Below, piece after piece: positions 1 to 64,000 of a stretch of DNA of 64,000 bases. This DNA is from Haloplanus sp. HW8-1 (GTDB lineage Archaea > Halobacteriota > Halobacteria > Halobacteriales > Haloferacaceae). Numbering within the stretch: position 1 is the first letter of the stretch; the number at the start of each line of letters is the position of its first letter. The notes below the pieces were generated by a model. The model searched no databases and was not told the DNA's origin. It saw nothing but the letters and a program-made list of their open reading frames with translations. The translations under genes were made by a program, and so were the position numbers. The DNA is taken from positions 3,348,001-3,412,000 of the forward strand of contig NZ_CP098518.1 of NCBI RefSeq assembly GCF_023703795.1. The letters are read 5' to 3'.

Positions 1-4
1 GTCG

Positions 5-910
5 GTGTCCGCCGCCGCGACGCTCACCGACCGAATCATCGACAACGTCGAGGAGGTCATCGTGGGCCAACACGACGCCGTCGAACACATTCTGGTCGCG
101 GTCCTCGCTCGTGGTCACCTCCTCCTCGAGGACGTGCCCGGCGTCGGCAAGACGGTCCTCGGGCGCGCCGTCGCCACCTCCGTCGACTGCTCGTTCAAGC
201 GCGTCCAGTTCACGCCCGACCTCCTCCCCTCGGACGTCACCGGCGTCAACGTGTTCAACCAGAAGACCCGGGAGTTCGAGTTCCGTCCCGGTCCCGTCTT
301 CGCGAACGTCGTCCTCGGCGACGAGATCAACCGCGCGCCACCGAAAACACAGGCCGCGCTGCTGGAGGCGATGGCCGAAGAGCAGGTAACCGTCGACGGG
401 GAGACCCGCGCCCTGCCCGACCCCTTCACCGTCATCGCGACACAGAACGACGTGGAGCCCGGGCGCACGTACGACCTCCCGATGGCCGAAATCGACCGCT
501 TCATGAAGAAACTCCGCCTGGGCTACCCGAACGAGGACGAGGAAACGGCGCTGCTGGAGCGAGTCGCCGGGGACCACCCCATCGAATCGCTCGACTCCGT
601 TGCGAGCCTGGACGACCTCCGGGGCGCCCGCCGGACCGTCGCGGACGTCACGCTGAGCGAACCCATCCGGCGATACGTCTCGCGGCTGGCGACACACACC
701 CGCGAGAACGCGACCCTCGGCGTGAGTCCCCGGGGCGCCATCGCGCTCGTCCGTGCCGCACAGGCTCGCGCGGTGCTGAACGGCCGCGACTATGCCGTCC
801 CCGACGACGTTCAGACGGAGGCACCGAGCGTCTGGAGCCACCGCATCGATGCCGATCGACCGGGACGCGACGTCGTCGACGCCGCGCTGGCGAGCGTCGT
901 GGTGGAGTGA
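5..910 (+). CDS. MoxR-type AAA+ ATPase
   Basis: This is a 301-residue AAA+ ATPase of the MoxR family, a cytoplasmic chaperone-like ATPase that usually works with DUF58 and transglutaminase partners. Walker A is GVGKTVL near residue 47, and Walker B GDEINRAPPKTQ with the MoxR-type sensor region follows around residues 105-115. The winged C-terminal lid domain is present. The first possible start is a GTG four bases into the window, so the true start may lie upstream and the gene may be partial. The stop is one base before the DUF58 start, which makes the two genes an operon. The family call is secure; the client protein is unknown. Confidence 0.93.
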   Translation: MSAAATLTDRIIDNVEEVIVGQHDAVEHILVAVLARGHLLLEDVPGVGKTVLGRAVATSVDCSFKRVQFTPDLLPSDVTGVNVFNQKTREFEFRPGPVFANVVLGDEINRAPPKTQAALLEAMAEEQVTVDGETRALPDPFTVIATQNDVEPGRTYDLPMAEIDRFMKKLRLGYPNEDEETALLERVAGDHPIESLDSVASLDDLRGARRTVADVTLSEPIRRYVSRLATHTRENATLGVSPRGAIALVRAAQARAVLNGRDYAVPDDVQTEAPSVWSHRIDADRPGRDVVDAALASVVVE

Positions 911-911
911 G

Positions 912-1976
912 ATGCCGCCGCGCATCCTCCCGACGCGACGTGGTCTCGCCGTCGTCGCCGTCGCAGGCGCCGGGTTCGCCATGGGGGCGACGTTCGGCCC
1001 GCGGTCGCTCGACGCCGTCGTCCTCCCGGCCGGCATCGTCCTCCTCGCCGCGGGCGTCCAGCTCGCCCTACTCGATTCACCCCGTGCCGAGCGTACGACC
1101 CCGCCGGCCGGCGATCCGGGTTCGACGCGGACGGTTCGGCTCGCCGTCGCCACCGACACTCCCGTCACCGCCGTCGTCCACGATCGCCTCCCCGACGGTG
1201 TCGACGGCGACGCCGCAGTGACGGGGCTGATCGGGAGAGAGCCGTTCGCCTACACGGTGACCTACCGCGAACGTGGCGCACACGTGCTCGGCCCCACCAC
1301 CGTGAGCGCCCGGGACGTTCTCGGCCTCGCGCGGCGCACCTTCGTCCTCGACCGGCGGGACACCGTGCTTGTGTATCCACGGGTGTTCTACCCATCGGCA
1401 CCCGTCGGCGAGCGGTTGCGGGCGCTGGCGCACCCGGATCGGGGTGTCGAACGCGGCGCCTTCGACCACCTCCGGGAGTACGCCCGCGGCGACTCGCTGC
1501 GCGACGTCCACTGGAAGTCGAGCGCCAAGCGTGAAGCTCTCGTCGTCCAGGAGTTCGCCGATGACGGCGACCGGCGGACGGTGACCATGGCGGTCGGTGC
1601 CGCATCCGGCCGGGCCGACGCGATGGCGGAGGCGGCCGCCACCGTCGGCTACGCCCTCCTCGACGAGGGGATCTCCGTGTCGCTGACGACCCCCGACGGG
1701 CGGCTCAGCCTGACACCGGGGGACGCCAGTCGACTGCTCGCTCACCTCGCCCGCGTCGACGCCGGTGACGTCGGGGCCGACGCCGACGTCGTCGTCCACG
1801 CGGACGACGAGGTGACGGTCCGTATCGACGGCACGTTGCAGCCGTTCGATCCCGGTCGGCGTCGGCGGATCGGGAGCGGCGACGGCGACGGATGGGCGGA
1901 CGGGGACGGGGACGACAGCTCCCAGGGGACGCGCGCCGCCGACCGACCGACGTCGATCACGGAGGTGCGGGCGTGA
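912..1976 (+). CDS. DUF58 domain protein, membrane-anchored
   Basis: A 354-residue protein with two hydrophobic N-terminal helices (about residues 12-55) and a C-terminal DUF58 region containing the family signature REYARGDSLRDVHWKSSAKR. DUF58 proteins have a von Willebrand A-like fold and are almost always encoded next to MoxR, as here. I chose the ATG immediately after the moxR stop; an in-frame extension upstream would overlap moxR. The end overlaps the next start as GTGA, so translation is probably coupled. The biochemical role is unknown; the context suggests the envelope. Confidence 0.9.
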   Translation: MPPRILPTRRGLAVVAVAGAGFAMGATFGPRSLDAVVLPAGIVLLAAGVQLALLDSPRAERTTPPAGDPGSTRTVRLAVATDTPVTAVVHDRLPDGVDGDAAVTGLIGREPFAYTVTYRERGAHVLGPTTVSARDVLGLARRTFVLDRRDTVLVYPRVFYPSAPVGERLRALAHPDRGVERGAFDHLREYARGDSLRDVHWKSSAKREALVVQEFADDGDRRTVTMAVGAASGRADAMAEAAATVGYALLDEGISVSLTTPDGRLSLTPGDASRLLAHLARVDAGDVGADADVVVHADDEVTVRIDGTLQPFDPGRRRRIGSGDGDGWADGDGDDSSQGTRAADRPTSITEVRA

Positions 1977-4162
1977 GCGTCGAGGCCGGCCGCGGCGACG
2001 GCGTCCTCCCGGGGTCGTTCGACCCGGACTTTCGGATCGCCGTCTACTGCTCGCTCGCCGTCCTGACCGCCTCGTACGGGCGCGTTCTCTATCACGTGAC
2101 GGACGTCGTCGGTGGAGCCCAACTCATGCTCGCGACGCTCGTGGGGTCCGTGGCACTGGGGGTGGCGGCTGGGTGGTTCCTCCGAGTCCGGACCGCACTC
2201 GTCCTGACCGCCCTCTTTCTCGGCGGCGGGTTCGTGGTGTATTTCCTCTCCGTGCCGGAGAGCCAGCGGGCGCTCCTCTCGGCCGATCGACTGCTCTCCG
2301 ACACCGCCGCCCTGCTCACCGGGCTGTCGGTCCTTCGGCTGACCCAGGCGAACGTCTGGGCGCTCTCGGTCGCGCCGACGCCGGTGTTCCTCTCGTGGTA
2401 TCTCGCCGTCAGGCGGCGGTACGTCGGGAGCGTCGCCGTGGGCGGGGCGGCCCTCTCGCTCGTCGTGCTGACCGGCGACGCGGGGACCGTCACGACGCTC
2501 GCGGGCGTGGCCGCGGCGGCGGCCGTCGTCGGCTTCGGCACGCTGGATCGACACGGCGGGACGGCCGCACAGGTCGATACGCTGGTGATCCTGCTCGCGG
2601 CCATGGTGGTCGTCGCGGCGACGCTGTCCGTGGTGCCGGCGACGCGGGCGGACCCCGTGCTCCCCGACGGCGGCTCGCCATCGGGCGTAACCAGCCTCGT
2701 CAACGCCGAGGATCGGCTGGAGGTGATCGGCTCGATCAGCCTCTCGCCGCAGGTGCAGTTCACCGTCGAGAGCCGGGTCGCCGCCTACTGGACGACGTCC
2801 ACGTACGATCGCTACACGGGGTCAGGGTGGGTGCGGTCCGGTGACACCGAACCGTACGCCGGGCAGTTACGGGGGCCACCCAGCGGTGGGACCGAGGTCG
2901 AACAGACGGTGACCGCCGAGACGGAAGTGGGCGCGATGCCGGCGACGTGGCGACCGGTCGCCGTCGAAGGGCTCCCCGCCGACCGCGTCCAGGTGACCGC
3001 ACAGGGGACGATCCGGCCCACGACGACGCTCGATCCCAACGAGAGCTACACCGTGACGAGCCGACTGAACCGGCCGGACCCCTCCGACCTCCGGGTCACC
3101 GGCGACGACTACCCCGACTGGGTGGTCGAGCAGTACACGCAGCTTCCGGCGTCCACCCCGGAGCGCGTCGCGGAACGCACCCGGGCGGTGACGGCGGGGG
3201 CCGAGACGCCCTACGAGAAGGCGGTTGCGATCGAGTCGTATCTGGAGTCGAACAAGCGCTACTCGCTGACCGTCGACCGCCCCGAGGGGAGCGTGGCCGA
3301 CGCCTTCCTGTTCGAGATGGACGCGGGCTACTGCACCTACTACGCCACGGCGATGGTGACGATGCTGCGTACGGAGGGTGTGCCAGCGCGCTTCGTCACG
3401 GGGTATACGACCGGGGAGCGGGTCGGCGAGGGGAAGTGGGTGGTCCGTGGTCTCGACTCTCACGCGTGGGTGCAGGTGTACCTCCCCGAGACGGGGTGGG
3501 TGCGGTTCGATCCCACACCGGTGTCGGCGCGTGAATCCGCCGAGTTCGAGCGTCTGGTCGACGCTCGCGAGAGCGGTGAGGCCGGCGTCGACACGGAGGG
3601 GACGCTCGAATCGACGCCCGTGGCACCCGCCGACGGCACGGAGAGCGGGGACGCCGCAACGACGCCGACCCCGACGCCCATCGGCGGCGAGGAGTCGGTG
3701 GGAACGCAGTCCGCTCCCGCCGGCGACACGGAGGCAGTCGCGTCGGCTCCGACTGACGCCGGTCCGGATCTCCCGTCGACGGAGACGCTCGTACTCTGGG
3801 GGGTGGTGCTCGTCGGCGTCGGCGCGGCGGTCCGGCGGACCGGGGCCGGCACTCGGGCGGTGCGGGCGGTGTGGCTCCGACGGCGCGGACCGCGTCGCGA
3901 CCCCGACGCCGCCGCGGTGCGGGCGTTCGAGCGCCTGGTCTACCTGCTCGAATGCCAGGAGCGGCCGCGGCGGACCGGCGAGACGCCGCGGGCGTACGTC
4001 GAACGCGTGACGACCGACGACCGCACCCGGCTGATTCTGCGGACGTACGAGCGCGCGCGGTACGGTGACGGCGTCGGCCGGGTGGCGGCGGACGCGGCGA
4101 CCGACGCCGTCGGCGAACTGGTCCGCGAGCGGACGCTCCCGACCCGGCCGTTCGTCCGCTGA
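1973..4162 (+). CDS. Transmembrane transglutaminase-like protein (DUF3488/TgpA type)
   Basis: A 729-residue membrane protein. Several hydrophobic helices fill about residues 20-215, followed by an extracellular region with a transglutaminase-core domain. Its catalytic triad is visible: Cys454 in AGYCTYYATAM, His497 in LDSHAWVQVY and Asp513 in WVRFDPTP. A low-complexity Thr/Pro/Ala linker, one more helix near residue 605 and a DUF4129-like cytoplasmic tail follow. It starts at a GTG overlapping the DUF58 stop. MoxR-DUF58-TgpA is a known conserved trio. The enzyme is presumed to act on cell-surface proteins as a peptidase or crosslinker, but the substrate cannot be read from the sequence. Confidence 0.92.
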   Translation: MSVEAGRGDGVLPGSFDPDFRIAVYCSLAVLTASYGRVLYHVTDVVGGAQLMLATLVGSVALGVAAGWFLRVRTALVLTALFLGGGFVVYFLSVPESQRALLSADRLLSDTAALLTGLSVLRLTQANVWALSVAPTPVFLSWYLAVRRRYVGSVAVGGAALSLVVLTGDAGTVTTLAGVAAAAAVVGFGTLDRHGGTAAQVDTLVILLAAMVVVAATLSVVPATRADPVLPDGGSPSGVTSLVNAEDRLEVIGSISLSPQVQFTVESRVAAYWTTSTYDRYTGSGWVRSGDTEPYAGQLRGPPSGGTEVEQTVTAETEVGAMPATWRPVAVEGLPADRVQVTAQGTIRPTTTLDPNESYTVTSRLNRPDPSDLRVTGDDYPDWVVEQYTQLPASTPERVAERTRAVTAGAETPYEKAVAIESYLESNKRYSLTVDRPEGSVADAFLFEMDAGYCTYYATAMVTMLRTEGVPARFVTGYTTGERVGEGKWVVRGLDSHAWVQVYLPETGWVRFDPTPVSARESAEFERLVDARESGEAGVDTEGTLESTPVAPADGTESGDAATTPTPTPIGGEESVGTQSAPAGDTEAVASAPTDAGPDLPSTETLVLWGVVLVGVGAAVRRTGAGTRAVRAVWLRRRGPRRDPDAAAVRAFERLVYLLECQERPRRTGETPRAYVERVTTDDRTRLILRTYERARYGDGVGRVAADAATDAVGELVRERTLPTRPFVR

Positions 4163-4200
4163 TCGACCGCCGGGAGTTCCGTCCCTTGCCGTCCCGACAC

Positions 4201-4209
4201 TGTTTAATA
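4201..4209 (+). promoter_or_regulatory. TATA box of the aIF1 gene
   Basis: TGTTTAATA lies 27-35 bases before the ATG at 4236. This is the spacing expected for an archaeal promoter producing a leaderless or nearly leaderless transcript. It falls in the short gap after the transglutaminase gene. Confidence 0.6.
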
Positions 4210-4223
4210 GCCCCGTCCAGTAG

Positions 4224-4529
<306 letters not shown>

Positions 4530-4577
4530 TCGGCACCTAGCCCGCCCGTCGAGCCACTTTCTCCGCGGATCGAACGT

Positions 4578-4946
4578 TCAGAACGGCGAGTCGGGGGTTT
4601 CGGCCTCGCCGCCGGCCACCGTCCCGTTCGCCCCGCCCGCGTCGAGCGGACCGTCCCACGCCTCCAGGCCGCCGGCCATGCTCTCGACCCGGGCGTCGCT
4701 CGCTCCCGCGTCGGCGACGAACCGTGCGGCCTGCACGCTGGCGTTGCCGTGTGGACAGACGGTGACGATGCGGTCGGCGCCGGCGAACTCCTCGACTCGA
4801 TCCGGCAACTCACGGAAGGGGACGTTCTCGCTGCCCGGAACGTGTCCCCGGGCGAACTTCCTCGGCGAGCGAATGTCGATCACTCGCAGTCGGTCGTCGC
4901 TCTCCAGCAAGTCCCGGAGTTCGTCGGGGGCGATCTCGCCGTCCAT
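4578..4946 (-). CDS. Rhodanese-like sulfurtransferase
   Basis: A 122-residue single-domain rhodanese. The opening beta strand VIDIRSPRKFARGHVPGSEN contains the usual RxxxExxxGHIPGA-like block. The active-site loop VCPHGNAS near residue 64 has a cysteine in the catalytic position, and MAGGLEAWDG is the closing motif. Such proteins move sulfane sulfur. The last 15 residues are a low-complexity acidic tail. It is convergent with aIF1, with no partner gene that fixes a pathway. Confidence 0.9.
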   Translation of the reverse strand: MDGEIAPDELRDLLESDDRLRVIDIRSPRKFARGHVPGSENVPFRELPDRVEEFAGADRIVTVCPHGNASVQAARFVADAGASDARVESMAGGLEAWDGPLDAGGANGTVAGGEAETPDSPF

Positions 4947-5085
4947 ACCCCACCGAGGGGCGGCGGGGACGAAAAGACCCGTGGCCCGAGTCGGGTGGCG
5001 TACCGCTGTCGGGCGCGTCGGCGTTCCTATCGACTGATAATCGCACGCGTTTTCATGAGGTGGGACGATCCACTAGAAGCTAGCT

Positions 5086-6858
5086 ATGTTGCTGGACCAG
5101 TACCGACGGGCACTGTGGGGCACGATGGACCTCCTGGGGATCACGGAGTCCATCGAGCGAAAGATCGTCGCTGCGGTCCTCATCCAGTTCGGCGTCGCGG
5201 TCGTGCTGGCGGTCCTCCCGTTCGTCTTGACCGGGACCGTCCGGGTTGCCGTGACGGTCGCGCTCCTCACCGGTGCCGCCGTCGCGTGTGCGAACACGCT
5301 GCTCATCGCCCGCCGGGATTTCGTCGGACCGGTGCGGATGCTGGAGGACGCGGCGACGAGGGTCGCCGCCGGGGAGATCGACGAGGCTCACATCGATGCC
5401 CACGATCAGGACGACGAGATCGGGGGGCTCGTGGCCGCGTTCGGCGACATGCGAGCGTCGCTCGCGACCGTCTCCTCGCAGGCTGACGCCCTCGCGAGAC
5501 AGGAGTTCGACGCGCCCGTCCTCGAAGAGTCGGTCCCCGGATCGTTCGGCGACTCCCTCGACCGGATGGCCGACAACCTCCGGACGAACACTCGCGAACT
5601 GGAGGCGCTGACCGACCACCTCGAACGGACGGCCGACCGATACAGCGACGTCATGGCCGCGGCGGCCGACAAGGACCTCTCGGTCCGGATGGATCCCGAC
5701 GAGGAGAGCGCCGCCATGGCCTCGATCGCCCGCTCGTTCAACCGGATGCTCGACGACCTGGAGGAGACGGTCGGCGAGGTGTACGCCTTCGCCGACACGG
5801 TCTCCGAGCGCACCGTCGACACCTCGGCCGACCTCGACGAGGTGGCGCGGGCGAGCGAGGACATCAGCGACGCCACCGGTGACATCTCGACCGACGCCGA
5901 GGAACAGCGCGACCAGCTCCAGCGCATCGCGGCCGAGATGAGCGATCTGTCGGCGACGATCGAGGAGATCGCGGCCTCGGCCGACAGCGTCGCGGAGGTG
6001 GCCACCCGCACCGCCGAGATGGGTGACGAGGGACAGGAGGCGGCCGTCGCGGCCCTCGACCGAATGGACGACATCGAGGCCCACGCGACCGAGACGATGG
6101 AGCAGCTCCGCGAACTCGACGACCGCATGACGCGGATGGAGGACATCGTCGCCACCATCTCCGACATCGCCGAGCGGACGAACCTCCTCGCACTCAACGC
6201 CTCCATCGAGGCCGCCCACTCCGGGGAGGGCGCGGAGGGCTTCGCCGTCGTCGCCGACGAGGTGAAGTCGCTGGCCGAGGAGGCACAGGCGGAGGCCACG
6301 GACGTCCAGGAGATCATCGACGGGGTCCAGAGCCAGACCACGACCACCGTCGAGGGGATGCGGGAGACGACCGACGAGGTCGCAGACGCGGTCGAGACCG
6401 TCGAGGCGGCCATCGAGTCGCTCGACCGTATCGCGGAACTCGCCCACGAGACCGACGAGGGTATGCGTGAAATCTCCGACGCGACCGACCAGCAGGCGGC
6501 CTCGACCGAGGAAACCGTCTCCATGATCGAGCAGATCGAGACGACGAGCGAGGAGACGGCGGCCGAGGCAACGAGCGTCGCCTCGGCCGCCCGGGCACAG
6601 ACCGACTCCCTCGGCGAGGTGTCCGAACGCGTCGACAGCCTGGCCACGGAGGCCGACACGCTCCTCGGCCTGCTGGAGGCGTTCGACCTGTCGACGCAGG
6701 ACGCTGGCGACGCCGACGGCGGGGCCCCAGTCGAGGGGACCGAGACGGACTCCCTCGTCGACGGCGAGGGTGACGGCGTGCCCGGGGCCGAGGTCGACAG
6801 CGAGGGTGACGGCGTTCCCGAGGTCGAGGCCGACGGCGGCGTCGCGTCCGACCCCTGA
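5086..6858 (+). CDS. Halobacterial transducer (methyl-accepting chemotaxis protein)
   Basis: A 590-residue transducer. Two helices (about 27-49 and 51-75) are separated by only one or two residues, so there is no extracellular sensor domain. HAMP-like helices and a long Asp/Glu-rich coiled coil follow. The CheA/CheW-binding hairpin tip is at about residues 363-382 (ERTNLLALNASIEAAHSGEG), followed by GFAVVADEVKSLAEEAQ. The tail contains two near-repeats of an acidic DGEGDGVP block. Without an outer domain the signal must come from a partner protein, the membrane or the cytoplasm. Sensory-rhodopsin transducers share this layout, but no opsin gene is nearby. No che genes are adjacent. Confidence 0.93.
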   Translation: MLLDQYRRALWGTMDLLGITESIERKIVAAVLIQFGVAVVLAVLPFVLTGTVRVAVTVALLTGAAVACANTLLIARRDFVGPVRMLEDAATRVAAGEIDEAHIDAHDQDDEIGGLVAAFGDMRASLATVSSQADALARQEFDAPVLEESVPGSFGDSLDRMADNLRTNTRELEALTDHLERTADRYSDVMAAAADKDLSVRMDPDEESAAMASIARSFNRMLDDLEETVGEVYAFADTVSERTVDTSADLDEVARASEDISDATGDISTDAEEQRDQLQRIAAEMSDLSATIEEIAASADSVAEVATRTAEMGDEGQEAAVAALDRMDDIEAHATETMEQLRELDDRMTRMEDIVATISDIAERTNLLALNASIEAAHSGEGAEGFAVVADEVKSLAEEAQAEATDVQEIIDGVQSQTTTTVEGMRETTDEVADAVETVEAAIESLDRIAELAHETDEGMREISDATDQQAASTEETVSMIEQIETTSEETAAEATSVASAARAQTDSLGEVSERVDSLATEADTLLGLLEAFDLSTQDAGDADGGAPVEGTETDSLVDGEGDGVPGAEVDSEGDGVPEVEADGGVASDP

Positions 6859-6968
6859 TCGCGCGGCGCCGACGGGAACGCCGTGGCTGTCGGCCGTGGG
6901 ACCGCACACGCGCCGACGAACCACGGAGCGGCAGGTTCCTCGCGATACAGGAGCCTCTGTAAGTCATC

Positions 6969-7006
6969 GCACACCTGATCGCACACAGTCCGGCGATCAG
7001 GTGTGC
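6969..7006. repeat. Perfect 14-bp inverted repeat, spacer 10
   Basis: GCACACCTGATCGC at 6969-6982 is matched perfectly by its reverse complement at 6993-7006. It lies in the 254-base gap between the transducer stop and the symporter start. It may form a strong terminator hairpin for the transducer or be an operator for the symporter. No T-run follows. Confidence 0.7.
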
Positions 7007-7041
7007 AAACGGTTCCAAACGCGACTATCGTACGTGATGAT

Positions 7042-7078
7042 CTAGCAGAACCATGCACAGTTTTTGCATGGATGCTAG
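7042..7078. promoter_or_regulatory. Double-armed palindrome before the symporter
   Basis: Outer arms CTAGCA (7042-7047) and TGCTAG (7073-7078) flank inner arms CCATGCA (7051-7057) and TGCATGG (7065-7071), all exact reverse complements. It covers an ATG at 7053 that would otherwise be the longest symporter start, which supports starting the gene at 7113. It is either an operator or a hairpin in the leader RNA. Confidence 0.6.
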
Positions 7079-7112
7079 TTTTCTTGTAGATCGACCGGAA
7101 TCCACCGACGCG

Positions 7113-8534
7113 ATGGCTACACTCTCGCTTACGATCGGTGTCATGGTACTCACACTCGCGGCCTTCCTCGTCGTCGGGGTGTATTACGGGCGACGGAACC
7201 TCGGCGGGGTCGAGGATTTCCTCGCGGCCCGCGGATCGACCGGCGTCTCGCTGGGGCTCGCGACGTTCATCGCCTACGCCGCCGGCTCGGGACTGCTGTT
7301 CAGTCCCCCCGAGTCCGGCGCACGGCTCGGCATCGCGGCGGTCATCGGCTACGGTGTCGCCATCGCGACGCCCTTCGCGCTCTATCTGACCGTCGCGCCG
7401 AAGATCCGCGAACGGATGCCCCAGGGACACACCGTCGTCGAGTACGCCCGGGCGCGCTACGGGCGACCGATGTACCTACTCACGCTGTTCGTCGCGCTGT
7501 TTTACATGTTCATCCTGATGACGGCGAACCTCACGGGCGTCGCGCTGGCCATCGAGGCCATCGCCGGCGTCCCGTTGCTCGTGACGCTCTCCCTCGTCGG
7601 GGGCGTCGTGATGCTCTATACGATGCAGGGCGGCCTGCTGTCCAGCATCTTCACGGATCTCGTCCAGACGATCCTCCTCGTCCCGCTGCTGGTCGGCACG
7701 GCGGTCGTGGCCGTGTTCCAACTGGGTGGGCCGGCCGAACTCTTCACGCAGATGCAGGCGACCAACCCCACGGCCGTCAGCCTCACCAACCCCGCAGGCG
7801 TCCGGTTTGCCGTCTACATCGTCATCGCACTCGTCGGCGCGGAGATGCTCAACCAGTCGCTCTGGCAGCGTGCCCACGCCGCCCGCGACACCCGATCGTT
7901 GCGCCGGTCGCTTGCAGGCGCGGCCGTCGCCGTCGTCCCGATGACGATTCTCGCCGGGCTGTACGGCGTCATCGCCAGCGGCCTCGGCATGGACTTTGCC
8001 TCCCCGTCCGCGGCGCTCCCGACCGTCGTGCAGGCCACCTTCGGGACGGGCCTGCAACTGGCCTTCGTCGTGCTCATCCTGCTGGTCATCGCGAGCACGC
8101 TCGACAACGCCCTGTCGGCCATCGTGAGCATCCTCGCCGTGGACGTCGTGCCGCTGTTCGATGCCGACCGGACGGGCCCGGAACTCCTCCGGCTCTCGCG
8201 GATCCTCACCGCCGTCATCGCCGTCGTCGGCGTCGCCATCGCGTCGACCGGACCGAGCGTCCTCTTTCTGTTGCTCCGGGCGGACCTCCTCGCGTCCGCG
8301 ACGGTCGGCCCCATCCTCATCGGCCTGTACACCTCCCGGCTCGGCGGAACGGCGGCGTTCAGCGCGGCCGTCCTCGGCATCGTCGCCGGGGTTCCGTGGT
8401 TCCTCGCGAGCAACTACCTCTACTCCTTTACGAGCGCCCTGCTCGTGAGCAACGTCGTCGCCGTCGGCTGGCTGCTCGCACGCCCGGCCGACTTCTCGTT
8501 CGACGAACTGACCGACTTGGAGAGCCTCGAATGA
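7113..8534 (+). CDS. Sodium:solute symporter (SSS family)
   Basis: A 473-residue transporter with about 13 hydrophobic helices and the SSS fold. The N-terminal YYGRRNLGGVEDFLAARGS and the glycine-rich GLATFIAYAAGSGLLF are typical, and the later STLDNALSAIVSILAVDVV matches the family segment near helix 8. The substrate cannot be told from sequence. I chose the ATG at 7113 because the earlier ATG at 7053 sits inside a palindrome and adds 20 non-hydrophobic residues. The stop overlaps the next ATG (ATGA), the first of three such overlaps. Confidence 0.9.
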   Translation: MATLSLTIGVMVLTLAAFLVVGVYYGRRNLGGVEDFLAARGSTGVSLGLATFIAYAAGSGLLFSPPESGARLGIAAVIGYGVAIATPFALYLTVAPKIRERMPQGHTVVEYARARYGRPMYLLTLFVALFYMFILMTANLTGVALAIEAIAGVPLLVTLSLVGGVVMLYTMQGGLLSSIFTDLVQTILLVPLLVGTAVVAVFQLGGPAELFTQMQATNPTAVSLTNPAGVRFAVYIVIALVGAEMLNQSLWQRAHAARDTRSLRRSLAGAAVAVVPMTILAGLYGVIASGLGMDFASPSAALPTVVQATFGTGLQLAFVVLILLVIASTLDNALSAIVSILAVDVVPLFDADRTGPELLRLSRILTAVIAVVGVAIASTGPSVLFLLLRADLLASATVGPILIGLYTSRLGGTAAFSAAVLGIVAGVPWFLASNYLYSFTSALLVSNVVAVGWLLARPADFSFDELTDLESLE

Positions 8535-8638
8535 CACACCTCGTCACCGACAGTTACGCCATGACCCGCACGCGCCCACCACGACGTCACGGAAGCACCG
8601 ACCGATCGACCGCCGACCCGACGGGAGGTCGCCGATGA
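8531..8638 (+). CDS. Possible 35-residue coupled ORF
   Basis: A 35-residue frame that starts by ATGA overlap with the symporter and ends by ATGA overlap with the next small gene. The product is Arg/Thr-rich with no recognisable domain and could be a translational bridge rather than a functional protein. The only support is its position in the chain of overlaps. Confidence 0.35.
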   Translation: MTHLVTDSYAMTRTRPPRRHGSTDRSTADPTGGRR

Positions 8639-8748
8639 CGCCGCTCACGTTCACGATACTGTTCGGGACGTGCGTCGTCGTCTCGACGCTCGCCTGGCTC
8701 TATCTCGTTGGAGTTACGGTCCGGGAGTTCGGACTGTCCCGTACATGA
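8635..8748 (+). CDS. 37-residue single-helix membrane protein, likely symporter accessory
   Basis: A 37-residue product, MTPLTFTILFGTCVVVSTLA followed by WLYLVGV and a short charged tail: one transmembrane helix. It is joined by ATGA overlaps at both ends, between the symporter group and the cyclo-ligase-like gene. Very small membrane partners encoded beside SSS symporters are known in archaea. That it serves this symporter is inference from position and hydrophobicity. Confidence 0.6.
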   Translation: MTPLTFTILFGTCVVVSTLAWLYLVGVTVREFGLSRT

Positions 8749-9524
8749 CGGACGAGCCGTCGATCCGGAACGAGGTTCGCGAACGGGTCTGGTCGCAACT
8801 CCGCGAGGTGGCACGCCCCGACTCGCGGTTCGCCTGGGACTTCGGCGAGTTCATCGCCGACTACGAGGGGAGCGACGCGGGTGCCGAGCGACTCCTCGAC
8901 CTCGCCGACGACCACGACTGCGAGTCGTGGCTCGTGACGCCCGACAACAACCTCGACCCGCTCCGCGAACGCCTGATCGAGCGGCCGACGCCGTTTCTCA
9001 TGCCGACCTACGGCATCCGACGGGGCTTTCTCTCGCTCGACCCCGCCGACGTGCCCGACGGCGCGGCCGCCTTCGCGTCGGTCCTCGACGGCATGACTCG
9101 GTTCGCCGAGCGGGCCCCGCTCGACGCCCTCGAAGCCGACCACCCGCCGCTCGACGTCATGGTCACCGGCGCGAGCTTCGTGACGCCGGACGGCCTCCGG
9201 ATGGGCAAGGGCCACGGCTTCTTCGATCTGGAGTGGGCGATGCTGCGACAGGTCGGCCTCGCCACCGAGGACACCCTCGTCGTCGCCGCCGTCCACGACG
9301 TCCAACTGCTCTCCGAGACGGCGGCCCCCGAGGGGATGGTCGCAGACCACGACACCGTCGTCGACTACGTGGTCACGCCGACCCGCACCCACCGAGTCGA
9401 GGGCGACCGGCAGAAACCGTCGGGCATCCACTGGGGGTTGCTCACCGAGTCCGAGATCCGGGCCATCCCGCCGTTGGAGACGCTGTGGAAGCGGGCCGGG
9501 CGGCCGGCGACGAAGGAGGTGTGA
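8745..9524 (+). CDS. 5-formyltetrahydrofolate cyclo-ligase family protein
   Basis: A 259-residue protein of the 5-FTHF cyclo-ligase superfamily (COG0212). The segment GLRMGKGHGFFDLEWAMLRQ near residue 150 corresponds to the GxGxGYYD nucleotide/folate loop, and VVAAVHDVQLL and HDTVVDYVVTPTRT are the following strands. It is longer than classical cyclo-ligases, like the MTHFSD-type branch, so the exact reaction is uncertain. The ATG overlaps the stop of the preceding small gene, which places it in the symporter operon. Its link to transport is unclear. Confidence 0.8.
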   Translation: MTDEPSIRNEVRERVWSQLREVARPDSRFAWDFGEFIADYEGSDAGAERLLDLADDHDCESWLVTPDNNLDPLRERLIERPTPFLMPTYGIRRGFLSLDPADVPDGAAAFASVLDGMTRFAERAPLDALEADHPPLDVMVTGASFVTPDGLRMGKGHGFFDLEWAMLRQVGLATEDTLVVAAVHDVQLLSETAAPEGMVADHDTVVDYVVTPTRTHRVEGDRQKPSGIHWGLLTESEIRAIPPLETLWKRAGRPATKEV

Positions 9525-9762
9525 CACACCTCGGGGCGCCGTCGCTCCCTTCGTCAACCGGATCGCCGGTGAGCGCTTCGCCGGGACACCGTTGACTTCG
9601 TGGGCTTCGACGTACCGGTGATGCTCTTGGCGATGTGATCCGCCGCCAACAGAGCAAGGAACGAATGCGATATCCGCGCCTGCATGAGGCAGACCATCCC
9701 GCACAGCAGGATGTACGGCGCTGGCCGATTGCAGTTTCGGGACGGCGCCACGCGTCTCACTG

Positions 9763-10962
9763 TCATGATGGACTCGACGTGTGTGGTCCCGTGGCACTAT
9801 CGCGGGTGCGCCCATCCCGTGGCGAGTCATCGCTGTCCGATTTCCAAAGACAGCTCTCTCCCCGCGGGTCACCGCGACGCGCGATGTTCGCCGCGGCGTT
9901 GATGTCCGCCTGAAACGTCGTAATGTGACACTCCTCGTTCTCGCAGCGGAACTCCCCCTGTGAGGGCCGTGTCCCGATTCGATGACAGGCGTGACAGATC
10001 TGACTAGTGTACGCCGCTGGGACGTAGGTGACGGGGATACTCGCTTCAGCAGCCTTCTGTTCAATTCGCCGCTGGAGTTGACCGAACGCCCACGAATGCA
10101 ACCGCCGATTCATGAACGTCCCGTACTCGAGTTCCCGAACCCCGTCGAGGTCCTCCATCACGAGATACGGCTCATCGTGTTGCGCCGCGTAGTCGACTGC
10201 CTCTCGACTCGCCTTTTCGATGATGTCATGCAACGCGTTCTCATACTGCCGTGCCTGTCGTTGTTGCCGCCACGGTGCAGCGTCCCGTTCTTGGAGTCGC
10301 TGAAGGGTCGTACTCCGCTCTTTTCTAAGCTGTTTCGCACGGCTCCCACTGACGCAGAACGGGTTCGTTGGCGTATCGCGCGTTAGGGCACAGCCCGTGA
10401 CCAGCGCTGTTTCGCCGACATCTATCCCGATATACGTGGGATCGGTTACGTCCATGATGGTGGAGTTCCACTTTGCGGTCACATGGAGTAGCCAGGCTGA
10501 CTGTCTTCGGACTAGCTGGAGTTCACCGGCTGTCACGTCCTCTTCATGCAGTAGCCGCTCCCAGAGGTCCCGTTGCTCCGGATTGATCTGGAGTGGATTC
10601 CAGAAGTTCGTTCCCCGTCCCGCTTGGGGAACATTCCAACAGAACTCGTGCGTTCGCTCCTCGTCGTGATCGAACTTTGCTGCCCGGTTCGACAGCCGAA
10701 CCGGATGGTCCTCGGCTAATTCAGTTGCCTCGTACTCGTTCAGGAGACGCGGTACGAACGGTTTGAGTCCATCTTTCGCCTGATACGGCAGTTCGTACGA
10801 TTTGACGATCTTGTTGACCGCGCTCATCGTCCCTGCTTTTGCGTTGAATGCAGCTTCCAGCGCCTCTTGATACGTCTCTTGGAGCTGCTGGAGTTTCCGC
10901 TCTTTGTGGGCTGTTGGCGAGACTAGCTGTGCTTCAAGGGTCCGTACGATGGTTATGGCCAT
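9763..10962 (-). CDS. tnpB: TnpB RNA-guided nuclease / IS605 OrfB
   Basis: A 399-residue TnpB. The split RuvC-like site is visible: Asp in YIGIDVGETALV, Glu in LVMEDLDGVREL and Asp in FQADINAAANIARRG. A zinc finger (CHACHRIG, then CENEEC) lies before the last Asp. The length is normal for the family and no lesion is seen. It differs strongly from the two other TnpBs in this window, and the conserved right-end sequence of those two is not found behind it, so it belongs to another subfamily. Confidence 0.93.
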   Translation of the reverse strand: MAITIVRTLEAQLVSPTAHKERKLQQLQETYQEALEAAFNAKAGTMSAVNKIVKSYELPYQAKDGLKPFVPRLLNEYEATELAEDHPVRLSNRAAKFDHDEERTHEFCWNVPQAGRGTNFWNPLQINPEQRDLWERLLHEEDVTAGELQLVRRQSAWLLHVTAKWNSTIMDVTDPTYIGIDVGETALVTGCALTRDTPTNPFCVSGSRAKQLRKERSTTLQRLQERDAAPWRQQRQARQYENALHDIIEKASREAVDYAAQHDEPYLVMEDLDGVRELEYGTFMNRRLHSWAFGQLQRRIEQKAAEASIPVTYVPAAYTSQICHACHRIGTRPSQGEFRCENEECHITTFQADINAAANIARRGDPRGESCLWKSDSDDSPRDGRTRDSATGPHTSSPS

Positions 10963-11046
10963 AGATCATCCGGCTGGAAGTGTCGACCGCTGCACCCGAT
11001 TTGGTCTCGTCATCGTATTTGAGTCTCAGGACTACCGGGTCGTGCG

Positions 11047-11117
11047 GCCACCTGTGTCGTAACAGCCGGCACCCGTGCCGGCTGTTTCCATAACCAGACC
11101 TGCTGCGAACAGGTGGC
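11047..11117. repeat. Nested palindromes at the tnpB element left end
   Basis: Inner hairpin: ACAGCCGGCA (11062-11071), a 4-base loop, then TGCCGGCTGT (11076-11085). Outer arms: GCCACCTG (11047-11054) and CAGGTGGC (11110-11117). All pairings are exact. Subterminal hairpins of this type are the sites bound by IS200/IS605 TnpA. Confidence 0.6.
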
Positions 11118-11126
11118 ACGTCGTTC

Positions 11127-11297
11127 ATGGGCTCCATCCGGAAACAGGCCGGCGACGCCATGGCGTCCGTCGACCTGCTCGAACGCGACGCCCTCTCGAC
11201 GGAACTGGTCACCCTCCTCTGGATGCTGTACGAACACCACGGCGTCGTCCTCTTTTCCGGCCCGACCGGCGTCGGCAAGACGACGCTCATGAACGCC
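11127..11297 (+). pseudogene. Fragment of type II/IV secretion ATPase (duplicate)
   Basis: In-frame codons give SIRKQAGDAMASVDLLERDA, a leucine-rich helix and the P-loop FSGPTGVGKTTLMNA, matching the archaeal pilus/secretion ATPases (VirB11/GspE superfamily). Homology stops abruptly after Ala (base 11297), and the following DNA is unrelated and AT-richer. The piece is nearly identical to the end of the longer fragment at 18335-18811, which breaks at the same codon. The upstream part is cut by the tnpB element. It is not expected to be functional. Confidence 0.8.
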
Positions 11298-11477
11298 GTT
11301 TCCCGAAAAGTCTCTCTAGGTGTACAGTCACTACACCTCCAAAATACTAGTAGTAGGTCTCCAACGCCCATAAGACGATCATCGATATTCCGTCAAAAGC
11401 AATGTGCTGACTCGATAGAAACGCTGCTACCCCAAAAACAGGAATAAGCATAGGAATCGACAGAGATGCGGCATAGC

Positions 11478-11484
11478 TTTTTAT
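11478..11484 (+). promoter_or_regulatory. TATA box of the HxlR gene
   Basis: TTTTTAT centred about 30 bases before the ATG at 11511, consistent with a leaderless haloarchaeal transcript. The 180 bases between the ATPase fragment and this promoter show no gene. Confidence 0.5.
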
Positions 11485-11510
11485 CGAGTTGTGTGTTAAC
11501 ATCTAACTAT

Positions 11511-11885
11511 ATGAGTTGCGATGACCTCCCCCCAAAACCAGATCCCGACGACGACGTATTCGAAGTTTGTCCGGTTGCTCGGGCGTTCGAGATTGTGGGG
11601 TCAAAGTGGCGACTCACCGTCCTCAGAAGTCTCCACCTGTACGGCGAACAACGATTCAGCGAACTGCAAGAAACGACGACGGCTGATTCAACGACCCTCT
11701 CTCGCGTGCTTGAGAACCTCGAAGAGCAGAATCTCGTTACCCGACGCTTGGAGGACCGGCCGATTGCAACGTACTACGACTTGACGGAACGAGGGGAATC
11801 ACTCACCGGCGTCTTTGACGAATTCGAGGAATGGGCATTCGAACACACCGCCGCGGAGATGCCTGCCGTCGATCTACCCGAGTAG
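11511..11885 (+). CDS. HxlR-family winged-helix regulator
   Basis: A 124-residue HxlR regulator. It has the family opening CPVARAFEIVGSKWRLTVLR with a conserved cysteine (Cys15), the recognition region RFSELQETTTADSTTLSRVL and the wing RRLEDRPIATYYDLTERG. HxlR proteins often respond to redox or aldehyde stress. The start at 11511 matches the TATA spacing; an upstream ATG at 11466 would add a non-conserved segment. It lies 144 bases before an NmrA-like reductase gene on the same strand, a common haloarchaeal pairing, and may control it. Confidence 0.88.
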   Translation: MSCDDLPPKPDPDDDVFEVCPVARAFEIVGSKWRLTVLRSLHLYGEQRFSELQETTTADSTTLSRVLENLEEQNLVTRRLEDRPIATYYDLTERGESLTGVFDEFEEWAFEHTAAEMPAVDLPE

Positions 11886-11925
11886 GTCGAACTGATCGGT
11901 GCTATCCGGTTACAAAATGTTACTT

Positions 11926-11943
11926 GGTTATACAGCAATAACC
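11926..11943. promoter_or_regulatory. Candidate operator GGTTAT-6-ATAACC
   Basis: A perfect 6-bp dyad with a 6-base spacer lies 40 bases after the HxlR stop and 87 bases before the NmrA start. A second perfect dyad, CGTGGCC-acttc-GGCCACG, is at 11998-12016, just before the start codon. These are good candidates for autoregulation or a leader hairpin. Confidence 0.45.
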
Positions 11944-12029
11944 GACTCACACACATATCACAAAAATTATAATTCTTCCCGAAGGTAATATCGTCATCGT
12001 GGCCACTTCGGCCACGGAAGCTGATAGAC

Positions 12030-12971
12030 ATGGCAGAAGCACCAGCGGATACCGAAGACAACAGAGAAAAGACCGTCCTCGTGGTCGGTGCGACAGGAAA
12101 CCAGGGTGGCGTCATTATCGATCACCTCCTCGCAGCCGAGAGGAAATTCACCGTCTGCGGTCTGACGCGAACGCCGGACAGAGAGGCCGCACAAGCACTC
12201 GCAGACCGCGGTGTGGACGTCAGACGGGGTGACCTGAACGACAAGGCGACACTCCGACCCGCTATCGACGGTGTCGATGCTGTCGTCATCGTGACGAACA
12301 TCTGGACAGCCGGATTCGAGGAATCAGTCCGCCAGGGAAAGAACATCGCCGACGTGACCGTTGAAGGCGGGGTTAGACACATCGTGTTCAGCGGCGCTGG
12401 CTACCACGACCAGGACCTCGGAATCACCGCCTTCGAACCAGCTGGAGAAGTCGAGCAGTATATCAGGTCGCTGGACGTGCCCGCGACCTTCCTGCGACCG
12501 GTGTGGTTCATGCACAACCTCGAACCCGCCTTCGAGGATATCCTCAATGGCACGCTCGCCCTGCCCATCAAAGAGGGCGTGACTCTCCAAATGATCGACG
12601 TTGACGATGTCGGCCGGGCGACCGCGCGGGTTCTCACTGATCCCAACGAGTTCGCCGACGAGGGATTCGACCTTGCAGGTGACGAACACACACTCTCCGA
12701 GATGGCCAGGATCCTCTCCGAAGTAACGGGCACTGACGTTCAACCGTTCTCCGTTCCTATCGAGGACGCCAGGGAAGAGATGGGCGACGCGATGGCCGAA
12801 CTGTTCCAGTGGTTCAACGACGAGGGGTACTCGGTCGATATCGAGAGCACGGAGCGACGGTTCGGGTTCGAGTTCACCAGTTTCCGTGAACACCTTGAGA
12901 ATAATAATTGGGCTGACAAGCAACAACCGAGCCGGATCCCGGGCCTCGTGAAGGCTATGATGCAAGGCTGA
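12030..12971 (+). CDS. NmrA-like NAD(P)-binding protein
   Basis: A 313-residue atypical short-chain dehydrogenase of the NmrA family. The Rossmann motif is VVGATGNQGGVII (residues 18-30), followed by GLTRTPD, a dinucleotide ribose/phosphate site, and FSGAGYHD. Active-site YxxxK is lacking, as in NmrA proteins, which usually sense NAD(P) ratios rather than catalyse. It follows an HxlR regulator, suggesting a redox-stress pair. Base composition resembles the chromosome more than the surrounding IS debris. Confidence 0.85.
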   Translation: MAEAPADTEDNREKTVLVVGATGNQGGVIIDHLLAAERKFTVCGLTRTPDREAAQALADRGVDVRRGDLNDKATLRPAIDGVDAVVIVTNIWTAGFEESVRQGKNIADVTVEGGVRHIVFSGAGYHDQDLGITAFEPAGEVEQYIRSLDVPATFLRPVWFMHNLEPAFEDILNGTLALPIKEGVTLQMIDVDDVGRATARVLTDPNEFADEGFDLAGDEHTLSEMARILSEVTGTDVQPFSVPIEDAREEMGDAMAELFQWFNDEGYSVDIESTERRFGFEFTSFREHLENNNWADKQQPSRIPGLVKAMMQG

Positions 12972-12978
12972 TGCCATT

Positions 12979-13092
12979 ATGCAAAACACGACTACAAGGG
13001 AACCAGACCTTACGGTCGCTACGGGGGTTCATCGGAACGACATCGACGGCGTCAACTGTTATCTATCCGGGGTGACCGATGGCGTCGATTGA
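12979..13092 (+). CDS. Possible 37-residue ORF
   Basis: A 37-residue frame beginning 8 bases after the NmrA stop and overlapping the start of the next membrane gene by 14 bases. No domain is recognised. It may be a short leader or a chance frame. Confidence 0.25.
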   Translation: MQNTTTREPDLTVATGVHRNDIDGVNCYLSGVTDGVD

Positions 13093-13672
13093 CCAGCCAA
13101 CGTCGCATCGTGAAGAACTCGGGTTGATCGTTGATCTCGCTGACCAACAGTTTGCCATCGTCGCCGTTCTCGTCACGATCGGGGCACCGGTCGTCGCGTA
13201 CCTGTCGGGCATCGCATCGCTCATGTTCTACGTTCATGTGGCTCTTGGAGCGTTCTGGTTCGGACTCGACTTCTTTTTCAAGTTCGTACTCGGACCCGCT
13301 CTCGATGCTGCACCAGAGGATGCTGCCGGATCAGTCAATCACCACCTAATCCCGAAGATAGTCGCGGTGGCTGAACCGCTCAGCGTCGGTGTAATCGGGT
13401 CCGGCATCGGCCTCGCATTCATGTTGGGGTATTGGGCTAATCCTTCGATTTGGCTGTGGGGAGCGCTCGTCATCGGAGTGTTGATGCTCATTAACGGCTT
13501 CGGGCCACTACACCTCGTCACGACGAGGATGGTGGTTGAGCTCAACAAGGAGGACCCGGATGGCGAGCGACTCGACGCGTTGTTCGGCCAAGCCATGCAG
13601 TGGGGGCTCCTCCAGACTGTTCTTATGTTGGCTATCATCGTGATGATGGTCGGCCTCCGTGGCTTGCTCTAA
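13079..13672 (+). CDS. DUF2269-like integral membrane protein
   Basis: A 197-residue protein with four or five hydrophobic helices. The segment FYVHVALGAFWFGLDFFFKF, with a conserved His before the helix, resembles DUF2269/CopD-like membrane proteins that may bind metal or haem. The function is unknown. The ATG at 13079 is used; an internal ATG near 13224 would remove the first helix. It follows the NmrA gene closely and may be co-transcribed with it. Confidence 0.7.
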   Translation: MASIDQPTSHREELGLIVDLADQQFAIVAVLVTIGAPVVAYLSGIASLMFYVHVALGAFWFGLDFFFKFVLGPALDAAPEDAAGSVNHHLIPKIVAVAEPLSVGVIGSGIGLAFMLGYWANPSIWLWGALVIGVLMLINGFGPLHLVTTRMVVELNKEDPDGERLDALFGQAMQWGLLQTVLMLAIIVMMVGLRGLL

Positions 13673-14024
13673 TCACACTCGTCTCGATAATGCAAACAGT
13701 AGAACGAAGAGGGCTAATGAGGGACAGGACGGCATCATAAGACGAGTCGAATCCGAGGCAATGACCGATCGATTATCTCCCGTGTCTCCGAGTCGGGGAA
13801 CGCGAATTCAGGTCAGCAACGACCCCTGAAACGACTCGTAATGAAATCTACGCGAATTCAGGATTGATATGCTGAGTAGGTAATAACTGTGGAACGCCCA
13901 CATACCCTTCTCCCTACGACGACCGATCGGTTTCCGGTGCCTGTATTCTGGCGCGTAGCACGAGACACAATAACGCCGTCAGCTCTGTTGAACCCCCAGC
14001 AACTGCTGGGAGCTACACGCTAGC
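13673..14024. repeat. Non-coding gap with a 13-bp direct repeat
   Basis: No gene is seen here. ACGCGAATTCAGG occurs at 13800-13812 and again at 13850-13862, in the same direction and 50 bases apart. This could be a recombination scar or a pair of protein-binding sites. Confidence 0.5.
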
Positions 14025-14267
14025 TTACTCCCGCAGCCGCTTCGCGAGGTCATCGATCTCGACATCGCCGGTCTCGACCGATTCAGTCCCGTCTTCCGTT
14101 TCAGTTGCCGGCACCGCAACCTCCTCGTCAACGACCGGTGTCTGTCCCTGTCGGTCATGCAGCGTGCGCTCGGCATCCCCGAACGTCCCTGGCATCGACT
14201 CACCGATGATGTGTCCGTCTCCGCCTCGGTATCCCCAGCCGTTCGCGTCCGTGTTGTCGTGATGCAT
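14025..14267 (-). CDS. Hypothetical acidic protein, plasmid-type cluster
   Basis: An 80-residue protein with a Gly/His-rich N terminus (MHHDNTDANGWGYRGGDGHI) and a strongly acidic C terminus. No domain is recognised. It is the last gene of a three-gene minus-strand cluster, 23 bases after the next one upstream. The composition is typical of haloarchaeal plasmid genes. Function unknown. Confidence 0.6.
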   Translation of the reverse strand: MHHDNTDANGWGYRGGDGHIIGESMPGTFGDAERTLHDRQGQTPVVDEEVAVPATETEDGTESVETGDVEIDDLAKRLRE

Positions 14268-14290
14268 GATGTGTGGTTCCTGTTGGTCGC

Positions 14291-14593
14291 TTACTCTCGC
14301 CGCCAGAACTCGTCCGCCCAGGACTTCTCGTAGAGCTTGAGCTGGATCTCCTCGCGCTTCTCGTAGGTGTCGTCGACGCCGCCGAGGTAGTAGCCGACAC
14401 CCTCCTCAAGCTCGATATCCTCGGTCCAGACGGTGCAGATGACCGGTTCCGATACCGTATCGTCGCCGAGCGCCACGCGCTGATACGGCTGGTGTGAGGC
14501 AACGTCTTCGATCCAGTTGACGAACCCCTTCGTCCTGACCCAGCCGTGCGTCCCGTCGAGGTCGCCCAGCTCCACGAACGGCGGTCCGCTCAT
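14291..14593 (-). CDS. Hypothetical protein, plasmid-type cluster
   Basis: A 100-residue acidic protein beginning MSGPPFVELGDLDGTHGWVR and rich in aromatic residues (GYYLGGVDDTYEKREEIQLK). No family is recognised. Its ATG overlaps the stop of the preceding zinc-ribbon gene by ATGA, so translation is coupled and the two products may act together. Confidence 0.65.
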   Translation of the reverse strand: MSGPPFVELGDLDGTHGWVRTKGFVNWIEDVASHQPYQRVALGDDTVSEPVICTVWTEDIELEEGVGYYLGGVDDTYEKREEIQLKLYEKSWADEFWRRE

Positions 14594-14982
14594 CGCTGTC
14601 CACCGCCTGAGACCAGCGTCACGCCGCCCGTTATCCGCTGGTCGGGGAGCACGGCGTCACACCAGGGACAGGTCCTGCTCGCTCGGAGCGGATCGTAGAG
14701 CTCGTCGCACGCCGAACACACGGAGAGCCCTTCCGTGTCGATGCGGCCATCGTTGATGAGCTCCGTCCGGAGCAGGCCGCCTCGGACGACGAACAGCACG
14801 TTGTAGGGCGCGTACAGACGCGTGAACCGTGCGTTACACTCGGGGGCGCGAACGGGGATCGCTGCCTTCCATCCCTCTTCGAGGGAGATCTCCGCAGGCG
14901 TGCGTTCTTCCCACATCTCGGGGGCATGCGGGCGGTTGATGGGCGGGACGTACGACTCGTCGTGCGTGTAGTGGTCGAACAT
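14590..14982 (-). CDS. Hypothetical zinc-ribbon protein, plasmid-type cluster
   Basis: A 130-residue protein. The C-terminal half carries two CxxC pairs, CSACDEL and CPWCDAV, about 17 residues apart, which would form one zinc ribbon. The N-terminal half (MFDHYTHDESYVPPINRPHA) is unknown. It is the first gene of the three-gene minus-strand unit. The zinc ribbon suggests nucleic-acid or protein binding; nothing more can be said. Confidence 0.65.
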   Translation of the reverse strand: MFDHYTHDESYVPPINRPHAPEMWEERTPAEISLEEGWKAAIPVRAPECNARFTRLYAPYNVLFVVRGGLLRTELINDGRIDTEGLSVCSACDELYDPLRASRTCPWCDAVLPDQRITGGVTLVSGGGQR

Positions 14983-15530
14983 TATGCAGTGTTGATTCCC
15001 TGTCTACCGACGGCGGTACTCAGCCAGATCTCGCGGTATCGCTGGACAGCGTCGCCACTGAGCGTGGGACGCAGACTCTGAGAGAACAGCCGCTATCGAC
15101 GACTGCTGGTCGTCGAGTCAGTCACGACTCCTCAGAATGAGGACGGTGCTGAGTACTGACCGTCGAAGACTTCGAATACATCGCGCGGGAATTGGCGCGC
15201 GTGTTCAGAAGAACGGTCCGCGGACAGTTGGTGACCTCTCCGATGGAAGACTTCCAAAGGATGAGCCCTCGCCGGAAACCCTGCTAAGGGCTTCCTTCGT
15301 GCGAGCGTACTATTCTCCGAGAGCCAACACTCGAAGGGGACAGCACTTCTCGAAGTCTTATGACTTCGGGGGTCGCCAATTTCGGCCGCGATAAGGGTCG
15401 GCCAGCGGCTTCCCCTTACGGGGAACCACACTGACCGAACCGCCTCAATTACGCATATTGTCGCAAGAAGTAGTTAAAGGGGCGAGTATAGCCTTCAGCG
15501 ATGCGCTAACGGCAGAAATCAACAGGGAGC
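14983..15530. other. No gene recognised
   Basis: This 548-base gap contains several short open frames on both strands with no domain and no convincing start context. There are many short hairpin-like sequences (for example around 15270 and 15345), but none that I can assign. I see nothing to annotate. Confidence 0.5.
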
Positions 15531-16181
15531 CTACTGCAGTGGCTGGTTCTCCCGCTCGAAGTATCCGATTCGCTTGAGTTCCGCTTTGACGAGCTGGGTC
15601 ACGCTGTAATGGTCATCATCGGAGACGCCATGCTGGGCGCAGAGATCCTGGAACTTCGGATGTTGGCTGAACCGATCCGGGAACCTCTGCTGGCTCGCCT
15701 CTGATAGATCCACTTCTGTCGGGTCATTTCCCTGTAAAAAGTGACGCCGCCGCTCACGATCGACGACGATGCCGATCGTACAGAGGGCAACCTTCTCGAT
15801 CCGCTTTTGTTGGCCGAAGCGGTCGAGGTTCATCTGGCTCATCGCAGCAACGGCCCGTCGCTGCTGGTAGGTGGGAACGTCAAGGGCTGTACAGAGCGAC
15901 TCCGTGATGCGTTTCTTGTCGCGTGCAGCCTCGCGGGTGCTGTGATTGCCGTCACTATGGTGACGACCCTCGTTCAGTCGGATGAGTTGCTTGATGTTCC
16001 CGTTTGCCGTTCCGATCCCGACGCGTGTCTCTCCCAACGGATCGTATCCGGTCGTGTACGCGTCGGGCTGGTGGTCGCGTAGCTGCTGTGCGGACGGAAC
16101 CAGTTCTGGGTCATCATCGATCTCATGGTCAGTCTCCGTCTCGCTCGTCTCTTCGGTCGCCTGCACGCGTTCTTCGGCCAT
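15531..16181 (-). CDS. Conserved haloarchaeal plasmid-type hypothetical protein
   Basis: A 216-residue helical protein. An acidic N terminus precedes a conserved-looking core: KRITESLCTALDVPTYQQRR, then MNLDRFGQQKRIEKVALCTI, then a charged tail. The core has the look of a cyclin-like or TFB-like helical repeat, so a role in transcription or replication control is possible but unproven. It stands alone in a region of plasmid-type genes. Confidence 0.65.
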   Translation of the reverse strand: MAEERVQATEETSETETDHEIDDDPELVPSAQQLRDHQPDAYTTGYDPLGETRVGIGTANGNIKQLIRLNEGRHHSDGNHSTREAARDKKRITESLCTALDVPTYQQRRAVAAMSQMNLDRFGQQKRIEKVALCTIGIVVDRERRRHFLQGNDPTEVDLSEASQQRFPDRFSQHPKFQDLCAQHGVSDDDHYSVTQLVKAELKRIGYFERENQPLQ

Positions 16182-16965
16182 CGGTATCTCGTCGCTGTCT
16201 GGTGGAATTACCGCAGCCCATTTAGTCTTTGAGTCGATTTTGGTCCGGTCTGTACTGCGGCCACCCGTTTAGTCTGGCGACCATGTTCATAATCGGATCT
16301 AACGACCGAAAGCCGACGATACGCTGTTTGAACGGGGTTCCATCTGTTTCGTCCCTGCCATACTCGAACCCCACCCCCGCAAGAAGGAATCACACCTTCC
16401 GAAAACTCTCACTATGAGCCTGTCGACGCACCGACCACAGCAAGTGGTTCATCCGACGCAGACAGGAACAACACGTCTGCGACGCGGAGATTGCGCGAAC
16501 CGAGCGACGCGATAGTGACTGCCCCGCTGTTCATCAGAGCGTTCATAATCGGTTGCTGTCGGGCGATTCGGAGGTATAGATGATAGCGACTGCGTACGGG
16601 CTGCCTTCGGTGGGAGCGACGATACAGCCGAAATCGGTAGGTTACGCACTGGTTGCTGGGCAGGCAGGGCTGTGTGCGCGTGGTCGTGCGTCAGGCATAC
16701 TTGCAGGCCGATTGCGGGAGCAGATCTATTCTTGCGGGTCTACAAGCCGATTATGAACAATAAACCGCCGCCGCTGTGCGTCCAAACGACCGTATGCGGC
16801 GCCCTCGCCCTGTTCAGCCGACTATGAAACGAGACTTGTCCGCACCAGAACCCACTGCCCATTCTTCATGTGGGGCCTCCGATTCAGGTGACCCCGTTCT
16901 GCACGAACAGAATTTCCCAGTAAATCGACCGAACACCCTTCGGGTAGCGTCCCGTATACCCCACA
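16182..16965. repeat. Cluster of 12-bp motif GTTCATAATCGG
   Basis: The region has no convincing gene. GTTCATAATCGG is at 16285-16296 and 16541-16552, and its reverse complement is at 16747-16758. A one-base variant of the reverse complement occurs near 16818. The 16541-16758 pair faces inward, like the ends of a 218-base non-autonomous element. The same motif bounds 45945-46379 in the other part of the accessory region. Confidence 0.55.
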
Positions 16966-17850
16966 ATGCGTGTCCTCGTCGTTGGAGCAACCGGGTTCGT
17001 CGGTGGCCGACTCGTCGAGTCGTTGCGCTCGGCCGGCCACGAAGTCGTCGCCTTCTCAAGGAGTGCGGGTCGGTCGAGATTTCCGGACGATGTCGAGCTA
17101 TTCGAAGGCGACCTTGCCGATCCGGCATCGCTGGAGGGACTCTGTGACGGGATTGACGCGGCCTACTACCTCATTCACTCGCTGACAGCCAAGAATTTCG
17201 CGGAGCTGGATCGGACCTACGCCCGCCGGTTCCGGGAGCTGGCGTCGGCGGCCGGCGTCGACCGGGTGGTCTACCTAAGCGGCATTAGCGGCGACGAGCG
17301 AAACCTCTCGCCACACCTCGCCTCCCGCCGGGAAGTCGAGTCGGTCCTCGAAGCGGGAAGCTTCGATCTAACCGTCCTCCGGGCGGCGATCATCATCGGT
17401 GCCGGCAGCGCGAGCTTCCGCATCGTCGACGACCTCACCGACCGGCTGCCGGTGATGACGGTCCCGAAGTGGGTGAGTACGCCGTGTCAGCCGATCGGTA
17501 TCGACGACGCCGTCGCCTATCTCATCGGTGTCCTTGACGTTGAGGAGACCCGTGGCGGCATCTACGACATCGGTGCACCGGAAGTGTGGTCCTACAAGTC
17601 ACTGCTGCAGTTGACTGCCGAGGAGAAAGGCAAACGCGTGTTTATCGTGCCGGTGCCAGTGATGTCTCCGGGCCTCTCTTCGCATTGGCTCCGACTGACA
17701 ACGGACGTCCAGTACGCCATCGCCCGTCCGCTGGCTGAGAGTATGCGGAACCCCGTGACAGTCGACCCCGAACGAGACCTGCAGTCGGTCGTTCCCATCG
17801 AGCAGACGCCGGTCCAGGTGGCGGTCCAGCAAGCGCTTGCGGACGGGTGA
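16966..17850 (+). CDS. NAD(P)-binding Rossmann-fold protein (NDUFA9/YbjT-like SDR)
   Basis: A 294-residue atypical SDR. VVGATGFVGGRLVESLRSAG at residues 5-24 is the dinucleotide loop. DAAYYLIHSLTAKNF and VVYLSGISGD are shared with the complex-I-subunit-like and YbjT branches. No standard catalytic YxxxK is evident, so it may be a sensor or an assembly factor. It converges exactly with the next gene, the two stop codons lying side by side. Confidence 0.82.
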   Translation: MRVLVVGATGFVGGRLVESLRSAGHEVVAFSRSAGRSRFPDDVELFEGDLADPASLEGLCDGIDAAYYLIHSLTAKNFAELDRTYARRFRELASAAGVDRVVYLSGISGDERNLSPHLASRREVESVLEAGSFDLTVLRAAIIIGAGSASFRIVDDLTDRLPVMTVPKWVSTPCQPIGIDDAVAYLIGVLDVEETRGGIYDIGAPEVWSYKSLLQLTAEEKGKRVFIVPVPVMSPGLSSHWLRLTTDVQYAIARPLAESMRNPVTVDPERDLQSVVPIEQTPVQVAVQQALADG

Positions 17851-18279
17851 TCAGGGTTCCTCGGTGGGGACCTCCTGGACAGGTATCTTCTGGACCTGTC
17901 GAAGATCCGTGAGGTGGGATGCGGCCGCCGCCGACAGCGGGAACGTCCCGTCGAGGTCCGCCACCGTTCGTCCATGAATCAGTCGGCCAACCGGGGCGCC
18001 GCCGGCCGCATAGGCTCGCTTCAGCCCAGCAACCAGCGGGTCAGCAAGCCCCATTCGACTGAGCATCCGTCCGACGGTCTCCGTGCCGACGTGGACAGAC
18101 TCGCCCTCGACGAGGATGAACGCGAAGGGGTGGGAATCAAACTGTGCTTCGAGGAACGCCTGTATTGGCCCGGCGTCCCAGCGGACGGCCACGATGCCGT
18201 CTGCTTGGCGGGTCGCCGCCTCTGCGGCCGCACGAAACACCGAGTTGCTACCGTCGTACACGAGGAGCGACTGTTTCAC
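17851..18279 (-). CDS. DCC-like thiol-disulfide family hypothetical protein
   Basis: A 142-residue protein beginning at GTG with KQSLLVYDGSNSVF, which resembles the YDGxCxxC opening of the DCC family but lacks both cysteines. The rest (HPFAFILVEGESVHVGTETV and GRLIHGRTVADL) fits haloarchaeal relatives. I chose the GTG at 18279 because an extension upstream would run antisense through the ATPase fragment. Without the cysteines a redox role is doubtful. Confidence 0.6.
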   Translation of the reverse strand: MKQSLLVYDGSNSVFRAAAEAATRQADGIVAVRWDAGPIQAFLEAQFDSHPFAFILVEGESVHVGTETVGRMLSRMGLADPLVAGLKRAYAAGGAPVGRLIHGRTVADLDGTFPLSAAAASHLTDLRQVQKIPVQEVPTEEP

Positions 18280-18334
18280 GTCTCCGTTAGCTGCTTTGGG
18301 GATTTGAGTGTTTGCGAGCGGCGCGGTCGTATCG

Positions 18335-18814
18335 CTTGACCACGGCGTCCTCACCGTTCCCGTCCGCGACCCGCATCTGGAGGACGTGGAGGCCAACCGC
18401 GTCGACGAGCGCGTGAAGGTGATCCCGCGGGCGGTCGAACTCCCCGTGGGTCGTGTGCCGACCAACCTCGCGTTCGACGACGAGACGGCCTTCGTCAACG
18501 TCGTGACCCAACTCGCGGCGAGCGACGGGACGGAACTGAGCGCGAGTCGGCCGAGCGCGAAGGTGAACCTCGAACCGCCGGGCGTCGCGGAGACCATCCG
18601 CTGTGCCGTTGCCCTCCCCGTCATCTCCGAGGACGGCCCTCACGTCTCCATCCGGAAGCAGGCCGGCGACGCCATGACGCCCGTCGACCTGCTCGAACGC
18701 GACGCCCTCTCGACGGAACTGGTCACGCTCCTCTGGATGCTGTACGAACACCACGGCGTCGTCCTCTTTTCCGGTCCGACCGGCGTCGGTAAGACGACGC
18801 TCATGAACGCCTAA
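18335..18814 (+). pseudogene. 5-prime fragment of type II/IV secretion ATPase
   Basis: About 159 codons match archaeal secretion/pilus ATPases: DPHLEDVEANRVDERVKVIP, then PTNLAFDDETAFVNVVTQLA, then the P-loop GPTGVGKTTLMNA. Homology ends after Ala at base 18811 and a chance TAA follows at once. The 5-prime end of the gene is also missing. A matching 3-prime piece of the same gene type on the same strand is at 45604-45855, so the 26.8 kb between them appears to have entered or replaced the middle of one gene. The copy at 11127-11297 breaks at the same codon. Confidence 0.85.
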
Positions 18815-19332
18815 AGTCAACTTCTATTAGTATAGACTGTCTGTGGCGATGATTGCTAAAACAAGGGTAATCCTACAACAAGCAACTACGGTGCTATCAA
18901 GAATGCAGACAGCACTCACCTCAATCTACTCGTAGTCCGCTGATTCGTGAAGAATCTGTTTTCCTGCGTTTCAGTGCTTTTAGAGCCAGAATTGAATTTT
19001 TCAGATCGCCTTTGAACACCCGCTGAATTTTCGGAATCCATGCGGATCGTATGCGGCTCCCGTTTCCGTCCGGGACTCCGTACAAATCTAAAATGAAGAG
19101 GTGATATACTGTGGCCAGCTTTTTGTTCATTCAATGCCTCGTTGAATCGAAAGACTGCGTCGGGGTAGGGTTAATCAATCACAGTTTTACGGTGTCACAG
19201 ACGGGTTTCGAACTCAGAATATGCAGTAGCCGCTTCTCCCGGCATTGCTGAAGAGTCAGAACTATGGTATTTAGCGTTCTTGTTTCGATGACGACGGCGA
19301 CGCCTCTCCCGGATACGCCCGGAGAAGGGGGA
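18815..19332. other. AT-richer gap with one weak small ORF
   Basis: The sequence after the broken ATPase is AT-richer than its surroundings. The only notable frame is on the minus strand at 18921-19130, 69 residues beginning MNKKLATVYHLFILDLYGVP, with a Lys/Arg-rich tail that is unlike haloarchaeal proteins. I cannot support it as a gene. CTCTCCCGG at 19294 and CCGGAGAAG at 19318 form a short hairpin. Confidence 0.4.
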
Positions 19333-19362
19333 GCAGGCGGCGAGCCCTAACTCGCCGCCTGC
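19333..19362 (-). terminator. 12-bp hairpin at the end of the IS5 transposase
   Basis: GCAGGCGGCGAG, a 6-base loop, then CTCGCCGCCTGC, all paired. The transposase stop codon lies in the loop. This is the expected place for a transcription stop or for a structure that limits transposase expression. Confidence 0.55.
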
Positions 19363-20165
19363 GTTAGGTTATGCACGATACACTTCCGTGTCAGCTCCCG
19401 GAACTGGCCATGCCAGCTCCGGGAGCGGAGCTTCTCGCCGTCGTCTTCCTTCAACTGCGAGAAGCCCGTTTCACTCATCCAGCGCTGGTTGTAGTCATTA
19501 GCGTCCATTCGGGCGTTGTGAGCCTTCTGCAACGGTGTCTGTTCCCTGTGCTTGATCAACGGGCGCGTTGACTCGGAGCGACACTCTTCACGGAGTTCTC
19601 CCCACGAGTAGTTCGCGTCAGCAGACAACACACGCAGGTCTTCCGCGTTCCGGCGGAAGACCTGCATCCCAATATGCCCGTCCCACGCCTTCTGCGTCGT
19701 GAAATGAACGTCCTTGATCGCTAAGGAGTTCACATCGGTCAAGATCGTCGTCTTCATCGACTGGAACGAGAAATCAGCGCGGTCGCGGTAGTGGTAGCTG
19801 GTTTGATCGCGCTGGAAGCCACTTGCATCAATTGCGGCTTCACCACTCCAGCCCGCCTGCTCCGCCGACGCGCGGAGCAGGCGGCGGAGTTCACGCATTC
19901 GGTACTCATCTTCCCACCGACAGAGCGAACTGTAGTGCGGAGCCTCGTCAAGATCGAACACGGCGAGAATACCAGACATCTCGTTAAGGTAGTCTTCAGT
20001 TTTGCGGAGGCTCTTCTCCAGTTCGACACGGTACAGAATTAACGCGATCTGGACCCACTCAGCGTACCCGTCCGCGCCATCCGGCGCGGCGGGTACGTCC
20101 GGATCGCTAACGTGCTGTTTGGCAAGGTTTCGACACATCCAGGCAAGCCGTCTGAGCGATGCCAT
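19347..20165 (-). CDS. IS5-family transposase
   Basis: A 272-residue DDE transposase of the halobacterial IS5 group. The first Asp is in AAIDASGFQRDQ, the second in LSADANYSWGEL, and the Glu in SETGFSQLKEDDGEKL. The ending SWHGQFRELTRKCIVHNLTQ is typical of the family. The frame is intact and of full length, making this one of the few transposases here without a visible lesion. Terminal repeats were not found with certainty. Confidence 0.88.
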   Translation of the reverse strand: MASLRRLAWMCRNLAKQHVSDPDVPAAPDGADGYAEWVQIALILYRVELEKSLRKTEDYLNEMSGILAVFDLDEAPHYSSLCRWEDEYRMRELRRLLRASAEQAGWSGEAAIDASGFQRDQTSYHYRDRADFSFQSMKTTILTDVNSLAIKDVHFTTQKAWDGHIGMQVFRRNAEDLRVLSADANYSWGELREECRSESTRPLIKHREQTPLQKAHNARMDANDYNQRWMSETGFSQLKEDDGEKLRSRSWHGQFRELTRKCIVHNLTQAAS

Positions 20166-20396
20166 ATCGCCAGACGGCGTCCATTTCCCGGTTAATCTGG
20201 CGGAATATCACCGTGAGAACGTCTGAGGATACCCTTAGTCGGCGGCAAAACAAGGCAAGCTGACAACTATGAGTACTGTCCCCACTGCGGCGAAGAGACG
20301 GTTGAACCAGTAGAGTGATCTTCTGGCCCGGAACTTCCCGTCGTTGGGTATCGATCGATCTGTTCATTCCCTCTTAACGCCTGTTCCGGTCATCGT

Positions 20397-21088
20397 GGTC
20401 GCGTTAAGTTAGAGAATGAGGCGGACGAGTTCTGAGTGTCTATGGCAGAATTCGACCGCCTCAACGGATGTATCGAGTGGATAGACTTGTCGTTTGTGGA
20501 GCGACGACGGACTCCCGAGTGGGCGATTCAAGTGGGGCATCCGATGTCATCTAGCGGGTATGTCACTTCGGGATGCAAGTCAGTTTCTTGAGGAGTAGGG
20601 GGTCCAACGCAGTCATGTTTCGATCCATAAGTGGGTTCACAAGGCCGATCTACAGCCGATTTCGACGGTGACTGCGAATCAACTCGCGGTCGACAAGAAA
20701 ATGATTCGCCTCCACGGACAGCAGTTTTGGCTGTACGGTGCTGTCGATCCCCAAACAAACGAAATTCTCCACGTCAGTCTCTTTCCGATAGCAACGAAAC
20801 AGACGACACGGTGGTTTCTAGCCGAGCTTAATCATCGGTATCAGCTCACCGACGTGCTGTTTCTCGTCGATGATGCTGATTATCTTGGTCCAGTTCTGGC
20901 CGAAGATGGCTATCGATTTCAGACTCTCGCACATGGAAATCGGAACGCTATCGAACGTATCTTTTGGGAAATAGAACGCCGAAAATCTTCGTTTGCAAAT
21001 AGTTTCAGCCATGTCGAGCTAGAGACAGCTCAAAACTGGCTCGAAGTCTTCGCCGTCCACCACAACTCACGCCAAAGTTAACGCGATA
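20397..21088 (+). mobile_element. Degenerate IS6-family element
   Basis: The left end GGTCGCGTTAAGTTAGAG at 20397 and the right end near 21071-21088 (GCCAAAGTTAACGCGATA) are diverged inverted repeats of the same type as those of the neighbouring IS6 copy. No 8-bp duplication flanks it. With two lesions in its transposase it is the older of the two copies. Confidence 0.65.
20442..21081 (+). pseudogene. IS6-family transposase, frameshifted
   Basis: The reading starts MAEFDRLNGCIEWIDLSFVE. An extra G in the run near 20536-20539 shifts the frame, which otherwise continues as CHLAGMSLRDASQFLEE. An in-frame TAG near 20608 follows. After it the frame is open: GVQRSHVSIHKWVHKADLQP, then LAVDKKMIRLHGQQFWLYGA and HGNRNAIERIFWEIERRKSS. 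The DDE residues are in AVDKK, LVDDADYL and the last block. Two lesions make it non-functional. Confidence 0.85.
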
Positions 21089-21114
21089 GAACGATAGGTC
21101 GCGTTAACTTTGGC
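21071..21114. repeat. 15-bp inverted repeat joining two IS6 elements
   Basis: GCCAAAGTTAACGCG (21071-21085) and CGCGTTAACTTTGGC (21100-21114) are exact reverse complements with a 14-base spacer. They are the right ends of two IS6 copies lying tail to tail. The 8-base target duplication of the second copy is inside the spacer. Confidence 0.8.
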
Positions 21115-21795
21115 ATCGATTCCACCAGACGGCGAGGGCTTGGAGCCACGATTCTGCGGTCGTCGGCTCCGCGTGGCTGAACGTATTTGAAAACGAATAT
21201 GTTCGTCGTTTTACTTCTCTAAATATACGTTCGACAGCATTCCGATTGCCATGGAGTTCGTATCTGCAATCGAGGCCGTGTCGGTCGAGTGCGGTTTGGA
21301 GTCACTGAGCATCGTCGACGAGAAACACGGCGGTTTCGACATCGTGTTTCTCGCGTAACTCGCTCAGGAAGATTTCTGTAAGGCCGGTCGTATACGTGCT
21401 AAAGAGCCGAATATGAAGGAATTTGTTTGTTTCAGGGTCGATGGCGACATACAGCCAGTATCGCTGATCGTTGATTTGAATCACGGTTTCGTCGAGCGCA
21501 ACGTGATTTGGGCTCGCACCGCCGTCGGGCTGTAGATCGGCCTTCTGCACCCAGTTGTGGACGGCTGTTCGAGAGCGTTCGACACCCAACCTCTCAAGAA
21601 TTGAGATGGTATTCGAAAGTGATAGTCCAGCCACGTGCATCTGAATACCGAGCCGCATCGCGAACTCGGGTGTCCGCTGACGCTCCACAAAATCTAATTC
21701 GATCCAGCCGCTATCATCGCTGAGGCGTGTGATTTCTGGCATAGAGCACTACGAAATCATCACGCCTCACTCTTTACGCTTAACTTGACACGACC
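21097..21795 (-). mobile_element. IS6-family insertion with 8-bp target duplication
   Basis: The element is 699 bp. The ends are GGTCGCGTTAACTTTGGC at 21097 and, read inward from 21795, GGTCGTGTCAAGTTAAGC: imperfect inverted repeats sharing GGTCG. GAACGATA at 21089-21096 is repeated exactly at 21796-21803, the 8-bp duplication expected for this family. This is the only insertion in the window whose boundaries I can fix to the base. Confidence 0.85.
21104..21742 (-). pseudogene. IS6-family transposase with one in-frame stop
   Basis: Reads MPEITRLSDDSGWIELDFVE, then GLSLSNTISILERLGVERSR, NHVALDETVIQINDQRYWLY and FLVDDAQ, then TGA at 21302-21304. The frame continues without a shift as LQTALDRHGLDCRYELHGNR and AVERIFREVKRRTYSF to a TAA at 21104. 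A single nonsense change in a 212-codon gene of normal length means loss was recent, which agrees with the intact target duplication. Confidence 0.88.
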
Positions 21796-22000
21796 GAACG
21801 ATAGGTATCAGCTGTACCTCGCCATCGACGATGCGCAATTCGACGGCCTCTGCCGTTGTGGGATTGACACCGATATTCCGGAGCTCTTCGGGAGTGAAGA
21901 ACATCGCTGCCCCGATCGGCTCCCCATCGCCGTCGTGAGCGATACGCGCTGTTCGACCGTCTGGGTGCGTGCGGATGATGGCTGGAATCTCGTTGCCCAT
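21767..22000 (-). CDS. Small AbrB/antitoxin-like protein, 3-prime end cut by IS6
   Basis: About 77 residues: MGNEIPAIIRTHPDGRTARI, then AAMFFTPEELRNIGVNPTTA and VELRIVDGEVQLIPIV. The beta-rich ending with paired VELRI and EVQLIP resembles the swapped-hairpin DNA-binding domain of AbrB/antitoxin proteins, but this is only a resemblance. The last seven codons lie inside the IS6 element, whose target duplication interrupts the original end. An array of short direct repeats sits just upstream. No toxin gene is visible. Confidence 0.5.
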   Translation of the reverse strand: MGNEIPAIIRTHPDGRTARIAHDGDGEPIGAAMFFTPEELRNIGVNPTTAEAVELRIVDGEVQLIPIVRSCQVKRKE

Positions 22001-22034
22001 CACCTACGCCGATTGTCTCCGGTGGTAAATACCG

Positions 22035-22097
22035 TCCAATTAATTGGGATTGGTGGAATTGGTAGAATTGGCGACCGGAGTAGAATAATTGGTGAAT
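22035..22097 (-). promoter_or_regulatory. Iterated CCAATTCTA-like repeats
   Basis: On the minus strand the units CCAATTCTA, CCAATTCCA and CCAATCCCA follow each other directly and run into ATTAATTGG. A further CCAATTATT unit stands about 12 bases before the first. The array covers the expected promoter of the small antitoxin-like gene starting at 22000, so it could be its operator. Confidence 0.5.
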
Positions 22098-22106
22098 CCG
22101 ATTCGG

Positions 22107-22631
22107 AGACGATGACGTTTCCAGCAGCATACGTTTCAGCTTCGTGTCGTGTTCGCGCTCGATACAACAGTGAACGTCCAACACCGCTAACGACTCTGTA
22201 TCGGTCAGCGTCGCCGCTTTGATCGTCCTGACACTTCGCCCACAGCGCTGGAGGTAGTGCTGTGAAGCTTGTTCCCGTTCGAAAAATGTGCTGTCCAGTG
22301 CAACGTGGCCGGATTGCGGGTGTTGCTGCGCGGAGATGCGCAGCAACGCCCGCCAGATGTACATGGCGTAGCGGTCAAACGAGTGGTAGAACGTGGTCGG
22401 GTCAGGCGGCGCATCTGGGTTGAGTCCGAGCCGCTCACACACCGCCGGCATGAGGCTCATCCGATCAACGAGTTCGGGGTAGGTGTGCCCCTCCTCCTTG
22501 TGAATACAGTGAGCGACGATGTGGGCTTCGCGGGCAAGCCCGCCTGACTCGGGCTTGCCCGCTCGCTTTCCCAACGCTTGTTTGGCTACACGCAGTGCTG
22601 TCTCAACGTGGTCGAGAAGCGCGACTGCCAT
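22107..22631 (-). pseudogene. IS5-like transposase, 5-prime part only
   Basis: The frame starts MAVALLDHVETALRVAKQAL and continues through HVALDSTFFEREQASQHYLQ (first Asp), ending in CCIEREHDTKLKRMLLET. After that it runs into the repeat array and has no transposase similarity. The second Asp and the Glu are lost. It marks the left border of the catabolic gene set, opposite another dead IS5-type transposase at 44.6-45.5 kb. Confidence 0.75.
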
Positions 22632-22855
22632 AATCGACTTCTTGACCTCATCTCCTCAAACCATTACGGAGTTATCCCGCTGTCGTCCGCCATTTTCAAT
22701 AGAGCACAAAAAACGTATCCGAGGGCACTGAGGAAAGCACGATTATGTAAGAAATCTGAAAAATCGAGCCGGAGCCGACCGGACCTGCCGGTAGCTGTCA
22801 GGGGCCGTGATCCCCGAACGGTCGGTATCGTGTCTCCAATTCGAGGACGATTTGA

Positions 22856-24148
22856 TCAGCTTCCCGCTGCCGACTGCATTTCGCGCCAGATCGACATCAT
22901 CTCTTTTTCATCAAACAGTCCCTCGTAGAAGACGCTGCGTTCCAGTGCAGTGTCGAGATATTCCAGATCCAGTACGTTCTTCGTGTTTTCACTGTATTTT
23001 TCTCGAACGCCCGCGTGTGGAACCGTGACTGGTGTCTGAACGGACAACTTGTAGGCAACGTCTGGGCTCATCATCATCGCTGCGTAGTTGTCGCTAATCC
23101 GTGGGTGGTTGCCCTTTACGAATGCGGTTGTTTCGACCCAAATCACACCCTGCTTGACACCGTCAACCGCCTGGGGCACGTACGTCCTGAAGTTCATTGC
23201 GCCTTCGTTTCGTATGATGTTTGCCACCAGGTTGGGGAACCCGATTGCAATATCGAACTCACCGGCTGACATCGACTGTGCCACTGACGGATACGAATCG
23301 AGAACCGAGGCGTTCTCGGCCAAGGCGAGCCCTGCTTCCCGAATGTCTTGTATTTCTTGTTCGCTGTGACTCTTGAACGGATTGATGCCCTCCCTCTGCA
23401 TGACTGCAATCATGTTGAAAAAGAAGGACCCACCGTTCAGGACGACATCGTATTGGTCCGAATACGCGACATCGTACCCTTGGTCTGCAATTTCTGCGTC
23501 ACCGACGGTATCCCGGTTGGCAATGATACCGAAGTATCCGAACCGTTGCGGGAATCCGTAGAGTTGTCCGTCCTGGTCGAAGGTCCAGTCCTCCTCGTTG
23601 ACGAAGGTGAACTTGAAATCCGAGTTATCCGGGTGGAAAGCATCGAGCAATGGGTCGAAAATATACGGTTCCCACGTCTCGTAGTCCATCGGGCGAACCA
23701 ATCCGGCTTCTGCGAACCGTGGCAGCCAGGCATTGTCGACGGTGACGTGGTGCCAGTCGCTCCATTCACCTGACTCAAACCGGTTGAATACCTCCGTATC
23801 GCTCAGGTGGAGCTCAACGTTACTCTCCATATTGAACGTGTCTTCGATCGGGCTCTGCACCTCCTCTACCTCGTATCCTGCCCATGTCATATGGTTGATA
23901 GTTTCCGAGTTTTCCTCCTCCCAACTGCTCGGTTCGTACAGGATCTCGGATTCGTCCGGAGCCACGACCGGTGACGATTCTTTGTCCATCCAAGGCATCT
24001 TCCCGCTGGTCGAGTAGTCCGCCTCGGTCTCTCCGCCATTGTCTCCTCCGTTGCTGCCCAGGCATCCAGATAGCGCGAACGTCGCCGCGCCGAGACCTGC
24101 TGCTCTCAAACATGACCGCCTTGTTACATTTTTCTCTGTCATTTTCAA
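22856..24148 (-). CDS. Polyamine-type ABC transporter substrate-binding lipoprotein
   Basis: A 430-residue binding protein of the spermidine/putrescine (PotD-like) class. The N terminus has a twin-arginine signal (TRRSCLRAAGL) and a lipobox FALSGC, so it is exported folded by Tat and anchored by lipid outside the cell. The body has the alternating segments of this family, e.g. LYGFPQRFGYFGIIANRDTV and FDIAIGFPNLVANIIRNEGA. The first ATG is at 24148, with a second at 24142. It lies about 17 kb from its probable permease and ATPase, at the opposite border of the gene set, an unusual split. The ligand is inferred to be a cationic amine or its conjugate. Confidence 0.85.
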   Translation of the reverse strand: MKMTEKNVTRRSCLRAAGLGAATFALSGCLGSNGGDNGGETEADYSTSGKMPWMDKESSPVVAPDESEILYEPSSWEEENSETINHMTWAGYEVEEVQSPIEDTFNMESNVELHLSDTEVFNRFESGEWSDWHHVTVDNAWLPRFAEAGLVRPMDYETWEPYIFDPLLDAFHPDNSDFKFTFVNEEDWTFDQDGQLYGFPQRFGYFGIIANRDTVGDAEIADQGYDVAYSDQYDVVLNGGSFFFNMIAVMQREGINPFKSHSEQEIQDIREAGLALAENASVLDSYPSVAQSMSAGEFDIAIGFPNLVANIIRNEGAMNFRTYVPQAVDGVKQGVIWVETTAFVKGNHPRISDNYAAMMMSPDVAYKLSVQTPVTVPHAGVREKYSENTKNVLDLEYLDTALERSVFYEGLFDEKEMMSIWREMQSAAGS

Positions 24149-24532
24149 TTCTCGATTTACTGTTTCGATTGTGCTACAGTAAGCACTTTATAATCCAATT
24201 ACAAATAGGTTTTGGTCATATTTGTGGCCAATTGCACATGTCTACAATCGTTAATTAGACATTTATTTGTGTGCCCGTAACTCAGGACGGATCGAGCCGT
24301 TCGGACCGTCGGAATTCCATCCCCACCATGGCGGCCAGAGACTCCCTCAGAGCCTCAAGAGGACCGTGGTGTTTTGAGCCACCGAACTGCCCGGCCTGTC
24401 GTCAGGCCGGGACTGACGTAGACGGTCCGTATCAGTCACGATGACCTGAAAGCCGCCGAATTATGGCTCCTGGCCTTCGCTTGCTGGCACGATATAATGA
24501 ACTAAACACTAGCCGTGCAATCGTCGAAAACG
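24149..24532. promoter_or_regulatory. Divergent promoter region with hairpin
   Basis: AT-rich sequence just after 24148 carries a TATA-like TTATAAAG (minus strand, near 24186-24193) for the binding-protein gene. CCCGGCCTG (24390-24398), a 4-base loop and CAGGCCGGG (24403-24411) form a strong hairpin between the two divergent genes. No gene is seen. Confidence 0.5.
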
Positions 24533-24538
24533 TTATAC
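24533..24538 (+). promoter_or_regulatory. TATA box of the aldehyde dehydrogenase gene
   Basis: TTATAC lies 24-29 bases before the GTG at 24562. This spacing, with no room for a leader, is what decides the start codon. Confidence 0.55.
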
Positions 24539-24561
24539 AGACCGGTTCAGTACGAATTTCT

Positions 24562-26007
24562 GTGCACTATCCACTTTCAATAGGAGGACGACAACGTAGT
24601 GTTGATCGTCGGATCGATGTCGAGAATCCGGCCACTGGTGAGATCGTTGGATCGGTTGGCAGCGGTAACCGAAAAGATGCCGTGCAGGCAATCGAGGCTG
24701 CAAGGGACGTAGCTCGCACGTGGCAACAAAGCGACCCACACGAGCGCGAACGGGCGCTGCACGCCGTGGCCGATCGGATCGAGAACGACGTCGAAGAAAT
24801 AGCCCGTCTGTTGAGCAGGGAGACGGGCAAGTGCCTCGGGACAGCCGAAGACGAAATCAGAGAAACTGTCAGCCAGTTTCGGTTCTATGCGGGAGTCACC
24901 GACAAAATTAGGGGGAGTACGATACCGACGCCGACCGACCGGTTCAATTACACCCGGCGCGCACCATACGGTGTCACCGCACACATCGTGCCCTGGAATT
25001 ATCCCGTGCTTATCGGGTCACGAAGCATCGCTACCGCACTCGCTACGGGGAACACAGTCGTCACGAAACCGCCGGGCAGTGCTCCACTGAGTACGATGTG
25101 GTACGGCGAGTATCTCGTCGACGAGTTCCCCGACGGGGTAGTCAATATTGTTCCCGGTCCCGGGAACGAGGTGGGGGCCGAACTGACGGAGAACGGTGAC
25201 GTAGACGCCATCAGTTTCACCGGATCGAACCGTATCGGTCAACGTGTAATAGAGTCGGCGGCCAAAAACATCGTCCCGGCAGATGTAGAACTCGGGGGCA
25301 AGTCGCCAGCGATCGTTCTCCCCGACGCCGATCCGACAGAGGCTGGCGTCGGAATCGCGACGGGCATTTTTTCGAACACCGGCCAGAACTGCGTCGCCAC
25401 CTCCCGGCTCATCGTTCACGAAGAGATCAAACAAGCGGTGGTAGAAGAAATCGTCAGGCAGGCAGAGTCGATCGAACTTGGACCCGGAACCGATCCGAGT
25501 ACCGGTATGGGACCGGTCATTTCTGCGTCAGCACAGAAGGACATGCAAGCGTACGTTGAGATGGCCAAAGAAAGTGGAGCAACATTACTGACCGGCGGCA
25601 CGATACCCAACGATCCCGACCTCAGCGATGGGCACTTCTTTCAGCCGACCGTGTTCGACGACGTGGAACCGGACGACCGCATCGCAAACGAAGAGATATT
25701 CGGTCCGATACTGTCGGTCATTTCAGTCTCAACGGTCGAAGACGCAATCACTGTCGCCAACGACTCCCGGTACGCTTTGGCAGCGAGCCTCTGGACGGAG
25801 CGTCTAGAGGCAACCACCATAGCCGATCGGCTTGATCACGGAGTGGTCGCGGTAAACTCTTTCCCGGTCACGATGCCACAGAGCCCTTTCGGCGGAAACA
25901 AGGAGTCGGGTATCGGCAGAGAGGGGGGACTGGAGGGTGTCAGGGCTTTCACCACCGTCGATAGTGTCATCGTAGATCACAGTGAGATGGGAACAGGGTA
26001 CCGATGA
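24562..26007 (+). CDS. NAD(P)-dependent aldehyde dehydrogenase
   Basis: A 481-residue ALDH superfamily enzyme. The cofactor and substrate core includes VTAHIVPWNYPVLIGSRSIA and SFTGSNRIGQRVIESAAKNI. The catalytic residues are Glu243 in VELGGKSPAIV and Cys277 in NTGQNCVATSR. FGGNKESGIGREGG near the C terminus is also typical. The frame is open to an ATG at 24463, but the promoter and the family N terminus favour GTG 24562. Within this gene set it most likely oxidises an amino-aldehyde made by the aminotransferase. Betaine-aldehyde-type specificity cannot be excluded. Confidence 0.92.
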   Translation: MHYPLSIGGRQRSVDRRIDVENPATGEIVGSVGSGNRKDAVQAIEAARDVARTWQQSDPHERERALHAVADRIENDVEEIARLLSRETGKCLGTAEDEIRETVSQFRFYAGVTDKIRGSTIPTPTDRFNYTRRAPYGVTAHIVPWNYPVLIGSRSIATALATGNTVVTKPPGSAPLSTMWYGEYLVDEFPDGVVNIVPGPGNEVGAELTENGDVDAISFTGSNRIGQRVIESAAKNIVPADVELGGKSPAIVLPDADPTEAGVGIATGIFSNTGQNCVATSRLIVHEEIKQAVVEEIVRQAESIELGPGTDPSTGMGPVISASAQKDMQAYVEMAKESGATLLTGGTIPNDPDLSDGHFFQPTVFDDVEPDDRIANEEIFGPILSVISVSTVEDAITVANDSRYALAASLWTERLEATTIADRLDHGVVAVNSFPVTMPQSPFGGNKESGIGREGGLEGVRAFTTVDSVIVDHSEMGTGYR

Positions 26008-26403
26008 TCGGTGCCAACTGCGTTCGCAATGTGCAAACGCCGTTGCTCGCATGCCAACCTGTTCATCGAGTTCAACGATCCATGCCGGCCAACAGTACGA
26101 GAGCCGGCCCGGAGCTCGGGAATATCAGTCGGTGAGTGAAACTCTGCACAGGATCCTCCGACGGGAGTTTCCTGACAGAGAAATCGTGCACGGTGTCCCG
26201 AGACATGTCGAGAACGTTATATTCAGAGTAATTCCGCCAGCTATCTCGGGCAATCACGATTCAACTCCCACTACAACATCCGCTTCAGTATCGGGAGCTT
26301 GCCTTTCTGTCGATACGCTCGTCTGTATATAACGAACAGAATTCGAATTGGTGCACAGTTATGATTTCAATTACAACGCTCTCGTGAATCTCGTTGTTAA
26401 TTT
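26008..26403. other. No gene recognised
   Basis: This 396-base AT-richer gap between the dehydrogenase stop and the IS1595 remnant has short unsupported frames on both strands. A plausible terminal repeat of the IS (containing CAATTACAAC) lies near 26370. Nothing else can be supported. Confidence 0.45.
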
Positions 26404-27299
26404 TCAGAGTGCAGCGTCGAGAGCATGTTTGAGTGCTTCATCTCCCGGCTTTCTGTAGATGTCTCGACGTAAATGAAGCGCTCTGAAGTACAGCGTAAGC
26501 CGTGTTTTCGAGATACCTCGATGAGGCGAGAGCCACCGTCGCGCCAGCGACGCGTGGCTCTCGCAGCCATTTACGTGAACATCGCCGTCAACGTACTCAC
26601 CGTTGCCGTGAACGACGTATTCACGGTCGTAGCTGTCGTCATCTTCGAGTGGATCGTGCGCTCGCAATCCGTCCGTGTAGACGGTCAACGACTCCTCCTC
26701 GTGGTCATCCAGCAGGAGTCGAACCGTCGATTCGTCGGTGGATTTCGCTGGCACGATGTACCCCTGGTCCGAGCCGCGATCCACGAGCGTGAAAATCGGT
26801 GCATTGTCCTGGTTAAACGAGCCGAGCCTGTGCGTGGACAGCCCACGCGAGCGCGACTCGTGATCGTCGCGCTCGCGGCGCTTCATGCCCGCAGAGACGT
26901 ACAACTCGTCGATTTCGACCAGGCCAGACAATTGCATCGATGGCGCGTCGAGCGCTCTGGTAAAGCGCTCGACGCGCTCTCTGAGCGTTCTGAAGGACAC
27001 ATCGAGTTCAGCCTCGATCTGGCGAATACTGGTGTTGAACCGCAGAAACACGTAGATCGTGAAGTACCACTCCGTCAGCGAAAGCTTCGAGTGGGCGAAA
27101 ATCGTGCCGGTCTTGTCGTTGAACGTGCGTCCGCAATCCTTACACAGATACCGTTGATAAACCCGATAGCTGCCGTTCTTGACCGTCCGGTCAGAACGGC
27201 AGGGGGGCAGTACACACCATCACGCCAGCGGACCTGCTGCAACAGGTCCGCGGCGACCGATTCCGACACAAATCGGTCTACTGTGAACATATCTGGCAC
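26404..27299 (-). pseudogene. IS1595-family (ISXO2-like) transposase, frameshifted
   Basis: The N-terminal zinc ribbon is readable if one base is restored to the G6 run at 27202-27207 (C6 on the coding strand). CPPCRSDRTVKNGSYRVYQR then leads into YLCKDCGRTFNDKTG. The rest is open: FLRFNTSIRQIEAELDVSFR, the DDE part with EIDELYVSAGMKRRERDD, and HVNGCESHASLARRWLSPHR. A single homopolymer slip has silenced it. Its terminal repeats are not certain. Confidence 0.85.
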
Positions 27300-27429
27300 C
27301 GCTGGCGCGGTGCGCTTGCCCTCTTCGACTTTCAGCGGCAGCTCTGGCTGTCAACAATCTCCGTCACAAGAGCGCAATCACAAACATATGGTTGTTATTG
27401 GAGCGGAGTACTGAATCGATCGGTTGACG

Positions 27430-28203
27430 CTACTGGCGCTGGTATCGGTCGTAACCCTCGATCACCCGTTCGATTTCCTCAACGAAATCGAACAGCTTTT
27501 CGGGAATATTTTGAAAAAACATCTCCTCATCGGCACGGTAAGTTGGCTGTCCGAGACTGACGCCACCGAGGATCCCCCCCTCCGAATCGTGTATGAGCAT
27601 TCCAATGGCACGGAACCCCTCGTTCAGTTCCTCCTCGCTGACACCGAATCCACGTTCACGCACTTCGTCCAATTCCCGCCAGAGTTCGCCCTCGTCCGTT
27701 ATCGTCTTCTCCGTTTGTTTCGGTAGACCCCATCGATCAATGATGGCGCGCACCCGGTGGTCGGGGTATTCCGCCAACATTGCTTTGCCGACTGCTGTGG
27801 TGTGCATATAATAATAGTCGTATATCGGATCGTTATCAGGACCGACCTCGGTGAGCAAGGAAATGAGACGTCCGTGTTCTTCGACGTTGAAATCTGCTTC
27901 GTCGTATGGGTTATCGACAAGATTGTGTAACCGTTCCTCAACGGCCTGATAGCGCCGATCCTGGGATTTTGCCTCGGTTCCGACACACAGAAACTTGAGT
28001 CCGAGGTGATACTCATTCTCCTTCTTGACGAGGAATCCGTGATATCTCAACGTCGTAAGATGTTGGTGAACTGTTGACTTGGGCATATCGAACGTCTCGG
28101 CCAGTTCCGTTACCCCGACGGGACCGTGGTCCATTAGATAGTCAACGATCTCTAGTGACTTCCCCGTCGTGCTCAGCGTTCGTCCAATGTCGAGATGTGT
28201 CAT
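27430..28203 (-). CDS. IclR-family transcriptional regulator
   Basis: A 257-residue IclR regulator. The winged helix is at about residues 8-62 (LEIVDYLMDHGPVGVTELAE, then STVHQHLTTLRYHGFLVKKE), and the C-terminal effector domain contains YYYMHTTAVGKAMLAEYPDH and GVSEEELNEGFRAIGMLIHD. The ATG at 28203 is 27 bases from a TATA box; an upstream ATG at 28329 would place the promoter inside the gene. IclR regulators usually sense a small catabolic substrate. This one most likely controls the amine/amide genes, but no operator was identified. Confidence 0.9.
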   Translation of the reverse strand: MTHLDIGRTLSTTGKSLEIVDYLMDHGPVGVTELAETFDMPKSTVHQHLTTLRYHGFLVKKENEYHLGLKFLCVGTEAKSQDRRYQAVEERLHNLVDNPYDEADFNVEEHGRLISLLTEVGPDNDPIYDYYYMHTTAVGKAMLAEYPDHRVRAIIDRWGLPKQTEKTITDEGELWRELDEVRERGFGVSEEELNEGFRAIGMLIHDSEGGILGGVSLGQPTYRADEEMFFQNIPEKLFDFVEEIERVIEGYDRYQRQ

Positions 28204-28225
28204 GTGTTGGCCCAGGATGCGCGTA

Positions 28226-28234
28226 GTTATATAC
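28226..28234 (-). promoter_or_regulatory. TATA box of the IclR gene
   Basis: GTATATAAC on the minus strand, centred 27 bases before the ATG at 28203. It supports the chosen start and a leaderless transcript. Confidence 0.6.
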
Positions 28235-28310
28235 GTTTGTATATTACGAAAAAATGTACCCCGGGAAAGTAAACGCCCCAGCTGTTCCCACTGTTGTCGG
28301 ATACCCTCGT

Positions 28311-28440
28311 CGTGGGGTGTTGGCCCCACGGACTGGAGATGGCGGAACTCTTCGTCTGGAACGCGTTCCCGAGCGACGATCAGAAGGCACTCCTCGAGGA
28401 GTCAGTCGAACTGATCGTCGAACTGACCGAGATCCGTTGA
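28311..28440 (+). other. Hairpin and orphan 3-prime coding remnant
   Basis: CGTGGGG (28311-28317), a 6-base loop and CCCCACG (28324-28330) form a hairpin. An open frame ending at 28440 then reads ELFVWNAFPSDDQKALLEES and VELIVELTEIR. This amphipathic protein-like segment has no proper start and looks like the tail of a lost gene. The family was not recognised. Confidence 0.35.
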
Positions 28441-28478
28441 GTGCAGCCGCTATAACGAGCATATTGCCGTCGGGCGAG

Positions 28479-28838
28479 CTACCGAAACTGGTCGACGAGG
28501 TCCTCGTTGTCGTCGGCGCGGTCCGAATCCACGATGAGCTTGTCGAACGACCACGCGAGCTGGTCGAGTAGTGCCTGGTATCCGTCCTCTGTCAGTGCGT
28601 ACTGGTTGGTCGGTTTGTCGAGTTCGCTCTTCTTTACCAGCCCCATCTCGACGAGATCGTCGAGGTTGGGATACAGCCGGCCGTAGTTGACGTCGTCGTC
28701 GTAGTAGGTCTCCAGTTCGCCTTTGACCACGAGACCGTAGCGAGGCTCCTCGGCAAGTATCGTGAGGATGTTCCGCTGAAACGCTGTTAACTCTCGGGCG
28801 ATACCCAGCGTCTCGACAACTGTTTGTCCCTCTGACAT
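28479..28838 (-). CDS. PadR-like winged-helix regulator
   Basis: A 119-residue regulator of the haloarchaeal PadR type. LTAFQRNILTILAEEPRYGL opens the helix-turn-helix, then YGRLYPNLDDLVEMGLVKKS and the wing TNQYALTEDGYQALLDQLAW. The start is taken at ATG 28838, which begins MSEGQTVVETLGIAREL; an upstream ATG at 28877 is less conserved. It sits divergently from the aminotransferase and may be a second regulator of the gene set or a passenger. Confidence 0.8.
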   Translation of the reverse strand: MSEGQTVVETLGIARELTAFQRNILTILAEEPRYGLVVKGELETYYDDDVNYGRLYPNLDDLVEMGLVKKSELDKPTNQYALTEDGYQALLDQLAWSFDKLIVDSDRADDNEDLVDQFR

Positions 28839-29144
28839 ACAAGAAAGCATTTCACCAGTGTACTCAACGTTTGGCAAAACCGAACGACGGAGTGGTAGAT
28901 TCTCGGATTCGGTTCCGGGACAGTCGGCAGTAAATATCTATTCCGTACGCGGCGGATCAGGGTCGCTATGGCCTCTGTGTACGCGCTGGGGTGAGACCGT
29001 GCTGTTCGAAGTTTTCAACTGCTGCCGTCGAGATATCCGGCGTCTCGACAGTGAAAACTCGATTGGCTTTGTACCTCGGAAGTTTGTCCGTCTCGATCAA
29101 AACGAAGGGAAGGTTTATAATATCACGAGCGTAAGGCAGGCACA

Positions 29145-29167
29145 AGTGGCTGAACAGTAGAGCCACT
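29145..29167 (+). promoter_or_regulatory. Leader hairpin before the aminotransferase
   Basis: AGTGGCT (29145-29151), 9 bases, then AGCCACT (29161-29167), ending 9 bases before the ATG at 29177. A TATA-like TTTATAATA stands near 29114-29122, so the transcript would carry this hairpin in a short leader. That is unusual in a mostly leaderless genome. Confidence 0.45.
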
Positions 29168-29176
29168 GGAATAAGC

Positions 29177-30532
29177 ATGAGCGATACTGAGACTGAGAGA
29201 GACCTGACCGGAGGCGAGACAGAGAGAGAAATGACCGAAAGCCAAAAGCTCCACGAGGAGGCACATTCAATCTTTCCTGGTGGGGTGTCCCACGACATAC
29301 GGTGTGACTTTGACCCGTATCCGTTCTACGTTACGAAGGCAACGGACTCCCGAGTGTGGGACGTTGACGGAAACGAATACGTTGATTTCTGGAACAACCA
29401 CCACGCCAGTGTTCTCGGTCATTCCTACCCGGATATTGTCGAGGCAGTCAAAGAGCAAGCCGAGAAGGGACTCCACTACGGGTTCACAAACGAAAAAGCA
29501 CTCAGATTAGGCCAAAAAGTCAGGGAATATGTTCCCTCGGTCGAACAGCTACAGTTTTGTGTCACGGGCACCGAGGCGACCATGTACGCAGCGCGGCTCG
29601 CCAGAGCACACACGGGCGGTGATTACATCCTCAAGGCGGAAGGGGGATGGCACGGTGGTAATTCGGAGTTCATGGAAGCTGTGCATGTCCCGTTCGACGA
29701 ACCGACGACGAACGGGCTAGCGCCGGGTGTGGCCGAACATCTCGAGTCATTCCCGGTCAATGATCAAGAGGCCGTTCTAGAATTCCTTGAGGCCCACCGC
29801 GGGAATGTCGCAGCGGTTATTCTTGAGCCGATGCTGGGTGGTGGAGGCGGATTGGAGTGTGACGAGGAATTTCTGCAGTTCCTCGAAGACGCAAGCGAGG
29901 ACTTCGGGTTCGCATTCGTATTGGACGAGGTAGTCACTGGGTTCCGGACGTCGCCAGGTAGCTACCAAGCACGGGTAGGAGTCTCGCCCGACCTCACGAC
30001 GTTGGGGAAGTTCCTCGGTGGAGGGCTAGCTGTCGGGGCAGTAGGGGGTCGTAGTGAGTTCTTTGAGGCGGCTCGACCAGACATTGAAGTCCCCGCCGAG
30101 GAACGTGTGAGTACCGGCGGTGGGACCTTCTCAGCAAATCCATTGATGGCAGCAGCGGGACTTGCCGGACTCGAAGTCGTCGAAACCGAACCCGTCTACG
30201 AGTATATAGAGTCACAGGGCGAACGGATCCGCGAGGGTCTGCGACGCATCTTTGACGACCTGGGTGTTGAATGTCGAGTTCTCGGGATGGGTTCGTTCTT
30301 TATGCCACATTTCAAACCGGAGACGTCCCTGGATACCGTCTACGATATCGAAGCACGGACCGATCGGAGGGCAATAAAGGAGTTCCACAACCGCGTAACT
30401 GATCGTGGGTATGCGATTCTTCCCGGTCACCTGGGTAACGTCTCGTATCAGACATCCGAAAAACAAATAGATGGGTTCCTCCAGACAGCCGAGGCCGTCG
30501 GTCGTGAAATGAAAAGTGAGGGCATCTTGTGA
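29177..30532 (+). CDS. Class III aminotransferase, HemL-like
   Basis: A 451-residue PLP enzyme of the glutamate-1-semialdehyde aminomutase/omega-aminotransferase group. Asp250 in FVLDEVVTGFR contacts PLP nitrogen, and Lys278 in TTLGKFLGGGLAVGAVGG is the Schiff-base lysine. FCVTGTEATMYAARLAR and TGGGTFSANPLMAAAG are typical. Overall it is closer to HemL-like aminotransferases than to PatA. In haem synthesis hemL would not sit here; between an IclR regulator and an acetylpolyamine hydrolase, a role in moving the amino group of an amine or amino acid is more likely. The first 20 residues are an acidic extension. Confidence 0.88.
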   Translation: MSDTETERDLTGGETEREMTESQKLHEEAHSIFPGGVSHDIRCDFDPYPFYVTKATDSRVWDVDGNEYVDFWNNHHASVLGHSYPDIVEAVKEQAEKGLHYGFTNEKALRLGQKVREYVPSVEQLQFCVTGTEATMYAARLARAHTGGDYILKAEGGWHGGNSEFMEAVHVPFDEPTTNGLAPGVAEHLESFPVNDQEAVLEFLEAHRGNVAAVILEPMLGGGGGLECDEEFLQFLEDASEDFGFAFVLDEVVTGFRTSPGSYQARVGVSPDLTTLGKFLGGGLAVGAVGGRSEFFEAARPDIEVPAEERVSTGGGTFSANPLMAAAGLAGLEVVETEPVYEYIESQGERIREGLRRIFDDLGVECRVLGMGSFFMPHFKPETSLDTVYDIEARTDRRAIKEFHNRVTDRGYAILPGHLGNVSYQTSEKQIDGFLQTAEAVGREMKSEGIL

Positions 30533-30711
30533 CCGTCGCTCCCGAATCCCAGCCGCGGTGACCCCGCGAAATCCAACGGTGTAAACAGAGACGACTCGGT
30601 TGCTGGGGAGCATATAATAACAGGCCTGTTGCCTGTCGGAGTGGCCGAAAGCGGCGGATTTTATTATAATCTACCGCAACAAATATAAACAGTGGGGATG
30701 GTGAGCAACGT

Positions 30712-31890
30712 ATGGACGAAAAAACGGAACTGAGCGTCTACTGTGACGATGTCTGTCTGGAGCATACGATACCGGAGGGTGTCTCCTACAGGGGATCTAC
30801 AGACATCATTCCGGTGAATTCACCCCATCCGGACCAACCGGACCGGATAAGAAACATCCGGGGAATCATCCAAAACACGCTCTCAGAGTACGCAGTGTGG
30901 GAAGATATAACGCCCGCAACTACTGAACAGCTCGGTACTGTCCATGACCCCGACTATATCGAATCGGTAGCCAGGTTCTCCGAACAGGGGGGTGGCTGGT
31001 TCACAACTGATGGCACGGGCGGGAACGAAAAGACATACTTGGCAGCAAAACACGCTGCAGGAGGAGCTATTCAGGCAGTACGGCAAGCAATTCAGGGGGA
31101 TGAGACTGCCGTGCCGTATGCTCTCGCTCGTCCATCGGGCCACCACGCACAGCCCTCGCAGGCGGACGGGTCCTGTTTTTTTAATAATGCAGCAGTCGCA
31201 GCGGAGATTGCATTGAACGAAGAATCAGCCGAGAGAGTTGCCATCCTTGACTGGGACGTGCATCACGGTAACGGGACTCAGGAGATTTTTTATGACAGGG
31301 ACGACGTTCTGTGTATCAGCATTCACAACGGACACGGGTCGTGGAACTCTGTGTCTCACCCCCAGACCGGCCGCCCAGCAGAGTGTGGAACCGGTTCGGG
31401 TGAAGGATACAACGTGAACATTCCGGTGCCGTTCGGAACCGGAAATCAGGGTTACGGGTACGTGTTCCACTATCTCGTTGAACCGATCATATCCGAATTT
31501 GACCCGGATATACTCATCGTCAGCAGTGGAACCGATGCGGGGTGTATGGACCCACAGGGGCGGAATCTGGTTACGATATCGGGATTCAACCAGCTCGGAC
31601 GAATCGCAAGACGGTTGGCACGGGAGTATGCCGGGGACAATCTGGCGATCATCCAAGAAGGGGGATACAACCTCAACCAACTCGCATTTGGCACATTGGC
31701 TGTACTTGAAGGGGCACTCGGGATTACTCTGGATTTCAGTGATGAACCCGAAGACTGGCACGACGATCCCTTCATGTTTTACGATCATGAGAACCTTGAT
31801 GGAGTCGTCGAGGCGGTTCATGACGTTGGATCACAGTATGCAAGATATTGGCCACTCGTGTTCTCTTCGAGAGAGACGTCCTGTGGATGA
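30712..31890 (+). CDS. Acetylpolyamine amidohydrolase / class II HDAC-fold deacetylase
   Basis: A 392-residue arginase-fold zinc hydrolase. The paired general-base histidines are His144-His145 in ARPSGHHAQP. The zinc ligands are Asp182 and His184 in LDWDVHHGNGTQEIFY and Asp275 in SSGTDAGCMDPQG. The transition-state tyrosine is Tyr319 in IQEGGYN. All catalytic positions are therefore present. The substrate-loop segment SISIHNGHGSW-like (CISIHNGHGSWNS) is closer to polyamine deacetylases than to histone deacetylases. It would remove acetyl from an imported N-acetyl amine. It is 180 bases after the aminotransferase and precedes the glutamine-synthetase-like gene. Confidence 0.88.
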   Translation: MDEKTELSVYCDDVCLEHTIPEGVSYRGSTDIIPVNSPHPDQPDRIRNIRGIIQNTLSEYAVWEDITPATTEQLGTVHDPDYIESVARFSEQGGGWFTTDGTGGNEKTYLAAKHAAGGAIQAVRQAIQGDETAVPYALARPSGHHAQPSQADGSCFFNNAAVAAEIALNEESAERVAILDWDVHHGNGTQEIFYDRDDVLCISIHNGHGSWNSVSHPQTGRPAECGTGSGEGYNVNIPVPFGTGNQGYGYVFHYLVEPIISEFDPDILIVSSGTDAGCMDPQGRNLVTISGFNQLGRIARRLAREYAGDNLAIIQEGGYNLNQLAFGTLAVLEGALGITLDFSDEPEDWHDDPFMFYDHENLDGVVEAVHDVGSQYARYWPLVFSSRETSCG

Positions 31891-32127
31891 CGGCCCCCGG
31901 TACTCCGGTCAGGAGTGTGAAATCGGGCGTATGAATGGTCCTGATTATGATGCTGTGTTCGGGCCGGACTGGCACGACTCGGCCCGAAAATATCAAAAAC
32001 CACTGGACAGGACCTGATCCGCGATGGTACTGTGGCTGTAATTTTTGCGGGTCAAGACCGGGTTTGCCCGGTGGAAATACTGCGTCTAATACAAAAATAT
32101 AAATATGTATATCGAGACTGTTCGTCC

Positions 32128-33489
32128 ATGGGCGACGATGAAAAACCTCCGATAGTGGAAGGGGAGAATGGAATATTACTACAATTTCACGATCTGAGTG
32201 GATTTCCACGAGGTATGTATATCAATGAAGAAGAGTGGGAACAGGCACAGACAGACGGTTTCAGTTTCGGACCTATGGTCACGGAATGGGTGGAGAATTA
32301 CAATACCAGGGGCGTCGTCGAACCGATGCAATTCACCGCAAACGAGGGCTATATGAACGCGATAGCCGACCCGGACACGCTGGTTTCGGTCCCGTGGCGG
32401 GAAGGGAACTGCCGGAAGGCGATATGTGATCTGGAGAATACAAACGGTTCCGATTTCGAACTGTGTTCCCGATCAAAATTGGCGAAAGCAGTCGACAGTT
32501 TGGCGGAACTCGGTTACGAAGCGAAGGTCGGATCGGAGATTGAATTCAATCTGCTGACCGAGTTTGAAACTGATCGATTACGGAGGGAAGGAACCGATTA
32601 CATCGAAGAAGCAGCCACTTCCGATCTGGGTGCTGTCTATCACTTGCGGCCCTTAGAGGAGCGAAGCAAGTACTTGAGTGAACTGAACGCCGTAATGAAA
32701 CAGATGGGGTATAAAATAGAGGGGCTCCACAAGGAAAGTTCGCCAGGGATGTTCGAAGCACTTCTTCGATATACGGACGCTGTCCACCAAGCTGACGCAG
32801 TAGCCACATTCAGATTGTCAGCCCAGGCGATCGGGCGACGTCACGGCCTCACTCCGATTTTTATGCCGATGCCGATGTCGGATTACGAAGGCAACAGCCA
32901 GCACTATCATATCAGCCTCTGGCAACACGGTGAGAACGCGTTCTACGATCCGGACGGATCCGAAGACGTAGCGGATGTGGCATACCACTTCATCGGTGGC
33001 GTTCTGGAACACGCAAAGGGGATTACAGTTCTATGTGCGCCGACAGTCAATTCCTACAAGAGACTCCAACCCGGGATGTGGGCACCTGTCAACATAAATT
33101 ACGGACACGATAACGCATCCACCATGATCCGTATTCCCACACCCAGAGAGGAGGGAACCAGGGTGGAAATCCGAATCCCGGACAACTCTGCGAACCCGTA
33201 CCTATCCCTTGCCGGAATACTCGTAGCCGGTGCTGACGGAATCAAAAACCGGATCGATCCGGGCGAACCGTCCGAGGAAGACGTGTACGAAGCAGAGTCG
33301 GATGACTACCGGCAACTCCCGGACTCGCTCGGTGAAGCAGTGGACGCACTGAACGAAGATACGTTCCTGTGTGACTTCCTGGGTGAAGAATTGATCAACC
33401 AATTTTCTCGACTTAAGAGGGACGAAGCGAGGCGTTACAACCAAGCAGTTACCGATTGGGACGTCCGGGAGTATATAAATAGAATGTAA
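32128..33489 (+). CDS. Glutamine-synthetase-like ligase (gamma-glutamyl-amine synthetase candidate)
   Basis: A 453-residue member of the glutamine synthetase superfamily. KVGSEIEFNLLTEF carries the metal-binding Glu pair, FMPMPMSDYEGNSQHYHISL replaces the usual GSGxHxHxS loop, and NSYKRLQPGMWAP and RVEIRIPDNSANPYLSLAG are conserved. The altered metal/glutamate loop (NSQHYH) points away from ammonia-assimilating GS and towards the branch that couples glutamate to amines. A TATA-like AAATATAAAT at 32095-32104 sits 24-33 bases before the ATG at 32128; a GTG at 32032 would include the promoter. The amine used is unknown. Confidence 0.85.
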   Translation: MGDDEKPPIVEGENGILLQFHDLSGFPRGMYINEEEWEQAQTDGFSFGPMVTEWVENYNTRGVVEPMQFTANEGYMNAIADPDTLVSVPWREGNCRKAICDLENTNGSDFELCSRSKLAKAVDSLAELGYEAKVGSEIEFNLLTEFETDRLRREGTDYIEEAATSDLGAVYHLRPLEERSKYLSELNAVMKQMGYKIEGLHKESSPGMFEALLRYTDAVHQADAVATFRLSAQAIGRRHGLTPIFMPMPMSDYEGNSQHYHISLWQHGENAFYDPDGSEDVADVAYHFIGGVLEHAKGITVLCAPTVNSYKRLQPGMWAPVNINYGHDNASTMIRIPTPREEGTRVEIRIPDNSANPYLSLAGILVAGADGIKNRIDPGEPSEEDVYEAESDDYRQLPDSLGEAVDALNEDTFLCDFLGEELINQFSRLKRDEARRYNQAVTDWDVREYINRM

Positions 33490-34393
33490 GACCCCGTCGG
33501 AAAAACATCGATCGATAGCGTGACTGTACTCACCTATAATAAATGTCAATAGTTGTTATTAGCTTAATTCCGTCTATGTATGCAATCTACACGAATGAGC
33601 CATGATTTTATTGAATGTAATCAAGATCAGCAGCATCCGCTCCCGAAGGGCCTCTCCGAGTGGGTTGAAGAAGACAGCTTCGAACGGTTCCTTTCCGCAG
33701 TACTTCCAAGGTTTAGCTTCAACAAGTGATCTTCCATTGTCGAAGTCATCTATGACGATATGATTCAAGAGACGAGACGTGCTCAGGCGGAAGGAATACA
33801 ATTTCTCAACAATACTGGACAGCATTCACAACACGGACAGACGGCTCTACATGGGCAAAGTACGAACGGACGTGGCAGAATGCAGCTCGGTACTTCCGGG
33901 GCGCAGTGAGCCCAGGAAGTCCCAACACGGTCTCCGACATCGCTGACAAGATGCACGTCGATACCGAACGGCTTTAACGATTCGTCCGAGAAAACCCGTG
34001 GGACGATGAAAGTGTTGAGCGAAAGCTTCGGGAAACCGTTCCCGAAGCGATCCAAGGTCGGTACTTCACGAGCAGCGTAATCAATCAGAGGGATTCGTTG
34101 GATTGACCACGATAAAGTGTCTGGACCCGGATGTGTTCACCCTACCCGATCCAGACGGTGATCTTTCGGCGGCGGACGTAACTGTACTTCTGCGGTTTAA
34201 TTTGAACGTGTAGCACGGTTCCCACTCACGGCAGTCGCCTCTATCGGTTATGAGCCGCCTGGGTAAATGAGGTACGCGACAGAGAAGCAAATCCGCTTGA
34301 GATCGGCGAGGAAGCCCACGACCAGACCGGCCGGATCGTCGACATCAATCAGACTGTCGACGACCTGTTTATTGACCTCGACTGACGGCAGGA
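33490..34393 (+). pseudogene. Mosaic of transposase remnants
   Basis: At 33595 an ATG opens a 44-codon frame containing LPKGLSEWVEEDSFERFLSA, which resembles the N terminus of IS1182-type transposases. From about 33810 another frame reads YERTWQNAARYFRGAVSPGS, then IADKMHVDTERL, a TAA, and RFVRENPWDDESVERKLRET, resembling the N-terminal part of IS701-type transposases. Near 34300 a third frame ends EAHDQTGRIVDINQTVDDLF, unrecognised. All are broken, and no intact gene lies in this 0.9 kb. Confidence 0.45.
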
Positions 34394-35437
34394 CTACTCC
34401 GCATGGTGGACCCCGGTTCCCGGCCGCTCGAAGCCAGTGAGATCGATTGCTCCCTCGGGCATCGGCACCCCAGCAAAGCGATCCTCGGCGAGCAACAGCG
34501 CCCCGTCGAGGTCGGCGTAATCGAGCAACGGCGCCAGGTGTGCACCCGCCGAAAGCAGGGCGGTTGTGCCGAGCATACAGCCCAGCATGACCGCCAGTCC
34601 CTCGGCGCGGGCGGCGTGGATCATCCGGACTGTCTCCCGGATGCCGCCAGCCTTCGTGAGTTTAATCGTGGCGATGTCTGCGATCTCGCCCACCTGAGGG
34701 ACGTCCGCTAGGCGGACACAGGACTCGTCGGCAGCGACCGGCAGGGCTCCCTGTTCACGGACGAGGGCCATCCCGTCGGGATCGTCGGCTGGGACGGGTT
34801 GTTCGACGAACTCGATGCCGTACTCGTCAAGCCACTCGGTGTTCTCAATGGCCTCGCGGGGTGTCCAGGCTTCGTTGGCGTCAACGCGGATGGTCGCCTC
34901 GGGGGCTTCCTCCCGGATCGCGGAGACGACCTCTCTATCGCGGTCCGTGCCAAGTTTGACCTTCAGGATGGGGTAGCCCGCCGCGACAGCCTCGGCGGTC
35001 TTTTCGCGCATCCGCTCGGTGTCGTCGAGACCGATCGTGAAGGAAGTTGTGACAGACTGTTCGGGATCGAGCCCCAGGTAGCGGTACAGGGGCAAGCCAA
35101 GTTGAGTCGCCACCAGGTCGTGCAGGGCGACGTCGACGGCACAGAGGGCTGCGCCGTTGTCGCCGATGGCCGCGCGGCCCTCGCGCTCGATTTGCTGTAG
35201 TGCGTGGGGGTCGCCGACCGATTCGACGACTGCGAGCAGGTCCGGCAGGATCGCCTCGACCGTTGCGATGGTCTCGGCGTAGCGCGTCGATGGGGCAGCG
35301 GCACCGACGCCCACCCGACCCTGGTCGTCTTCGATGCGGACGAGGACGTTCTCGGCGCTGGATTGCGTGCCCCGCGAGATGGTGAAGTCGTGTTCGAGCG
35401 GTAACGAGACGCGCTCGAACTCGCAGGTCAGGCTCAC
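34394..35437 (-). CDS. dgcA: Enolase-superfamily dipeptide epimerase / N-acetyl-glutamate racemase (DgcA-like)
   Basis: A 347-residue enolase-superfamily enzyme of the Ala-Glu-epimerase group. The catalytic KxK pair is Lys159/Lys161 in ILKVKLGTD. The metal ligands are Asp186 (RVDANEAW), Glu212 (EFVEQPV) and Asp237 (AADESC), and the second base is Lys262 (IKLTKAGG), so the active site is complete. The GTG start overlaps the stop of the DUF1611 gene (GTGA). The frame is open far upstream, but that part is a shadow of the neighbour. Pairs of DUF1611 and this enzyme have been described as DgcN-DgcA in D-glutamate catabolism, including in haloarchaea; assignment here rests on that pairing. Confidence 0.85.
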   Translation of the reverse strand: MSLTCEFERVSLPLEHDFTISRGTQSSAENVLVRIEDDQGRVGVGAAAPSTRYAETIATVEAILPDLLAVVESVGDPHALQQIEREGRAAIGDNGAALCAVDVALHDLVATQLGLPLYRYLGLDPEQSVTTSFTIGLDDTERMREKTAEAVAAGYPILKVKLGTDRDREVVSAIREEAPEATIRVDANEAWTPREAIENTEWLDEYGIEFVEQPVPADDPDGMALVREQGALPVAADESCVRLADVPQVGEIADIATIKLTKAGGIRETVRMIHAARAEGLAVMLGCMLGTTALLSAGAHLAPLLDYADLDGALLLAEDRFAGVPMPEGAIDLTGFERPGTGVHHAE

Positions 35438-36444
35438 AGCGCGTCCAGCACCTCGTCGGCGTCGAACCGCACCGGATCGGTCGCAGGCGCGTCGATTGCG
35501 GCCCCGTACTTCTCGACCGCTTCCCGGGCCTGGTCGTCGCCCTCGATGAATCGGGTATTGAGTGCACCCGCGACGATGTCGGTCTCGTGAAGTGGCGCGG
35601 TCAAGCGCTCGTAGAGGTCGACGTACTCGGTGGGGTGAGGGATGGGGAACGACTCGTACTTGCGGATGTTCTCGCGGCCGGCCTCGTGACACAGCACCAG
35701 CGAATCGGGCATCGACCCGTGGAGGATGGAAAGCGTCACCCCCGAGTACGCGGGGTGGGTGATTGATCCCTGTCCCTCGACGAAGAGGTAGTCGTGGTCG
35801 GCGCGCTCCTCGACCATCCGCTCGACGGCGCCGGCGGTGAAGTCGCTGATGGTGCGGTCGACGACGGTGCCGCTCCCCTCGACCATCACGCCCGTCTGGC
35901 CCGTCGGGACCGCGGCGGCGTCCCAGCCACGCTCCCGGGCCGCCTCGAGTAGCGACCACGTCGTCGTCATCTTGCCAGTTGAGCAGTCCGTTCCCACCGT
36001 GAGGACGATCTCGGCGTCAACCTCGCGGGCAGTCCCGTCGGCGACGCCCAGATTGGCTGGTGGCTTGCGGACGTCCCACAGCTCGACGCCGTGCTCGTCG
36101 GCCAGCCGGGAGAGCTGTTCGTCTTCGGAGAGAAAATAGTGGAGGCCCGCGACGACGTCGGCGCCCTGTTCGATGGCACCGTTGATGTCGGGACGCCAGC
36201 TCTCGTCGAGGCCGCCGCCGATGGGTGCAATGCCGATTATCAGCCGGTCGATATCGCCCGGGACGTCCTCGATGCCGGCGACGACCGGCGAATCCTGGAC
36301 ATCCGGGAGGTAGTCGTGAACCCTGTTTCCAGCGGTGTCACGGTCAAGCACCGCTGCGACATCCTGGTCCCCGTACCTGAGGACTCCGGCCGCCGTCTTA
36401 GCGTCGTCTGGGAACTTTTCATGTGCAAGGATCGCTACGCGCAT
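35434..36444 (-). CDS. dgcN: DUF1611 family protein (DgcN-like N-acetyltransferase)
   Basis: A 336-residue DUF1611 protein. The N-terminal Rossmann-like part has IGIAPIGGGLDESWRPDING. The P-loop GTDCSTGKMTT is at residues 151-161, followed by PTGQTGVMVEG and FVEGQGSITHPAYSGVTLSI. In the DgcN-DgcA scheme this protein N-acetylates D-glutamate before racemisation and deacetylation. Other family members are annotated only as NAD-dependent epimerase-like, so the activity is inferred. It is the first gene of the pair, with tandem 9-bp repeats in its promoter. The pair is more GC-rich than its neighbours, suggesting a separate origin within the island. Confidence 0.82.
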   Translation of the reverse strand: MRVAILAHEKFPDDAKTAAGVLRYGDQDVAAVLDRDTAGNRVHDYLPDVQDSPVVAGIEDVPGDIDRLIIGIAPIGGGLDESWRPDINGAIEQGADVVAGLHYFLSEDEQLSRLADEHGVELWDVRKPPANLGVADGTAREVDAEIVLTVGTDCSTGKMTTTWSLLEAARERGWDAAAVPTGQTGVMVEGSGTVVDRTISDFTAGAVERMVEERADHDYLFVEGQGSITHPAYSGVTLSILHGSMPDSLVLCHEAGRENIRKYESFPIPHPTEYVDLYERLTAPLHETDIVAGALNTRFIEGDDQAREAVEKYGAAIDAPATDPVRFDADEVLDAL

Positions 36445-36465
36445 ATCCGTTTTACTTCAGCAACT

Positions 36466-36486
36466 GTCTTAATTGTGGTCTTAATT
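36466..36486 (-). promoter_or_regulatory. Tandem GTCTTAATT repeats before dgcN
   Basis: GTCTTAATT at 36466-36474 and 36478-36486, direct and 12 bases apart, centred 32 bases before the ATG. They cover the TATA position, so a protein bound here would compete with the basal factors. Confidence 0.5.
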
Positions 36487-36721
36487 ACCGTCGTGGGCTG
36501 CATCGAAGATTAAATAGCATCTCAGTGTCTTCACCTCTCACTTTCGAGACCCGGTTGAGCTAGAGTGCATATTTTGTTGACACCGATTCTTTAGAGCCGT
36601 GGCCAAGATGAAATAATATCACGAGACACACATTCCACGCCTAGTTCCAGATAGCAATATAAGTTCGGCAATTTCGAAGACTGAAATAAGTAAATCGGCA
36701 AAAAGAGGCCGTTTGAAGGAC

Positions 36722-38345
36722 TTACTGTGCTTTATCGACCCCGTAGATCTCCACATCGAGATCAAGCAACTCAAGAACGTGTGACGGAATATCAACATTT
36801 TCTGGAAGCACACGCTCGCCGTCGACACGACTGACGAGCATGTTCTCGAACCGCTGGAGGACACGGCGTCCGGTGGACCGATAGGTACTCGGCCCATCGG
36901 ACAGTTCCATTGGTTCATCTCCGTCCATGAGAGCGAGTCGCGCACGCCGTTCGATCAACGAATACACCAACAAAGCCATGACCAGCACGTATCCTAGCGC
37001 TTCGATCCGCTATTCATTCTTCAGGTAGACGGCTCCAACACGCTTTGGATCTTTCACCACCGGAAAGCACTGTTCGACGGTGATCTGCTGTTTGTACTCT
37101 TCAAGCACACGCTCATCCGGCCACTCTTGTTTATTTTCGAGGCTCGTAACCAGCACGTAGCAACTCTCTCGTTGTTTGTAAGTGGAGATCGCCGCCGCGT
37201 CCCGCTGGACGTCGGCGGCGATTTTGTACTCTGTCTCGTAGGGATCCCACTCCTTCGGCGGCCGACCAGGTTTGTCACGACTCTTTTTTTGCTCGGTCTC
37301 AACGACTTCTGCCTCAATCTCGAAACACTGCTCTTGATGATCCGTGAGCCACGTCTCACGCTCCTGTTTTGCGTCTCGCTCACACGCGAAGACGCGGTCT
37401 GAAAGTTCTTCAGCCGCGTCTTTGAGTTGTTCTTCGGTGGTATCTAACTCCTTGTCGATGCGCTTCTCGCTCCGTCCATCGATTGTGGACGGTTTCACGA
37501 CAACGCAGCGCATCTCTTGATCGGAGATCGTCTCGGTGAACGAACGGATTTCGTGAGAGACAGCGTCCTCCTGTTCTGCGACAGGGCCGATGTCACGCCA
37601 GTCGCCATTGTCCCACGCGCGGTCGATGAGTTCATCGACCGCCGCGTACATGCCGGGAAGGCGGGAGATGAGAGGCAGTTCCTGCTCGCTTGCTCGGGCG
37701 AGGTTCTCAGCAGTGACAGCCTTGCTGTCTGCGACATAGACGATCGATTCGTCAGTGGGCAGGCACTGACGAATCTCAGAGATAACTTCTTTGTTCCAGG
37801 TCGTGTCAGCACCGTTTCCGTCAAAAATGTCGTCGACAACAGGAACGCCACGATGTGTCACACCAAGGCCGATGTTGAACAGTTTGAGTTGGCGGTTTCC
37901 GTCGCGGCTGTATCCTTTCGCTATATTTAGATTTTCTTGCGTTCCGTCCTGTTCGTACTCACCATGGACCGACTTGGAAGTTGCGTCGGCGTGGACAACG
38001 CCGATGTCCACGCCTTCTGTCGTGATTGCTTTAGCAATCTCAGAGTTGAGAACTTGGCGTGGTCAAGCATCCGAAATTTTGTCCAGTGCCCACCCAAATC
38101 GCTGATCATAGAGGTCCTCCGGAGAGATATCGTCACCAAAGAGGTTCCCCGGATTTTTGTTTTCAAAAAAGTCGGAGAGCCGATACATCGGCTCTCCTTC
38201 GGTCAGGAAATTCATCACGAGACCAGCAGTCAGCAACCCCGGAGAGATATCTGCCTGCTCTTGATCCCACTCAACACTCTCATCAATTACTTCGATAATC
38301 CCACTCCTGACAGATCGCGTGAATAACCGGCAATGGACCGGGTGC
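36722..38345 (-). pseudogene. IS1634/IS4-type transposase with several lesions
   Basis: The longest open piece (37010-38011) reads VVHADATSKSVHGEYEQDGT, then VYVADSKAVTAENLARASEQ and QQITVEQCFPVVKDPKRVGA, the DDE core of the ISH-type IS1634 group. It stops at TAG 37010-37012, then continues in frame as RIEALGYVLVMALLVYSLIE to 36722. Upstream, a TGA after FGWALDKISDA and a shift near 38305 separate it from NFAPGPLPVIHAICQEWDYR. At least three lesions make it long dead. Confidence 0.8.
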
Positions 38346-38742
38346 GAAGTTCTCTAGCCTAGTCACCAATCAAAGGTTTGTGAACCAGGAGTTAGAAATT
38401 CACGGTTGCGTGGAAAAAAGCAGCTGGTGACGAACTCGGGTCTCGAAAGTGAGCTCGAACAGTAAGCGGCTCACATACCACTGGACCACTCGTGATTTTG
38501 TACATGACATCAGGGGCTTGGATGTACAGATTCGGAAATCGGGGTCTGTCGTCGGGCAACCGTACGGGTGAGTACAACCTGGTCTGGCCTGCCCTCGCTA
38601 GATACCTATCATAGTACTTACATTATTAACAGTTGTCGTGCAAGATGGAGCCCGCATATCTTGCACGGGGTAGATCGGAGTTAGCAGGATGGCAATCGTT
38701 CGATACAGGCCGTTCACAGTGTCAGTGGTTAGTTTGGGACGC
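38346..38742. other. No gene recognised
   Basis: A 397-base gap between the dead transposase and the formamidase-like gene. TCTTGCAC and GTGCAAGA near 38640-38665 form a short palindromic pair. I see no gene; it may hold the terminator of the formamidase-like gene. Confidence 0.45.
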
Positions 38743-41094
38743 CTACGGGTTCGATTCTGTGGGGAGAGACCCATCACTCATGAATTCTCTGAGAACGTTT
38801 TCCGTAATCTGTGACACGCTGTTGTCCGTTCCATCGACCAACAAGGATTCGATCCACGCCATAGACCCGACCGAGAAGACCCCTCCATCTTCGGGAGTCC
38901 GATAGTAGACGATATCGGCACGAACTTCAGGATCGGTTCGACCGTCACGGTAGGGAACGTTGCACTGTAACTCCTCTATGACACGGTGACAGTTCTTTGA
39001 ATGGCCAATCGAGGCGGCGAGCACGTACGCGTCTTCGGGTGAGCCCAGCGCGGTGTCGTATCGGTCGACTTCACCGCTAGCTGGACCGGTGGGCTCGCCC
39101 CCGCCATCCCTCTCGCTAGTGTCAATCGTATCACTGTCGATACCCTGGAATATGAACGAAACCTCGCGCCGATAACTATCTGGAAGGCGATAATAGGGCC
39201 GTCCATTGATCTCGTACTGGCCACTGAACCCAACACCGACTAACTTCTGTGGCGCCCATCCCCGTTTCGTCCACAGTCCGCCTTTTTTTCCCGTGAATTC
39301 GTGATAGCGTTCCCCCGGTTCCGGTATCCACGCCTGTTCCCCGACCTCCCCACGACGCACTTCGATGATGGGTTTTTTTGAATGATAGCCTGTGACCCAG
39401 TAGAATCCGTTCCCCCCGAGATACATGAATCGACCACCCTGTCTCTGGTACTGTTCTATAGATGTCATTATTCTGCCAGTCGGGTACTCGGGATGGTGAC
39501 CACTGACCACCACCCTGTACGGGTTCAATATTTCCTCTCCGTGTTTGTGGATGTCGTCGTCGGTAACCACGTCGTACTCGAAACGTTTCGTTTCGAGCCA
39601 CTCCAGCAGATACAAATCGACGTTGATACCCAGTTGAGAGACTGTCTTGCTGGGACCGGAATCGCTTTCGAACGACGGTGCGATGTTGATCAACGGTCGA
39701 CAGCGAGACGAAAACATTGATCCGCTACCGTCGACATGTGTGTCATAAACAGACAGGCCGTACTCCCGGTGGGAACTCAAAAATAGATCATCCTCGTTCA
39801 GTACGGGCACCATCCCCGAAAACGTCTCGCCTCCGAAGTCTTGGTTCGCGTCTACGGTTTGGAAGTGGTCATTCGCGTATGCAAGGTACGTGTTGGTAGG
39901 CAGGTACACTGCGATGGGTGCAGTTGCTTCTCCGAGACGGGATTTGACAAAAAACTGCACGAAATACTCGTCGTGTGGCGTCATCAGACGGGCGGCGTAG
40001 GCGCCGCTGTCGAAGTCCTCCGGGACCTGAAACGTGAAGTCACTCTCCCAATCAGCGTCGGTCATATCGTCTTCGTGAAACCGGATCGCGCCGTACTCTT
40101 CGGGTGCCGACGTAAAGTCGACAGACTCCCCTGTCCAGTTGTGGCCCGGTACTGCGCGTGCTGGCAGATTGACTGCATATCCGTCGAGACCGTGGGGTCC
40201 TGTGTCTACGACTGTTTCTACCGAAGTGAACCCGTCTTCAGTAACGTTGGCAGTAAAGTCCCAGACTGCTACCGTCGATTCCGTAGAGCGAGCGGGGACT
40301 TCGGGATTGGGGGTCGCTCCATCAAACGCGTCTATCGCCTCGTCCAGCACACGTGGGGATTCTATTTTCCCCGTGAAATGCCCGTCAACGCTGGGCGTGT
40401 CTACACCGCCCTCATGGACGTAGCCAGCCATGACGAGGGGCGTCTCAGAACAGGCAACTGTCCCAGTTGGAATGGATGTTTGCGTCCGATGATTCCGCTT
40501 TTGGTCGGGAGTTACTGACTCGTGTCCCGTAATCAATTGCTCGCACGACAGCGTCAACCGACCCCCGTCCGTATCGACGGACATCGACACGAAATACCAG
40601 TCGTCTTCGGACAGAGGGGCGTCAACGCGAGCGCGCTCAATACGCCCGTCTTCGAGCGACACCTGTGCGACCAAGCAACCCTCCCCGTTGACGAACAGAC
40701 CGTATCCTCTCTCCGTCGTGCTGTTCCACTTTGTCAACAGTCCGTCTTTTCCCGCCCCGAGGTGTGTTGGACAAACCAGTACCTGTAGGGTGAACGTTTC
40801 CTTGAACTGCAATGCGGGATCATGTGGAACGACGACGTGAGAGCCGGATTCGATAGTTCGAACGGTCCCTTCGTACATTCCACTCACGTGGGTCTCGGTG
40901 ACGAGTGTCTCGGAGCGAGGGTCGGCGACACTTTGGTTGGTGCGGGTGAGTTCCACGATATCGGCACGGAATCTGTCCGGCTCACAACTCACTCTGAAAG
41001 GAAGTGTTTCACCCGGGGCGACACTCCACTCGTCGCAGTACCCGACGACTTCCCGCTCGGAGAACGTTGACTCTAGTTCAGTGGCTTCTGTCAT
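38743..41094 (-). CDS. N,N-dimethylformamidase-like large subunit
   Basis: A 783-residue protein resembling the large (about 760-residue) subunit of bacterial dimethylformamidase. An N-terminal beta region includes a LamG-like segment (about residues 65-215, with FTLQVLVCPTHLGAGKDGLL and DDWYFVSMSVDTDGG). The C-terminal hydrolase part contains YLPTNTYLAYANDHFQTVD, LYLLEWLETKRFEYDVVTDD, VVVSGHHPEYPT and GGRFMYLGGNGFYWVTGYH. In the studied enzyme, tyrosines and a glutamate bind mononuclear iron; such residues are plentiful here, but I do not assign positions. It overlaps the small-subunit gene by 17 bases. It likely hydrolyses an N-substituted amide; the natural substrate is not known. Confidence 0.82.
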   Translation of the reverse strand: MTEATELESTFSEREVVGYCDEWSVAPGETLPFRVSCEPDRFRADIVELTRTNQSVADPRSETLVTETHVSGMYEGTVRTIESGSHVVVPHDPALQFKETFTLQVLVCPTHLGAGKDGLLTKWNSTTERGYGLFVNGEGCLVAQVSLEDGRIERARVDAPLSEDDWYFVSMSVDTDGGRLTLSCEQLITGHESVTPDQKRNHRTQTSIPTGTVACSETPLVMAGYVHEGGVDTPSVDGHFTGKIESPRVLDEAIDAFDGATPNPEVPARSTESTVAVWDFTANVTEDGFTSVETVVDTGPHGLDGYAVNLPARAVPGHNWTGESVDFTSAPEEYGAIRFHEDDMTDADWESDFTFQVPEDFDSGAYAARLMTPHDEYFVQFFVKSRLGEATAPIAVYLPTNTYLAYANDHFQTVDANQDFGGETFSGMVPVLNEDDLFLSSHREYGLSVYDTHVDGSGSMFSSRCRPLINIAPSFESDSGPSKTVSQLGINVDLYLLEWLETKRFEYDVVTDDDIHKHGEEILNPYRVVVSGHHPEYPTGRIMTSIEQYQRQGGRFMYLGGNGFYWVTGYHSKKPIIEVRRGEVGEQAWIPEPGERYHEFTGKKGGLWTKRGWAPQKLVGVGFSGQYEINGRPYYRLPDSYRREVSFIFQGIDSDTIDTSERDGGGEPTGPASGEVDRYDTALGSPEDAYVLAASIGHSKNCHRVIEELQCNVPYRDGRTDPEVRADIVYYRTPEDGGVFSVGSMAWIESLLVDGTDNSVSQITENVLREFMSDGSLPTESNP

Positions 41095-41479
41095 ACTCGT
41101 TTTCGTCCGCGAACGTGTCTTTTAGCTGCTCGATTCGCTTGAGGAACACCGCGTGTTCAGCCTCTTCCCAGGAACCGTACCGTTCTTCCTCGAGAAGTTC
41201 AGGTCGGTCACCGCGAACGCCGCTCAATCTGCCAAGTGTGAACTGCCCTGGAGGGGTTGCGACGATCACCAGTCGTCCCTCGACTGGTTGCCGCCGGAGG
41301 AACGTCAAGATGCGATGAAGTTCGGTAGAGTGGTCTCCGAACGGGTCCTCTCTGTGCTCTTTGATCAACTCCTCAGAGAGTTTTGGCAGGATATCTTCTC
41401 GGGCGATTCGCTCATAGGCTTCGTTTTTTATTTTACGTTCCGCCTGAGTACCTTCGTAACTGTAATTTGTTGTATCCAT
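41078..41479 (-). CDS. N,N-dimethylformamidase-like small subunit
   Basis: A 133-residue basic/acidic helical protein with LRRQPVEGRLVIVATPPGQF and TLGRLSGVRGDRPELLEEER. The size and position, directly before and overlapping the large subunit, match the 132-residue light subunit of bacterial dimethylformamidase. The overlap of 17 bases implies fixed stoichiometry. The promoter lies in the AT-rich 113-base gap after the permease gene, with TATA-like sequences on the minus strand. Confidence 0.8.
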   Translation of the reverse strand: MDTTNYSYEGTQAERKIKNEAYERIAREDILPKLSEELIKEHREDPFGDHSTELHRILTFLRRQPVEGRLVIVATPPGQFTLGRLSGVRGDRPELLEEERYGSWEEAEHAVFLKRIEQLKDTFADENEYDRSH

Positions 41480-41592
41480 TCTTAATTATATTTTGTGTTA
41501 TACGTGTATTTTTGTCACTGTCTGTTTTAGATTATTTTGTACGACTGATATACGTGAGTTATGGTATGCATTTCCGTTTTGGTTTAATATAA

Positions 41593-43311
41593 TTAATCTT
41601 GCTTTTTATCCCTTACTTCTAGTATAAATACAATAACAATGAATGGTATTATAGAATAAATGATCATAGCTGTGAACGCCGAAACGACTGGGTCGTACCC
41701 GAACGCAATCTGTCCTCGTATCCAGGTCGTGACCGTGTCTGTGGGCCCAGACAGGTAGGCGGATATGTAGTAGTTATTCCAAGACAGGATGAATGCAAAA
41801 AGAGCACCCGAGATGAGTCCATTAGAGACGAGGGGGAGGGTAATCTCCTTGTATTGCGTATAAAACCCGGCACCAAGGTCCTTTGCTGCTTCTTCGACGT
41901 GTGGGTCAATTGCGATGGCTTTCAGAACTACGACAAACATGACGATGGGTGACATCCAGGTCGTGTGACCGAGGATGGTAGCGAGAATACCTCGTTGTAT
42001 TCCCAACAAGTCGAACCAAAGTGCCATCGCAAGGCCGGTCAGCAGCAAGGGGAAAAATATGGGAAGCAGGGCACCAATTTTGAAGGCTTCCCGCCCTCTG
42101 AACTGGTAGCGAGCGTATCCGATTCCAGCGGCACCGCCGATGAGAGTGGACAGTATCGTTACCGGGATGGCGATCTTGAGAGAGGTACCAACGGCGTCGT
42201 AGACAGCCCCCGATGTCACGGCTGCCATGTACGATTCGAGAGTGAATTTGTAGGGGAATGTGAACGCAACCCCATCGTAAAATGACGCAGTGATGACACC
42301 AAGTATCGGCAGGTTCAGAAAGACCACAGTCAGGAGTACGTATCCATACCAGACTGCTGATTCAGCACGCGAAGTGTGCTGATCCGTGGTTTCAGTTGCA
42401 CCGCCAGAGCGGACGGCAATCTCTTCAAGACTCACGATGCGTAGAATCACCACACCCGCCACGAGTGAAACTAGGAGCAAGAGTATCGCTTTGGCGGATC
42501 CCATCGGCCAGTCCTGAACGAATCCGAACGAACGCTTGATGTCGGTCGCGACCGTTGCTATGGCGTTTCCTCCCAGCATGGACGCCTCTATTTCCGCGCC
42601 CGTGGAGAGGATGAATACGAACAGTGTCCCGATTATTACCCCCGGTTTGGACTGTGGAAGTATGATCCGGCGAAACGTGACCAATTTGCCCGCTCCCAGA
42701 TCACGCGCAGCCTCGATCACTGAGGGATTTATATTGGCAATTGATAAATATATTGGGAACAACATGAACGGCAGATATATGTAGGTTGTGCCCAGAATCG
42801 TAGCCCCCTCGGTGTACAGGAGTGATGGCATTGATCCCGAAAAGAGCGTGCTATAGAGGGTCGAAATTATACCGTCTTTGACGAGGAACACCGTCCATCC
42901 GTACACACGCATCACGACGCTGGTCAACAAAGGCATGATCAACAGCATCAGAATGGGTCGACGGAACCGAGTGATTTTCCGTCCGAGTGCATATGCTGCG
43001 GGATAACAGACGAGCAGAGAAATACCGGTAGTGATCACTCCAATCCGAAAGCTGTTGAAGAGAAACTCCTTGTACAGCTTGCCTTGGAATATCTCCACGT
43101 AGTTGCTTACCGTCCAATCTGCCAATGTGAATGTGTTACTTGGCTGTAGGGAGTACAGAGCCAAAATAGTCATCGAACCGACAAATACGGTCGAGATCAA
43201 AAGCACATATGATGATAGCAACAGATGATGAGTTTCCGTTTTGTCTCTGACTACGTCGTAGACCCTGCTTTTCTCGGATACTTTCCTGTATAGGGATTCG
43301 ATCGTGCTCAT
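41593..43311 (-). CDS. Fused PotB-PotC-like ABC permease
   Basis: A 572-residue protein with about 12 transmembrane helices in two homologous halves, joined near residues 300-320. Each half has its EAA loop for the ATPase: EAARDLGAGKLVTFRRIILP in the first and EEAAKDLGAGFYTQYKEITL in the second. In most bacteria the spermidine/putrescine permeases are two genes; here they are one polypeptide, as in some iron (FbpB-type) transporters. It begins 3 bases after the ATPase stop. With the binding protein at 22.9 kb it completes an importer. Confidence 0.9.
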   Translation of the reverse strand: MSTIESLYRKVSEKSRVYDVVRDKTETHHLLLSSYVLLISTVFVGSMTILALYSLQPSNTFTLADWTVSNYVEIFQGKLYKEFLFNSFRIGVITTGISLLVCYPAAYALGRKITRFRRPILMLLIMPLLTSVVMRVYGWTVFLVKDGIISTLYSTLFSGSMPSLLYTEGATILGTTYIYLPFMLFPIYLSIANINPSVIEAARDLGAGKLVTFRRIILPQSKPGVIIGTLFVFILSTGAEIEASMLGGNAIATVATDIKRSFGFVQDWPMGSAKAILLLLVSLVAGVVILRIVSLEEIAVRSGGATETTDQHTSRAESAVWYGYVLLTVVFLNLPILGVITASFYDGVAFTFPYKFTLESYMAAVTSGAVYDAVGTSLKIAIPVTILSTLIGGAAGIGYARYQFRGREAFKIGALLPIFFPLLLTGLAMALWFDLLGIQRGILATILGHTTWMSPIVMFVVVLKAIAIDPHVEEAAKDLGAGFYTQYKEITLPLVSNGLISGALFAFILSWNNYYISAYLSGPTDTVTTWIRGQIAFGYDPVVSAFTAMIIYSIIPFIVIVFILEVRDKKQD

Positions 43312-43314
43312 ATA

Positions 43315-44379
43315 TTACTCCGTTGTCAGGATAGCCGACTCAGGATCCCACTGAATATAACACTCATCTCCCTCGGACAAGCCCCGCTCGTGGACGCGAT
43401 CATATGGCATCTCTGAGACGTATCTGTTGGCCCCGTCCAGGGACGTCGTCTCCACGATTGCGTTATTTGATTTGAACATTATGCTATCTATTTCGACAGC
43501 GAGGGACGTCGCCTCTGTTGGGTCGGGTCGTACCTCACACTGGGTATGTCGTACAACCATATGGGTGAACTCGCTGGCAAGATCACTTCGAGCAGACAGT
43601 TTAATTTCGGTATCCAGGCTGTCGCTAATTACCTCGATGTGTCCGTTCGTTCTGCTTTTGACGCTGATGGGGAAGATGTTGGCATCGCCCATGAAGTCAG
43701 CAACAAAGCGCGTTTCTGGCTGATTGTAGATCTCGCTCGGAGTTCCTTGTTCGACTATAGTCCCCTGATTCAGAACGATAATACGATCGCTCAAAAGCAT
43801 CGCGGCCTCGAGGGAGTGAGTGACGTATACGAAGGTGCGTCCCAATTTGGTTTGGAGCCTGGTGAGTTCACGCTGGAGTTCCTTACGAAGGACATAATCG
43901 AGAGAGGCCAGAGGTTCGTCCAGGAGCAAGATGTCCGGTTCGTACGCGAGAGAGCGTGCAAGCGCCACTCGCTGTCGTTCCCCACCACTCAACTCAGCCG
44001 GGTTTTTATCGGCATACTCTTCTGGATCTAATTGGACTCTTCGTAGCCACTTGTCCACCTGCTGGGCATCCCGATCTTGGAGCCGAATGGGAAACAACAC
44101 GTTTTCCCGGACGGTCAGGTGAGGAAACAGCGCTAGAGATTGAAAGACCTGACTGGTTGGCCGTTGTTGTGGAGACGTGTCAGTGATATCTTCCGACCGC
44201 AGTTCTATCGTGCCGTCTGTTGGAGACAAATGACCAGAGAGAATCCGGAGAATCGTCGTTTTGCCCGACCCGCTAGGCCCGACTAGCGAAACGAACTCCC
44301 CTTGGTCTATGTCGAAAGAGACGTCACTAACCGCTTCTGTCTTTCCATACTGCTTGGTTAGGTTCCTTATTTGTAGCAT
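43315..44379 (-). CDS. PotA-like ABC transporter ATPase
   Basis: A 354-residue ABC ATPase of the polyamine/iron/sulfate import class. Walker A is GPSGSGKTT (residues 34-42), then QVFQSLALFPHLTVRENVLF (Q loop), signature AELSGGERQRVALARSLAYE, Walker B ILLLDEPLASLD and the switch His in VTHSLEAAMLLSD. A TOBE-like regulatory domain fills residues 235-354. The ATG at 44379 begins MLQIRNLTKQYG; an open extension to 44502 covers the promoter (TTTTATAC near 44416). It is the first gene of the operon with the fused permease. Confidence 0.92.
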   Translation of the reverse strand: MLQIRNLTKQYGKTEAVSDVSFDIDQGEFVSLVGPSGSGKTTILRILSGHLSPTDGTIELRSEDITDTSPQQRPTSQVFQSLALFPHLTVRENVLFPIRLQDRDAQQVDKWLRRVQLDPEEYADKNPAELSGGERQRVALARSLAYEPDILLLDEPLASLDYVLRKELQRELTRLQTKLGRTFVYVTHSLEAAMLLSDRIIVLNQGTIVEQGTPSEIYNQPETRFVADFMGDANIFPISVKSRTNGHIEVISDSLDTEIKLSARSDLASEFTHMVVRHTQCEVRPDPTEATSLAVEIDSIMFKSNNAIVETTSLDGANRYVSEMPYDRVHERGLSEGDECYIQWDPESAILTTE

Positions 44380-44611
44380 TACTTGTGTAGTGAAGTATTG
44401 AACGCAACGAGTGTATAAAATTTTCCCTCCATGGTTTATACATATGGATTGCACAGTCCGAGAGTGAGTCAGAAAAGCAATTCGGAGCTGCCGAGAGCGC
44501 ACCTGTTTGCTATCGGTCAGCGGTCAACGGATCGGTGCGAGTAGCCGGCGTCTGCCGCCCGATCAAAGACAGTGTACAAAAAACTGCTCGGCGTTGTTTA
44601 GACGCCAGCGT
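44380..44611. other. Gap between ATPase promoter and IS remnant
   Basis: This 232-base gap holds the importer promoter (TATA-like TTTTATAC on the minus strand near 44416) and, further right, GC-rich sequence that probably includes the end of the IS5 element. No gene is seen. Confidence 0.45.
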
Positions 44612-45451
44612 TCAGCGGTCAGCCATCTCGATCGCGCGTTCGATGTTTCGCATCGCTGATTTCATGACAAGTTCGCTGAATTCACCGAACCACGTTCTCG
44701 CCCACAGCGTCTCACCGTACCGCTGCCGCAAGCCGAAAAACACCGATTCAGCGTTCGAACGCTGGTTGTACGCCCGATTGTGGATGAGTAAGTTTCTCGC
44801 CCATCCTCGGAAATCTGGATCGCGTTGCGGAATCAGCGGTGTGATACGTTCAGCACGTAACCGCGTCCGAAGTCCTTCCCAATCATATCCTTTATCCGCC
44901 GCTACAGCCGTCAATTCGTCGAGATTCCGCACCAACACCTACCAACTGACCTGGGTATCGTGCGGTTGTTTCATCGAGCAGTGTATGTCTAGAATCGCAC
45001 TCGTTTCACAATCGACGAGCAGCGTGGTCTTCACCGCCTCGAACGTGTAATCCGTCCGTTTCGCGTAGTGCTGGCTCGCTTGGATACGATCCACGCCGGT
45101 TGCGTCGATTGCTTGGACATCTCCGAGTTCGTACAGTTCGACCGACGCGTCGAGGATCGCCCGCCACCGCTTCATCGGAATCGCTTGCTTCCGCGCACAC
45201 ACGGTCGAGAAGTGAAGGAGTGTCTCAACCGTCAAACCGAGCGATTCCGCGACTCTCGGTATTTCTTGCAGAACATCCATCAGCTTCCGGTAATCGTGGT
45301 TGAGATACTCTTTGAAACCCTGAACAGCGAGAATCACCCAGTCGGCATACCCCTCTTTCCCGGGTCGGTATGCCGGAGCTGGCTCGCCAGCGACGGCTTT
45401 TTTGGAGAGCGAGACAACCATCTCTGCGAAGCGGGAGGTCTTGGTTTGCAT
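44612..45451 (-). pseudogene. IS5-family transposase with one nonsense codon
   Basis: The first part reads VILAVQGFKEYLNHDYRKLM, then VQAIDATGVDRIQASQHYAK (first Asp) and ILDIHCSMKQPHDTQVSW. A TAG at 44939-44941 replaces what is usually Gln, and the frame goes on as VLVRNLDELTAVAADKGYDW (second Asp) and NQRSNAESVFFGLRQRYGET (Glu). One base change from an intact 279-codon gene. Just outside it, ACTAGTAT-AGGA-ATACTAGT at 45504-45523 is a perfect dyad. Confidence 0.87.
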
Positions 45452-45603
45452 ACCCAATCCGTCCCGCTTCACTACCTAGTAGATTTGGTACTTCGTTGGA
45501 ACTACTAGTATAGGAATACTAGTGCAACAACCTTCAGACTGATCGAGTCTCACTGCCTAGACAAGGCCGATCCTCTCTGTTCAGCATATGGCTTCTATCA
45601 GCT

Positions 45604-45855
45604 TCGGGGGACTTCAACAGGAGCCTCACACGCCACGGCGTCATCGACACCACCCACGCCGAGGACGTCGAGACGCTGATCAACCGTGTGATCAAGCAGG
45701 GACTCGCCCCCTATCTCCTGCACGAGATCGACCTCGTGGTCTTCCCCCACCACGTCGACGGCGACCGCTACGTCGCCGAGGCGGTCGAACTCCTGAGCGA
45801 GTCGGAGTACGAAGACCTAGACGACGGGCCATCGTCTCGCCCTACACCTGCTTGA
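45604..45855 (+). pseudogene. 3-prime fragment of type II/IV secretion ATPase
   Basis: In-frame codons read SLTRHGVIDTTHAEDVETLI, then NRVIKQGLAPYLLHEIDLVV and FPHHVDGDRYVAEAVELLSE, ending TGA at 45853-45855. This is the C-terminal region of archaeal secretion/pilus ATPases, with the conserved THAED block. It has no start or P-loop. It is on the same strand as the 5-prime piece at 18335-18814, and the two probably come from one gene now missing its middle. Confidence 0.8.
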
Positions 45856-46392
45856 TCGTTGGAATCCACACTTTGTCACACTCGGAATAATCGACTATAG
45901 GCGCTCGAACGGGTGTGTAGGCCGTGCTCTGCCCCCTTCAGTAGGTTCATAATCGGTGATTGTGGCCGGAGGAAGCCCCTGTGGCGCAGTATGAACACGA
46001 GTGTGACCACTGGCGTTGGATGATAGAGAATGTGCGGAACTTTGATTCTCGGTCCATAACCACCGCTCCCGTCGATGTTAGCGACGCCAGGAGGACAGCC
46101 AGAAACTGTCCCGCGACAAGAGTTCGTCTCCTCATCTGCATATCCGATAATCGACAGACGGCAACCGTGTATGATGGCTCTCGGATCGTTGGCATGACCC
46201 GGTCGGCTACTAACACCGTCCCGCCTCCGTGATGAATCGTCTCCGTTGGCCTCGCTCGCTGCCGATTTATACAATTCCGATGGTACCGACTGTATCTTGA
46301 GCGTGTCGGACTACTGTTCCACACTCTGATTGAGGTGGCCGTCTGGCCGTCTTTTCCGGGCTAAGACCCGATTATGAACACACGACGAGCGG
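45856..46392. repeat. Region bounded by inverted GTTCATAATCGG motifs
   Basis: GTTCATAATCGG at 45945-45956 and its reverse complement at 46368-46379 enclose 435 bp. Inside, a minus-strand frame contains MRRRTLVAGQFLAVLLASLT, reminiscent of haloarchaeal secretion signals, but the rest is not convincing. The same motif pair brackets 16541-16758. This looks like a small non-autonomous element or a repeated regulatory cassette. Confidence 0.5.
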
Positions 46393-46572
46393 TCATCTCA
46401 CGTCAACGCCAGCCGTACGCTGCTCTCTACTCGTCTCACCGATTGTGATCACCAGTCCTAGCTTGAGTCGGTAACTAACGAGGTAGTAGGTTTCCCAGAG
46501 ACTGCTCGCTGTCGGCTTGCTACTTCGATGGTCAACCGCGATATACTCACGTAATTCGTCACAGGCAATCAC
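46393..46572 (-). CDS. Possible 59-residue ORF
   Basis: A GTG-initiated frame giving MIACDELREYIAVDHRSSKP and SLWETYYLVSYRLKLGLVIT. The amino-acid balance is more protein-like than most short frames here. It has no recognised family and lies between a repeat-bounded region and a tnpB element. It could be a remnant. Confidence 0.3.
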   Translation of the reverse strand: MIACDELREYIAVDHRSSKPTASSLWETYYLVSYRLKLGLVITIGETSREQRTAGVDVR

Positions 46573-47976
46573 GGATGCATCTTGTACTGTGATTCAGAGC
46601 ATCCGAGTGTTTATAAGTAAATCCGAAGCAACACCGCCTGCCTGGAGAGGCTACATCCGTGACCGACGCGCACGCTCTCGTGAAGACACTGGTTTTTCAA
46701 CTCGACATCCAGAGTGACAACGAGGGCTTGCTCAAAGACGCCTGTCTCGACGCACGCCGAGCGTACAACGAAACCATTCGTCTCGCCAAACAAGGCGCGG
46801 CTTGGGGTGCGATCCCCGACCGAGTGGCCGAAGACGTAGCCCTCGTGAAGAACACGACACAGCGGATCGTTGCCAAGGCACTCGACGCCATGGAAACCTA
46901 CCACGAGTACGACGACTTCGGGCAACCAAGTCACACGAAAGTCGGTCCATACCCGCTCCGGGCCAACTACGGAGAAGGCTACAATTTGTCACGCACTGAC
47001 GACGGCAACATCGCGTTCCGAATCAGTGCGAAACCCCACCAACACGTTACGGGCACGCTCGAGGGTTGCGACGCTCACATCGATATTCTTACGACTGCCC
47101 TCACGACCAGTCGGTGGCAGCTGACGACTGCCGAAGTTCTGTGGTGTGGTGGCACACCCGAGTTGCACGTCAACGTCACCAATACCACTCGGACGGTCCG
47201 TGACAAGCAGGATTCACGAACGGTCGTTGGCGTCGACGTGAATGAGGACAATGTCGCCCTGGTTGCACTTTCGGAGGACGCCATCGAAGAGACGCTGGTC
47301 ATTGAGTTTCCCGAGATCAAGTCGGAGCGTCACCGCTACTTCACCATGCGAAAACGCCTGCAGAAGGCAGGGAAATCGAGTATTCACGACACGCTTGAAG
47401 AACGAGAGAACCGGTTCGTTCGTGACCGACTGCACAAACTGTCTCGGCACATCGTGCGCTGGTGCCAGCAGTTCGTGGCTCCGTGCATCGTCTTTGAAGA
47501 CCTCAAAGGGATGCGTGAGGGTCTCGACTACGGCTCACGGATGAACAGACGCTTGCACCACCTCCCCTTCCGTGCGCTTCAATCCTACACGTCGTACAAA
47601 GCCGCATTTGAAGGGATCCCAACAGCGTGGATCGATCCGGAATACACGAGTCAGCGGTGTCCACAATGCGGCCACACTGCTCGATCAAATCGCCGACGGA
47701 AGCGATTCACATGTGGGGCCTGCGGGCATCACGATCATGCTGACCGGAGTGCAGGCGTCAATATCGCCGTGAAGAGTATCGAATCGCAGCAGCGTTGGAC
47801 TGTGCCTGCTCTCAACAGCCTTCCCCAAGTTCGGACGGTGCGACGGCAGGCATCGGGGGCCGTGGACGCCCCGACCGTGACCCACTCTACCGACGGAGGG
47901 TCCCAGACCGATGGTAGCGTGGGTGTGTTAGACTAATCCACGGGAAGTCTGGGGGAGTGACCCCGAGGCAGTTCAC
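46573..47976 (+). mobile_element. IS200/IS605-type element, tnpB only (copy A)
   Basis: The left side has a subterminal hairpin: GGATGC (46573-46578) and GCATCC (46600-46605). The right end is inferred at 47976 from the shared sequence CCCCGAGGCAGTTCAC, after which this copy and copy B differ completely. It interrupts a decayed copy of a Tat lipoprotein gene. No tnpA is present, so it needs one in trans. Confidence 0.65.
46659..47936 (+). CDS. tnpB: TnpB RNA-guided nuclease (copy A)
   Basis: A 425-residue TnpB starting at GTG. The RuvC-like residues are Asp in VVGVDVNEDNVALV, Glu in IVFEDLKGMREGLD and Asp in HADRSAGVNIAVKS. The zinc finger is CPQCGH and CGACGH, and NRRLHHLPFRALQSYTSYKA is typical. 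It is full length and without a lesion. It is strongly similar along its whole length to the minus-strand gene at 62248-63525. Such proteins cut DNA guided by the omega-RNA made from the element's right end. Confidence 0.93.
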   Translation: MTDAHALVKTLVFQLDIQSDNEGLLKDACLDARRAYNETIRLAKQGAAWGAIPDRVAEDVALVKNTTQRIVAKALDAMETYHEYDDFGQPSHTKVGPYPLRANYGEGYNLSRTDDGNIAFRISAKPHQHVTGTLEGCDAHIDILTTALTTSRWQLTTAEVLWCGGTPELHVNVTNTTRTVRDKQDSRTVVGVDVNEDNVALVALSEDAIEETLVIEFPEIKSERHRYFTMRKRLQKAGKSSIHDTLEERENRFVRDRLHKLSRHIVRWCQQFVAPCIVFEDLKGMREGLDYGSRMNRRLHHLPFRALQSYTSYKAAFEGIPTAWIDPEYTSQRCPQCGHTARSNRRRKRFTCGACGHHDHADRSAGVNIAVKSIESQQRWTVPALNSLPQVRTVRRQASGAVDAPTVTHSTDGGSQTDGSVGVLD

Positions 47977-47996
47977 TGGAACGTCGTCGCCCGCCG
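47937..47996 (+). ncRNA. Omega-RNA 3-prime end and predicted guide (copy A)
   Basis: Directly after the tnpB stop, ACGGGAAG and TGACCCCGAGGCAGTTCAC match the same place in copy B, although no protein is encoded. Conservation ends at 47976. By analogy with studied TnpB systems the following bases, TGGAACGTCGTCGCCCGCCG (47977-47996), would be the guide. Only the 3-prime part is marked; the RNA would start inside tnpB. Confidence 0.55.
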
Positions 47997-48295
47997 CAAC
48001 TCCGAGAGGCGATTCAGCCTCGACTACGCGCACCACCACCTCGACGACGGGCACCGGATGCGTGTGCGCGGCGCAGTCCGCCGGCGTATCCACGAGGCCG
48101 ACGCCCCGTCGGCCGCGTACGCCAGCGGCGGCGTCGGGACGCGGCCGTGCGCCGTGACCGCCTCGCTCGTCCCGTCCGCGACCCGGTGGGTCGTCGCCCG
48201 TCCGTCCGCCGTCACGACTGTCCAGTAGCTCGTCGTTCCCGACTCACGGATCCCGAGGAGCCACGCCGGCCGGCCGTCGACGTCGACCGGCGAGT
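47977..48295 (-). pseudogene. Decayed partial copy of the Tat lipoprotein gene
   Basis: The minus strand reads SPVDVDGRPAWLLGIRESGT, then SYWTVVTADGRATTHRVADG, closely matching the intact lipoprotein at 51861-53144. After a frameshift it gives GLVDTPADCAAHTHPV, again matching. It has no start and is cut by tnpB element copy A at 47976. An internal duplication of part of the chromosomal gene, later invaded, would explain it. Confidence 0.75.
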
Positions 48296-48377
48296 CCCGT
48301 CACCGCTGCCAGTAGCGTCCGCCGATACCACATCGACCATCCCTTCGCACCGCCGGTCAAAAACGCCGCGGCCCGGG

Positions 48378-48896
48378 CTACTTTGAGTGCCCGTCCGCAT
48401 CCACAGGCGCGTCGTCGTCCTCGGTCCGGCCCAGCCGTCCGGACGCCGTCTCGGCGCGCCCGGACGCGGGGACGATGTCGCCGACCGTGCCGAGCCCCGT
48501 CGGGGGCATGTTGTTGTAGACGGCCTCGTACTCGCCGTCCCTGACGAGGAACGTCTCGTGCCAGATCCCCACGTCGCCGCCCTCGCCGACGCGCCGGTTG
48601 AACGCCTTCCACGCCGGGAGATGTTCGCCCTCGGTGTCGCGGGCGTACGCCTCCAGGTGCTCGAACGACTCCCAGTACTGGACCACCACTGGCGCTCGCA
48701 GCCCAAACCACGCCCGCGATTCGAGCAGGCCGCGTTCCGGTTCGGCGTCGAGTTCGCGGAGCATCCGCGGCATGGCGAGCATGACGGGGAGCCACTTGTG
48801 GACCTTCCACAGCGAGTTGATGCGCATGCCGATCAGGAAGACGACGAAGTCGCCGTCGACCCGCGCGGTCACGCGTTCGGGGACGAGTTCGGACAT
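48378..48896 (-). CDS. DUF4188 family protein
   Basis: A 172-residue protein of the DUF4188 (haem-oxime-dehydratase/monooxygenase-like) family. [20 protein letters not shown], then [20 protein letters not shown] and [20 protein letters not shown] with conserved His and Tyr. The fold is a dimeric ferredoxin-like barrel; the reaction is not known. The start is the ATG at 48896; the open frame beyond it is antisense to the MFS gene's upstream region. It marks the return to chromosome-type sequence. Confidence 0.83.
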
Positions 48897-49065
48897 CTCG
48901 CCTCCACGGTATGGTCGCTCCCGAAATAGGTGTTGGTGAGCCGCCCCCGCCGCGTGCGGCGAGCGTTGGTCTCCGCCGTCGAGACCCCCATCGGCGACTG
49001 CGGCGGCACGCCCGTCGCGTGTCGTCGTGCCGACCGGGGACCGGCTACCCGTTCCCTGTACCTTC

Positions 49066-50481
49066 ATGCCCGTCCACGTCCCAGGGACGCGCATGCGCGA
49101 GCGGTGGCTGTACGCGTGGGGGCTCGGATCGGTGGCCTTCGGCGGTGCCTCCCTGCTCGTCCCGCTGTACATCGTTCAACTCGGGGGCTCGGCGGTTCAG
49201 CTCGGTCTCCTCGCGGCGACGGCCGCGGGCATCGGCGCGCCGGGTGCGATCCTGTTCGGCCGTCTCGCCAACCGCATCACCCACCGCCGGCCGCTCGTGC
49301 TGGTGACGCTGCTCGTGGGCGGCGTCGTACTCGCTCTCGTGCCGACCCTGACCGACATCACGGCGGTCATCGTCGCCAACGCGGCACTCTGGCTGGTCGT
49401 CGGGTCCATCGCGCCCGTGTTGACGATGCTCGTCGTCGACGACGCCCCCGAAGCCGTCTGGGACGAGCGCATCGGCCTGTTGAACGCGTACCAGGGCTAC
49501 GGGTGGGCGGCCGGCCTCGTTCTCGGGACGGTCTGGCCGCTCGTCGGGAGGCGAGTCTTCGACACGGCGACGGTCACGCCCGCGCTGTTCTGGCTGCTCG
49601 CCGGCTGTGCGGACGCGAGCACGGTGTGGGCGGCCCGATCGCTCCCCCGTTCCGCCCCGACCGATCACGTCACGAGCGCCCGGCAGGCGCGCCGGATCGC
49701 GCGGCTGCTGTCGGCGTCGAACCGCGGCGTCAAGACCGCCACCTTTGCGTTCTCCCCGAACCGGCTGTACTGGACGACCCGTGGGCTCCACCCGCGTCGC
49801 CTCCTCGACCGGGACCGGCGCCCCCCGGCGCTGACGACGTACCTCGTCGCGGCCACCCTCTTTTTCACCGGGTTCGCCGTCTTCTGGGCGCCGCTCCCGC
49901 TCTTTCTCACCGACGTGGGCTTCGACTCCGGGACGATATTCGGCGTCTCCCTCGCCGCGAGCGCCGCCTCCGCGCTCCTCTACCGGCGCGTCGGGACGGT
50001 CGCCTCGCGGGTCGACGTCCGCCTCCTGCAGGCCGGGGCGCTCGCCGTCCGGGGGGCGCTCTTTCCCGCGATACTGCTGGTCGCCGGCGTCGGCGGCCTG
50101 GCGCTCGAACTCGGGATCGCGGTCGTCGGTCTCGCCGCCATCGGCGTGACGTGGGCGGTCATCGCGGTCGTCGGGACGGCCATCGTCACCCGCCTCGCGC
50201 CGCCCGCCGTCCGGGGCGAGGTGCTGGGCGTCCACACGGCGCTCGGCGCCCTGGCTGGTGGCGTCGGGAGTGTTCTCGGCGGCTGGGTCGCCACCTTCGG
50301 CTACGCGGCGGCTTTCGGCGTCGCCGGCGGTCTCGTCTTTCTCGGGGCCGCCCTCGTGTTCTCGCTCCGGGCGCTCTCCGGCGGGGAGCGCACGACTGCG
50401 AGGCCCGACGGGGCACAGTCGGCCGACCCCCCGCCCGTCGCTCTTCCCACCGACGCGAGCGAGGCGGGTCGATTCGGCTGA
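49066..50481 (+). CDS. MFS transporter
   Basis: A 471-residue major facilitator with 11-12 helices. [20 protein letters not shown] carries the loop 2-3 motif (G-R-L-x-x-x-x-x-R-R). The central loop is basic (residues about 190-250), and the ending is an acidic/proline tail. The substrate is unknown; it most resembles drug or metabolite exporters. Starts at 49066 or 49093 are equally possible; a GTG at 49027 is less likely. Confidence 0.85.
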
Positions 50482-50637
50482 CGGTAGCTCACCCCGCCGC
50501 CACCCAGGTCGGTCCGGCCCACGCCGCGCCCGGATCCCGGTCGGCGCTCGACTGCATCTTCCGGATCGTGTACACGTCGGCGTGTACCGATACGAGTCCC
50601 TGCCCACTACTAACTTACCGTGGGTCGTTCGACGACC

Positions 50638-51774
50638 ATGCGAAGTTTCACCATCACTCGCATCTGGGGTATCCCCATCCGGATCAACACCTCGCTGTTG
50701 ATCTTCCTGCCCATCCTCGCGTGGCTGATCGGGAGCGGACAGCAGATCGAACTGTACGCCGGGCTGATCGAGGGACTCACCGGCGTCGGCTTCGACCTCG
50801 CCCGTCTCCGTGCCGGGTCGACGCCGTGGCTGATCGGCATCGTGGCGGCGGTCGGCCTGTTCGTCAGCGTGACGATCCACGAACTCGGGCACTCGTGGGT
50901 CGCGATGCGCTACGGCCTCGAAATCGAGTCGATCACGCTGTGGATCCTCGGTGGCCTGGCGGCGCTGAAGACGTTCCCGAAGGAGTGGAACCGGGAGTTC
51001 TGGATCGCCATCGCCGGGCCGGTGTCGAGCCTCCTCGTCGCCGCGGTCTGTTATGTGGGCGTTCTCCTCGTGCCGGCCTCGCTGCAGGTCCCGCGGTTCG
51101 TCATCGGCTGGCTCGCGATCGTGAACGTCACGCTCGTGGTGTTCAACCTCCTCCCGGCGTTTCCGATGGACGGCGGACGCATCCTGCGTGCGCTTCTTGC
51201 CCGCTCGCGCCCGTACGGCACCGCGACCCGCATCGCCGCCCGGATCGGCGTCCTCTTTGCGTTCCTCTTTGCCATCGTGGGCGTCCTCAACTTCCAGATC
51301 ATCCTCCTGCTCCTCGCCTTTTTCATCTACGGAGCGGCCACGACCGAGTCCAAGACGGTCCTCCTCGACGAACTCTTCGAGGGCCTGACCGTCGGCGACA
51401 TCATGACTCGGGATCCGGCGACCGTCGCCACGACGACGGCCGTCGACGAGTTCGGGACGCAGATGCTCCGGGACCGCCAGCCCGTCCACCTCGTGGTCGA
51501 CGCGGACGGGGCGCCCGTCGGGGTCGTCACGCTCGACGATCTGAAGAAGGCCCGCACGCAGGATCGAACGACGGCCGTCGGCGACATCATGCGCGACGTA
51601 GCGCGCGTGGCACCGACCGACGACGCCTTCGATACGCTCGTGGAACTGCAGGGGACCGGTGGTCTCGACGCCATCGTCCGGCAGGACGGCGAACTGGTCG
51701 GAATCCTCTCCGAGGCCGACTACGCCCACGCCATGACGATCCAGCGGGGCTTCCGGAGCGGTGTTGGCGGGTGA
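50638..51774 (+). CDS. Site-2 protease (M50) with C-terminal CBS domains
   Basis: A 378-residue intramembrane metalloprotease. The zinc site is HELGH at residues 81-85, and the third ligand is Asp178 in NLLPAFPMDGGRILRAL. Six or so helices surround these. Two CBS domains follow at residues 245-370 (TVGDIMTRDPATVATTTAVD and GLDAIVRQDGELVGILSEAD), which would bind an adenine nucleotide and gate activity. Such proteases release membrane-bound regulators. No substrate gene is evident next to it. Confidence 0.93.
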   Translation: MRSFTITRIWGIPIRINTSLLIFLPILAWLIGSGQQIELYAGLIEGLTGVGFDLARLRAGSTPWLIGIVAAVGLFVSVTIHELGHSWVAMRYGLEIESITLWILGGLAALKTFPKEWNREFWIAIAGPVSSLLVAAVCYVGVLLVPASLQVPRFVIGWLAIVNVTLVVFNLLPAFPMDGGRILRALLARSRPYGTATRIAARIGVLFAFLFAIVGVLNFQIILLLLAFFIYGAATTESKTVLLDELFEGLTVGDIMTRDPATVATTTAVDEFGTQMLRDRQPVHLVVDADGAPVGVVTLDDLKKARTQDRTTAVGDIMRDVARVAPTDDAFDTLVELQGTGGLDAIVRQDGELVGILSEADYAHAMTIQRGFRSGVGG

Positions 51775-51860
51775 GTTGGGGTCCCGCCCGACCCGGGACG
51801 ACTCCCCGCTCGGTGTCCAGTCTCCCGCGATCCGACGGCTCGAGCGACCACGCCGTGGGG

Positions 51861-53144
51861 TCAGCCCTGCCAGACACGGACGCCGTCGGGGGTCCCGGCC
51901 CCCACCGCGACGCCGCCGTCGTCCAGAGCGACTCCACCGACGTTCGTCGCCAGCGACCCACCGAGGGACAGCGACCATGCCGCCGCCGCGCCGTCGGCCG
52001 TCCGGCGCACCGCCTCGAGCGTCCGACGGTCGGTCGTCGGCACCAGCAGCTCCGTCCGCCCGTCGGCATCCAGATCGGCGGCGAGTCCGCCATCGAGGTT
52101 TCGCGATCCGTACGTGTGGGTGGCGTACCCCTCGGTTGTCGCGGTCACCCGCAACTCGCCGTCGACGAGCCGGTAGTACTCCAGGGTCCGGTCGACGTGT
52201 GGCTTCCTGACGACCGCGAGTTCGGGTGCTCCGTCGGGAGCGAACGGCGCGACACAGAGTTGGTGTCTCCAGCCCGGGCCGTAGACCGGGCCGGTGGCGA
52301 GTTCGTCCCCGGCGGCGTCGTAGACCCTGATCCGCGCGCCGCTCCGGGCGTCGGCGACGGTCGTCACGAGTTCGTCGTCGCCGTCGCCGTCGACGTCGGC
52401 GGCCAGCGGCGACAGCCCCTCGAACACCGCCGGCGCGTCGAGGGTCGTGGTCGTGACGAGTCGCTCGTCGGAGACGTCGACGACCGCCAGTTCGCTCCCC
52501 TCGATCCGGTCGCCGAGCGCCCCGTGTCGGTATCGATCAGTCCGTCCGCCGTAGAGAGCGTACCGGCCGTCGCCGACTCGGATGGGACGGGCGTCGCTCG
52601 GTGCCGCTACGTCCAGTCGGGTCCGACCGTCGTCGCGCCTGATCACGGCGTCACCGTTCCCGGACACGTACAACAGGCCGTCGTCGGTCACGACCGGGTG
52701 CGTGTGGGCGGCACAGTCTACGGGGGCCGTGAGGAGGCCGACGCGGTCGGTCCTGTACCCGGACGGCGGGACGGTCACGCGGCCGTGGTCCGCGACCCGG
52801 GTCGCCGTTCCGCTGCCGACTCGGTGGGTCGCGGCCGTCCCGTCGGCGGTCACAACGGTCCAGTAGCTGTCCATCCCGCCGAACGCGAGGAGCCACGTCG
52901 GCCGACCGTCCACGTCGAGCACGGTCGGGGCCGCGTCCGCGACGTCGCCGGTCCCCGCGACGACGCGGTTCCCGCTGGCCCGCAGGTGCGTGAACGCGTC
53001 CGTCGCCGTCGACGGGGGGAGTAGCGCCCGACCGGTCGGTGCCGACGACGCCGTTCCCGTCGACGGCGACCGGGTCGCACAGCCGGCGAGTCCGACCGCC
53101 GAGAGGACGGCTACCCCTAGATCACGGCGTGATAACGGCATCAC
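51861..53144 (-). CDS. Tat-exported lipoprotein with FG-GAP/VCBS repeats
   Basis: A 427-residue protein. A twin-arginine signal (SRRDLGVAVLSAVG) and lipobox GLAGC show export by Tat and lipid anchoring. The body looks like a beta propeller with calcium-binding loops ADVDGDGDDELV and ADLDADGRTELLV. No catalytic site is seen, so it is probably a binding or structural surface protein. A broken partial copy lies at 47977-48295. Confidence 0.85.
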   Translation of the reverse strand: MMPLSRRDLGVAVLSAVGLAGCATRSPSTGTASSAPTGRALLPPSTATDAFTHLRASGNRVVAGTGDVADAAPTVLDVDGRPTWLLAFGGMDSYWTVVTADGTAATHRVGSGTATRVADHGRVTVPPSGYRTDRVGLLTAPVDCAAHTHPVVTDDGLLYVSGNGDAVIRRDDGRTRLDVAAPSDARPIRVGDGRYALYGGRTDRYRHGALGDRIEGSELAVVDVSDERLVTTTTLDAPAVFEGLSPLAADVDGDGDDELVTTVADARSGARIRVYDAAGDELATGPVYGPGWRHQLCVAPFAPDGAPELAVVRKPHVDRTLEYYRLVDGELRVTATTEGYATHTYGSRNLDGGLAADLDADGRTELLVPTTDRRTLEAVRRTADGAAAAWSLSLGGSLATNVGGVALDDGGVAVGAGTPDGVRVWQG

Positions 53145-53230
53145 TCCACCCGTTCCGCCGCGACGTGTAAAAGGCCCCGCCCGGCGAGCACCGTCGCTCT
53201 ACGGGCGAGCGCGGACGCTGCGGAGGATAC

Positions 53231-53257
53231 TGTCACATGCTAACAATTATTGTGACA
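53231..53257 (+). promoter_or_regulatory. Operator-like dyad before the acetamidase/formamidase
   Basis: TGTCACA (53231-53237), 13 bases, TGTGACA (53251-53257): perfect arms around an AT-rich centre, ending 20 bases before the start. The centre TAACAATTAT probably includes the TATA box, so binding here would block transcription. Confidence 0.6.
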
Positions 53258-53277
53258 CGTCCCGACCGTTCGACCGT

Positions 53278-54582
53278 ATGTCCGAACAGATACAACAGGA
53301 ACTCGACGTCGACCGGTTCACCCTCGGCCTCGTCGGGCCGGACCAGGAGTGGGCTGGCACCGTCGCCGACGGCGGGACGGTGCGCACTCACACGCCGCCG
53401 GCGTGCTGGGGGCCGATGATCACCCCCGAGTTTCGCGGCGGCCACGAGGTGACCCGGCCGATCCGGGTCGAGAACGCCGAACCCGGCGACGCGCTGGTCG
53501 TCCGGATCGTGGACGTCGACGTAACGAGTGTCGCCACGAGCACCGGGAGCATGGCCGAACGCGAGGGTGCCTTCGGTGACGATCCCTTCGTCGATCACCG
53601 GTGTCCCGAGTGTGGTACGGCGTGGCCCGAAAGCGTCGTCGAGGGTATCGGCGAGGAGTCGATCCGGTGTGCGGAGTGTGGCGCCAACGCCTCCTCCTTC
53701 GGCTTCGAGTTCGGCTACACCGTCGCCTTCGACGACGACCGCTCGGTCGGGCTGACCGTCGGCGAGGAGGGGGCGACCGATCTGGCCGAGCGGGCCGCCG
53801 AGGCGATGGCCCTGCCCGAACACTCCCGGCAGCATCCGATCTTGCTCTACAGGCCCGACGAGATGCCGGGAACGCTCGGGCGCCTCCAGCCCTTCATCGG
53901 CAATATCGGCACGACGCCGCCCCGGGAGTTGCCGGACTCCCACAACGCGGGCGACTTCGGGCAGTTCCTCATCGGCGCCGGCCACGACTGGGGCCTCCCC
54001 GACGAGGACGCCCTCGCCGACCGCACCGACGGGCACATGGACTCCAACGACGTGCGGCCCGGTGCCGTCCTGATCTGTCCGGTGAAGGTCGACGGCGCCG
54101 GCCTCTACGTCGGCGACCTGCACGCCAACCAGGGCGACGGCGAACTCTCCCTGCACACGACCGACGTGAGCGGCCGCACGGAACTGGAGGTGGAGGTGAT
54201 CAAGGGCCTCGACGTCGACGGGCCGCTCCTCCTCCCGACCGTGGAGGACCTGCCGGACATCGCGAAGCCGTACACGGACGCCGAACGCGAGGCGGGCGCC
54301 GGCCTGGCCGCGCAGTACGGCGTCGACGAGGTGACCGACGCCGCCCCGATCCAGGTGATCGGCTCCGGGGCGACGATCAACGACGCCACGGACAACGCCT
54401 TCGACCGCGCGGGCGACTTGCTCGACATGACAGAAGGCGAGGTGCGGGCACGCTGTACCTTCTCCGGCGGGGTCGAGATCGCGCGCCTGCCGGGCGTCGT
54501 CCAGTTGTCGATGCTCGCCCCGATGGACCGCCTCGAAGCCGTCGGACTCGCGGACGTGGTTCGCGAGCAGTACGACCGCTAG
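53278..54582 (+). CDS. Acetamidase/formamidase family amidase with zinc-ribbon insertion
   Basis: A 434-residue FmdA/AmdA-type amidase. GDALVVRIVDVDVTS, then GFEFGYTVAFDDDRSVGLTV and the strongly conserved GNIGTTPPRELPDSHNAGDF and DLHANQGDGELSLHTTDVSG. Between residues 110 and 145 two CxECG pairs (CPECGTAW and CAECGANA) form a zinc ribbon. The enzyme would release ammonia from formamide or a short amide. It has its own dyad operator and ends with a 4-base overlap with the convergent SAMP gene. Confidence 0.9.
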   Translation: MSEQIQQELDVDRFTLGLVGPDQEWAGTVADGGTVRTHTPPACWGPMITPEFRGGHEVTRPIRVENAEPGDALVVRIVDVDVTSVATSTGSMAEREGAFGDDPFVDHRCPECGTAWPESVVEGIGEESIRCAECGANASSFGFEFGYTVAFDDDRSVGLTVGEEGATDLAERAAEAMALPEHSRQHPILLYRPDEMPGTLGRLQPFIGNIGTTPPRELPDSHNAGDFGQFLIGAGHDWGLPDEDALADRTDGHMDSNDVRPGAVLICPVKVDGAGLYVGDLHANQGDGELSLHTTDVSGRTELEVEVIKGLDVDGPLLLPTVEDLPDIAKPYTDAEREAGAGLAAQYGVDEVTDAAPIQVIGSGATINDATDNAFDRAGDLLDMTEGEVRARCTFSGGVEIARLPGVVQLSMLAPMDRLEAVGLADVVREQYDR

Positions 54583-54839
54583 CCCCCACGCATCGCCGGG
54601 AACACGGCTACCTCTGCGTCCGGCGGACAGTCGTCGTCGATGGCCGCCCGGTCGCCGTTCACGGTAACCCGCACGCTCGGTCGGAGGTCCCCCGCTTCGT
54701 CGACGAGGTGTGACTCGGCGCGCGGGTACTCCTCGAGGAGGGCGTCGAGGACGGCCCGCACCGTCGGCCCACCCGGGTCGACGCCGATCCGTTTCTCACC
54801 CGTCGCCGACCGCAGGGGGCCGTACACCGTGAGTTCCAT
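54579..54839 (-). CDS. SAMP: ubiquitin-like MoaD/ThiS family protein
   Basis: An 86-residue beta-grasp protein ending AVFPAMRGG, with the C-terminal Gly-Gly needed for adenylation by an E1-like enzyme. MELTVYGPLRSATGEKRI is the usual first hairpin. It could serve as a small archaeal modifier or as a sulfur carrier for molybdopterin or tRNA thiolation. No E1 or molybdopterin gene is adjacent. Confidence 0.9.
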   Translation of the reverse strand: MELTVYGPLRSATGEKRIGVDPGGPTVRAVLDALLEEYPRAESHLVDEAGDLRPSVRVTVNGDRAAIDDDCPPDAEVAVFPAMRGG

Positions 54840-54943
54840 ACCGTGGGATCGGCCGCCCCCGGCAAGTAGCTGTCGTGGCCCGGATCCGTTGCCCGCCCGC
54901 TGCCGACGACAGGCTTAGGAAACGGCTCATGGTACCATCGGAC

Positions 54944-55090
54944 ATGGGTACCGAAACCGTGTGTCGACGGTGTAGCGAGTCGTTCGACTACCGCGAGTCG
55001 ACCTGCCCACACGGCGGGTGGAGTCGCGGGGAGTGGGTCGCCGACTGGCGCTACGGACTCGGCCGCCCGGTACGGGGGGTGCACGACTGA
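54944..55090 (+). CDS. 48-residue Cys-rich protein
   Basis: A small protein with CRRCSESFDYRESTCPHGGW: CxxC, then CxH, a possible zinc site. It closely resembles the next gene in spacing and in the aromatic/Asp centre, so the two are likely tandem paralogues. An ATG at 54929 is an alternative start. Function unknown. Confidence 0.65.
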   Translation: MGTETVCRRCSESFDYRESTCPHGGWSRGEWVADWRYGLGRPVRGVHD

Positions 55091-55092
55091 CG

Positions 55093-55299
55093 ATGGGCGC
55101 GGAAAACGAGTGTCTGGGCTGTGGCATCGACGTCGACTACGACGAGGGTGCCTGCCCCGAGTGTGGGTGGGATCCGGCCGACTTCGCCGCCCGCGGCCGC
55201 TACGGGCTGGCGAAACCGGGCCACGGCGAACCGAAAGAGGGGGACCACGACGGATCGGGCGGGCCGCCGCCGGGGCCCGGTGGCCTGCTCGGCCGCTAG
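55093..55299 (+). CDS. 68-residue zinc-ribbon protein
   Basis: CLGCGIDVDYDEGACPECGW is a full CxxC-CxxC zinc ribbon, followed by RGRYGLAKPGHGEPKEGDHD and a Gly/Pro tail. It starts 2 bases after the stop of the preceding small Cys-rich gene and overlaps the convergent DUF59 gene by 4 bases. Function unknown; haloarchaea encode many such proteins. Confidence 0.7.
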   Translation: MGAENECLGCGIDVDYDEGACPECGWDPADFAARGRYGLAKPGHGEPKEGDHDGSGGPPPGPGGLLGR

Positions 55300-56078
55300 T
55301 CCGATCGCTTCGACAGCGGCGGGCGGTCCTCGGCGCGACGTGACTCGTGGAGCGCGTCACAGACCGACCCCTGCCCGCTCATGTTCACGCCGGCCAGCCG
55401 CGTCCGGTGGCGCACCGTCTCGAACCGGTCGGGCGCGATCGGGTCGCCCTCGGGCGTCCGGAACAGTTCGTCGTGTTCGTCGTCGAACAGACCGGTCGCC
55501 TCGGCTTTCTCCAGATACCGCTCTATCGGGTCGGCGCCGACGGTCACCGCGAGACCACCGTCGCGGAGCCACACGCGGGCGCGACCTCCGTCGAAGTCGG
55601 TATCGAGGTCGTCCCGTGTCAGCCCGACGACCTGGTCGCCGTCGAGTCCCGCGTCGAGGAGCGCCCCGGTCGCGTCGTGTTGCCGGGCGACCCGCGCCTT
55701 TTCGTCGAGTTCGGCGCGGACGGGCGCGACGTCGCCATCGGCGTCCGGGAACGCCTCGCCGAAGGACAGGCGCTCGTTGACGCCGCGGTTGATCTCCGAG
55801 TCGTGCATGTGTTCGCGCAGTTCGACCGTCGCCCGGGCGACACCCGGCAGGGCCTCCACCTCGTCGCGGGCGTCGGTCGCCATCATCCACGCGAAGGCGG
55901 GCGAACACCACGCCGTCGGGAGGGTGACGGCGACGTGTACCTCGCCGCCGTCGATCCGAACGGCGTCGATGTACTCCAGTTCGACGATCGAGGTGTCGAG
56001 TTCGGGGTCGGTCACCCGGTCCAGCCGCTCGCGGACCCGGGCGACGGTGGGGCCGTCGTCGAGTGAGTCCGTCGACAT
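55296..56078 (-). CDS. DUF59/MIP18-type metal-sulfur cluster protein
   Basis: A 260-residue protein. Residues 10-95 are a MIP18/DUF59 domain (ERLDRVTDPELDTSIVELEY, then WCSPAFAWMMATDARDEVEA with a conserved Cys). The C-terminal half, including PEGDPIAPDRFETVRHRTRL, is not recognised. Members help assemble iron-sulfur or di-iron sites. It starts by TGATG overlap with the amidohydrolase stop. Proteins of this type accompany soluble di-iron (propane-type) monooxygenases in actinobacteria. Confidence 0.8.
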   Translation of the reverse strand: MSTDSLDDGPTVARVRERLDRVTDPELDTSIVELEYIDAVRIDGGEVHVAVTLPTAWCSPAFAWMMATDARDEVEALPGVARATVELREHMHDSEINRGVNERLSFGEAFPDADGDVAPVRAELDEKARVARQHDATGALLDAGLDGDQVVGLTRDDLDTDFDGGRARVWLRDGGLAVTVGADPIERYLEKAEATGLFDDEHDELFRTPEGDPIAPDRFETVRHRTRLAGVNMSGQGSVCDALHESRRAEDRPPLSKRSD

Positions 56079-57142
56079 CAGTCGTCTGCGGGCGTCGCAC
56101 TCGATCCGGCGTAGTGGTCCCCGAGGCCGAACTTCTCGGTCACGTCGTCCGAGCGGAACTGCTCCTTTTTGGCCTCGATGTCGATGTCGTACAGCCGGGC
56201 GGCGTTCTCGCCCATGATCTTCTTTTTGACCTCCAGGTCGAGTTCGACGCCGTACTCGTCGCGCTGTTCTTCCGTCAGTTCGGCGTTCATCACCACGTCG
56301 ACCAGCCAGTCGGGGTTCCAGAGTGCGTAGTCGGAGCCAAAGAGGAGGCGGTCCTCGCCCAGCCAAAAGAGGAGTTCGCCCATGATCTCGCCGAACTTTC
56401 GTGGTCGGTGGACCGCCATCGGGGCCGCGACGGCGAGTCCGCCGTAGACGTTCGGCTCCTGGGCGGCGATCCAGCAGAAGTCGTCGAGGCGCGGCAGACC
56501 GACGTGCTCGACGACGAAGTTGAGTTCCGGGAAGGAGGTGGCCGCGTCGTCGACGTCGGCCACGTCGAAGGCGTCGCGGTTCAGGGGACGGATCGTCGGT
56601 CCCTTGTGCGGGTGGATGTTCCGGATACCCAGTTCGGCGCACTTCTCTAGGAACCGGAACGACGCCTCGCTGTCCAGGCGCCATCCCTTCGAGTCGCCGC
56701 GCCACTCCGCCGTGTAGAGTTTCACGCCCTGCAGGTCGTACCTGTCGTTCAGTTCCTCTAGGTACGCCAGCCCCTCCTCGCCGTCCCGTGGGTCGAAGGT
56801 GCCGTTGAGGACGAACCGTTCGGGGTACTCCTCGGCGAGTTCGGCGTTCTGCTCGGCCGTGTTGAACCCTTCGTCGTAGAAGTCGGTGAGGTACGTGGGC
56901 TGGAAGATGCCCATGTCCACCGCGGCCGAGCCGAACAGGTCGTTCATCATCCGGTCGGCACCGTACTGCCGGTACTCCTCCAGTGACCACTGGCGTTCTT
57001 CCGGCGTGAACGCCGTGTGGTAGTCGTAGAAACACTGGATGAACTGCTCGCCCCCTTCGTGGACGATGTTCTCCTCGCTCGCGTCCCACAGGTGGAGATG
57101 CGAGTCGATGACGAACACGTCCTCTCCCTCGTACTCGTACAT
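56078..57142 (-). CDS. Amidohydrolase-2 family protein
   Basis: A 354-residue TIM-barrel hydrolase of the COG2159 group. FVIDSHLHLWD gives the HxH metal pair, NIHPHKGPTIRPLN the middle His, FVVEHVGLPR another His and LLFGSDYALWNPDWL the Asp. The insert with FTPEERQWSLEEYRQYGADR is characteristic of the branch found next to propane-type monooxygenases. Its reaction is not known. It is the first gene of the pair with DUF59. Confidence 0.88.
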   Translation of the reverse strand: MYEYEGEDVFVIDSHLHLWDASEENIVHEGGEQFIQCFYDYHTAFTPEERQWSLEEYRQYGADRMMNDLFGSAAVDMGIFQPTYLTDFYDEGFNTAEQNAELAEEYPERFVLNGTFDPRDGEEGLAYLEELNDRYDLQGVKLYTAEWRGDSKGWRLDSEASFRFLEKCAELGIRNIHPHKGPTIRPLNRDAFDVADVDDAATSFPELNFVVEHVGLPRLDDFCWIAAQEPNVYGGLAVAAPMAVHRPRKFGEIMGELLFWLGEDRLLFGSDYALWNPDWLVDVVMNAELTEEQRDEYGVELDLEVKKKIMGENAARLYDIDIEAKKEQFRSDDVTEKFGLGDHYAGSSATPADD

Positions 57143-57242
57143 GGTACGACCGTCCGTGAGGAATGACAACGGATAATTATTATGGTTGTTCATGATTGTC
57201 GGCGGAGCAACGCTTTTGCCGCCGGGAGTGGACCCCTCGCAT
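57143..57242. promoter_or_regulatory. Divergent promoter between amidohydrolase and dehydrogenase
   Basis: A 100-base shared promoter. ATAATTATTAT at 57173-57183 can serve as the TATA box on the minus strand and is flanked by the imperfect dyad TGACAAC and GTTGTTCA. Both genes could thus be controlled together. Confidence 0.5.
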
Positions 57243-58286
57243 ATGCTCGCCGCACGACTACACGAGTACACGGACGACATGAGCGAGGCGCTGTCCATCG
57301 ACGAGGTCGAGCGTCCCACGGCCGACGCTCCGGACGCCGTCGTCGTGTCGGTCGAAGGTGCGGGGTGGTGTCAGACCGACAATCATATCATCGAGGGAAT
57401 GTGGACCGACTACGCGCCCCAGGAGCTCCCGTTGACGCTCGGTCACGAGAACGCGGGGACGGTCGCCGAGGTGGGCGGGAACGTCGACACCGTCGAGCCC
57501 GGCGATCGGGTGATCTGTCACCCCCACATGACCTGTGGCACCTGTCGCCCCTGCCGACTCGGCGAGGACATGTACTGTGAAAACGCCCGGTTTCCGGGCC
57601 TGACGACCGACGGCGGGTTCGCCGAGTACCTCTACACGAACGAACGAGCGGTGATCCCGCTTCCCGACGGTGTCGATCCGGCCGACATCGCGCCCCACGC
57701 CGACGCCGGCATCACTGCCTATCACGCCGCGAAGAAGGCGGTGCGCGACCTCGATCCCGGCGATCACGCCGTCGTGGTCGGTGTCGGCGGCCTCGGCCAC
57801 ATCGGCCTCCAGTGTCTCGACGCGATGAGCGCCGCCGAGATCACGGCGCTCGACCTCAAGCCGGCGGCGCGCGACCTCGCGACCGACCTCGGCGCTCACC
57901 ACACTCCCGATCCGTCGAACGTGGACGTCGCGGACGAGATCGAGGCGATCACCGACGGCGTCGGCGCCCGGCAGGTGCTCGACTTCGTCGGCGCCGACGA
58001 GACGACGGCCTACGCCCCCGACATCGTCGCCGCGGGCGGCGACCACCACGTCGTCGGCTACGGCGGCCACATCCACGAACCCGCACAGGCACTGGTCGAC
58101 GGCGAGTTCGCCTACCGCGGGACGCTGGTCGGACGATACGCCGAACTCCAGGAACTGGTCGCCCTCGTCGACCGCGGTGACGTGGAGTTGCGGACCTCGC
58201 GGTACGACATGGACGCGATCAACACCGTCGCCGAACGCCTCGAACACGGCGATATCGAGGGGCGGGCAGTGATCGTTCCGCCCTGA
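57243..58286 (+). CDS. Zinc-dependent NAD(P) alcohol dehydrogenase
   Basis: A 347-residue medium-chain dehydrogenase. The catalytic zinc ligands are in GAGWCQTDNH and TLGHENAGTV, the structural zinc in CGTCRPCRLGEDMYC, and the cofactor loop in VVGVGGLGHIGLQCL. All are intact. It is divergent from the amidohydrolase/DUF59 pair, and in propane-type monooxygenase operons these three families occur together, so a secondary-alcohol substrate is plausible. No monooxygenase genes are in the window. Confidence 0.9.
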   Translation: MLAARLHEYTDDMSEALSIDEVERPTADAPDAVVVSVEGAGWCQTDNHIIEGMWTDYAPQELPLTLGHENAGTVAEVGGNVDTVEPGDRVICHPHMTCGTCRPCRLGEDMYCENARFPGLTTDGGFAEYLYTNERAVIPLPDGVDPADIAPHADAGITAYHAAKKAVRDLDPGDHAVVVGVGGLGHIGLQCLDAMSAAEITALDLKPAARDLATDLGAHHTPDPSNVDVADEIEAITDGVGARQVLDFVGADETTAYAPDIVAAGGDHHVVGYGGHIHEPAQALVDGEFAYRGTLVGRYAELQELVALVDRGDVELRTSRYDMDAINTVAERLEHGDIEGRAVIVPP

Positions 58287-58290
58287 CTCC

Positions 58291-60042
58291 TCACTCCTCG
58301 TCGCTTTGCGGTGGCTCCGCACGCTCGTTTTCGGCCGCCGCGATGCCGGTAAACTCGAAGCGGGCGCCGCCGTCGTCGCTCTCGGTCGCGACTACCTCCC
58401 AATCGTGTGCCTCCGCGATACTCCGGACGATGTTGAGGCCGAACCCCGTTCCCCCGGGATCGGTCGAGAACCCCGTCTCGAACACCTGCCCTCGCTTCCC
58501 TTCGGGAATGCCGGGACCGTCGTCCGCGACGTAGAACCCGTCGTCCGTCCGACCGACGGAGACGGTCAGTCCTTCCCCCTCGTCGTCGCCCGACGACCCG
58601 CGCGTGAAGTCGTCACCGGCCGTGACTTCGGGGGCCGACCCGTCGTCGGACCGACCGCTCGCTGGATCACCTTCGGCCACGTCGCCGGGCTCCTGGGGCG
58701 GACCGGTCGAGGCGTGCTCGACCGCGTTTCGAAACAGGTTCTCGAACACCCGAACGAGACGCCCCTCGTCGCCCTGGACTGTGCCGAGGCCGTCCTCGAG
58801 GACCAGCGTCGCGTCGCCGGTGGTCGTCGTCTCCCAGGCCACCTCGGCCACTGCACGGAGGTCGACGGGGCGGAACTCGCTCACCGCCTGGCCGTTCCGC
58901 GCAAGCGCGAGTACGTCCTCGATCAGTTCGTCCATGCGGTCCAGCGCGCCCGCCATCCGCTCTAGATACTCCCGGTCCCCCGTCTCCAGGGCGAGTTCGA
59001 GGTTGCCTTGGACGACGTTCAACGGGTTGCGGAGGTCGTGGGAGACGACGCTCGCGAACTCGTCGAGGCGCTCGTTCTGTCTGGAGAGTTCGCGCTCGCG
59101 CCGGGCGAGACGGTCCCGTGCGGTCATCGAATCGAGGGCGTGCCCGACGCTCTCGCCGAGTTCCGAGAGCGCCTCCCGTTCCGGGGCGTCGAACACGTTC
59201 GATCGGTTGGCGTAGACGCTGAGAAAGCCGTACACACGCTCCTCGCCGACCAGCGGGACGACTGCCATGGATTCGACCCCCCGACGCTCGAGAAAGTCCC
59301 ACCACGGTTCCAGGCTCGGCTCCGCAAACACGTCCTGTACCGGCTGGATCTCCCGCGTCCGGATGGCCTCCCCACCCGGCCCCCGACCGCTCGGATCGCT
59401 CGGATCGACGGAAATCTCGACCGAGTCGAGGTACGCCTCGTCGTGACCGGCCCACGCCACCGGCCGCACTTCGGTCGTTCCCGGCGTGTATCGACCGATC
59501 CACGCGCTATCGTAGCTGTCAGAGCGGGTCAGTCGCTCACAGACCATCGTTTCCAGTTCCTCCCGGTCGGCCGCGTCCACGATCTCCCGGGTGGCGATAC
59601 GGAGGGTCTCGTTGATCCGGGTTAGCTGGGCCGTCCGCAGCCGTTGCTGTCGCATCCGGGCGTCGTAGCCGCCGACGACGAGTCCGCCGAGCGTGCCGAG
59701 GGTGGCGGCGTTGAGGAACGTCCGCGTCGCCGCGGGCACCGGCCGACCGCGGATCGCGACGTCGAGAAACAGCCACCCGACCACCCCGCCGAGGGTGGCG
59801 GCGCCGACGACCGCCCACGCCACGGTTCGGTCCGCGAACCGCTCGGGGACGACCTCGCCGCGCCACACCAGCGTTCCCGCGCCCGTTATCGACAGTGAGA
59901 GCAACAGCGGAACGAACGCTTCGAGCAGCACCAGCGCCGGTGTCCCCCACAGTTGAACGGCTGATCGGAGGTGAAAGGCCGAGAGGGCGGCTCCACTCAC
60001 CACGATGGCTGCCCCGCTCGTTCGCGCCGCCGACTCGCCCAT
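58291..60042 (-). CDS. Membrane-linked GAF histidine kinase
   Basis: A 583-residue sensor kinase. N-terminal helices (about residues 10-125, four segments), a GAF domain at 150-305 (LTRSDSYDSAWIGRY, then RVYGFLSVYANRSNVF), then the HisKA domain with His335 in VVSHDLRNPLNVVQG. The ATPase domain has the N box NLFRNAVEH, DDGPGIPEGKRG and GGTGFGLNIVRSIAEAHDWE. An acidic Gly/Ser-rich insertion of about 40 residues follows the N box. The ATG at 60042 lies 28 bases from a TATA box. No response regulator is adjacent. Confidence 0.92.
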   Translation of the reverse strand: MGESAARTSGAAIVVSGAALSAFHLRSAVQLWGTPALVLLEAFVPLLLSLSITGAGTLVWRGEVVPERFADRTVAWAVVGAATLGGVVGWLFLDVAIRGRPVPAATRTFLNAATLGTLGGLVVGGYDARMRQQRLRTAQLTRINETLRIATREIVDAADREELETMVCERLTRSDSYDSAWIGRYTPGTTEVRPVAWAGHDEAYLDSVEISVDPSDPSGRGPGGEAIRTREIQPVQDVFAEPSLEPWWDFLERRGVESMAVVPLVGEERVYGFLSVYANRSNVFDAPEREALSELGESVGHALDSMTARDRLARRERELSRQNERLDEFASVVSHDLRNPLNVVQGNLELALETGDREYLERMAGALDRMDELIEDVLALARNGQAVSEFRPVDLRAVAEVAWETTTTGDATLVLEDGLGTVQGDEGRLVRVFENLFRNAVEHASTGPPQEPGDVAEGDPASGRSDDGSAPEVTAGDDFTRGSSGDDEGEGLTVSVGRTDDGFYVADDGPGIPEGKRGQVFETGFSTDPGGTGFGLNIVRSIAEAHDWEVVATESDDGGARFEFTGIAAAENERAEPPQSDEE

Positions 60043-60067
60043 CGTGTGCGCCGTTGGGCCTCTCCTC

Positions 60068-60075
60068 GTATATAC
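60068..60075 (-). promoter_or_regulatory. TATA box of the histidine kinase gene
   Basis: GTATATAC, symmetrical on both strands and centred about 29 bases before the ATG at 60042. It excludes the longer start at 60093. The rest of 60076-60308 holds no gene. Confidence 0.6.
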
Positions 60076-60308
60076 ACTCGCCAACAGAATCACGCGTGAG
60101 AATTCGAAGCGACGACAGCACTCCCCCCGTCACCGCGCGCCGCCGTCGTCCTCGTCACCGTCGGCGTTGTCCGGGCCGCATCCTGGGCCCTCGGCGCAGT
60201 CGCGTGGGGACTCGTCACGTACGTCGCGCTTCTCGACTGCGTCCTCGCAGGGCGGGGAACCCCCTGTCGCGGCCGCCCGGGCCTGGCGTCTGACCGCCCG
60301 GCCGACGC

Positions 60309-60632
60309 TCAGTCCCGCCGGCGCCAGTCGGGGGCGGTTTCGAGAGCCGGCAGCGCCGCCTCGAGATCCATCCGAGCGGCGCCGTAGAACCGTTCCCGGC
60401 CGGTCGGCGTCCGGACGCGCACGGCGACGGTTTCGCTCGTCACGTCGAACACCGACACCGTCCACGGCGACCCGGAGTGGGTCCACTCGCCACGACACGT
60501 CGACTCCGCGTCGTCGACCACACGCGAACCGAGTTCCCAACTCAGACGTGTCAGGTTGGCGAGATCGAACGGCACGACCCCGGGGAGCTGTGTGCCCTTA
60601 CCCCCCGGACTGTGGGAACCATGTGTTGCCAT
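60309..60632 (-). CDS. Hypothetical haloarchaeal protein
   Basis: A 107-residue protein. It contains GVVPFDLANLTRLSWELGSR, then WTVSVFDVTSETVAVRVRTP. A mixed alpha/beta composition with no known motif. Start at ATG 60632; an upstream GTG or ATG at 60659 is possible. Function unknown. Confidence 0.6.
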   Translation of the reverse strand: MATHGSHSPGGKGTQLPGVVPFDLANLTRLSWELGSRVVDDAESTCRGEWTHSGSPWTVSVFDVTSETVAVRVRTPTGRERFYGAARMDLEAALPALETAPDWRRRD

Positions 60633-60950
60633 ACCAGCCGTCTCTCGATCCCTCACCAAAAATCTGGTCGTTCGTTCGCGTGCCCGACGGCGGGACGAAC
60701 GGGACCCGCAACCGTCGAGTACGGTCGTCGTCCGCTCGGTGTCCGGTCGGGTGGGTATACGTCTCTGCGGCGTCGGTACGAGTAAAACATCTCCTGTTCG
60801 CGTCGGGCCGGATCGGGTCGGGGTGAGATTCCCGGGCAGCGCGGTCGGTGGCTCACGTCGCTCCCGCGGCTGTCGCGCACGGCGTTTGGCGATGTCGCTA
60901 CCGCCGGGATCGCTCCCGAAACGCGTCGACCGACCGAGATCCGACGAGGC
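60633..60950. other. No gene recognised
   Basis: A 318-base GC-rich gap between two minus-strand genes. Open frames on both strands are Arg-rich shadows without domains. It presumably carries the promoter of the 60632 gene. Confidence 0.45.
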
Positions 60951-61139
60951 CTACGTCGCCCGGTACTCGCCGTGCTTGACGCCGAGACCGAACGCGAGCA
61001 GGCCGAACACGAGCATCGACGGCGCGACCATCATCAGCGTCGTCCGCATCGCCATCATCCCACCCGCGACGAGGCCGGCGACGCCGAGGACGACGATCGC
61101 GAGGACGGAACCGAGAGCGACTGGCAGGGTGACCTCCAT
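60951..61139 (-). CDS. 62-residue two-helix membrane protein
   Basis: MEVTLPVALGSVLAIVVLGV, then a Met-rich second helix region MVAPSMLVFGLLAFGLGV and a charged tail. Two transmembrane helices. Small proteins of this form are common and uncharacterised in haloarchaea. It is a single gene 69 bases beyond the CBS gene end. Confidence 0.7.
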   Translation of the reverse strand: MEVTLPVALGSVLAIVVLGVAGLVAGGMMAMRTTLMMVAPSMLVFGLLAFGLGVKHGEYRAT

Positions 61140-61208
61140 ACGTCGGTGGAAGGAGTCGAAGCCACATAATAGAGTCGCCGGGCCGGCGGCGACCGAGGGT
61201 TGTTCCCG

Positions 61209-61658
61209 TCAGTCGCCCGTGGTGAGCGGCCGGTCGTCGTCCGACCCCAGGGACAGCGGATCGTCGTCCCATTCGATGTCGAGGCTGTGCCGCGGGAGAT
61301 ACGGGGCCAGATCCGCCGCCGACAGCAGGCCTCGGTAGCCGTCGTCGCCCACGACCGGCAGGTGTTTGACGCCCGCCGCTCGCATCCGTTCGGCCGCGTC
61401 ACCGACCGTCGCGCCTGGCGCGACCGTCGTCACCGGAGAGGACATGATCGTCCGAACGACCGGCCGGTCGTCCGTCTCCGCGACCATCGCCACGAGGTCG
61501 GCGGCCGTGACGATGCCGACGACTTCCCCGGCCGCGACCACCGGGAGTGCCGACACCTCGGCGCGACGGAGGTACGACGCCGCCTCGGAGGCGGGTGTTT
61601 CGGGTGCGATCGTGGGCGGGGACCGCAGGTCGGCGGCCTCGATCGTCGTCCGGATCAT
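61209..61658 (-). CDS. CBS-domain pair protein
   Basis: A 149-residue protein made of two CBS motifs: LRSPPTIAPETPASEAASYL and ALPVVAAGEVVGIVTAADLV, then IMSSPVTTVAPGATVGDAAE and HLPVVGDDGYRGLLSAADLA. Such stand-alone pairs bind adenine nucleotides and regulate partners. ATG 61658 fits a TATA-like TTTATG near 61688; the longer start at 61688 does not. Confidence 0.85.
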   Translation of the reverse strand: MIRTTIEAADLRSPPTIAPETPASEAASYLRRAEVSALPVVAAGEVVGIVTAADLVAMVAETDDRPVVRTIMSSPVTTVAPGATVGDAAERMRAAGVKHLPVVGDDGYRGLLSAADLAPYLPRHSLDIEWDDDPLSLGSDDDRPLTTGD

Positions 61659-61961
61659 CTGTGGTTCGTGGTACCGAGCGCCAAACATAAAGTAGTTGGC
61701 AAACGTACGTGATCTAATTTATAAATTTACTAGTATTTTGCTGTGCTATCGTGCGTCTCTGTGTCCAAATAGTAGTATTATAGCTCAATAGATGGACGTT
61801 CGGTCTCTCACTGCTGCCGCCGGTCGGCCACGCCCCCGCGCACGCCGCGGACGACGAACGTCGCCCGGGCGGTGCCGTCCGGGCCGCGAACGTGAACGTC
61901 GACGGCGACGGCGACGGCGACGAGGGCGGTGGTGTTGGCGCGGAGCCGTCCTCAGCACACC
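61659..61961. other. AT-rich gap with an orphan 3-prime remnant
   Basis: Bases 61690-61790 are strikingly AT-rich for this chromosome. From about 61950 down to 61815 the minus strand gives ANTTALVAVAVAVDVHVRGP and ARATFVVRGVRGGVADRRQQ, a protein-like tail with no start. It may be the end of a lost gene next to the Hint remnant. Confidence 0.4.
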
Positions 61962-62207
61962 TCACCCGGTCCCGATCCATTGGAACGTGCCGTTTCGGCC
62001 GGCCATGATCACGTCACCTTGCTGCAGCGTGAGCCGATAGACATCCTGCGCCGGATGCATCCAACGGACGTGTTGTGCGGGGCGAAAGCCGTCGGTCGGA
62101 GTCCGGACGTACACTCGCCACATGGATCCGTTCCGCCCATATCGAGGTTTGATCCCGCACACAAGGCACAACCGGAGGACGTCGTGTGCGAGACGCGTAC
62201 TCGCTGT
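61962..62207 (-). pseudogene. C-terminal half of a Hint/intein-like gene, cut by tnpB element B
   Basis: The minus strand reads ASTRLAHDVLRLCLVCGIKP, then WRVYVRTPTDGFRPAQHVRW and VYRLTLQQGDVIMAGRNGTF, ending at TGA. The order matches the end of an intein: endonuclease-like helix, then a final VYxLTV...AGRNG strand block. The terminal His-Asn of an active splicing site is not visible. It joins in register with the N-terminal half at 63663-63920 if the tnpB element is removed. Confidence 0.55.
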
Positions 62208-62247
62208 GTGAACTGCCTCGGGGTCAAGCCCCGAGGCTTCCCGTAGT
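62188..62247 (-). ncRNA. Omega-RNA 3-prime end and predicted guide (copy B)
   Basis: Downstream of tnpB on the minus strand, CCTCGGGG-cttga-CCCCGAGG forms a hairpin followed by CAGTTCAC, ending at 62208 and shared with copy A. The next bases, ACAGCGAGTACGCGTCTCGC (62207-62188), would be the guide. They lie in the broken Hint gene, as expected if the element carries the address of its own insertion site. Confidence 0.55.
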
Positions 62248-63662
62248 TTAGTCGGACACTCCCATCCGGCCATCGGCCTGATAGCCTCGAACGGTCGGGT
62301 GGGTCACGGTCGGGGCGTCCACGGCCCCCGATACCTGCCGTCGCACCGTCCGAACAACGGGAAGGCTGTTGAGAGCAGGCACAGTCCAGTTCTGACGCTT
62401 CTCGATGCCTTTCACGGCAATGTTGACGCTTGCACCACGGTCGCTATGGTCTTGATGTTCACAGTCCCGACACTTGAACCGCTTTTTGTTGCGGTTCGCT
62501 CGCTCCGTGTGTCCACACATTGGACACCGCTGGCTGGTGTACTCGGGATTAATCCATCCAGTCGGAATGCCCTCGAACGCCGCCTTGTACGACGTATAGA
62601 ACTGGAGGGCGCGGAATGAGAGGTGGTGCAAGCGTCGATTCATCCGCGTGCCGTAGTCGATACTGTTGCGCATCTCTTTGAGGTCTTCAAAGACGATACA
62701 CGGCTTCTCGAACTGCTGGCTCCACTCCACGATGTGACGGCTCACCTCGTGGAGTCGGTCGCGGACGAATCGTTCCTCGCGCCCTTCCAGCACGTCGTGC
62801 ATACTCGACTTCCCCGCGTTCTGCACGCGCTTCCGCATCGTGAAGTAGCGGTGGCGCTCGGACTTGATTTCGGGAAAGTCGATGACAAGCGTGTTCTCGA
62901 CGCCATTCTCGGAGAGGGCGGTCAGGGCTACGTTGTCCTCGTTCACGTCCACACCGACAACCGTCCGTGAGTCCTGCTTGTCTCGAACGGTCTGCTCGGT
63001 GTTGGTGACGTTGACGTGCAACTCGGCGTTTTCGTTGTGGAACAGGGCTTCCGCTGTCCCAATCTTCCACTCGTCGCTCGTGAGCGCGTTCTTGAGAATA
63101 TCGAGGTGAGCGTCGTCGCCATCAACGACGCCTTTGACGTGCTTGTACGGCTTCGCGCTGATGCGGAACGCCACGTCACCGTTGTCGGTGAGCGACAGGT
63201 TGTACCCCTCCTCGTAGTTTGCACGAAGCGGGTACGCGCCGTCCTTAGTGTGACTCGGGTGTCCGAAGTCGTCGTACTCGTAGTAGCTCTCCATCGCGCC
63301 GAGGGCTTTGGCAACGACGCGCTGAGTCGTGTTCTTCACGAGGTTGGCGTCATCAGCCACTCGGTCGGGAATCACGTCCCAGTCCACGCCTTCCTTGGCG
63401 AGCCGGATGGCTTCGTTGTACACCGAACGGGCTTCGAGCGTAGCGTCGTACAGCAGGCTCCCGTTGTCACTCTGGATGTTGAGTTGGAAGTCCAGCGTCT
63501 TGACGAGAGCCTGTGCGTCGGTCATTCTTCGGATTCGTTGAGCCAGTCGTTGACAAGCCCGCGCACTACGTCGGACTTAGTTTCATCAACCTCGATGCAC
63601 TTCTTCGAGAACTCCTTGTACACGTCGTCCTCGAAGTCCACGGACAGTCGTTTCGTCGAGAT
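62208..63662 (-). mobile_element. IS200/IS605-type element with RHH gene and tnpB (copy B)
   Basis: The element contains a ribbon-helix-helix coding segment and tnpB, joined by ATGA, and ends in the conserved hairpin. It splits a Hint/intein-like gene into 61962-62207 and about 63663-63920. The 5-prime border near 63662 is inferred from where Hint similarity stops and RHH similarity starts. Confidence 0.65.
62248..63525 (-). CDS. tnpB: TnpB RNA-guided nuclease (copy B)
   Basis: A 425-residue TnpB, the same length as copy A and alike in most blocks. RuvC residues: Asp in VVGVDVNEDNVALT, Glu in IVFEDLKEMRNSID and Asp in HSDRGASVNIAVKG. Zinc finger: CPMCGH and CRDCEH. No lesion is seen. Its ATG overlaps the stop of the RHH segment (ATGA), so the RHH protein and nuclease are translated together. 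Confidence 0.93.
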   Translation of the reverse strand: MTDAQALVKTLDFQLNIQSDNGSLLYDATLEARSVYNEAIRLAKEGVDWDVIPDRVADDANLVKNTTQRVVAKALGAMESYYEYDDFGHPSHTKDGAYPLRANYEEGYNLSLTDNGDVAFRISAKPYKHVKGVVDGDDAHLDILKNALTSDEWKIGTAEALFHNENAELHVNVTNTEQTVRDKQDSRTVVGVDVNEDNVALTALSENGVENTLVIDFPEIKSERHRYFTMRKRVQNAGKSSMHDVLEGREERFVRDRLHEVSRHIVEWSQQFEKPCIVFEDLKEMRNSIDYGTRMNRRLHHLSFRALQFYTSYKAAFEGIPTGWINPEYTSQRCPMCGHTERANRNKKRFKCRDCEHQDHSDRGASVNIAVKGIEKRQNWTVPALNSLPVVRTVRRQVSGAVDAPTVTHPTVRGYQADGRMGVSD

Positions 63663-63920
63663 CTGCCGTGTCGTGAACGGGATCCGGTGCTCGGGATGCA
63701 GTCGGAGGTCGGCACGACGCGTCTCGATGGCGACGAGGTCGTCGACGGAGTCGCGTTCGATGGCCCGAACAGGGGTCGGGGTTGTCCGCCCCGTTCCGAG
63801 ATCGAGAGTGTACACCACGTCTCCGGGTGTGAGCGCGGCGACGCGGACGAGGCCATCGGTTGTGAGCAGTTCCGTATCGGCTGTGAAACCACCTCGGTCG
63901 GTCGGTGGGGAGTGTGCCAC
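63522..63920 (-). CDS. Chimeric ORF: Hint N-terminal domain fused to a ribbon-helix-helix segment
   Basis: A 132-residue frame. Residues 10-85 are a Hint/intein N-terminal domain (GGFTADTELLTTDGLVRVAA, then DLVAIETRRADLRLHPEHRI). Residues 87-132 are a CopG-like RHH domain (TKRLSVDFEDDVYKEFSKKC, then SDVVRGLVNDWLNESEE) that belongs to the tnpB element. The usual first Cys of a splicing Hint is Phe/Thr here, so splicing is unlikely. The natural RHH start is not evident, because its first codon is ATC, so expression may depend on the Hint frame. The 5-prime part of the host gene lies near the window edge, behind a TGA near 63965. Confidence 0.6.
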   Translation of the reverse strand: MAHSPPTDRGGFTADTELLTTDGLVRVAALTPGDVVYTLDLGTGRTTPTPVRAIERDSVDDLVAIETRRADLRLHPEHRIPFTTRQISTKRLSVDFEDDVYKEFSKKCIEVDETKSDVVRGLVNDWLNESEE

Positions 63921-64000
63921 GGCTACGCGGTCGTGGCCCCGGCTTCGGATATGAAGATTCGGACCCGTTCGTCACCGTGACTGGTCGTACACCGCTGGAG

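Follow-up and report, generated by a model that had tools for sequence, protein, structure and literature searches.

An intact operon of the haloarchaeal dgcN-dgcA type is located in a low-GC island of Haloplanus sp. HW8-1, probably having entered the genome by horizontal transfer of the two genes as one cassette. With the resident dgcA reduced to a pseudogene, no other close pair of this type in the genome is complete. The foreign cassette beside a broken resident dgcA is the finding that comparative analysis adds to an earlier sequence-only reading, in which the pair was joined to a nearby HDAC-fold gene as a single D-glutamate island. That plausible picture is set apart here from what the comparisons support. 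Throughout, the window refers to the whole stretch of 64,000 nucleotides that was analysed.

Identity and distribution of the gene pair

Both genes of the pair are on the minus strand. The dgcN-like gene (35434..36444) encodes a 336 aa protein composed of a DUF1611_N domain and a DUF1611 P-loop domain with an intact GTDCSTGKMTT motif. Its matches to Pfam PF07755 (248.3 bits) and PF17396 (102 bits) are above the gathering cut-offs of 25 and 22.6, respectively. The dgcA-like gene (34394..35437) encodes a 347 aa racemase/epimerase of the enolase superfamily that matches PF13378 and PF02746. At the junction, CTGTGAGCC, the GTG start of dgcA overlaps the end of dgcN such that GTGA is shared with the TGA stop. 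The residues K159/K161, D186, E212, D237, K259/K262 and the D309-L-D311 motif are all present, and those up to K262 are invariant in an alignment of nine sequences. From the Pfam matches, a reading of the junction and the residue alignment, the sequence-only reading was correct in placing a DUF1611 gene and an enolase-family gene at these positions, overlapping by GTGA and complete in their motifs.

The interpretation in the sequence-only reading was supported in part, namely in the identity of the two genes as dgcN and dgcA. The best NCBIfam models were DgcN for the first protein (NF041892, 251.5 bits) and DgcA for the second (NF042940, 252.6 bits), yet neither reached its equivalog cut-off (480 and 400 bits, respectively). 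Orthologues from other haloarchaea also fall below these cut-offs, with scores of 247.6–257.4 bits for three DgcN proteins and 247.6–272.5 bits for four DgcA proteins. The model matches support the island pair as the haloarchaeal version of DgcN-DgcA, an identification that is right in kind. Since all of the tested haloarchaeal pairs are under the NCBI naming cut-offs, annotation there rests on inference.

The closest solved structures by sequence were 2obn, 7xrj and 2g0t for the DUF1611 protein, and 3iji, 3jva, 4gfi and 1jpd for the racemase. Among solved structures, the racemase is best matched by enolases of the dipeptide epimerase type (3iji, 3jva, 1jpd), and it retains the D-L-D motif, so the pair may be considered in terms of a dipeptide-related module. 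The epimerase would then have L-Ala-D/L-Glu-type compounds or other N-acyl-glutamates as substrates, and the DUF1611 protein, which has a P-loop motif in a domain that Pfam names a P-loop, would carry out another ATP- or acyl-dependent step. This alternative is unlikely given that the NCBIfam L-Ala-D/L-Glu epimerase models scored 183.7 and 154.5 bits on the island DgcA, placing the DgcA model ahead by ~69 bits or more, and that the pairing of dgcN with dgcA is strictly conserved. DgcN has been described as a GNAT-type enzyme, which sits oddly with the P-loop domain assigned by Pfam. A structure model calculated from four DgcN sequences with the question of a P-loop or GNAT fold in mind was poor (pLDDT = 58.6, pTM = 0.48).

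A D-glutamate pathway of DgcN and DgcA was reportedly described by Yu et al. in 2023, in a paper said to name haloarchaea in its title; the pathway reportedly runs from D-glutamate to N-acetyl-D-glutamate, then to N-acetyl-L-glutamate and finally to L-glutamate. With the same substrate and the same direction, and judging from the known family, the island DgcN would N-acetylate D-glutamate. DgcA would then racemize the D form of N-acetyl-glutamate to N-acetyl-L-glutamate, passing a proton between two lysines of the active site while D186/E212/D237 hold the metal. A passage of PMC12363236 cites the D-glutamate pathway paper of Yu et al. 2023, and the DgcN-DgcA D-glutamate pathway is named in a passage of PMC10845958.

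An orthologue-grade DgcN-like match (best E ≤ 8.3e-108) was found in 103 of 116 Halobacteria genomes, this genome included, and the remaining 13 had no match at E 1e-30. A racemase gene was directly downstream of dgcN in all 29 other loci that were retrieved (L014–L042). The two genes also cluster in all of the 20 larger neighbourhoods compared, one of which is the resident locus, where the racemase is broken. By eye, the conserved neighbours in these 20 loci include a VLRF1-like protein, GatD, ThrS and others; no M20, HDAC-family or other deacetylase was recognised among them. From this sampling, the dgcN-dgcA pair appears near-universal in Halobacteria and ordinary as a system, so its presence in the window is unsurprising.

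The resident locus and the source of the island copy

The resident dgcN-dgcA locus (L043, C1:1.94 Mb) is the vertical copy of the genus and has the same gene order as the island pair. Here, dgcN is undamaged (349 aa, 66% identical to island DgcN), and its product may be able to act together with the island DgcA. In contrast, the resident dgcA has been wrecked by frameshifting and deletion, as judged in one assembly against the protein of a genome of the same genus (G080). Relative to that protein, the resident sequence follows aa 1–117, continues in another frame with stops, and resumes at aa 310–343. Residues ~250–310 are absent, and the missing part holds a K-L-M-K stretch that aligns with K259/K262 of the island enzyme. 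The 11 other genomes of the genus each have dgcA at full length, with 57–60% identity to the island dgcA, and in none of them was a second, island-type copy found.

Two further DUF1611 loci in this genome are possibly amino-acid modules of a like kind. One (L083) is a more distant DUF1611-epimerase pair whose racemase is 36% identical to island DgcA and has an L-Ala-D/L-Glu epimerase model as its best NCBIfam match. At the other (L084, C1:1.376 Mb), a DUF1611 paralogue is divergent from an M20 ArgE/DapE-like peptidase (L012), the two genes occupying 5467–6552 and 6679–7737 of the locus. With the resident dgcA a pseudogene, the comparisons indicate that no close pair of this type other than the one in the island is complete.

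A close relative of the island pair was identified in a Haloarculaceae MAG contig, JAHENO010000099.1 (L085), with identities of 90% for DgcN and 88% for DgcA. At the DNA level, the homology (34396..36474, minus strand, 86.7% identity) ends almost exactly at the two genes and their proximal promoter box. The only other nearby gene that L085 and the window have in common is a diverged aminotransferase, and the 16.8 kb of L085 contained no further island gene out of 11 tested. In both the DgcN and DgcA trees (49 and 48 rows; duplicates, copies of the island locus, and rows that were short or had internal stops were excluded), the island sequences form a fully supported group with L085, separate from the genes of the genus itself. 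The composition of the pair is also its own: its GC content is 66.5% with a GC3 of 0.80–0.83, compared to 0.55–0.73 for 11 other island genes and 0.885–0.92 for three core genes. On these comparisons, the island pair is not the genus's own copy; the two genes were probably transferred together, as a cassette, from a source near a Haloarculaceae lineage. Any order of acquisition and loss read from the two loci would be conjectural.

An IS1634-family insertion sequence (36537..38453, minus strand) with 17-nt perfect terminal inverted repeats and a transposase at 37010–38011 ends 93 bases upstream of dgcN, and is present in a single copy in the genome. On the 3' side of dgcA is decayed debris (33801..34103, plus strand), partly read by eye, with a weak similarity to IS701 transposases (14.6 bits, E 0.016) that is far under the cut-off of 150. 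Genes of the TnpB type with a Cas12f1-like TNB domain are found at 9763–10962 and 46659–47936, near both edges of the low-GC island. A simple composite element bounded by the two was rejected as they are only 33% identical.

The flanking IS1634 element and transposase debris, together with an oddly duplicated promoter box, would suit a redundant passenger, transferred and unexpressed, with the resident dgcN and other enzymes doing the work. That account is improbable: both island frames are intact with all of their motifs, the resident dgcA is dead, and the substitutions between the island and L085 fall mostly at third codon positions (193, versus 75 at first plus second positions), a pattern that fits purifying selection. 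What the comparisons support is a near-core haloarchaeal gene pair that travels as a two-gene unit, here beside a broken resident gene. A species with a lost dgcA and a foreign, intact copy offers a natural test of the need for the haloarchaeal pair.

The repeated box upstream of dgcN

The exact sequence GTCTTAATT occurs at 36466–36474 and 36478–36486 and nowhere else in the window. On the minus (coding) strand, the proximal box reads AATTAAGAC and spans positions −30 to −22 relative to the dgcN ATG, a TATA-like position. The distal copy, also on the minus strand, is 12 bases further upstream and just outside of the stretch that is homologous to L085. L085 carries AATTAAGCC at the proximal position, where other dgcN genes, by eye, often show TTAAG or TTTAAG. 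By the general pattern of haloarchaeal promoters, the simplest reading of the proximal box is a TATA element serving a leaderless or short-leader transcript. Transcription would most likely proceed from this AATTAAG TATA-like element, and the distal copy may be a local duplication or an insertion scar.

The tandem boxes described in the sequence-only reading do exist at the promoter. As a shared operator, they did not hold up: the tandem is absent upstream of all 33 other distinct dgcN regions, and two of these (L029 and L036) contain one box match each with two mismatches. Allowing up to three mismatches, the 21-base tandem pattern was found once in the whole genome, as was a reversed control pattern. 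An operator of a regulon was rejected from this single genomic occurrence and the 33 upstream regions. Exact 9-mers repeated within 20 bases occur at 13 places in the window, two of them in the 19–47.5 kb interval, and the GTCTTAATT tandem is therefore uncommon but not extraordinary. At 28405–28425, another 9-mer, GTCGAACTG, is repeated at the same 12-base spacing between genes for an IclR-type and a PadR-type regulator.

Neighbouring genes, the deacetylase and known systems

The HDAC-fold deacylase gene (30712..31890, plus strand; PF00850, 260 bits) is 2.5 kb from the pair on the opposite strand. The sequence-only reading suggested that it could deacetylate N-acetyl-L-glutamate, such that the pair and the HDAC operon would form one D-glutamate pathway. 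Apart from their proximity in one island, this assignment draws on the ability of Zn-dependent deacylase folds to take acetyl groups off amines (PMC11532494). The distributions argue strongly against it. While some HDAC-fold match was found in all 116 genomes, the clade of the island HDAC (defined by >350 bits) is limited to 15, as opposed to 103 for dgcN, and neither dgcN nor dgcA was found within 16 kb of a clade member at any of 17 other loci from 14 genomes. The pair also differs from the HDAC side of the island in composition and in strand. A D-glutamate partner linking the two halves of the island was rejected on distribution and neighbourhoods; the link of the HDAC to the pair is very probably wrong, and a single pathway built on it is highly improbable.

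The neighbourhoods of the clade point elsewhere. Matches to a PotB/C-like (polyamine-type) permease were present in 6 of the 17 loci and ABC ATPase matches, some of them weak, in 10. Together with the Pot-type permease, ATPase and solute-binding protein of the island itself, these neighbours make an amide or acetylated-amine role for the island HDAC more likely. Among solved structures, HDAC6, HDAH, and dimethoate and propanil hydrolases are some of its closest relatives. In PMC11532494, HdaH and the dimethoate and propanil enzymes are placed in cluster 1, and acetylpolyamine activity among the expressed enzymes is reported only for the one from cluster 4, so a polyamine substrate for the island HDAC would be conjectural as well.

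An N-acetyl-L-glutamate deacetylase need not be linked to dgcN-dgcA. The genome contains 12 M20-peptidase matches, and the eight of these that were examined include several ArgE/DapE-like proteins and one LysW-lysine hydrolase. None of the 12 genes is linked to the island pair. From these matches, a separate N-acetyl-glutamate deacetylase elsewhere in the genome is plausible; by the terms of the sequence-only reading, such an enzyme would speak against the HDAC link if it were co-regulated with the pair. L-glutamate would most likely be released by an enzyme of this M20 (ArgE/DapE) kind.

If anything joins the halves of the island, the hint comes from an aminotransferase rather than from the HDAC. 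This class III (GSA-type) gene (29177..30532, plus strand), identified from Pfam and NCBIfam, is a possible partner of the pair. A distance of 3.9 kb separates it from the pair, which is on the opposite strand, and it precedes the HDAC and a glutamine-synthetase-like gene. The L085 counterpart, a class III aminotransferase with 60% identity to it, ends 43 bases upstream of dgcN. An aminotransferase and DgcN-DgcA might thus make up a three-gene module for amino-group recycling, intact in L085 and split here, with the foreign pair retained to supply the necessary, near-universal DgcA function in place of the failed resident dgcA. Such a module is doubtful, however. Few genomes have the aminotransferase (4 of 391 at E 1e-90); dgcN is absent from two of the genomes that have it (G001 and G007) and ~324 kb away in a third (G129), so the link comes down to L085 and the window. 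The difference in divergence (60% versus 90%) argues against a joint transfer of the aminotransferase and the pair. Among ORFs of at least 90 aa, the aminotransferase neighbourhoods of G001, G007 and G129 have no other gene in common with the island or L085.

In G001 (L124, 8617–9609), diamine metabolism is hinted at by an overlap between the gene for the rare aminotransferase and one encoding a 2,4-diaminopentanoate dehydrogenase C-terminal domain. Genes for a solute-binding protein, an aldehyde dehydrogenase, the aminotransferase, the HDAC-fold and glutamine-synthetase-like proteins, a Pot-type permease and an ATPase are distributed over 22856–24148, 24463–26007, 29177–33489 and 41593–44502 of the window. 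In its gene content, the island looks like one for amine or polyamine uptake and breakdown. The minus strand further encodes a large protein with an N,N-dimethylformamidase beta-subunit C-terminal domain (PF20254; 38743–41094) and, overlapping its start, a gene of 133 aa (41078–41479); the two bring to mind the large and the small subunit of DMFase. A literature search found no paper devoted to a DMFase-type protein in haloarchaea.

Several observations count against an acquired, intact dgcN-dgcA operon as the best explanation of the island pair: the scores under the equivalog cut-offs, the D-L-D motif, the unlinked deacetylase, the intact resident dgcN, the L083 pair, and the reliance on lesions in a single assembly. 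Compared to the DgcN-DgcA pathway of Yu et al. 2023, the island pair is alike in its adjacent DUF1611 and enolase-family genes and in its best NCBIfam matches. It differs in scoring, along with the other haloarchaeal pairs tested, well below the NCBI cut-offs, and in that no deacetylase was seen adjoining it. With the dipeptide epimerases for L-Ala-D/L-Glu and other substrates (3iji, 3jva, 1jpd), the island DgcA has in common the fold, the KxK motif, the metal ligands and the D-L-D motif; it differs in being paired with a DUF1611 protein and in scoring lower on their models than on that of DgcA. The L085 pair differs from the island pair in having the class III aminotransferase directly upstream of dgcN, high-GC surroundings and a single box, and is otherwise alike, with the same overlap arrangement and the same proximal AATTAAG box.

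Follow-up and report, generated by a model that had tools for sequence, protein, structure and literature searches.

A predicted two-subunit dimethylformamidase-type iron amidohydrolase in a putative amine-catabolic island of Haloplanus sp. HW8-1

N,N-dimethylformamide (DMF) is an industrial solvent that was first made in 1893 (PMC7686228). Since it is man-made, the natural purpose of the Tyr-Tyr-Glu iron enzyme family to which dimethylformamidase (DMFase) belongs is a question, and a DMFase-type gene pair of the haloarchaeon Haloplanus sp. HW8-1 raises it in a particular setting: on which amide would such an enzyme act next to an importer and genes of amine breakdown? The answer matters because a haloarchaeal member in a defined amine-degradation island would offer a short list of assayable natural substrates. 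It would also link the natural chemistry of the DMFase family with archaeal amine breakdown, which is largely unmapped and of which PMC8394153 shows only the first step, a glutamate-putrescine ligase. The DNA examined here (hereafter the window) is a stretch of 64,000 nt from a genome of 3.8 Mb, in which open reading frames (ORFs) were called mechanically. The features discussed are collected in Table 1.

Table 1. Features of the window that bear on the role of the DMFase-type pair (positions within the window)
Feature	Position	Strand	Remarks
Solute-binding lipoprotein, probable importer partner	22856..24148	-	SBP_bac_8; orthologues beside importer relatives in 11/11 loci
Aldehyde dehydrogenase of the putative amine module	24463..26007	+	Aldedh 518 bits; 61-71% identical copies in 7/11 relative loci
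IclR-family regulator	27430..28329	-	
Class III aminotransferase, GSAM/beta-transaminase-like	29177..30532	+	AT3 homologues near 12/16 HDAC-like relatives
HDAC-like amidohydrolase	30712..31890	+	Hist_deacetyl 260 bits; PDB matches
GS-like ligase, probable gamma-glutamyl-amine ligase	32032..33489	+	Gln-synt_C 358 bits; below GlnA cut-off
IS1634-family transposase remnant	37010..38011	-	Profile positions 130-406 of 483; downstream of large subunit
Large subunit, predicted DMFase-type iron amidohydrolase	38743..41094	-	783 aa; Pfam DMFA2_C; phmmer to 6LVB
Small subunit, predicted DMFase-type amidohydrolase	41078..41479	-	133 aa; phmmer to 6LVB_B, E 8.3e-10
Fused PotB/PotC-like permease of ABC importer	41593..43311	-	572 aa; BPD_transp_1 twice
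PotA/PhnT2-like ABC ATPase	43315..44379	-	ABC_tran; ORF from 44502, the ATG at 44379 being the likely start
IS5-family transposase pieces	44612..45472	-	Upstream of ATPase

An earlier note on this DNA had proposed a two-subunit DMFase-like enzyme from the sizes of two genes (133 and 783 codons), their order and their 17-base overlap. Both ORFs were found, sharing bases 41078-41094, and both match chains of the Paracoccus DMFase (DmfA1/DmfA2; PDB 6LVB). In the profile search, the large chain reached 273 bits with Pfam DMFA2_C against a cut-off of 27 (residues 313-752), together with a weak Laminin_G_3 match at residues 84-182. Using phmmer on the PDB sequences, its residues 16-778 were aligned with residues 6-760 of 6LVB (E 1.1e-128), at about 33-35% identity, and the second-best solved match was 8HUY, an N-acetyl-(R)-beta-phenylalanine acylase. 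The ORF pair is predicted by this homology to encode the small and large subunits of a DMFase-type iron amidohydrolase. The small chain is 46-54% identical to the small subunits encoded next to other haloarchaeal large subunits, and the fact that the small gene adjoins the large one in 4/4 haloarchaeal members argues indirectly for a complex of both chains. An AlphaFold model of the large chain, built from three sequences, was too poor for use (pLDDT 33).

In the Paracoccus enzyme, Y399, Y440 and E521 bind the iron, while H519 is essential for catalysis (PMC7686228). Mapping of residues to DMFase predicts Tyr406, Tyr450 and Glu536 as the Fe ligands of the window large chain and His534 as its catalytic residue, N562 being the equivalent of the catalytic Asn547. 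The two iron-ligand tyrosines and the glutamate, whose conservation had been suggested as a check, are therefore all kept together with the histidine, and no ligand loss was seen. Indeed, the equivalents of Y399, Y440, E521 and H519 are invariant in 107/107 family members of the alignment. The window protein deviates at 6/95 near-invariant columns, which is within the range of other members (five deviations in the reference DMFase, more than the window's in several others) and indicates that it is no decaying copy. Judged from its sequence, the pair is predicted to be a functional DMFase-family amide hydrolase with a mononuclear iron centre.

Besides these residues, the window pair shares with the Paracoccus enzyme a two-subunit composition, the gene order and whole-length homology. 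The two systems differ in their surroundings, the Paracoccus genes lying on a small plasmid together with a LuxR regulator whereas the window has an amine module and an importer, and in their sequence, with about one third identity. F693, the aromatic residue that closes the DMFase pocket, aligns with Cys711 of the window protein, although in a loop that is variable and poorly conserved in the family. The substrate is not readable from family membership, since AceAB of Pigmentiphaga, a two-subunit DMFase relative, is an acetamiprid amidase without DMF activity (PMC11573777); this pesticide-degrading enzyme is likened to the window pair by description.

In a 107-row FastTree phylogeny, the large chains of the four haloarchaea group as one clade (local support 100) within a 22-row clade (support 100) that also includes the true DMFase, from which they are set apart by long branches. 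They are separate from the clade of the beta-phenylalanine acylase and from the GS-linked bacterial members. The window protein belongs to a rare haloarchaeal clade that groups near true DMFase. DMFase-like members occur in 4/392 genomes of the host's order (the host and 391 others), with none in the five other genomes of the same genus, and a scan of viral contigs for further homologues returned none. In Alphaproteobacteria, 86/387 genomes carry family members, often several per genome and with very varied neighbours.

This phylogeny bears directly on two alternative substrates. A true DMFase or N-methylformamidase, which would act on methylated formamides beside an unrelated importer, seems improbable to us, if not negligibly so. 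In its favour, DMFase is the nearest solved relative, it is found in the same supported 22-row clade and it is itself halophilic, with an optimum at 2.5 M NaCl (PMC7686228). Nevertheless, about 33-35% identity across long branches is a distance at which other homologues such as AceAB have other substrates, F693 aligns with a cysteine, if in the poorly conserved loop, and no methylamine or formate genes are present among the annotated neighbours. It is still less probable that the pair is an N-acyl amino acid acylase that deacetylates, for example, N-acetyl-glutamate coming from the DgcN/DgcA-like pair at 34394-36444. The 8HUY acylase does have the same type of large chain and the same ligands, and DgcN and DgcA profiles match these adjoining genes, albeit below cut-off. 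However, the window protein falls outside the acylase clade, the acylase is a single chain (the deposited entries are without small subunit), an IS remnant lies between the genes in the window, and the neighbourhoods of the other haloarchaeal members showed no DgcN/DgcA-like pair, so that a link of DgcN/DgcA with the DMFase-like pair was rejected. The DgcA/DgcN-like genes (N-acyl-amino-acid racemase and DUF1611 acyltransferase) are located between the GS-like and DMFase-type genes, and their GC content of 0.64 is above that of the surrounding island.

A polyamine-type importer had been described directly upstream of the pair on the same strand, as an ATPase and a fused permease. Both genes are there (41593-43311 and ORF 43315-44502), and the Pot-like character of the permease is borne out by its best NCBIfam matches, PotB, PotH and PotC, all below cut-offs. 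The ATPase scores 305 bits with PhnT2 and 296 bits with PotA, both under cut-off. The importer may work like a polyamine PotABC importer, with the reservation that the curated PotA/PotB/PotC cut-offs are not reached. Its permease halves are joined in one 572-aa frame, while the nearest relatives have two separate genes. An AT-rich gap of 113 bp separates the permease from the small subunit, and one transcript for importer and pair is possible. From this adjacency, the earlier note had deduced a charged or polar amide as natural substrate rather than the solvent. The substrate is probably other than the solvent, as is suggested indirectly by the whole amine module and by the hydrolase and aminotransferase genes close by. 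The argument from the importer is not supported in this form: adjacency alone is no proof of amide import, since the importer relatives of 11/11 haloarchaeal loci serve amine modules without DMFase, and it is weak as an argument because DMFase-family genes also lie beside many unrelated transporters (branched-chain-amino-acid, oligopeptide, ribose-type, TRAP, APC and AmiS). The cargo of the importer may be the free amine instead of an amide, and a polar, amine-derived substrate would be suggested by the whole module and not by the neighbouring importer.

The module became apparent from the 20-kb neighbourhoods (about 10 kb on each side) of the best 11 haloarchaeal permease relatives. In all 11 loci, one cluster holds orthologues of the window binding protein (38-44% identity), ATPase (49-53%), permease (46-53%) and GS-like ligase (33-40%); an aldehyde dehydrogenase (61-71%) is present in seven, and a DMFase in none. 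The window binding protein had no match among solved structures. A GS gene is expected by chance in about 2% of 20-kb stretches, given 4 GS-like loci in the 3.8-Mb genome. The binding protein, aldehyde dehydrogenase, GS-like ligase, permease and ATPase of the window are, on this comparative ground, putative pieces of one module, dispersed over 22 kb and both strands. The seven loci with an aldehyde dehydrogenase also have an M81 metallohydrolase beside it and an iron alcohol dehydrogenase, in clusters composed of binding protein, ABC genes, HTH10 regulator, GS-like ligase, aldehyde dehydrogenase, M81 and iron alcohol dehydrogenase, with GcvT in 3/7; such a cluster reads like a candidate route from gamma-glutamyl-ethanolamine to glycine. 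In the other 4/11 loci, the same importer and GS-like ligase stand beside ethanolamine ammonia-lyase-type genes that resemble EutA/EutB in sequence, probably as an ethanolamine module in haloarchaea.

The GlnA stretch DGSS is absent from the GS-like ligase of the window. At the place where GlnA of the same genome reads PGYEAP, the ligase reads PGMWAP, a W replacing the essential Glu of GlnA. Both ammonium-site residues, Asp50 and Glu327, are missing. GlnA-2 of Haloferax mediterranei, which makes gamma-glutamylputrescine, is likewise without D50 and E327 (PMC8394153), and the window gene is probably a gamma-glutamyl-amine ligase of the GlnA-2/PuuA type. The haloarchaeal glnA-2/PotABC module (PMC8394153) resembles the window in placing such a ligase beside ABC transporter genes but has no DMFase pair, and the ligases are 33-48% identical among the compared loci.

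Directly upstream of the GS-like ligase and on the same strand are the aminotransferase and HDAC-like genes, the latter from a family that includes acetylpolyamine amidohydrolase as well as dimethoate and propanil hydrolases. HDAC-like relatives were found in 39/392 genomes, including three of the four in which a DMFase-like pair occurs (p 0.003 in a hypergeometric test, with few genomes). In the neighbourhoods (~10 kb) of 16 haloarchaeal relatives, a PotABC-type transporter occurs in 13 and an aminotransferase in 12. The HDAC-like enzyme, the aminotransferase and the Pot-type importer make up a recurring amine or acyl-amine set, a recurrence that suggests a widespread breakdown of acyl-polyamines in haloarchaea.

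Within this company, the role that we propose for the pair is to split a small-acyl (formyl- or acetyl-type) amide of a diamine, polyamine or amino alcohol inside an acquired amine-catabolic island, feeding the module; we consider this reading about equally likely to be right or wrong. The importer, with the binding protein at 22856-24148, would bring in the amine or its amide. Hydrolysis of the amide at the Fe(III) centre would give a carboxylic acid and the free amine. The GS-like ligase could then gamma-glutamylate this amine and/or the class III aminotransferase could transaminate it, and the aldehyde dehydrogenase would oxidise the resulting aldehyde. DMFase works on amides with a small acyl group and a substituted nitrogen, an unsubstituted carbon being preferred (PMC7686228). 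A front-end role on small acyl groups is favoured because DMFase takes formyl and little else on the carbonyl side and because the HDAC-like neighbour comes from a deacylase family. Several points weigh against the proposal. The module genes are scattered across 22 kb and lie on either strand, the pair may be transcribed from a promoter of its own, and the HDAC-like enzyme could already be doing the deacylation. In addition, a GS gene is found in 2/80 alphaproteobacterial DMFase-like neighbourhoods, so that GS linkage is no family trait, and within 10 kb of the DMFase-like genes of the three other haloarchaea there is no Pot-type importer, GS or aldehyde dehydrogenase of the window type. A search of the available literature collection for DMFase together with polyamine breakdown found no report; the enzyme type is already known and the setting of the window pair is new.

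A back-end position in the same module was also considered. The GS-like ligase would form a gamma-glutamyl amide that the pair could hydrolyse after oxidation, so replacing PuuD in a Puu-like pathway, which we regard as unlikely. It is marginally more doubtful that archaea gamma-glutamylate amines in a route whose missing amide hydrolase, in place of PuuD, is this pair, which would be a new role and a new acyl specificity for the iron enzyme family. A PuuD encoded in the genome was sought and rejected, matches to its family (PF07722) being weak and partial only, and the window has no counterpart of the M81 metallohydrolase that stands beside the aldehyde dehydrogenase in 7/11 module relatives; the back-end role would explain both absences. 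DMFase, moreover, has a catalytic domain that resembles ThuA and class I amidotransferase folds (PMC7686228), and some bacterial loci combine a DMFase-like pair with GS and aldehyde dehydrogenase. Such a role would, however, need a large charged acyl group, whereas the acyl groups handled by known DMFases and by the acetyl-amino-acid acylase are small and DMFase leaves little room at the carbonyl carbon. That M81 would be the amide hydrolase is itself conjectural, an M81 is kept elsewhere in the genome, and GS linkage is rare in the family.

The bacterial loci in question are three, each with a DMFase-like pair, a GS gene and aminotransferase and/or aldehyde dehydrogenase genes, and 2/3 also with PotABCD. 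They lie on rhizobial and rhodobacterial plasmids, the two with PotABCD also having a P1 peptidase, and represent a second, distant hydrolase lineage in similar gene company, which also speaks for the front-end role proposed above. Close kinship of the window protein with these GS-linked members was ruled out by the tree, their common gene company not being due to common descent of the hydrolase. A rule of GS or aldehyde dehydrogenase linkage for the family was likewise dismissed, GS being found at about background level in the 80 alphaproteobacterial neighbourhoods and aldehyde dehydrogenase in 4/80.

Between ~10 and 48 kb of the window, the GC content is 0.51-0.64, mostly 0.51-0.57, against 0.65-0.72 in the flanks, and this low-GC stretch holds several transposase genes, with IS remnants (37010-38011 and 44612-45472) flanking the DMFase-importer segment. 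The low GC, the transposases, the bracketing remnants and the patchy distribution point to an island acquired horizontally. What the window holds may be viewed as a single amine-catabolic module, dispersed within an island that is low in GC and rich in IS elements, to which the DMFase pair and the aminotransferase/HDAC-like pair have been added. We give little credence to the pair simply travelling with a mobile island and having no functional tie to the genes around it. The nature of the island, the absence from the five other genomes of the genus and the different neighbours around every other haloarchaeal member would agree with it, but the genes are intact, close to the importer and on its strand, and amine genes recur near haloarchaeal and Rhodococcus members. 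Among the neighbours in the DMFase clade are a primary-amine oxidase in Halalkalicoccus and a primary-amine oxidase with an ethanolamine permease in Rhodococcus. The Halalkalicoccus jeotgali plasmid pair (NC_014299) is, as in the window, haloarchaeal and two-subunit (41% identity) with an IclR regulator nearby, but adjoins the amine oxidase and not a Pot-type importer. Related IclR genes adjoin 2/3 other haloarchaeal DMFase-like genes.

Finally, the same genome holds, at ~3.005-3.010 Mb, a broken ordinary module of which the iron alcohol dehydrogenase, M81 and aldehyde dehydrogenase are left. Its GS and binding protein end at a common breakpoint, and nothing is left of regulator, permeases and ATPase, as after one deletion. 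A third GS-like gene, 48% identical to that of the window, is located near 1.89 Mb with a different Pot-type importer.
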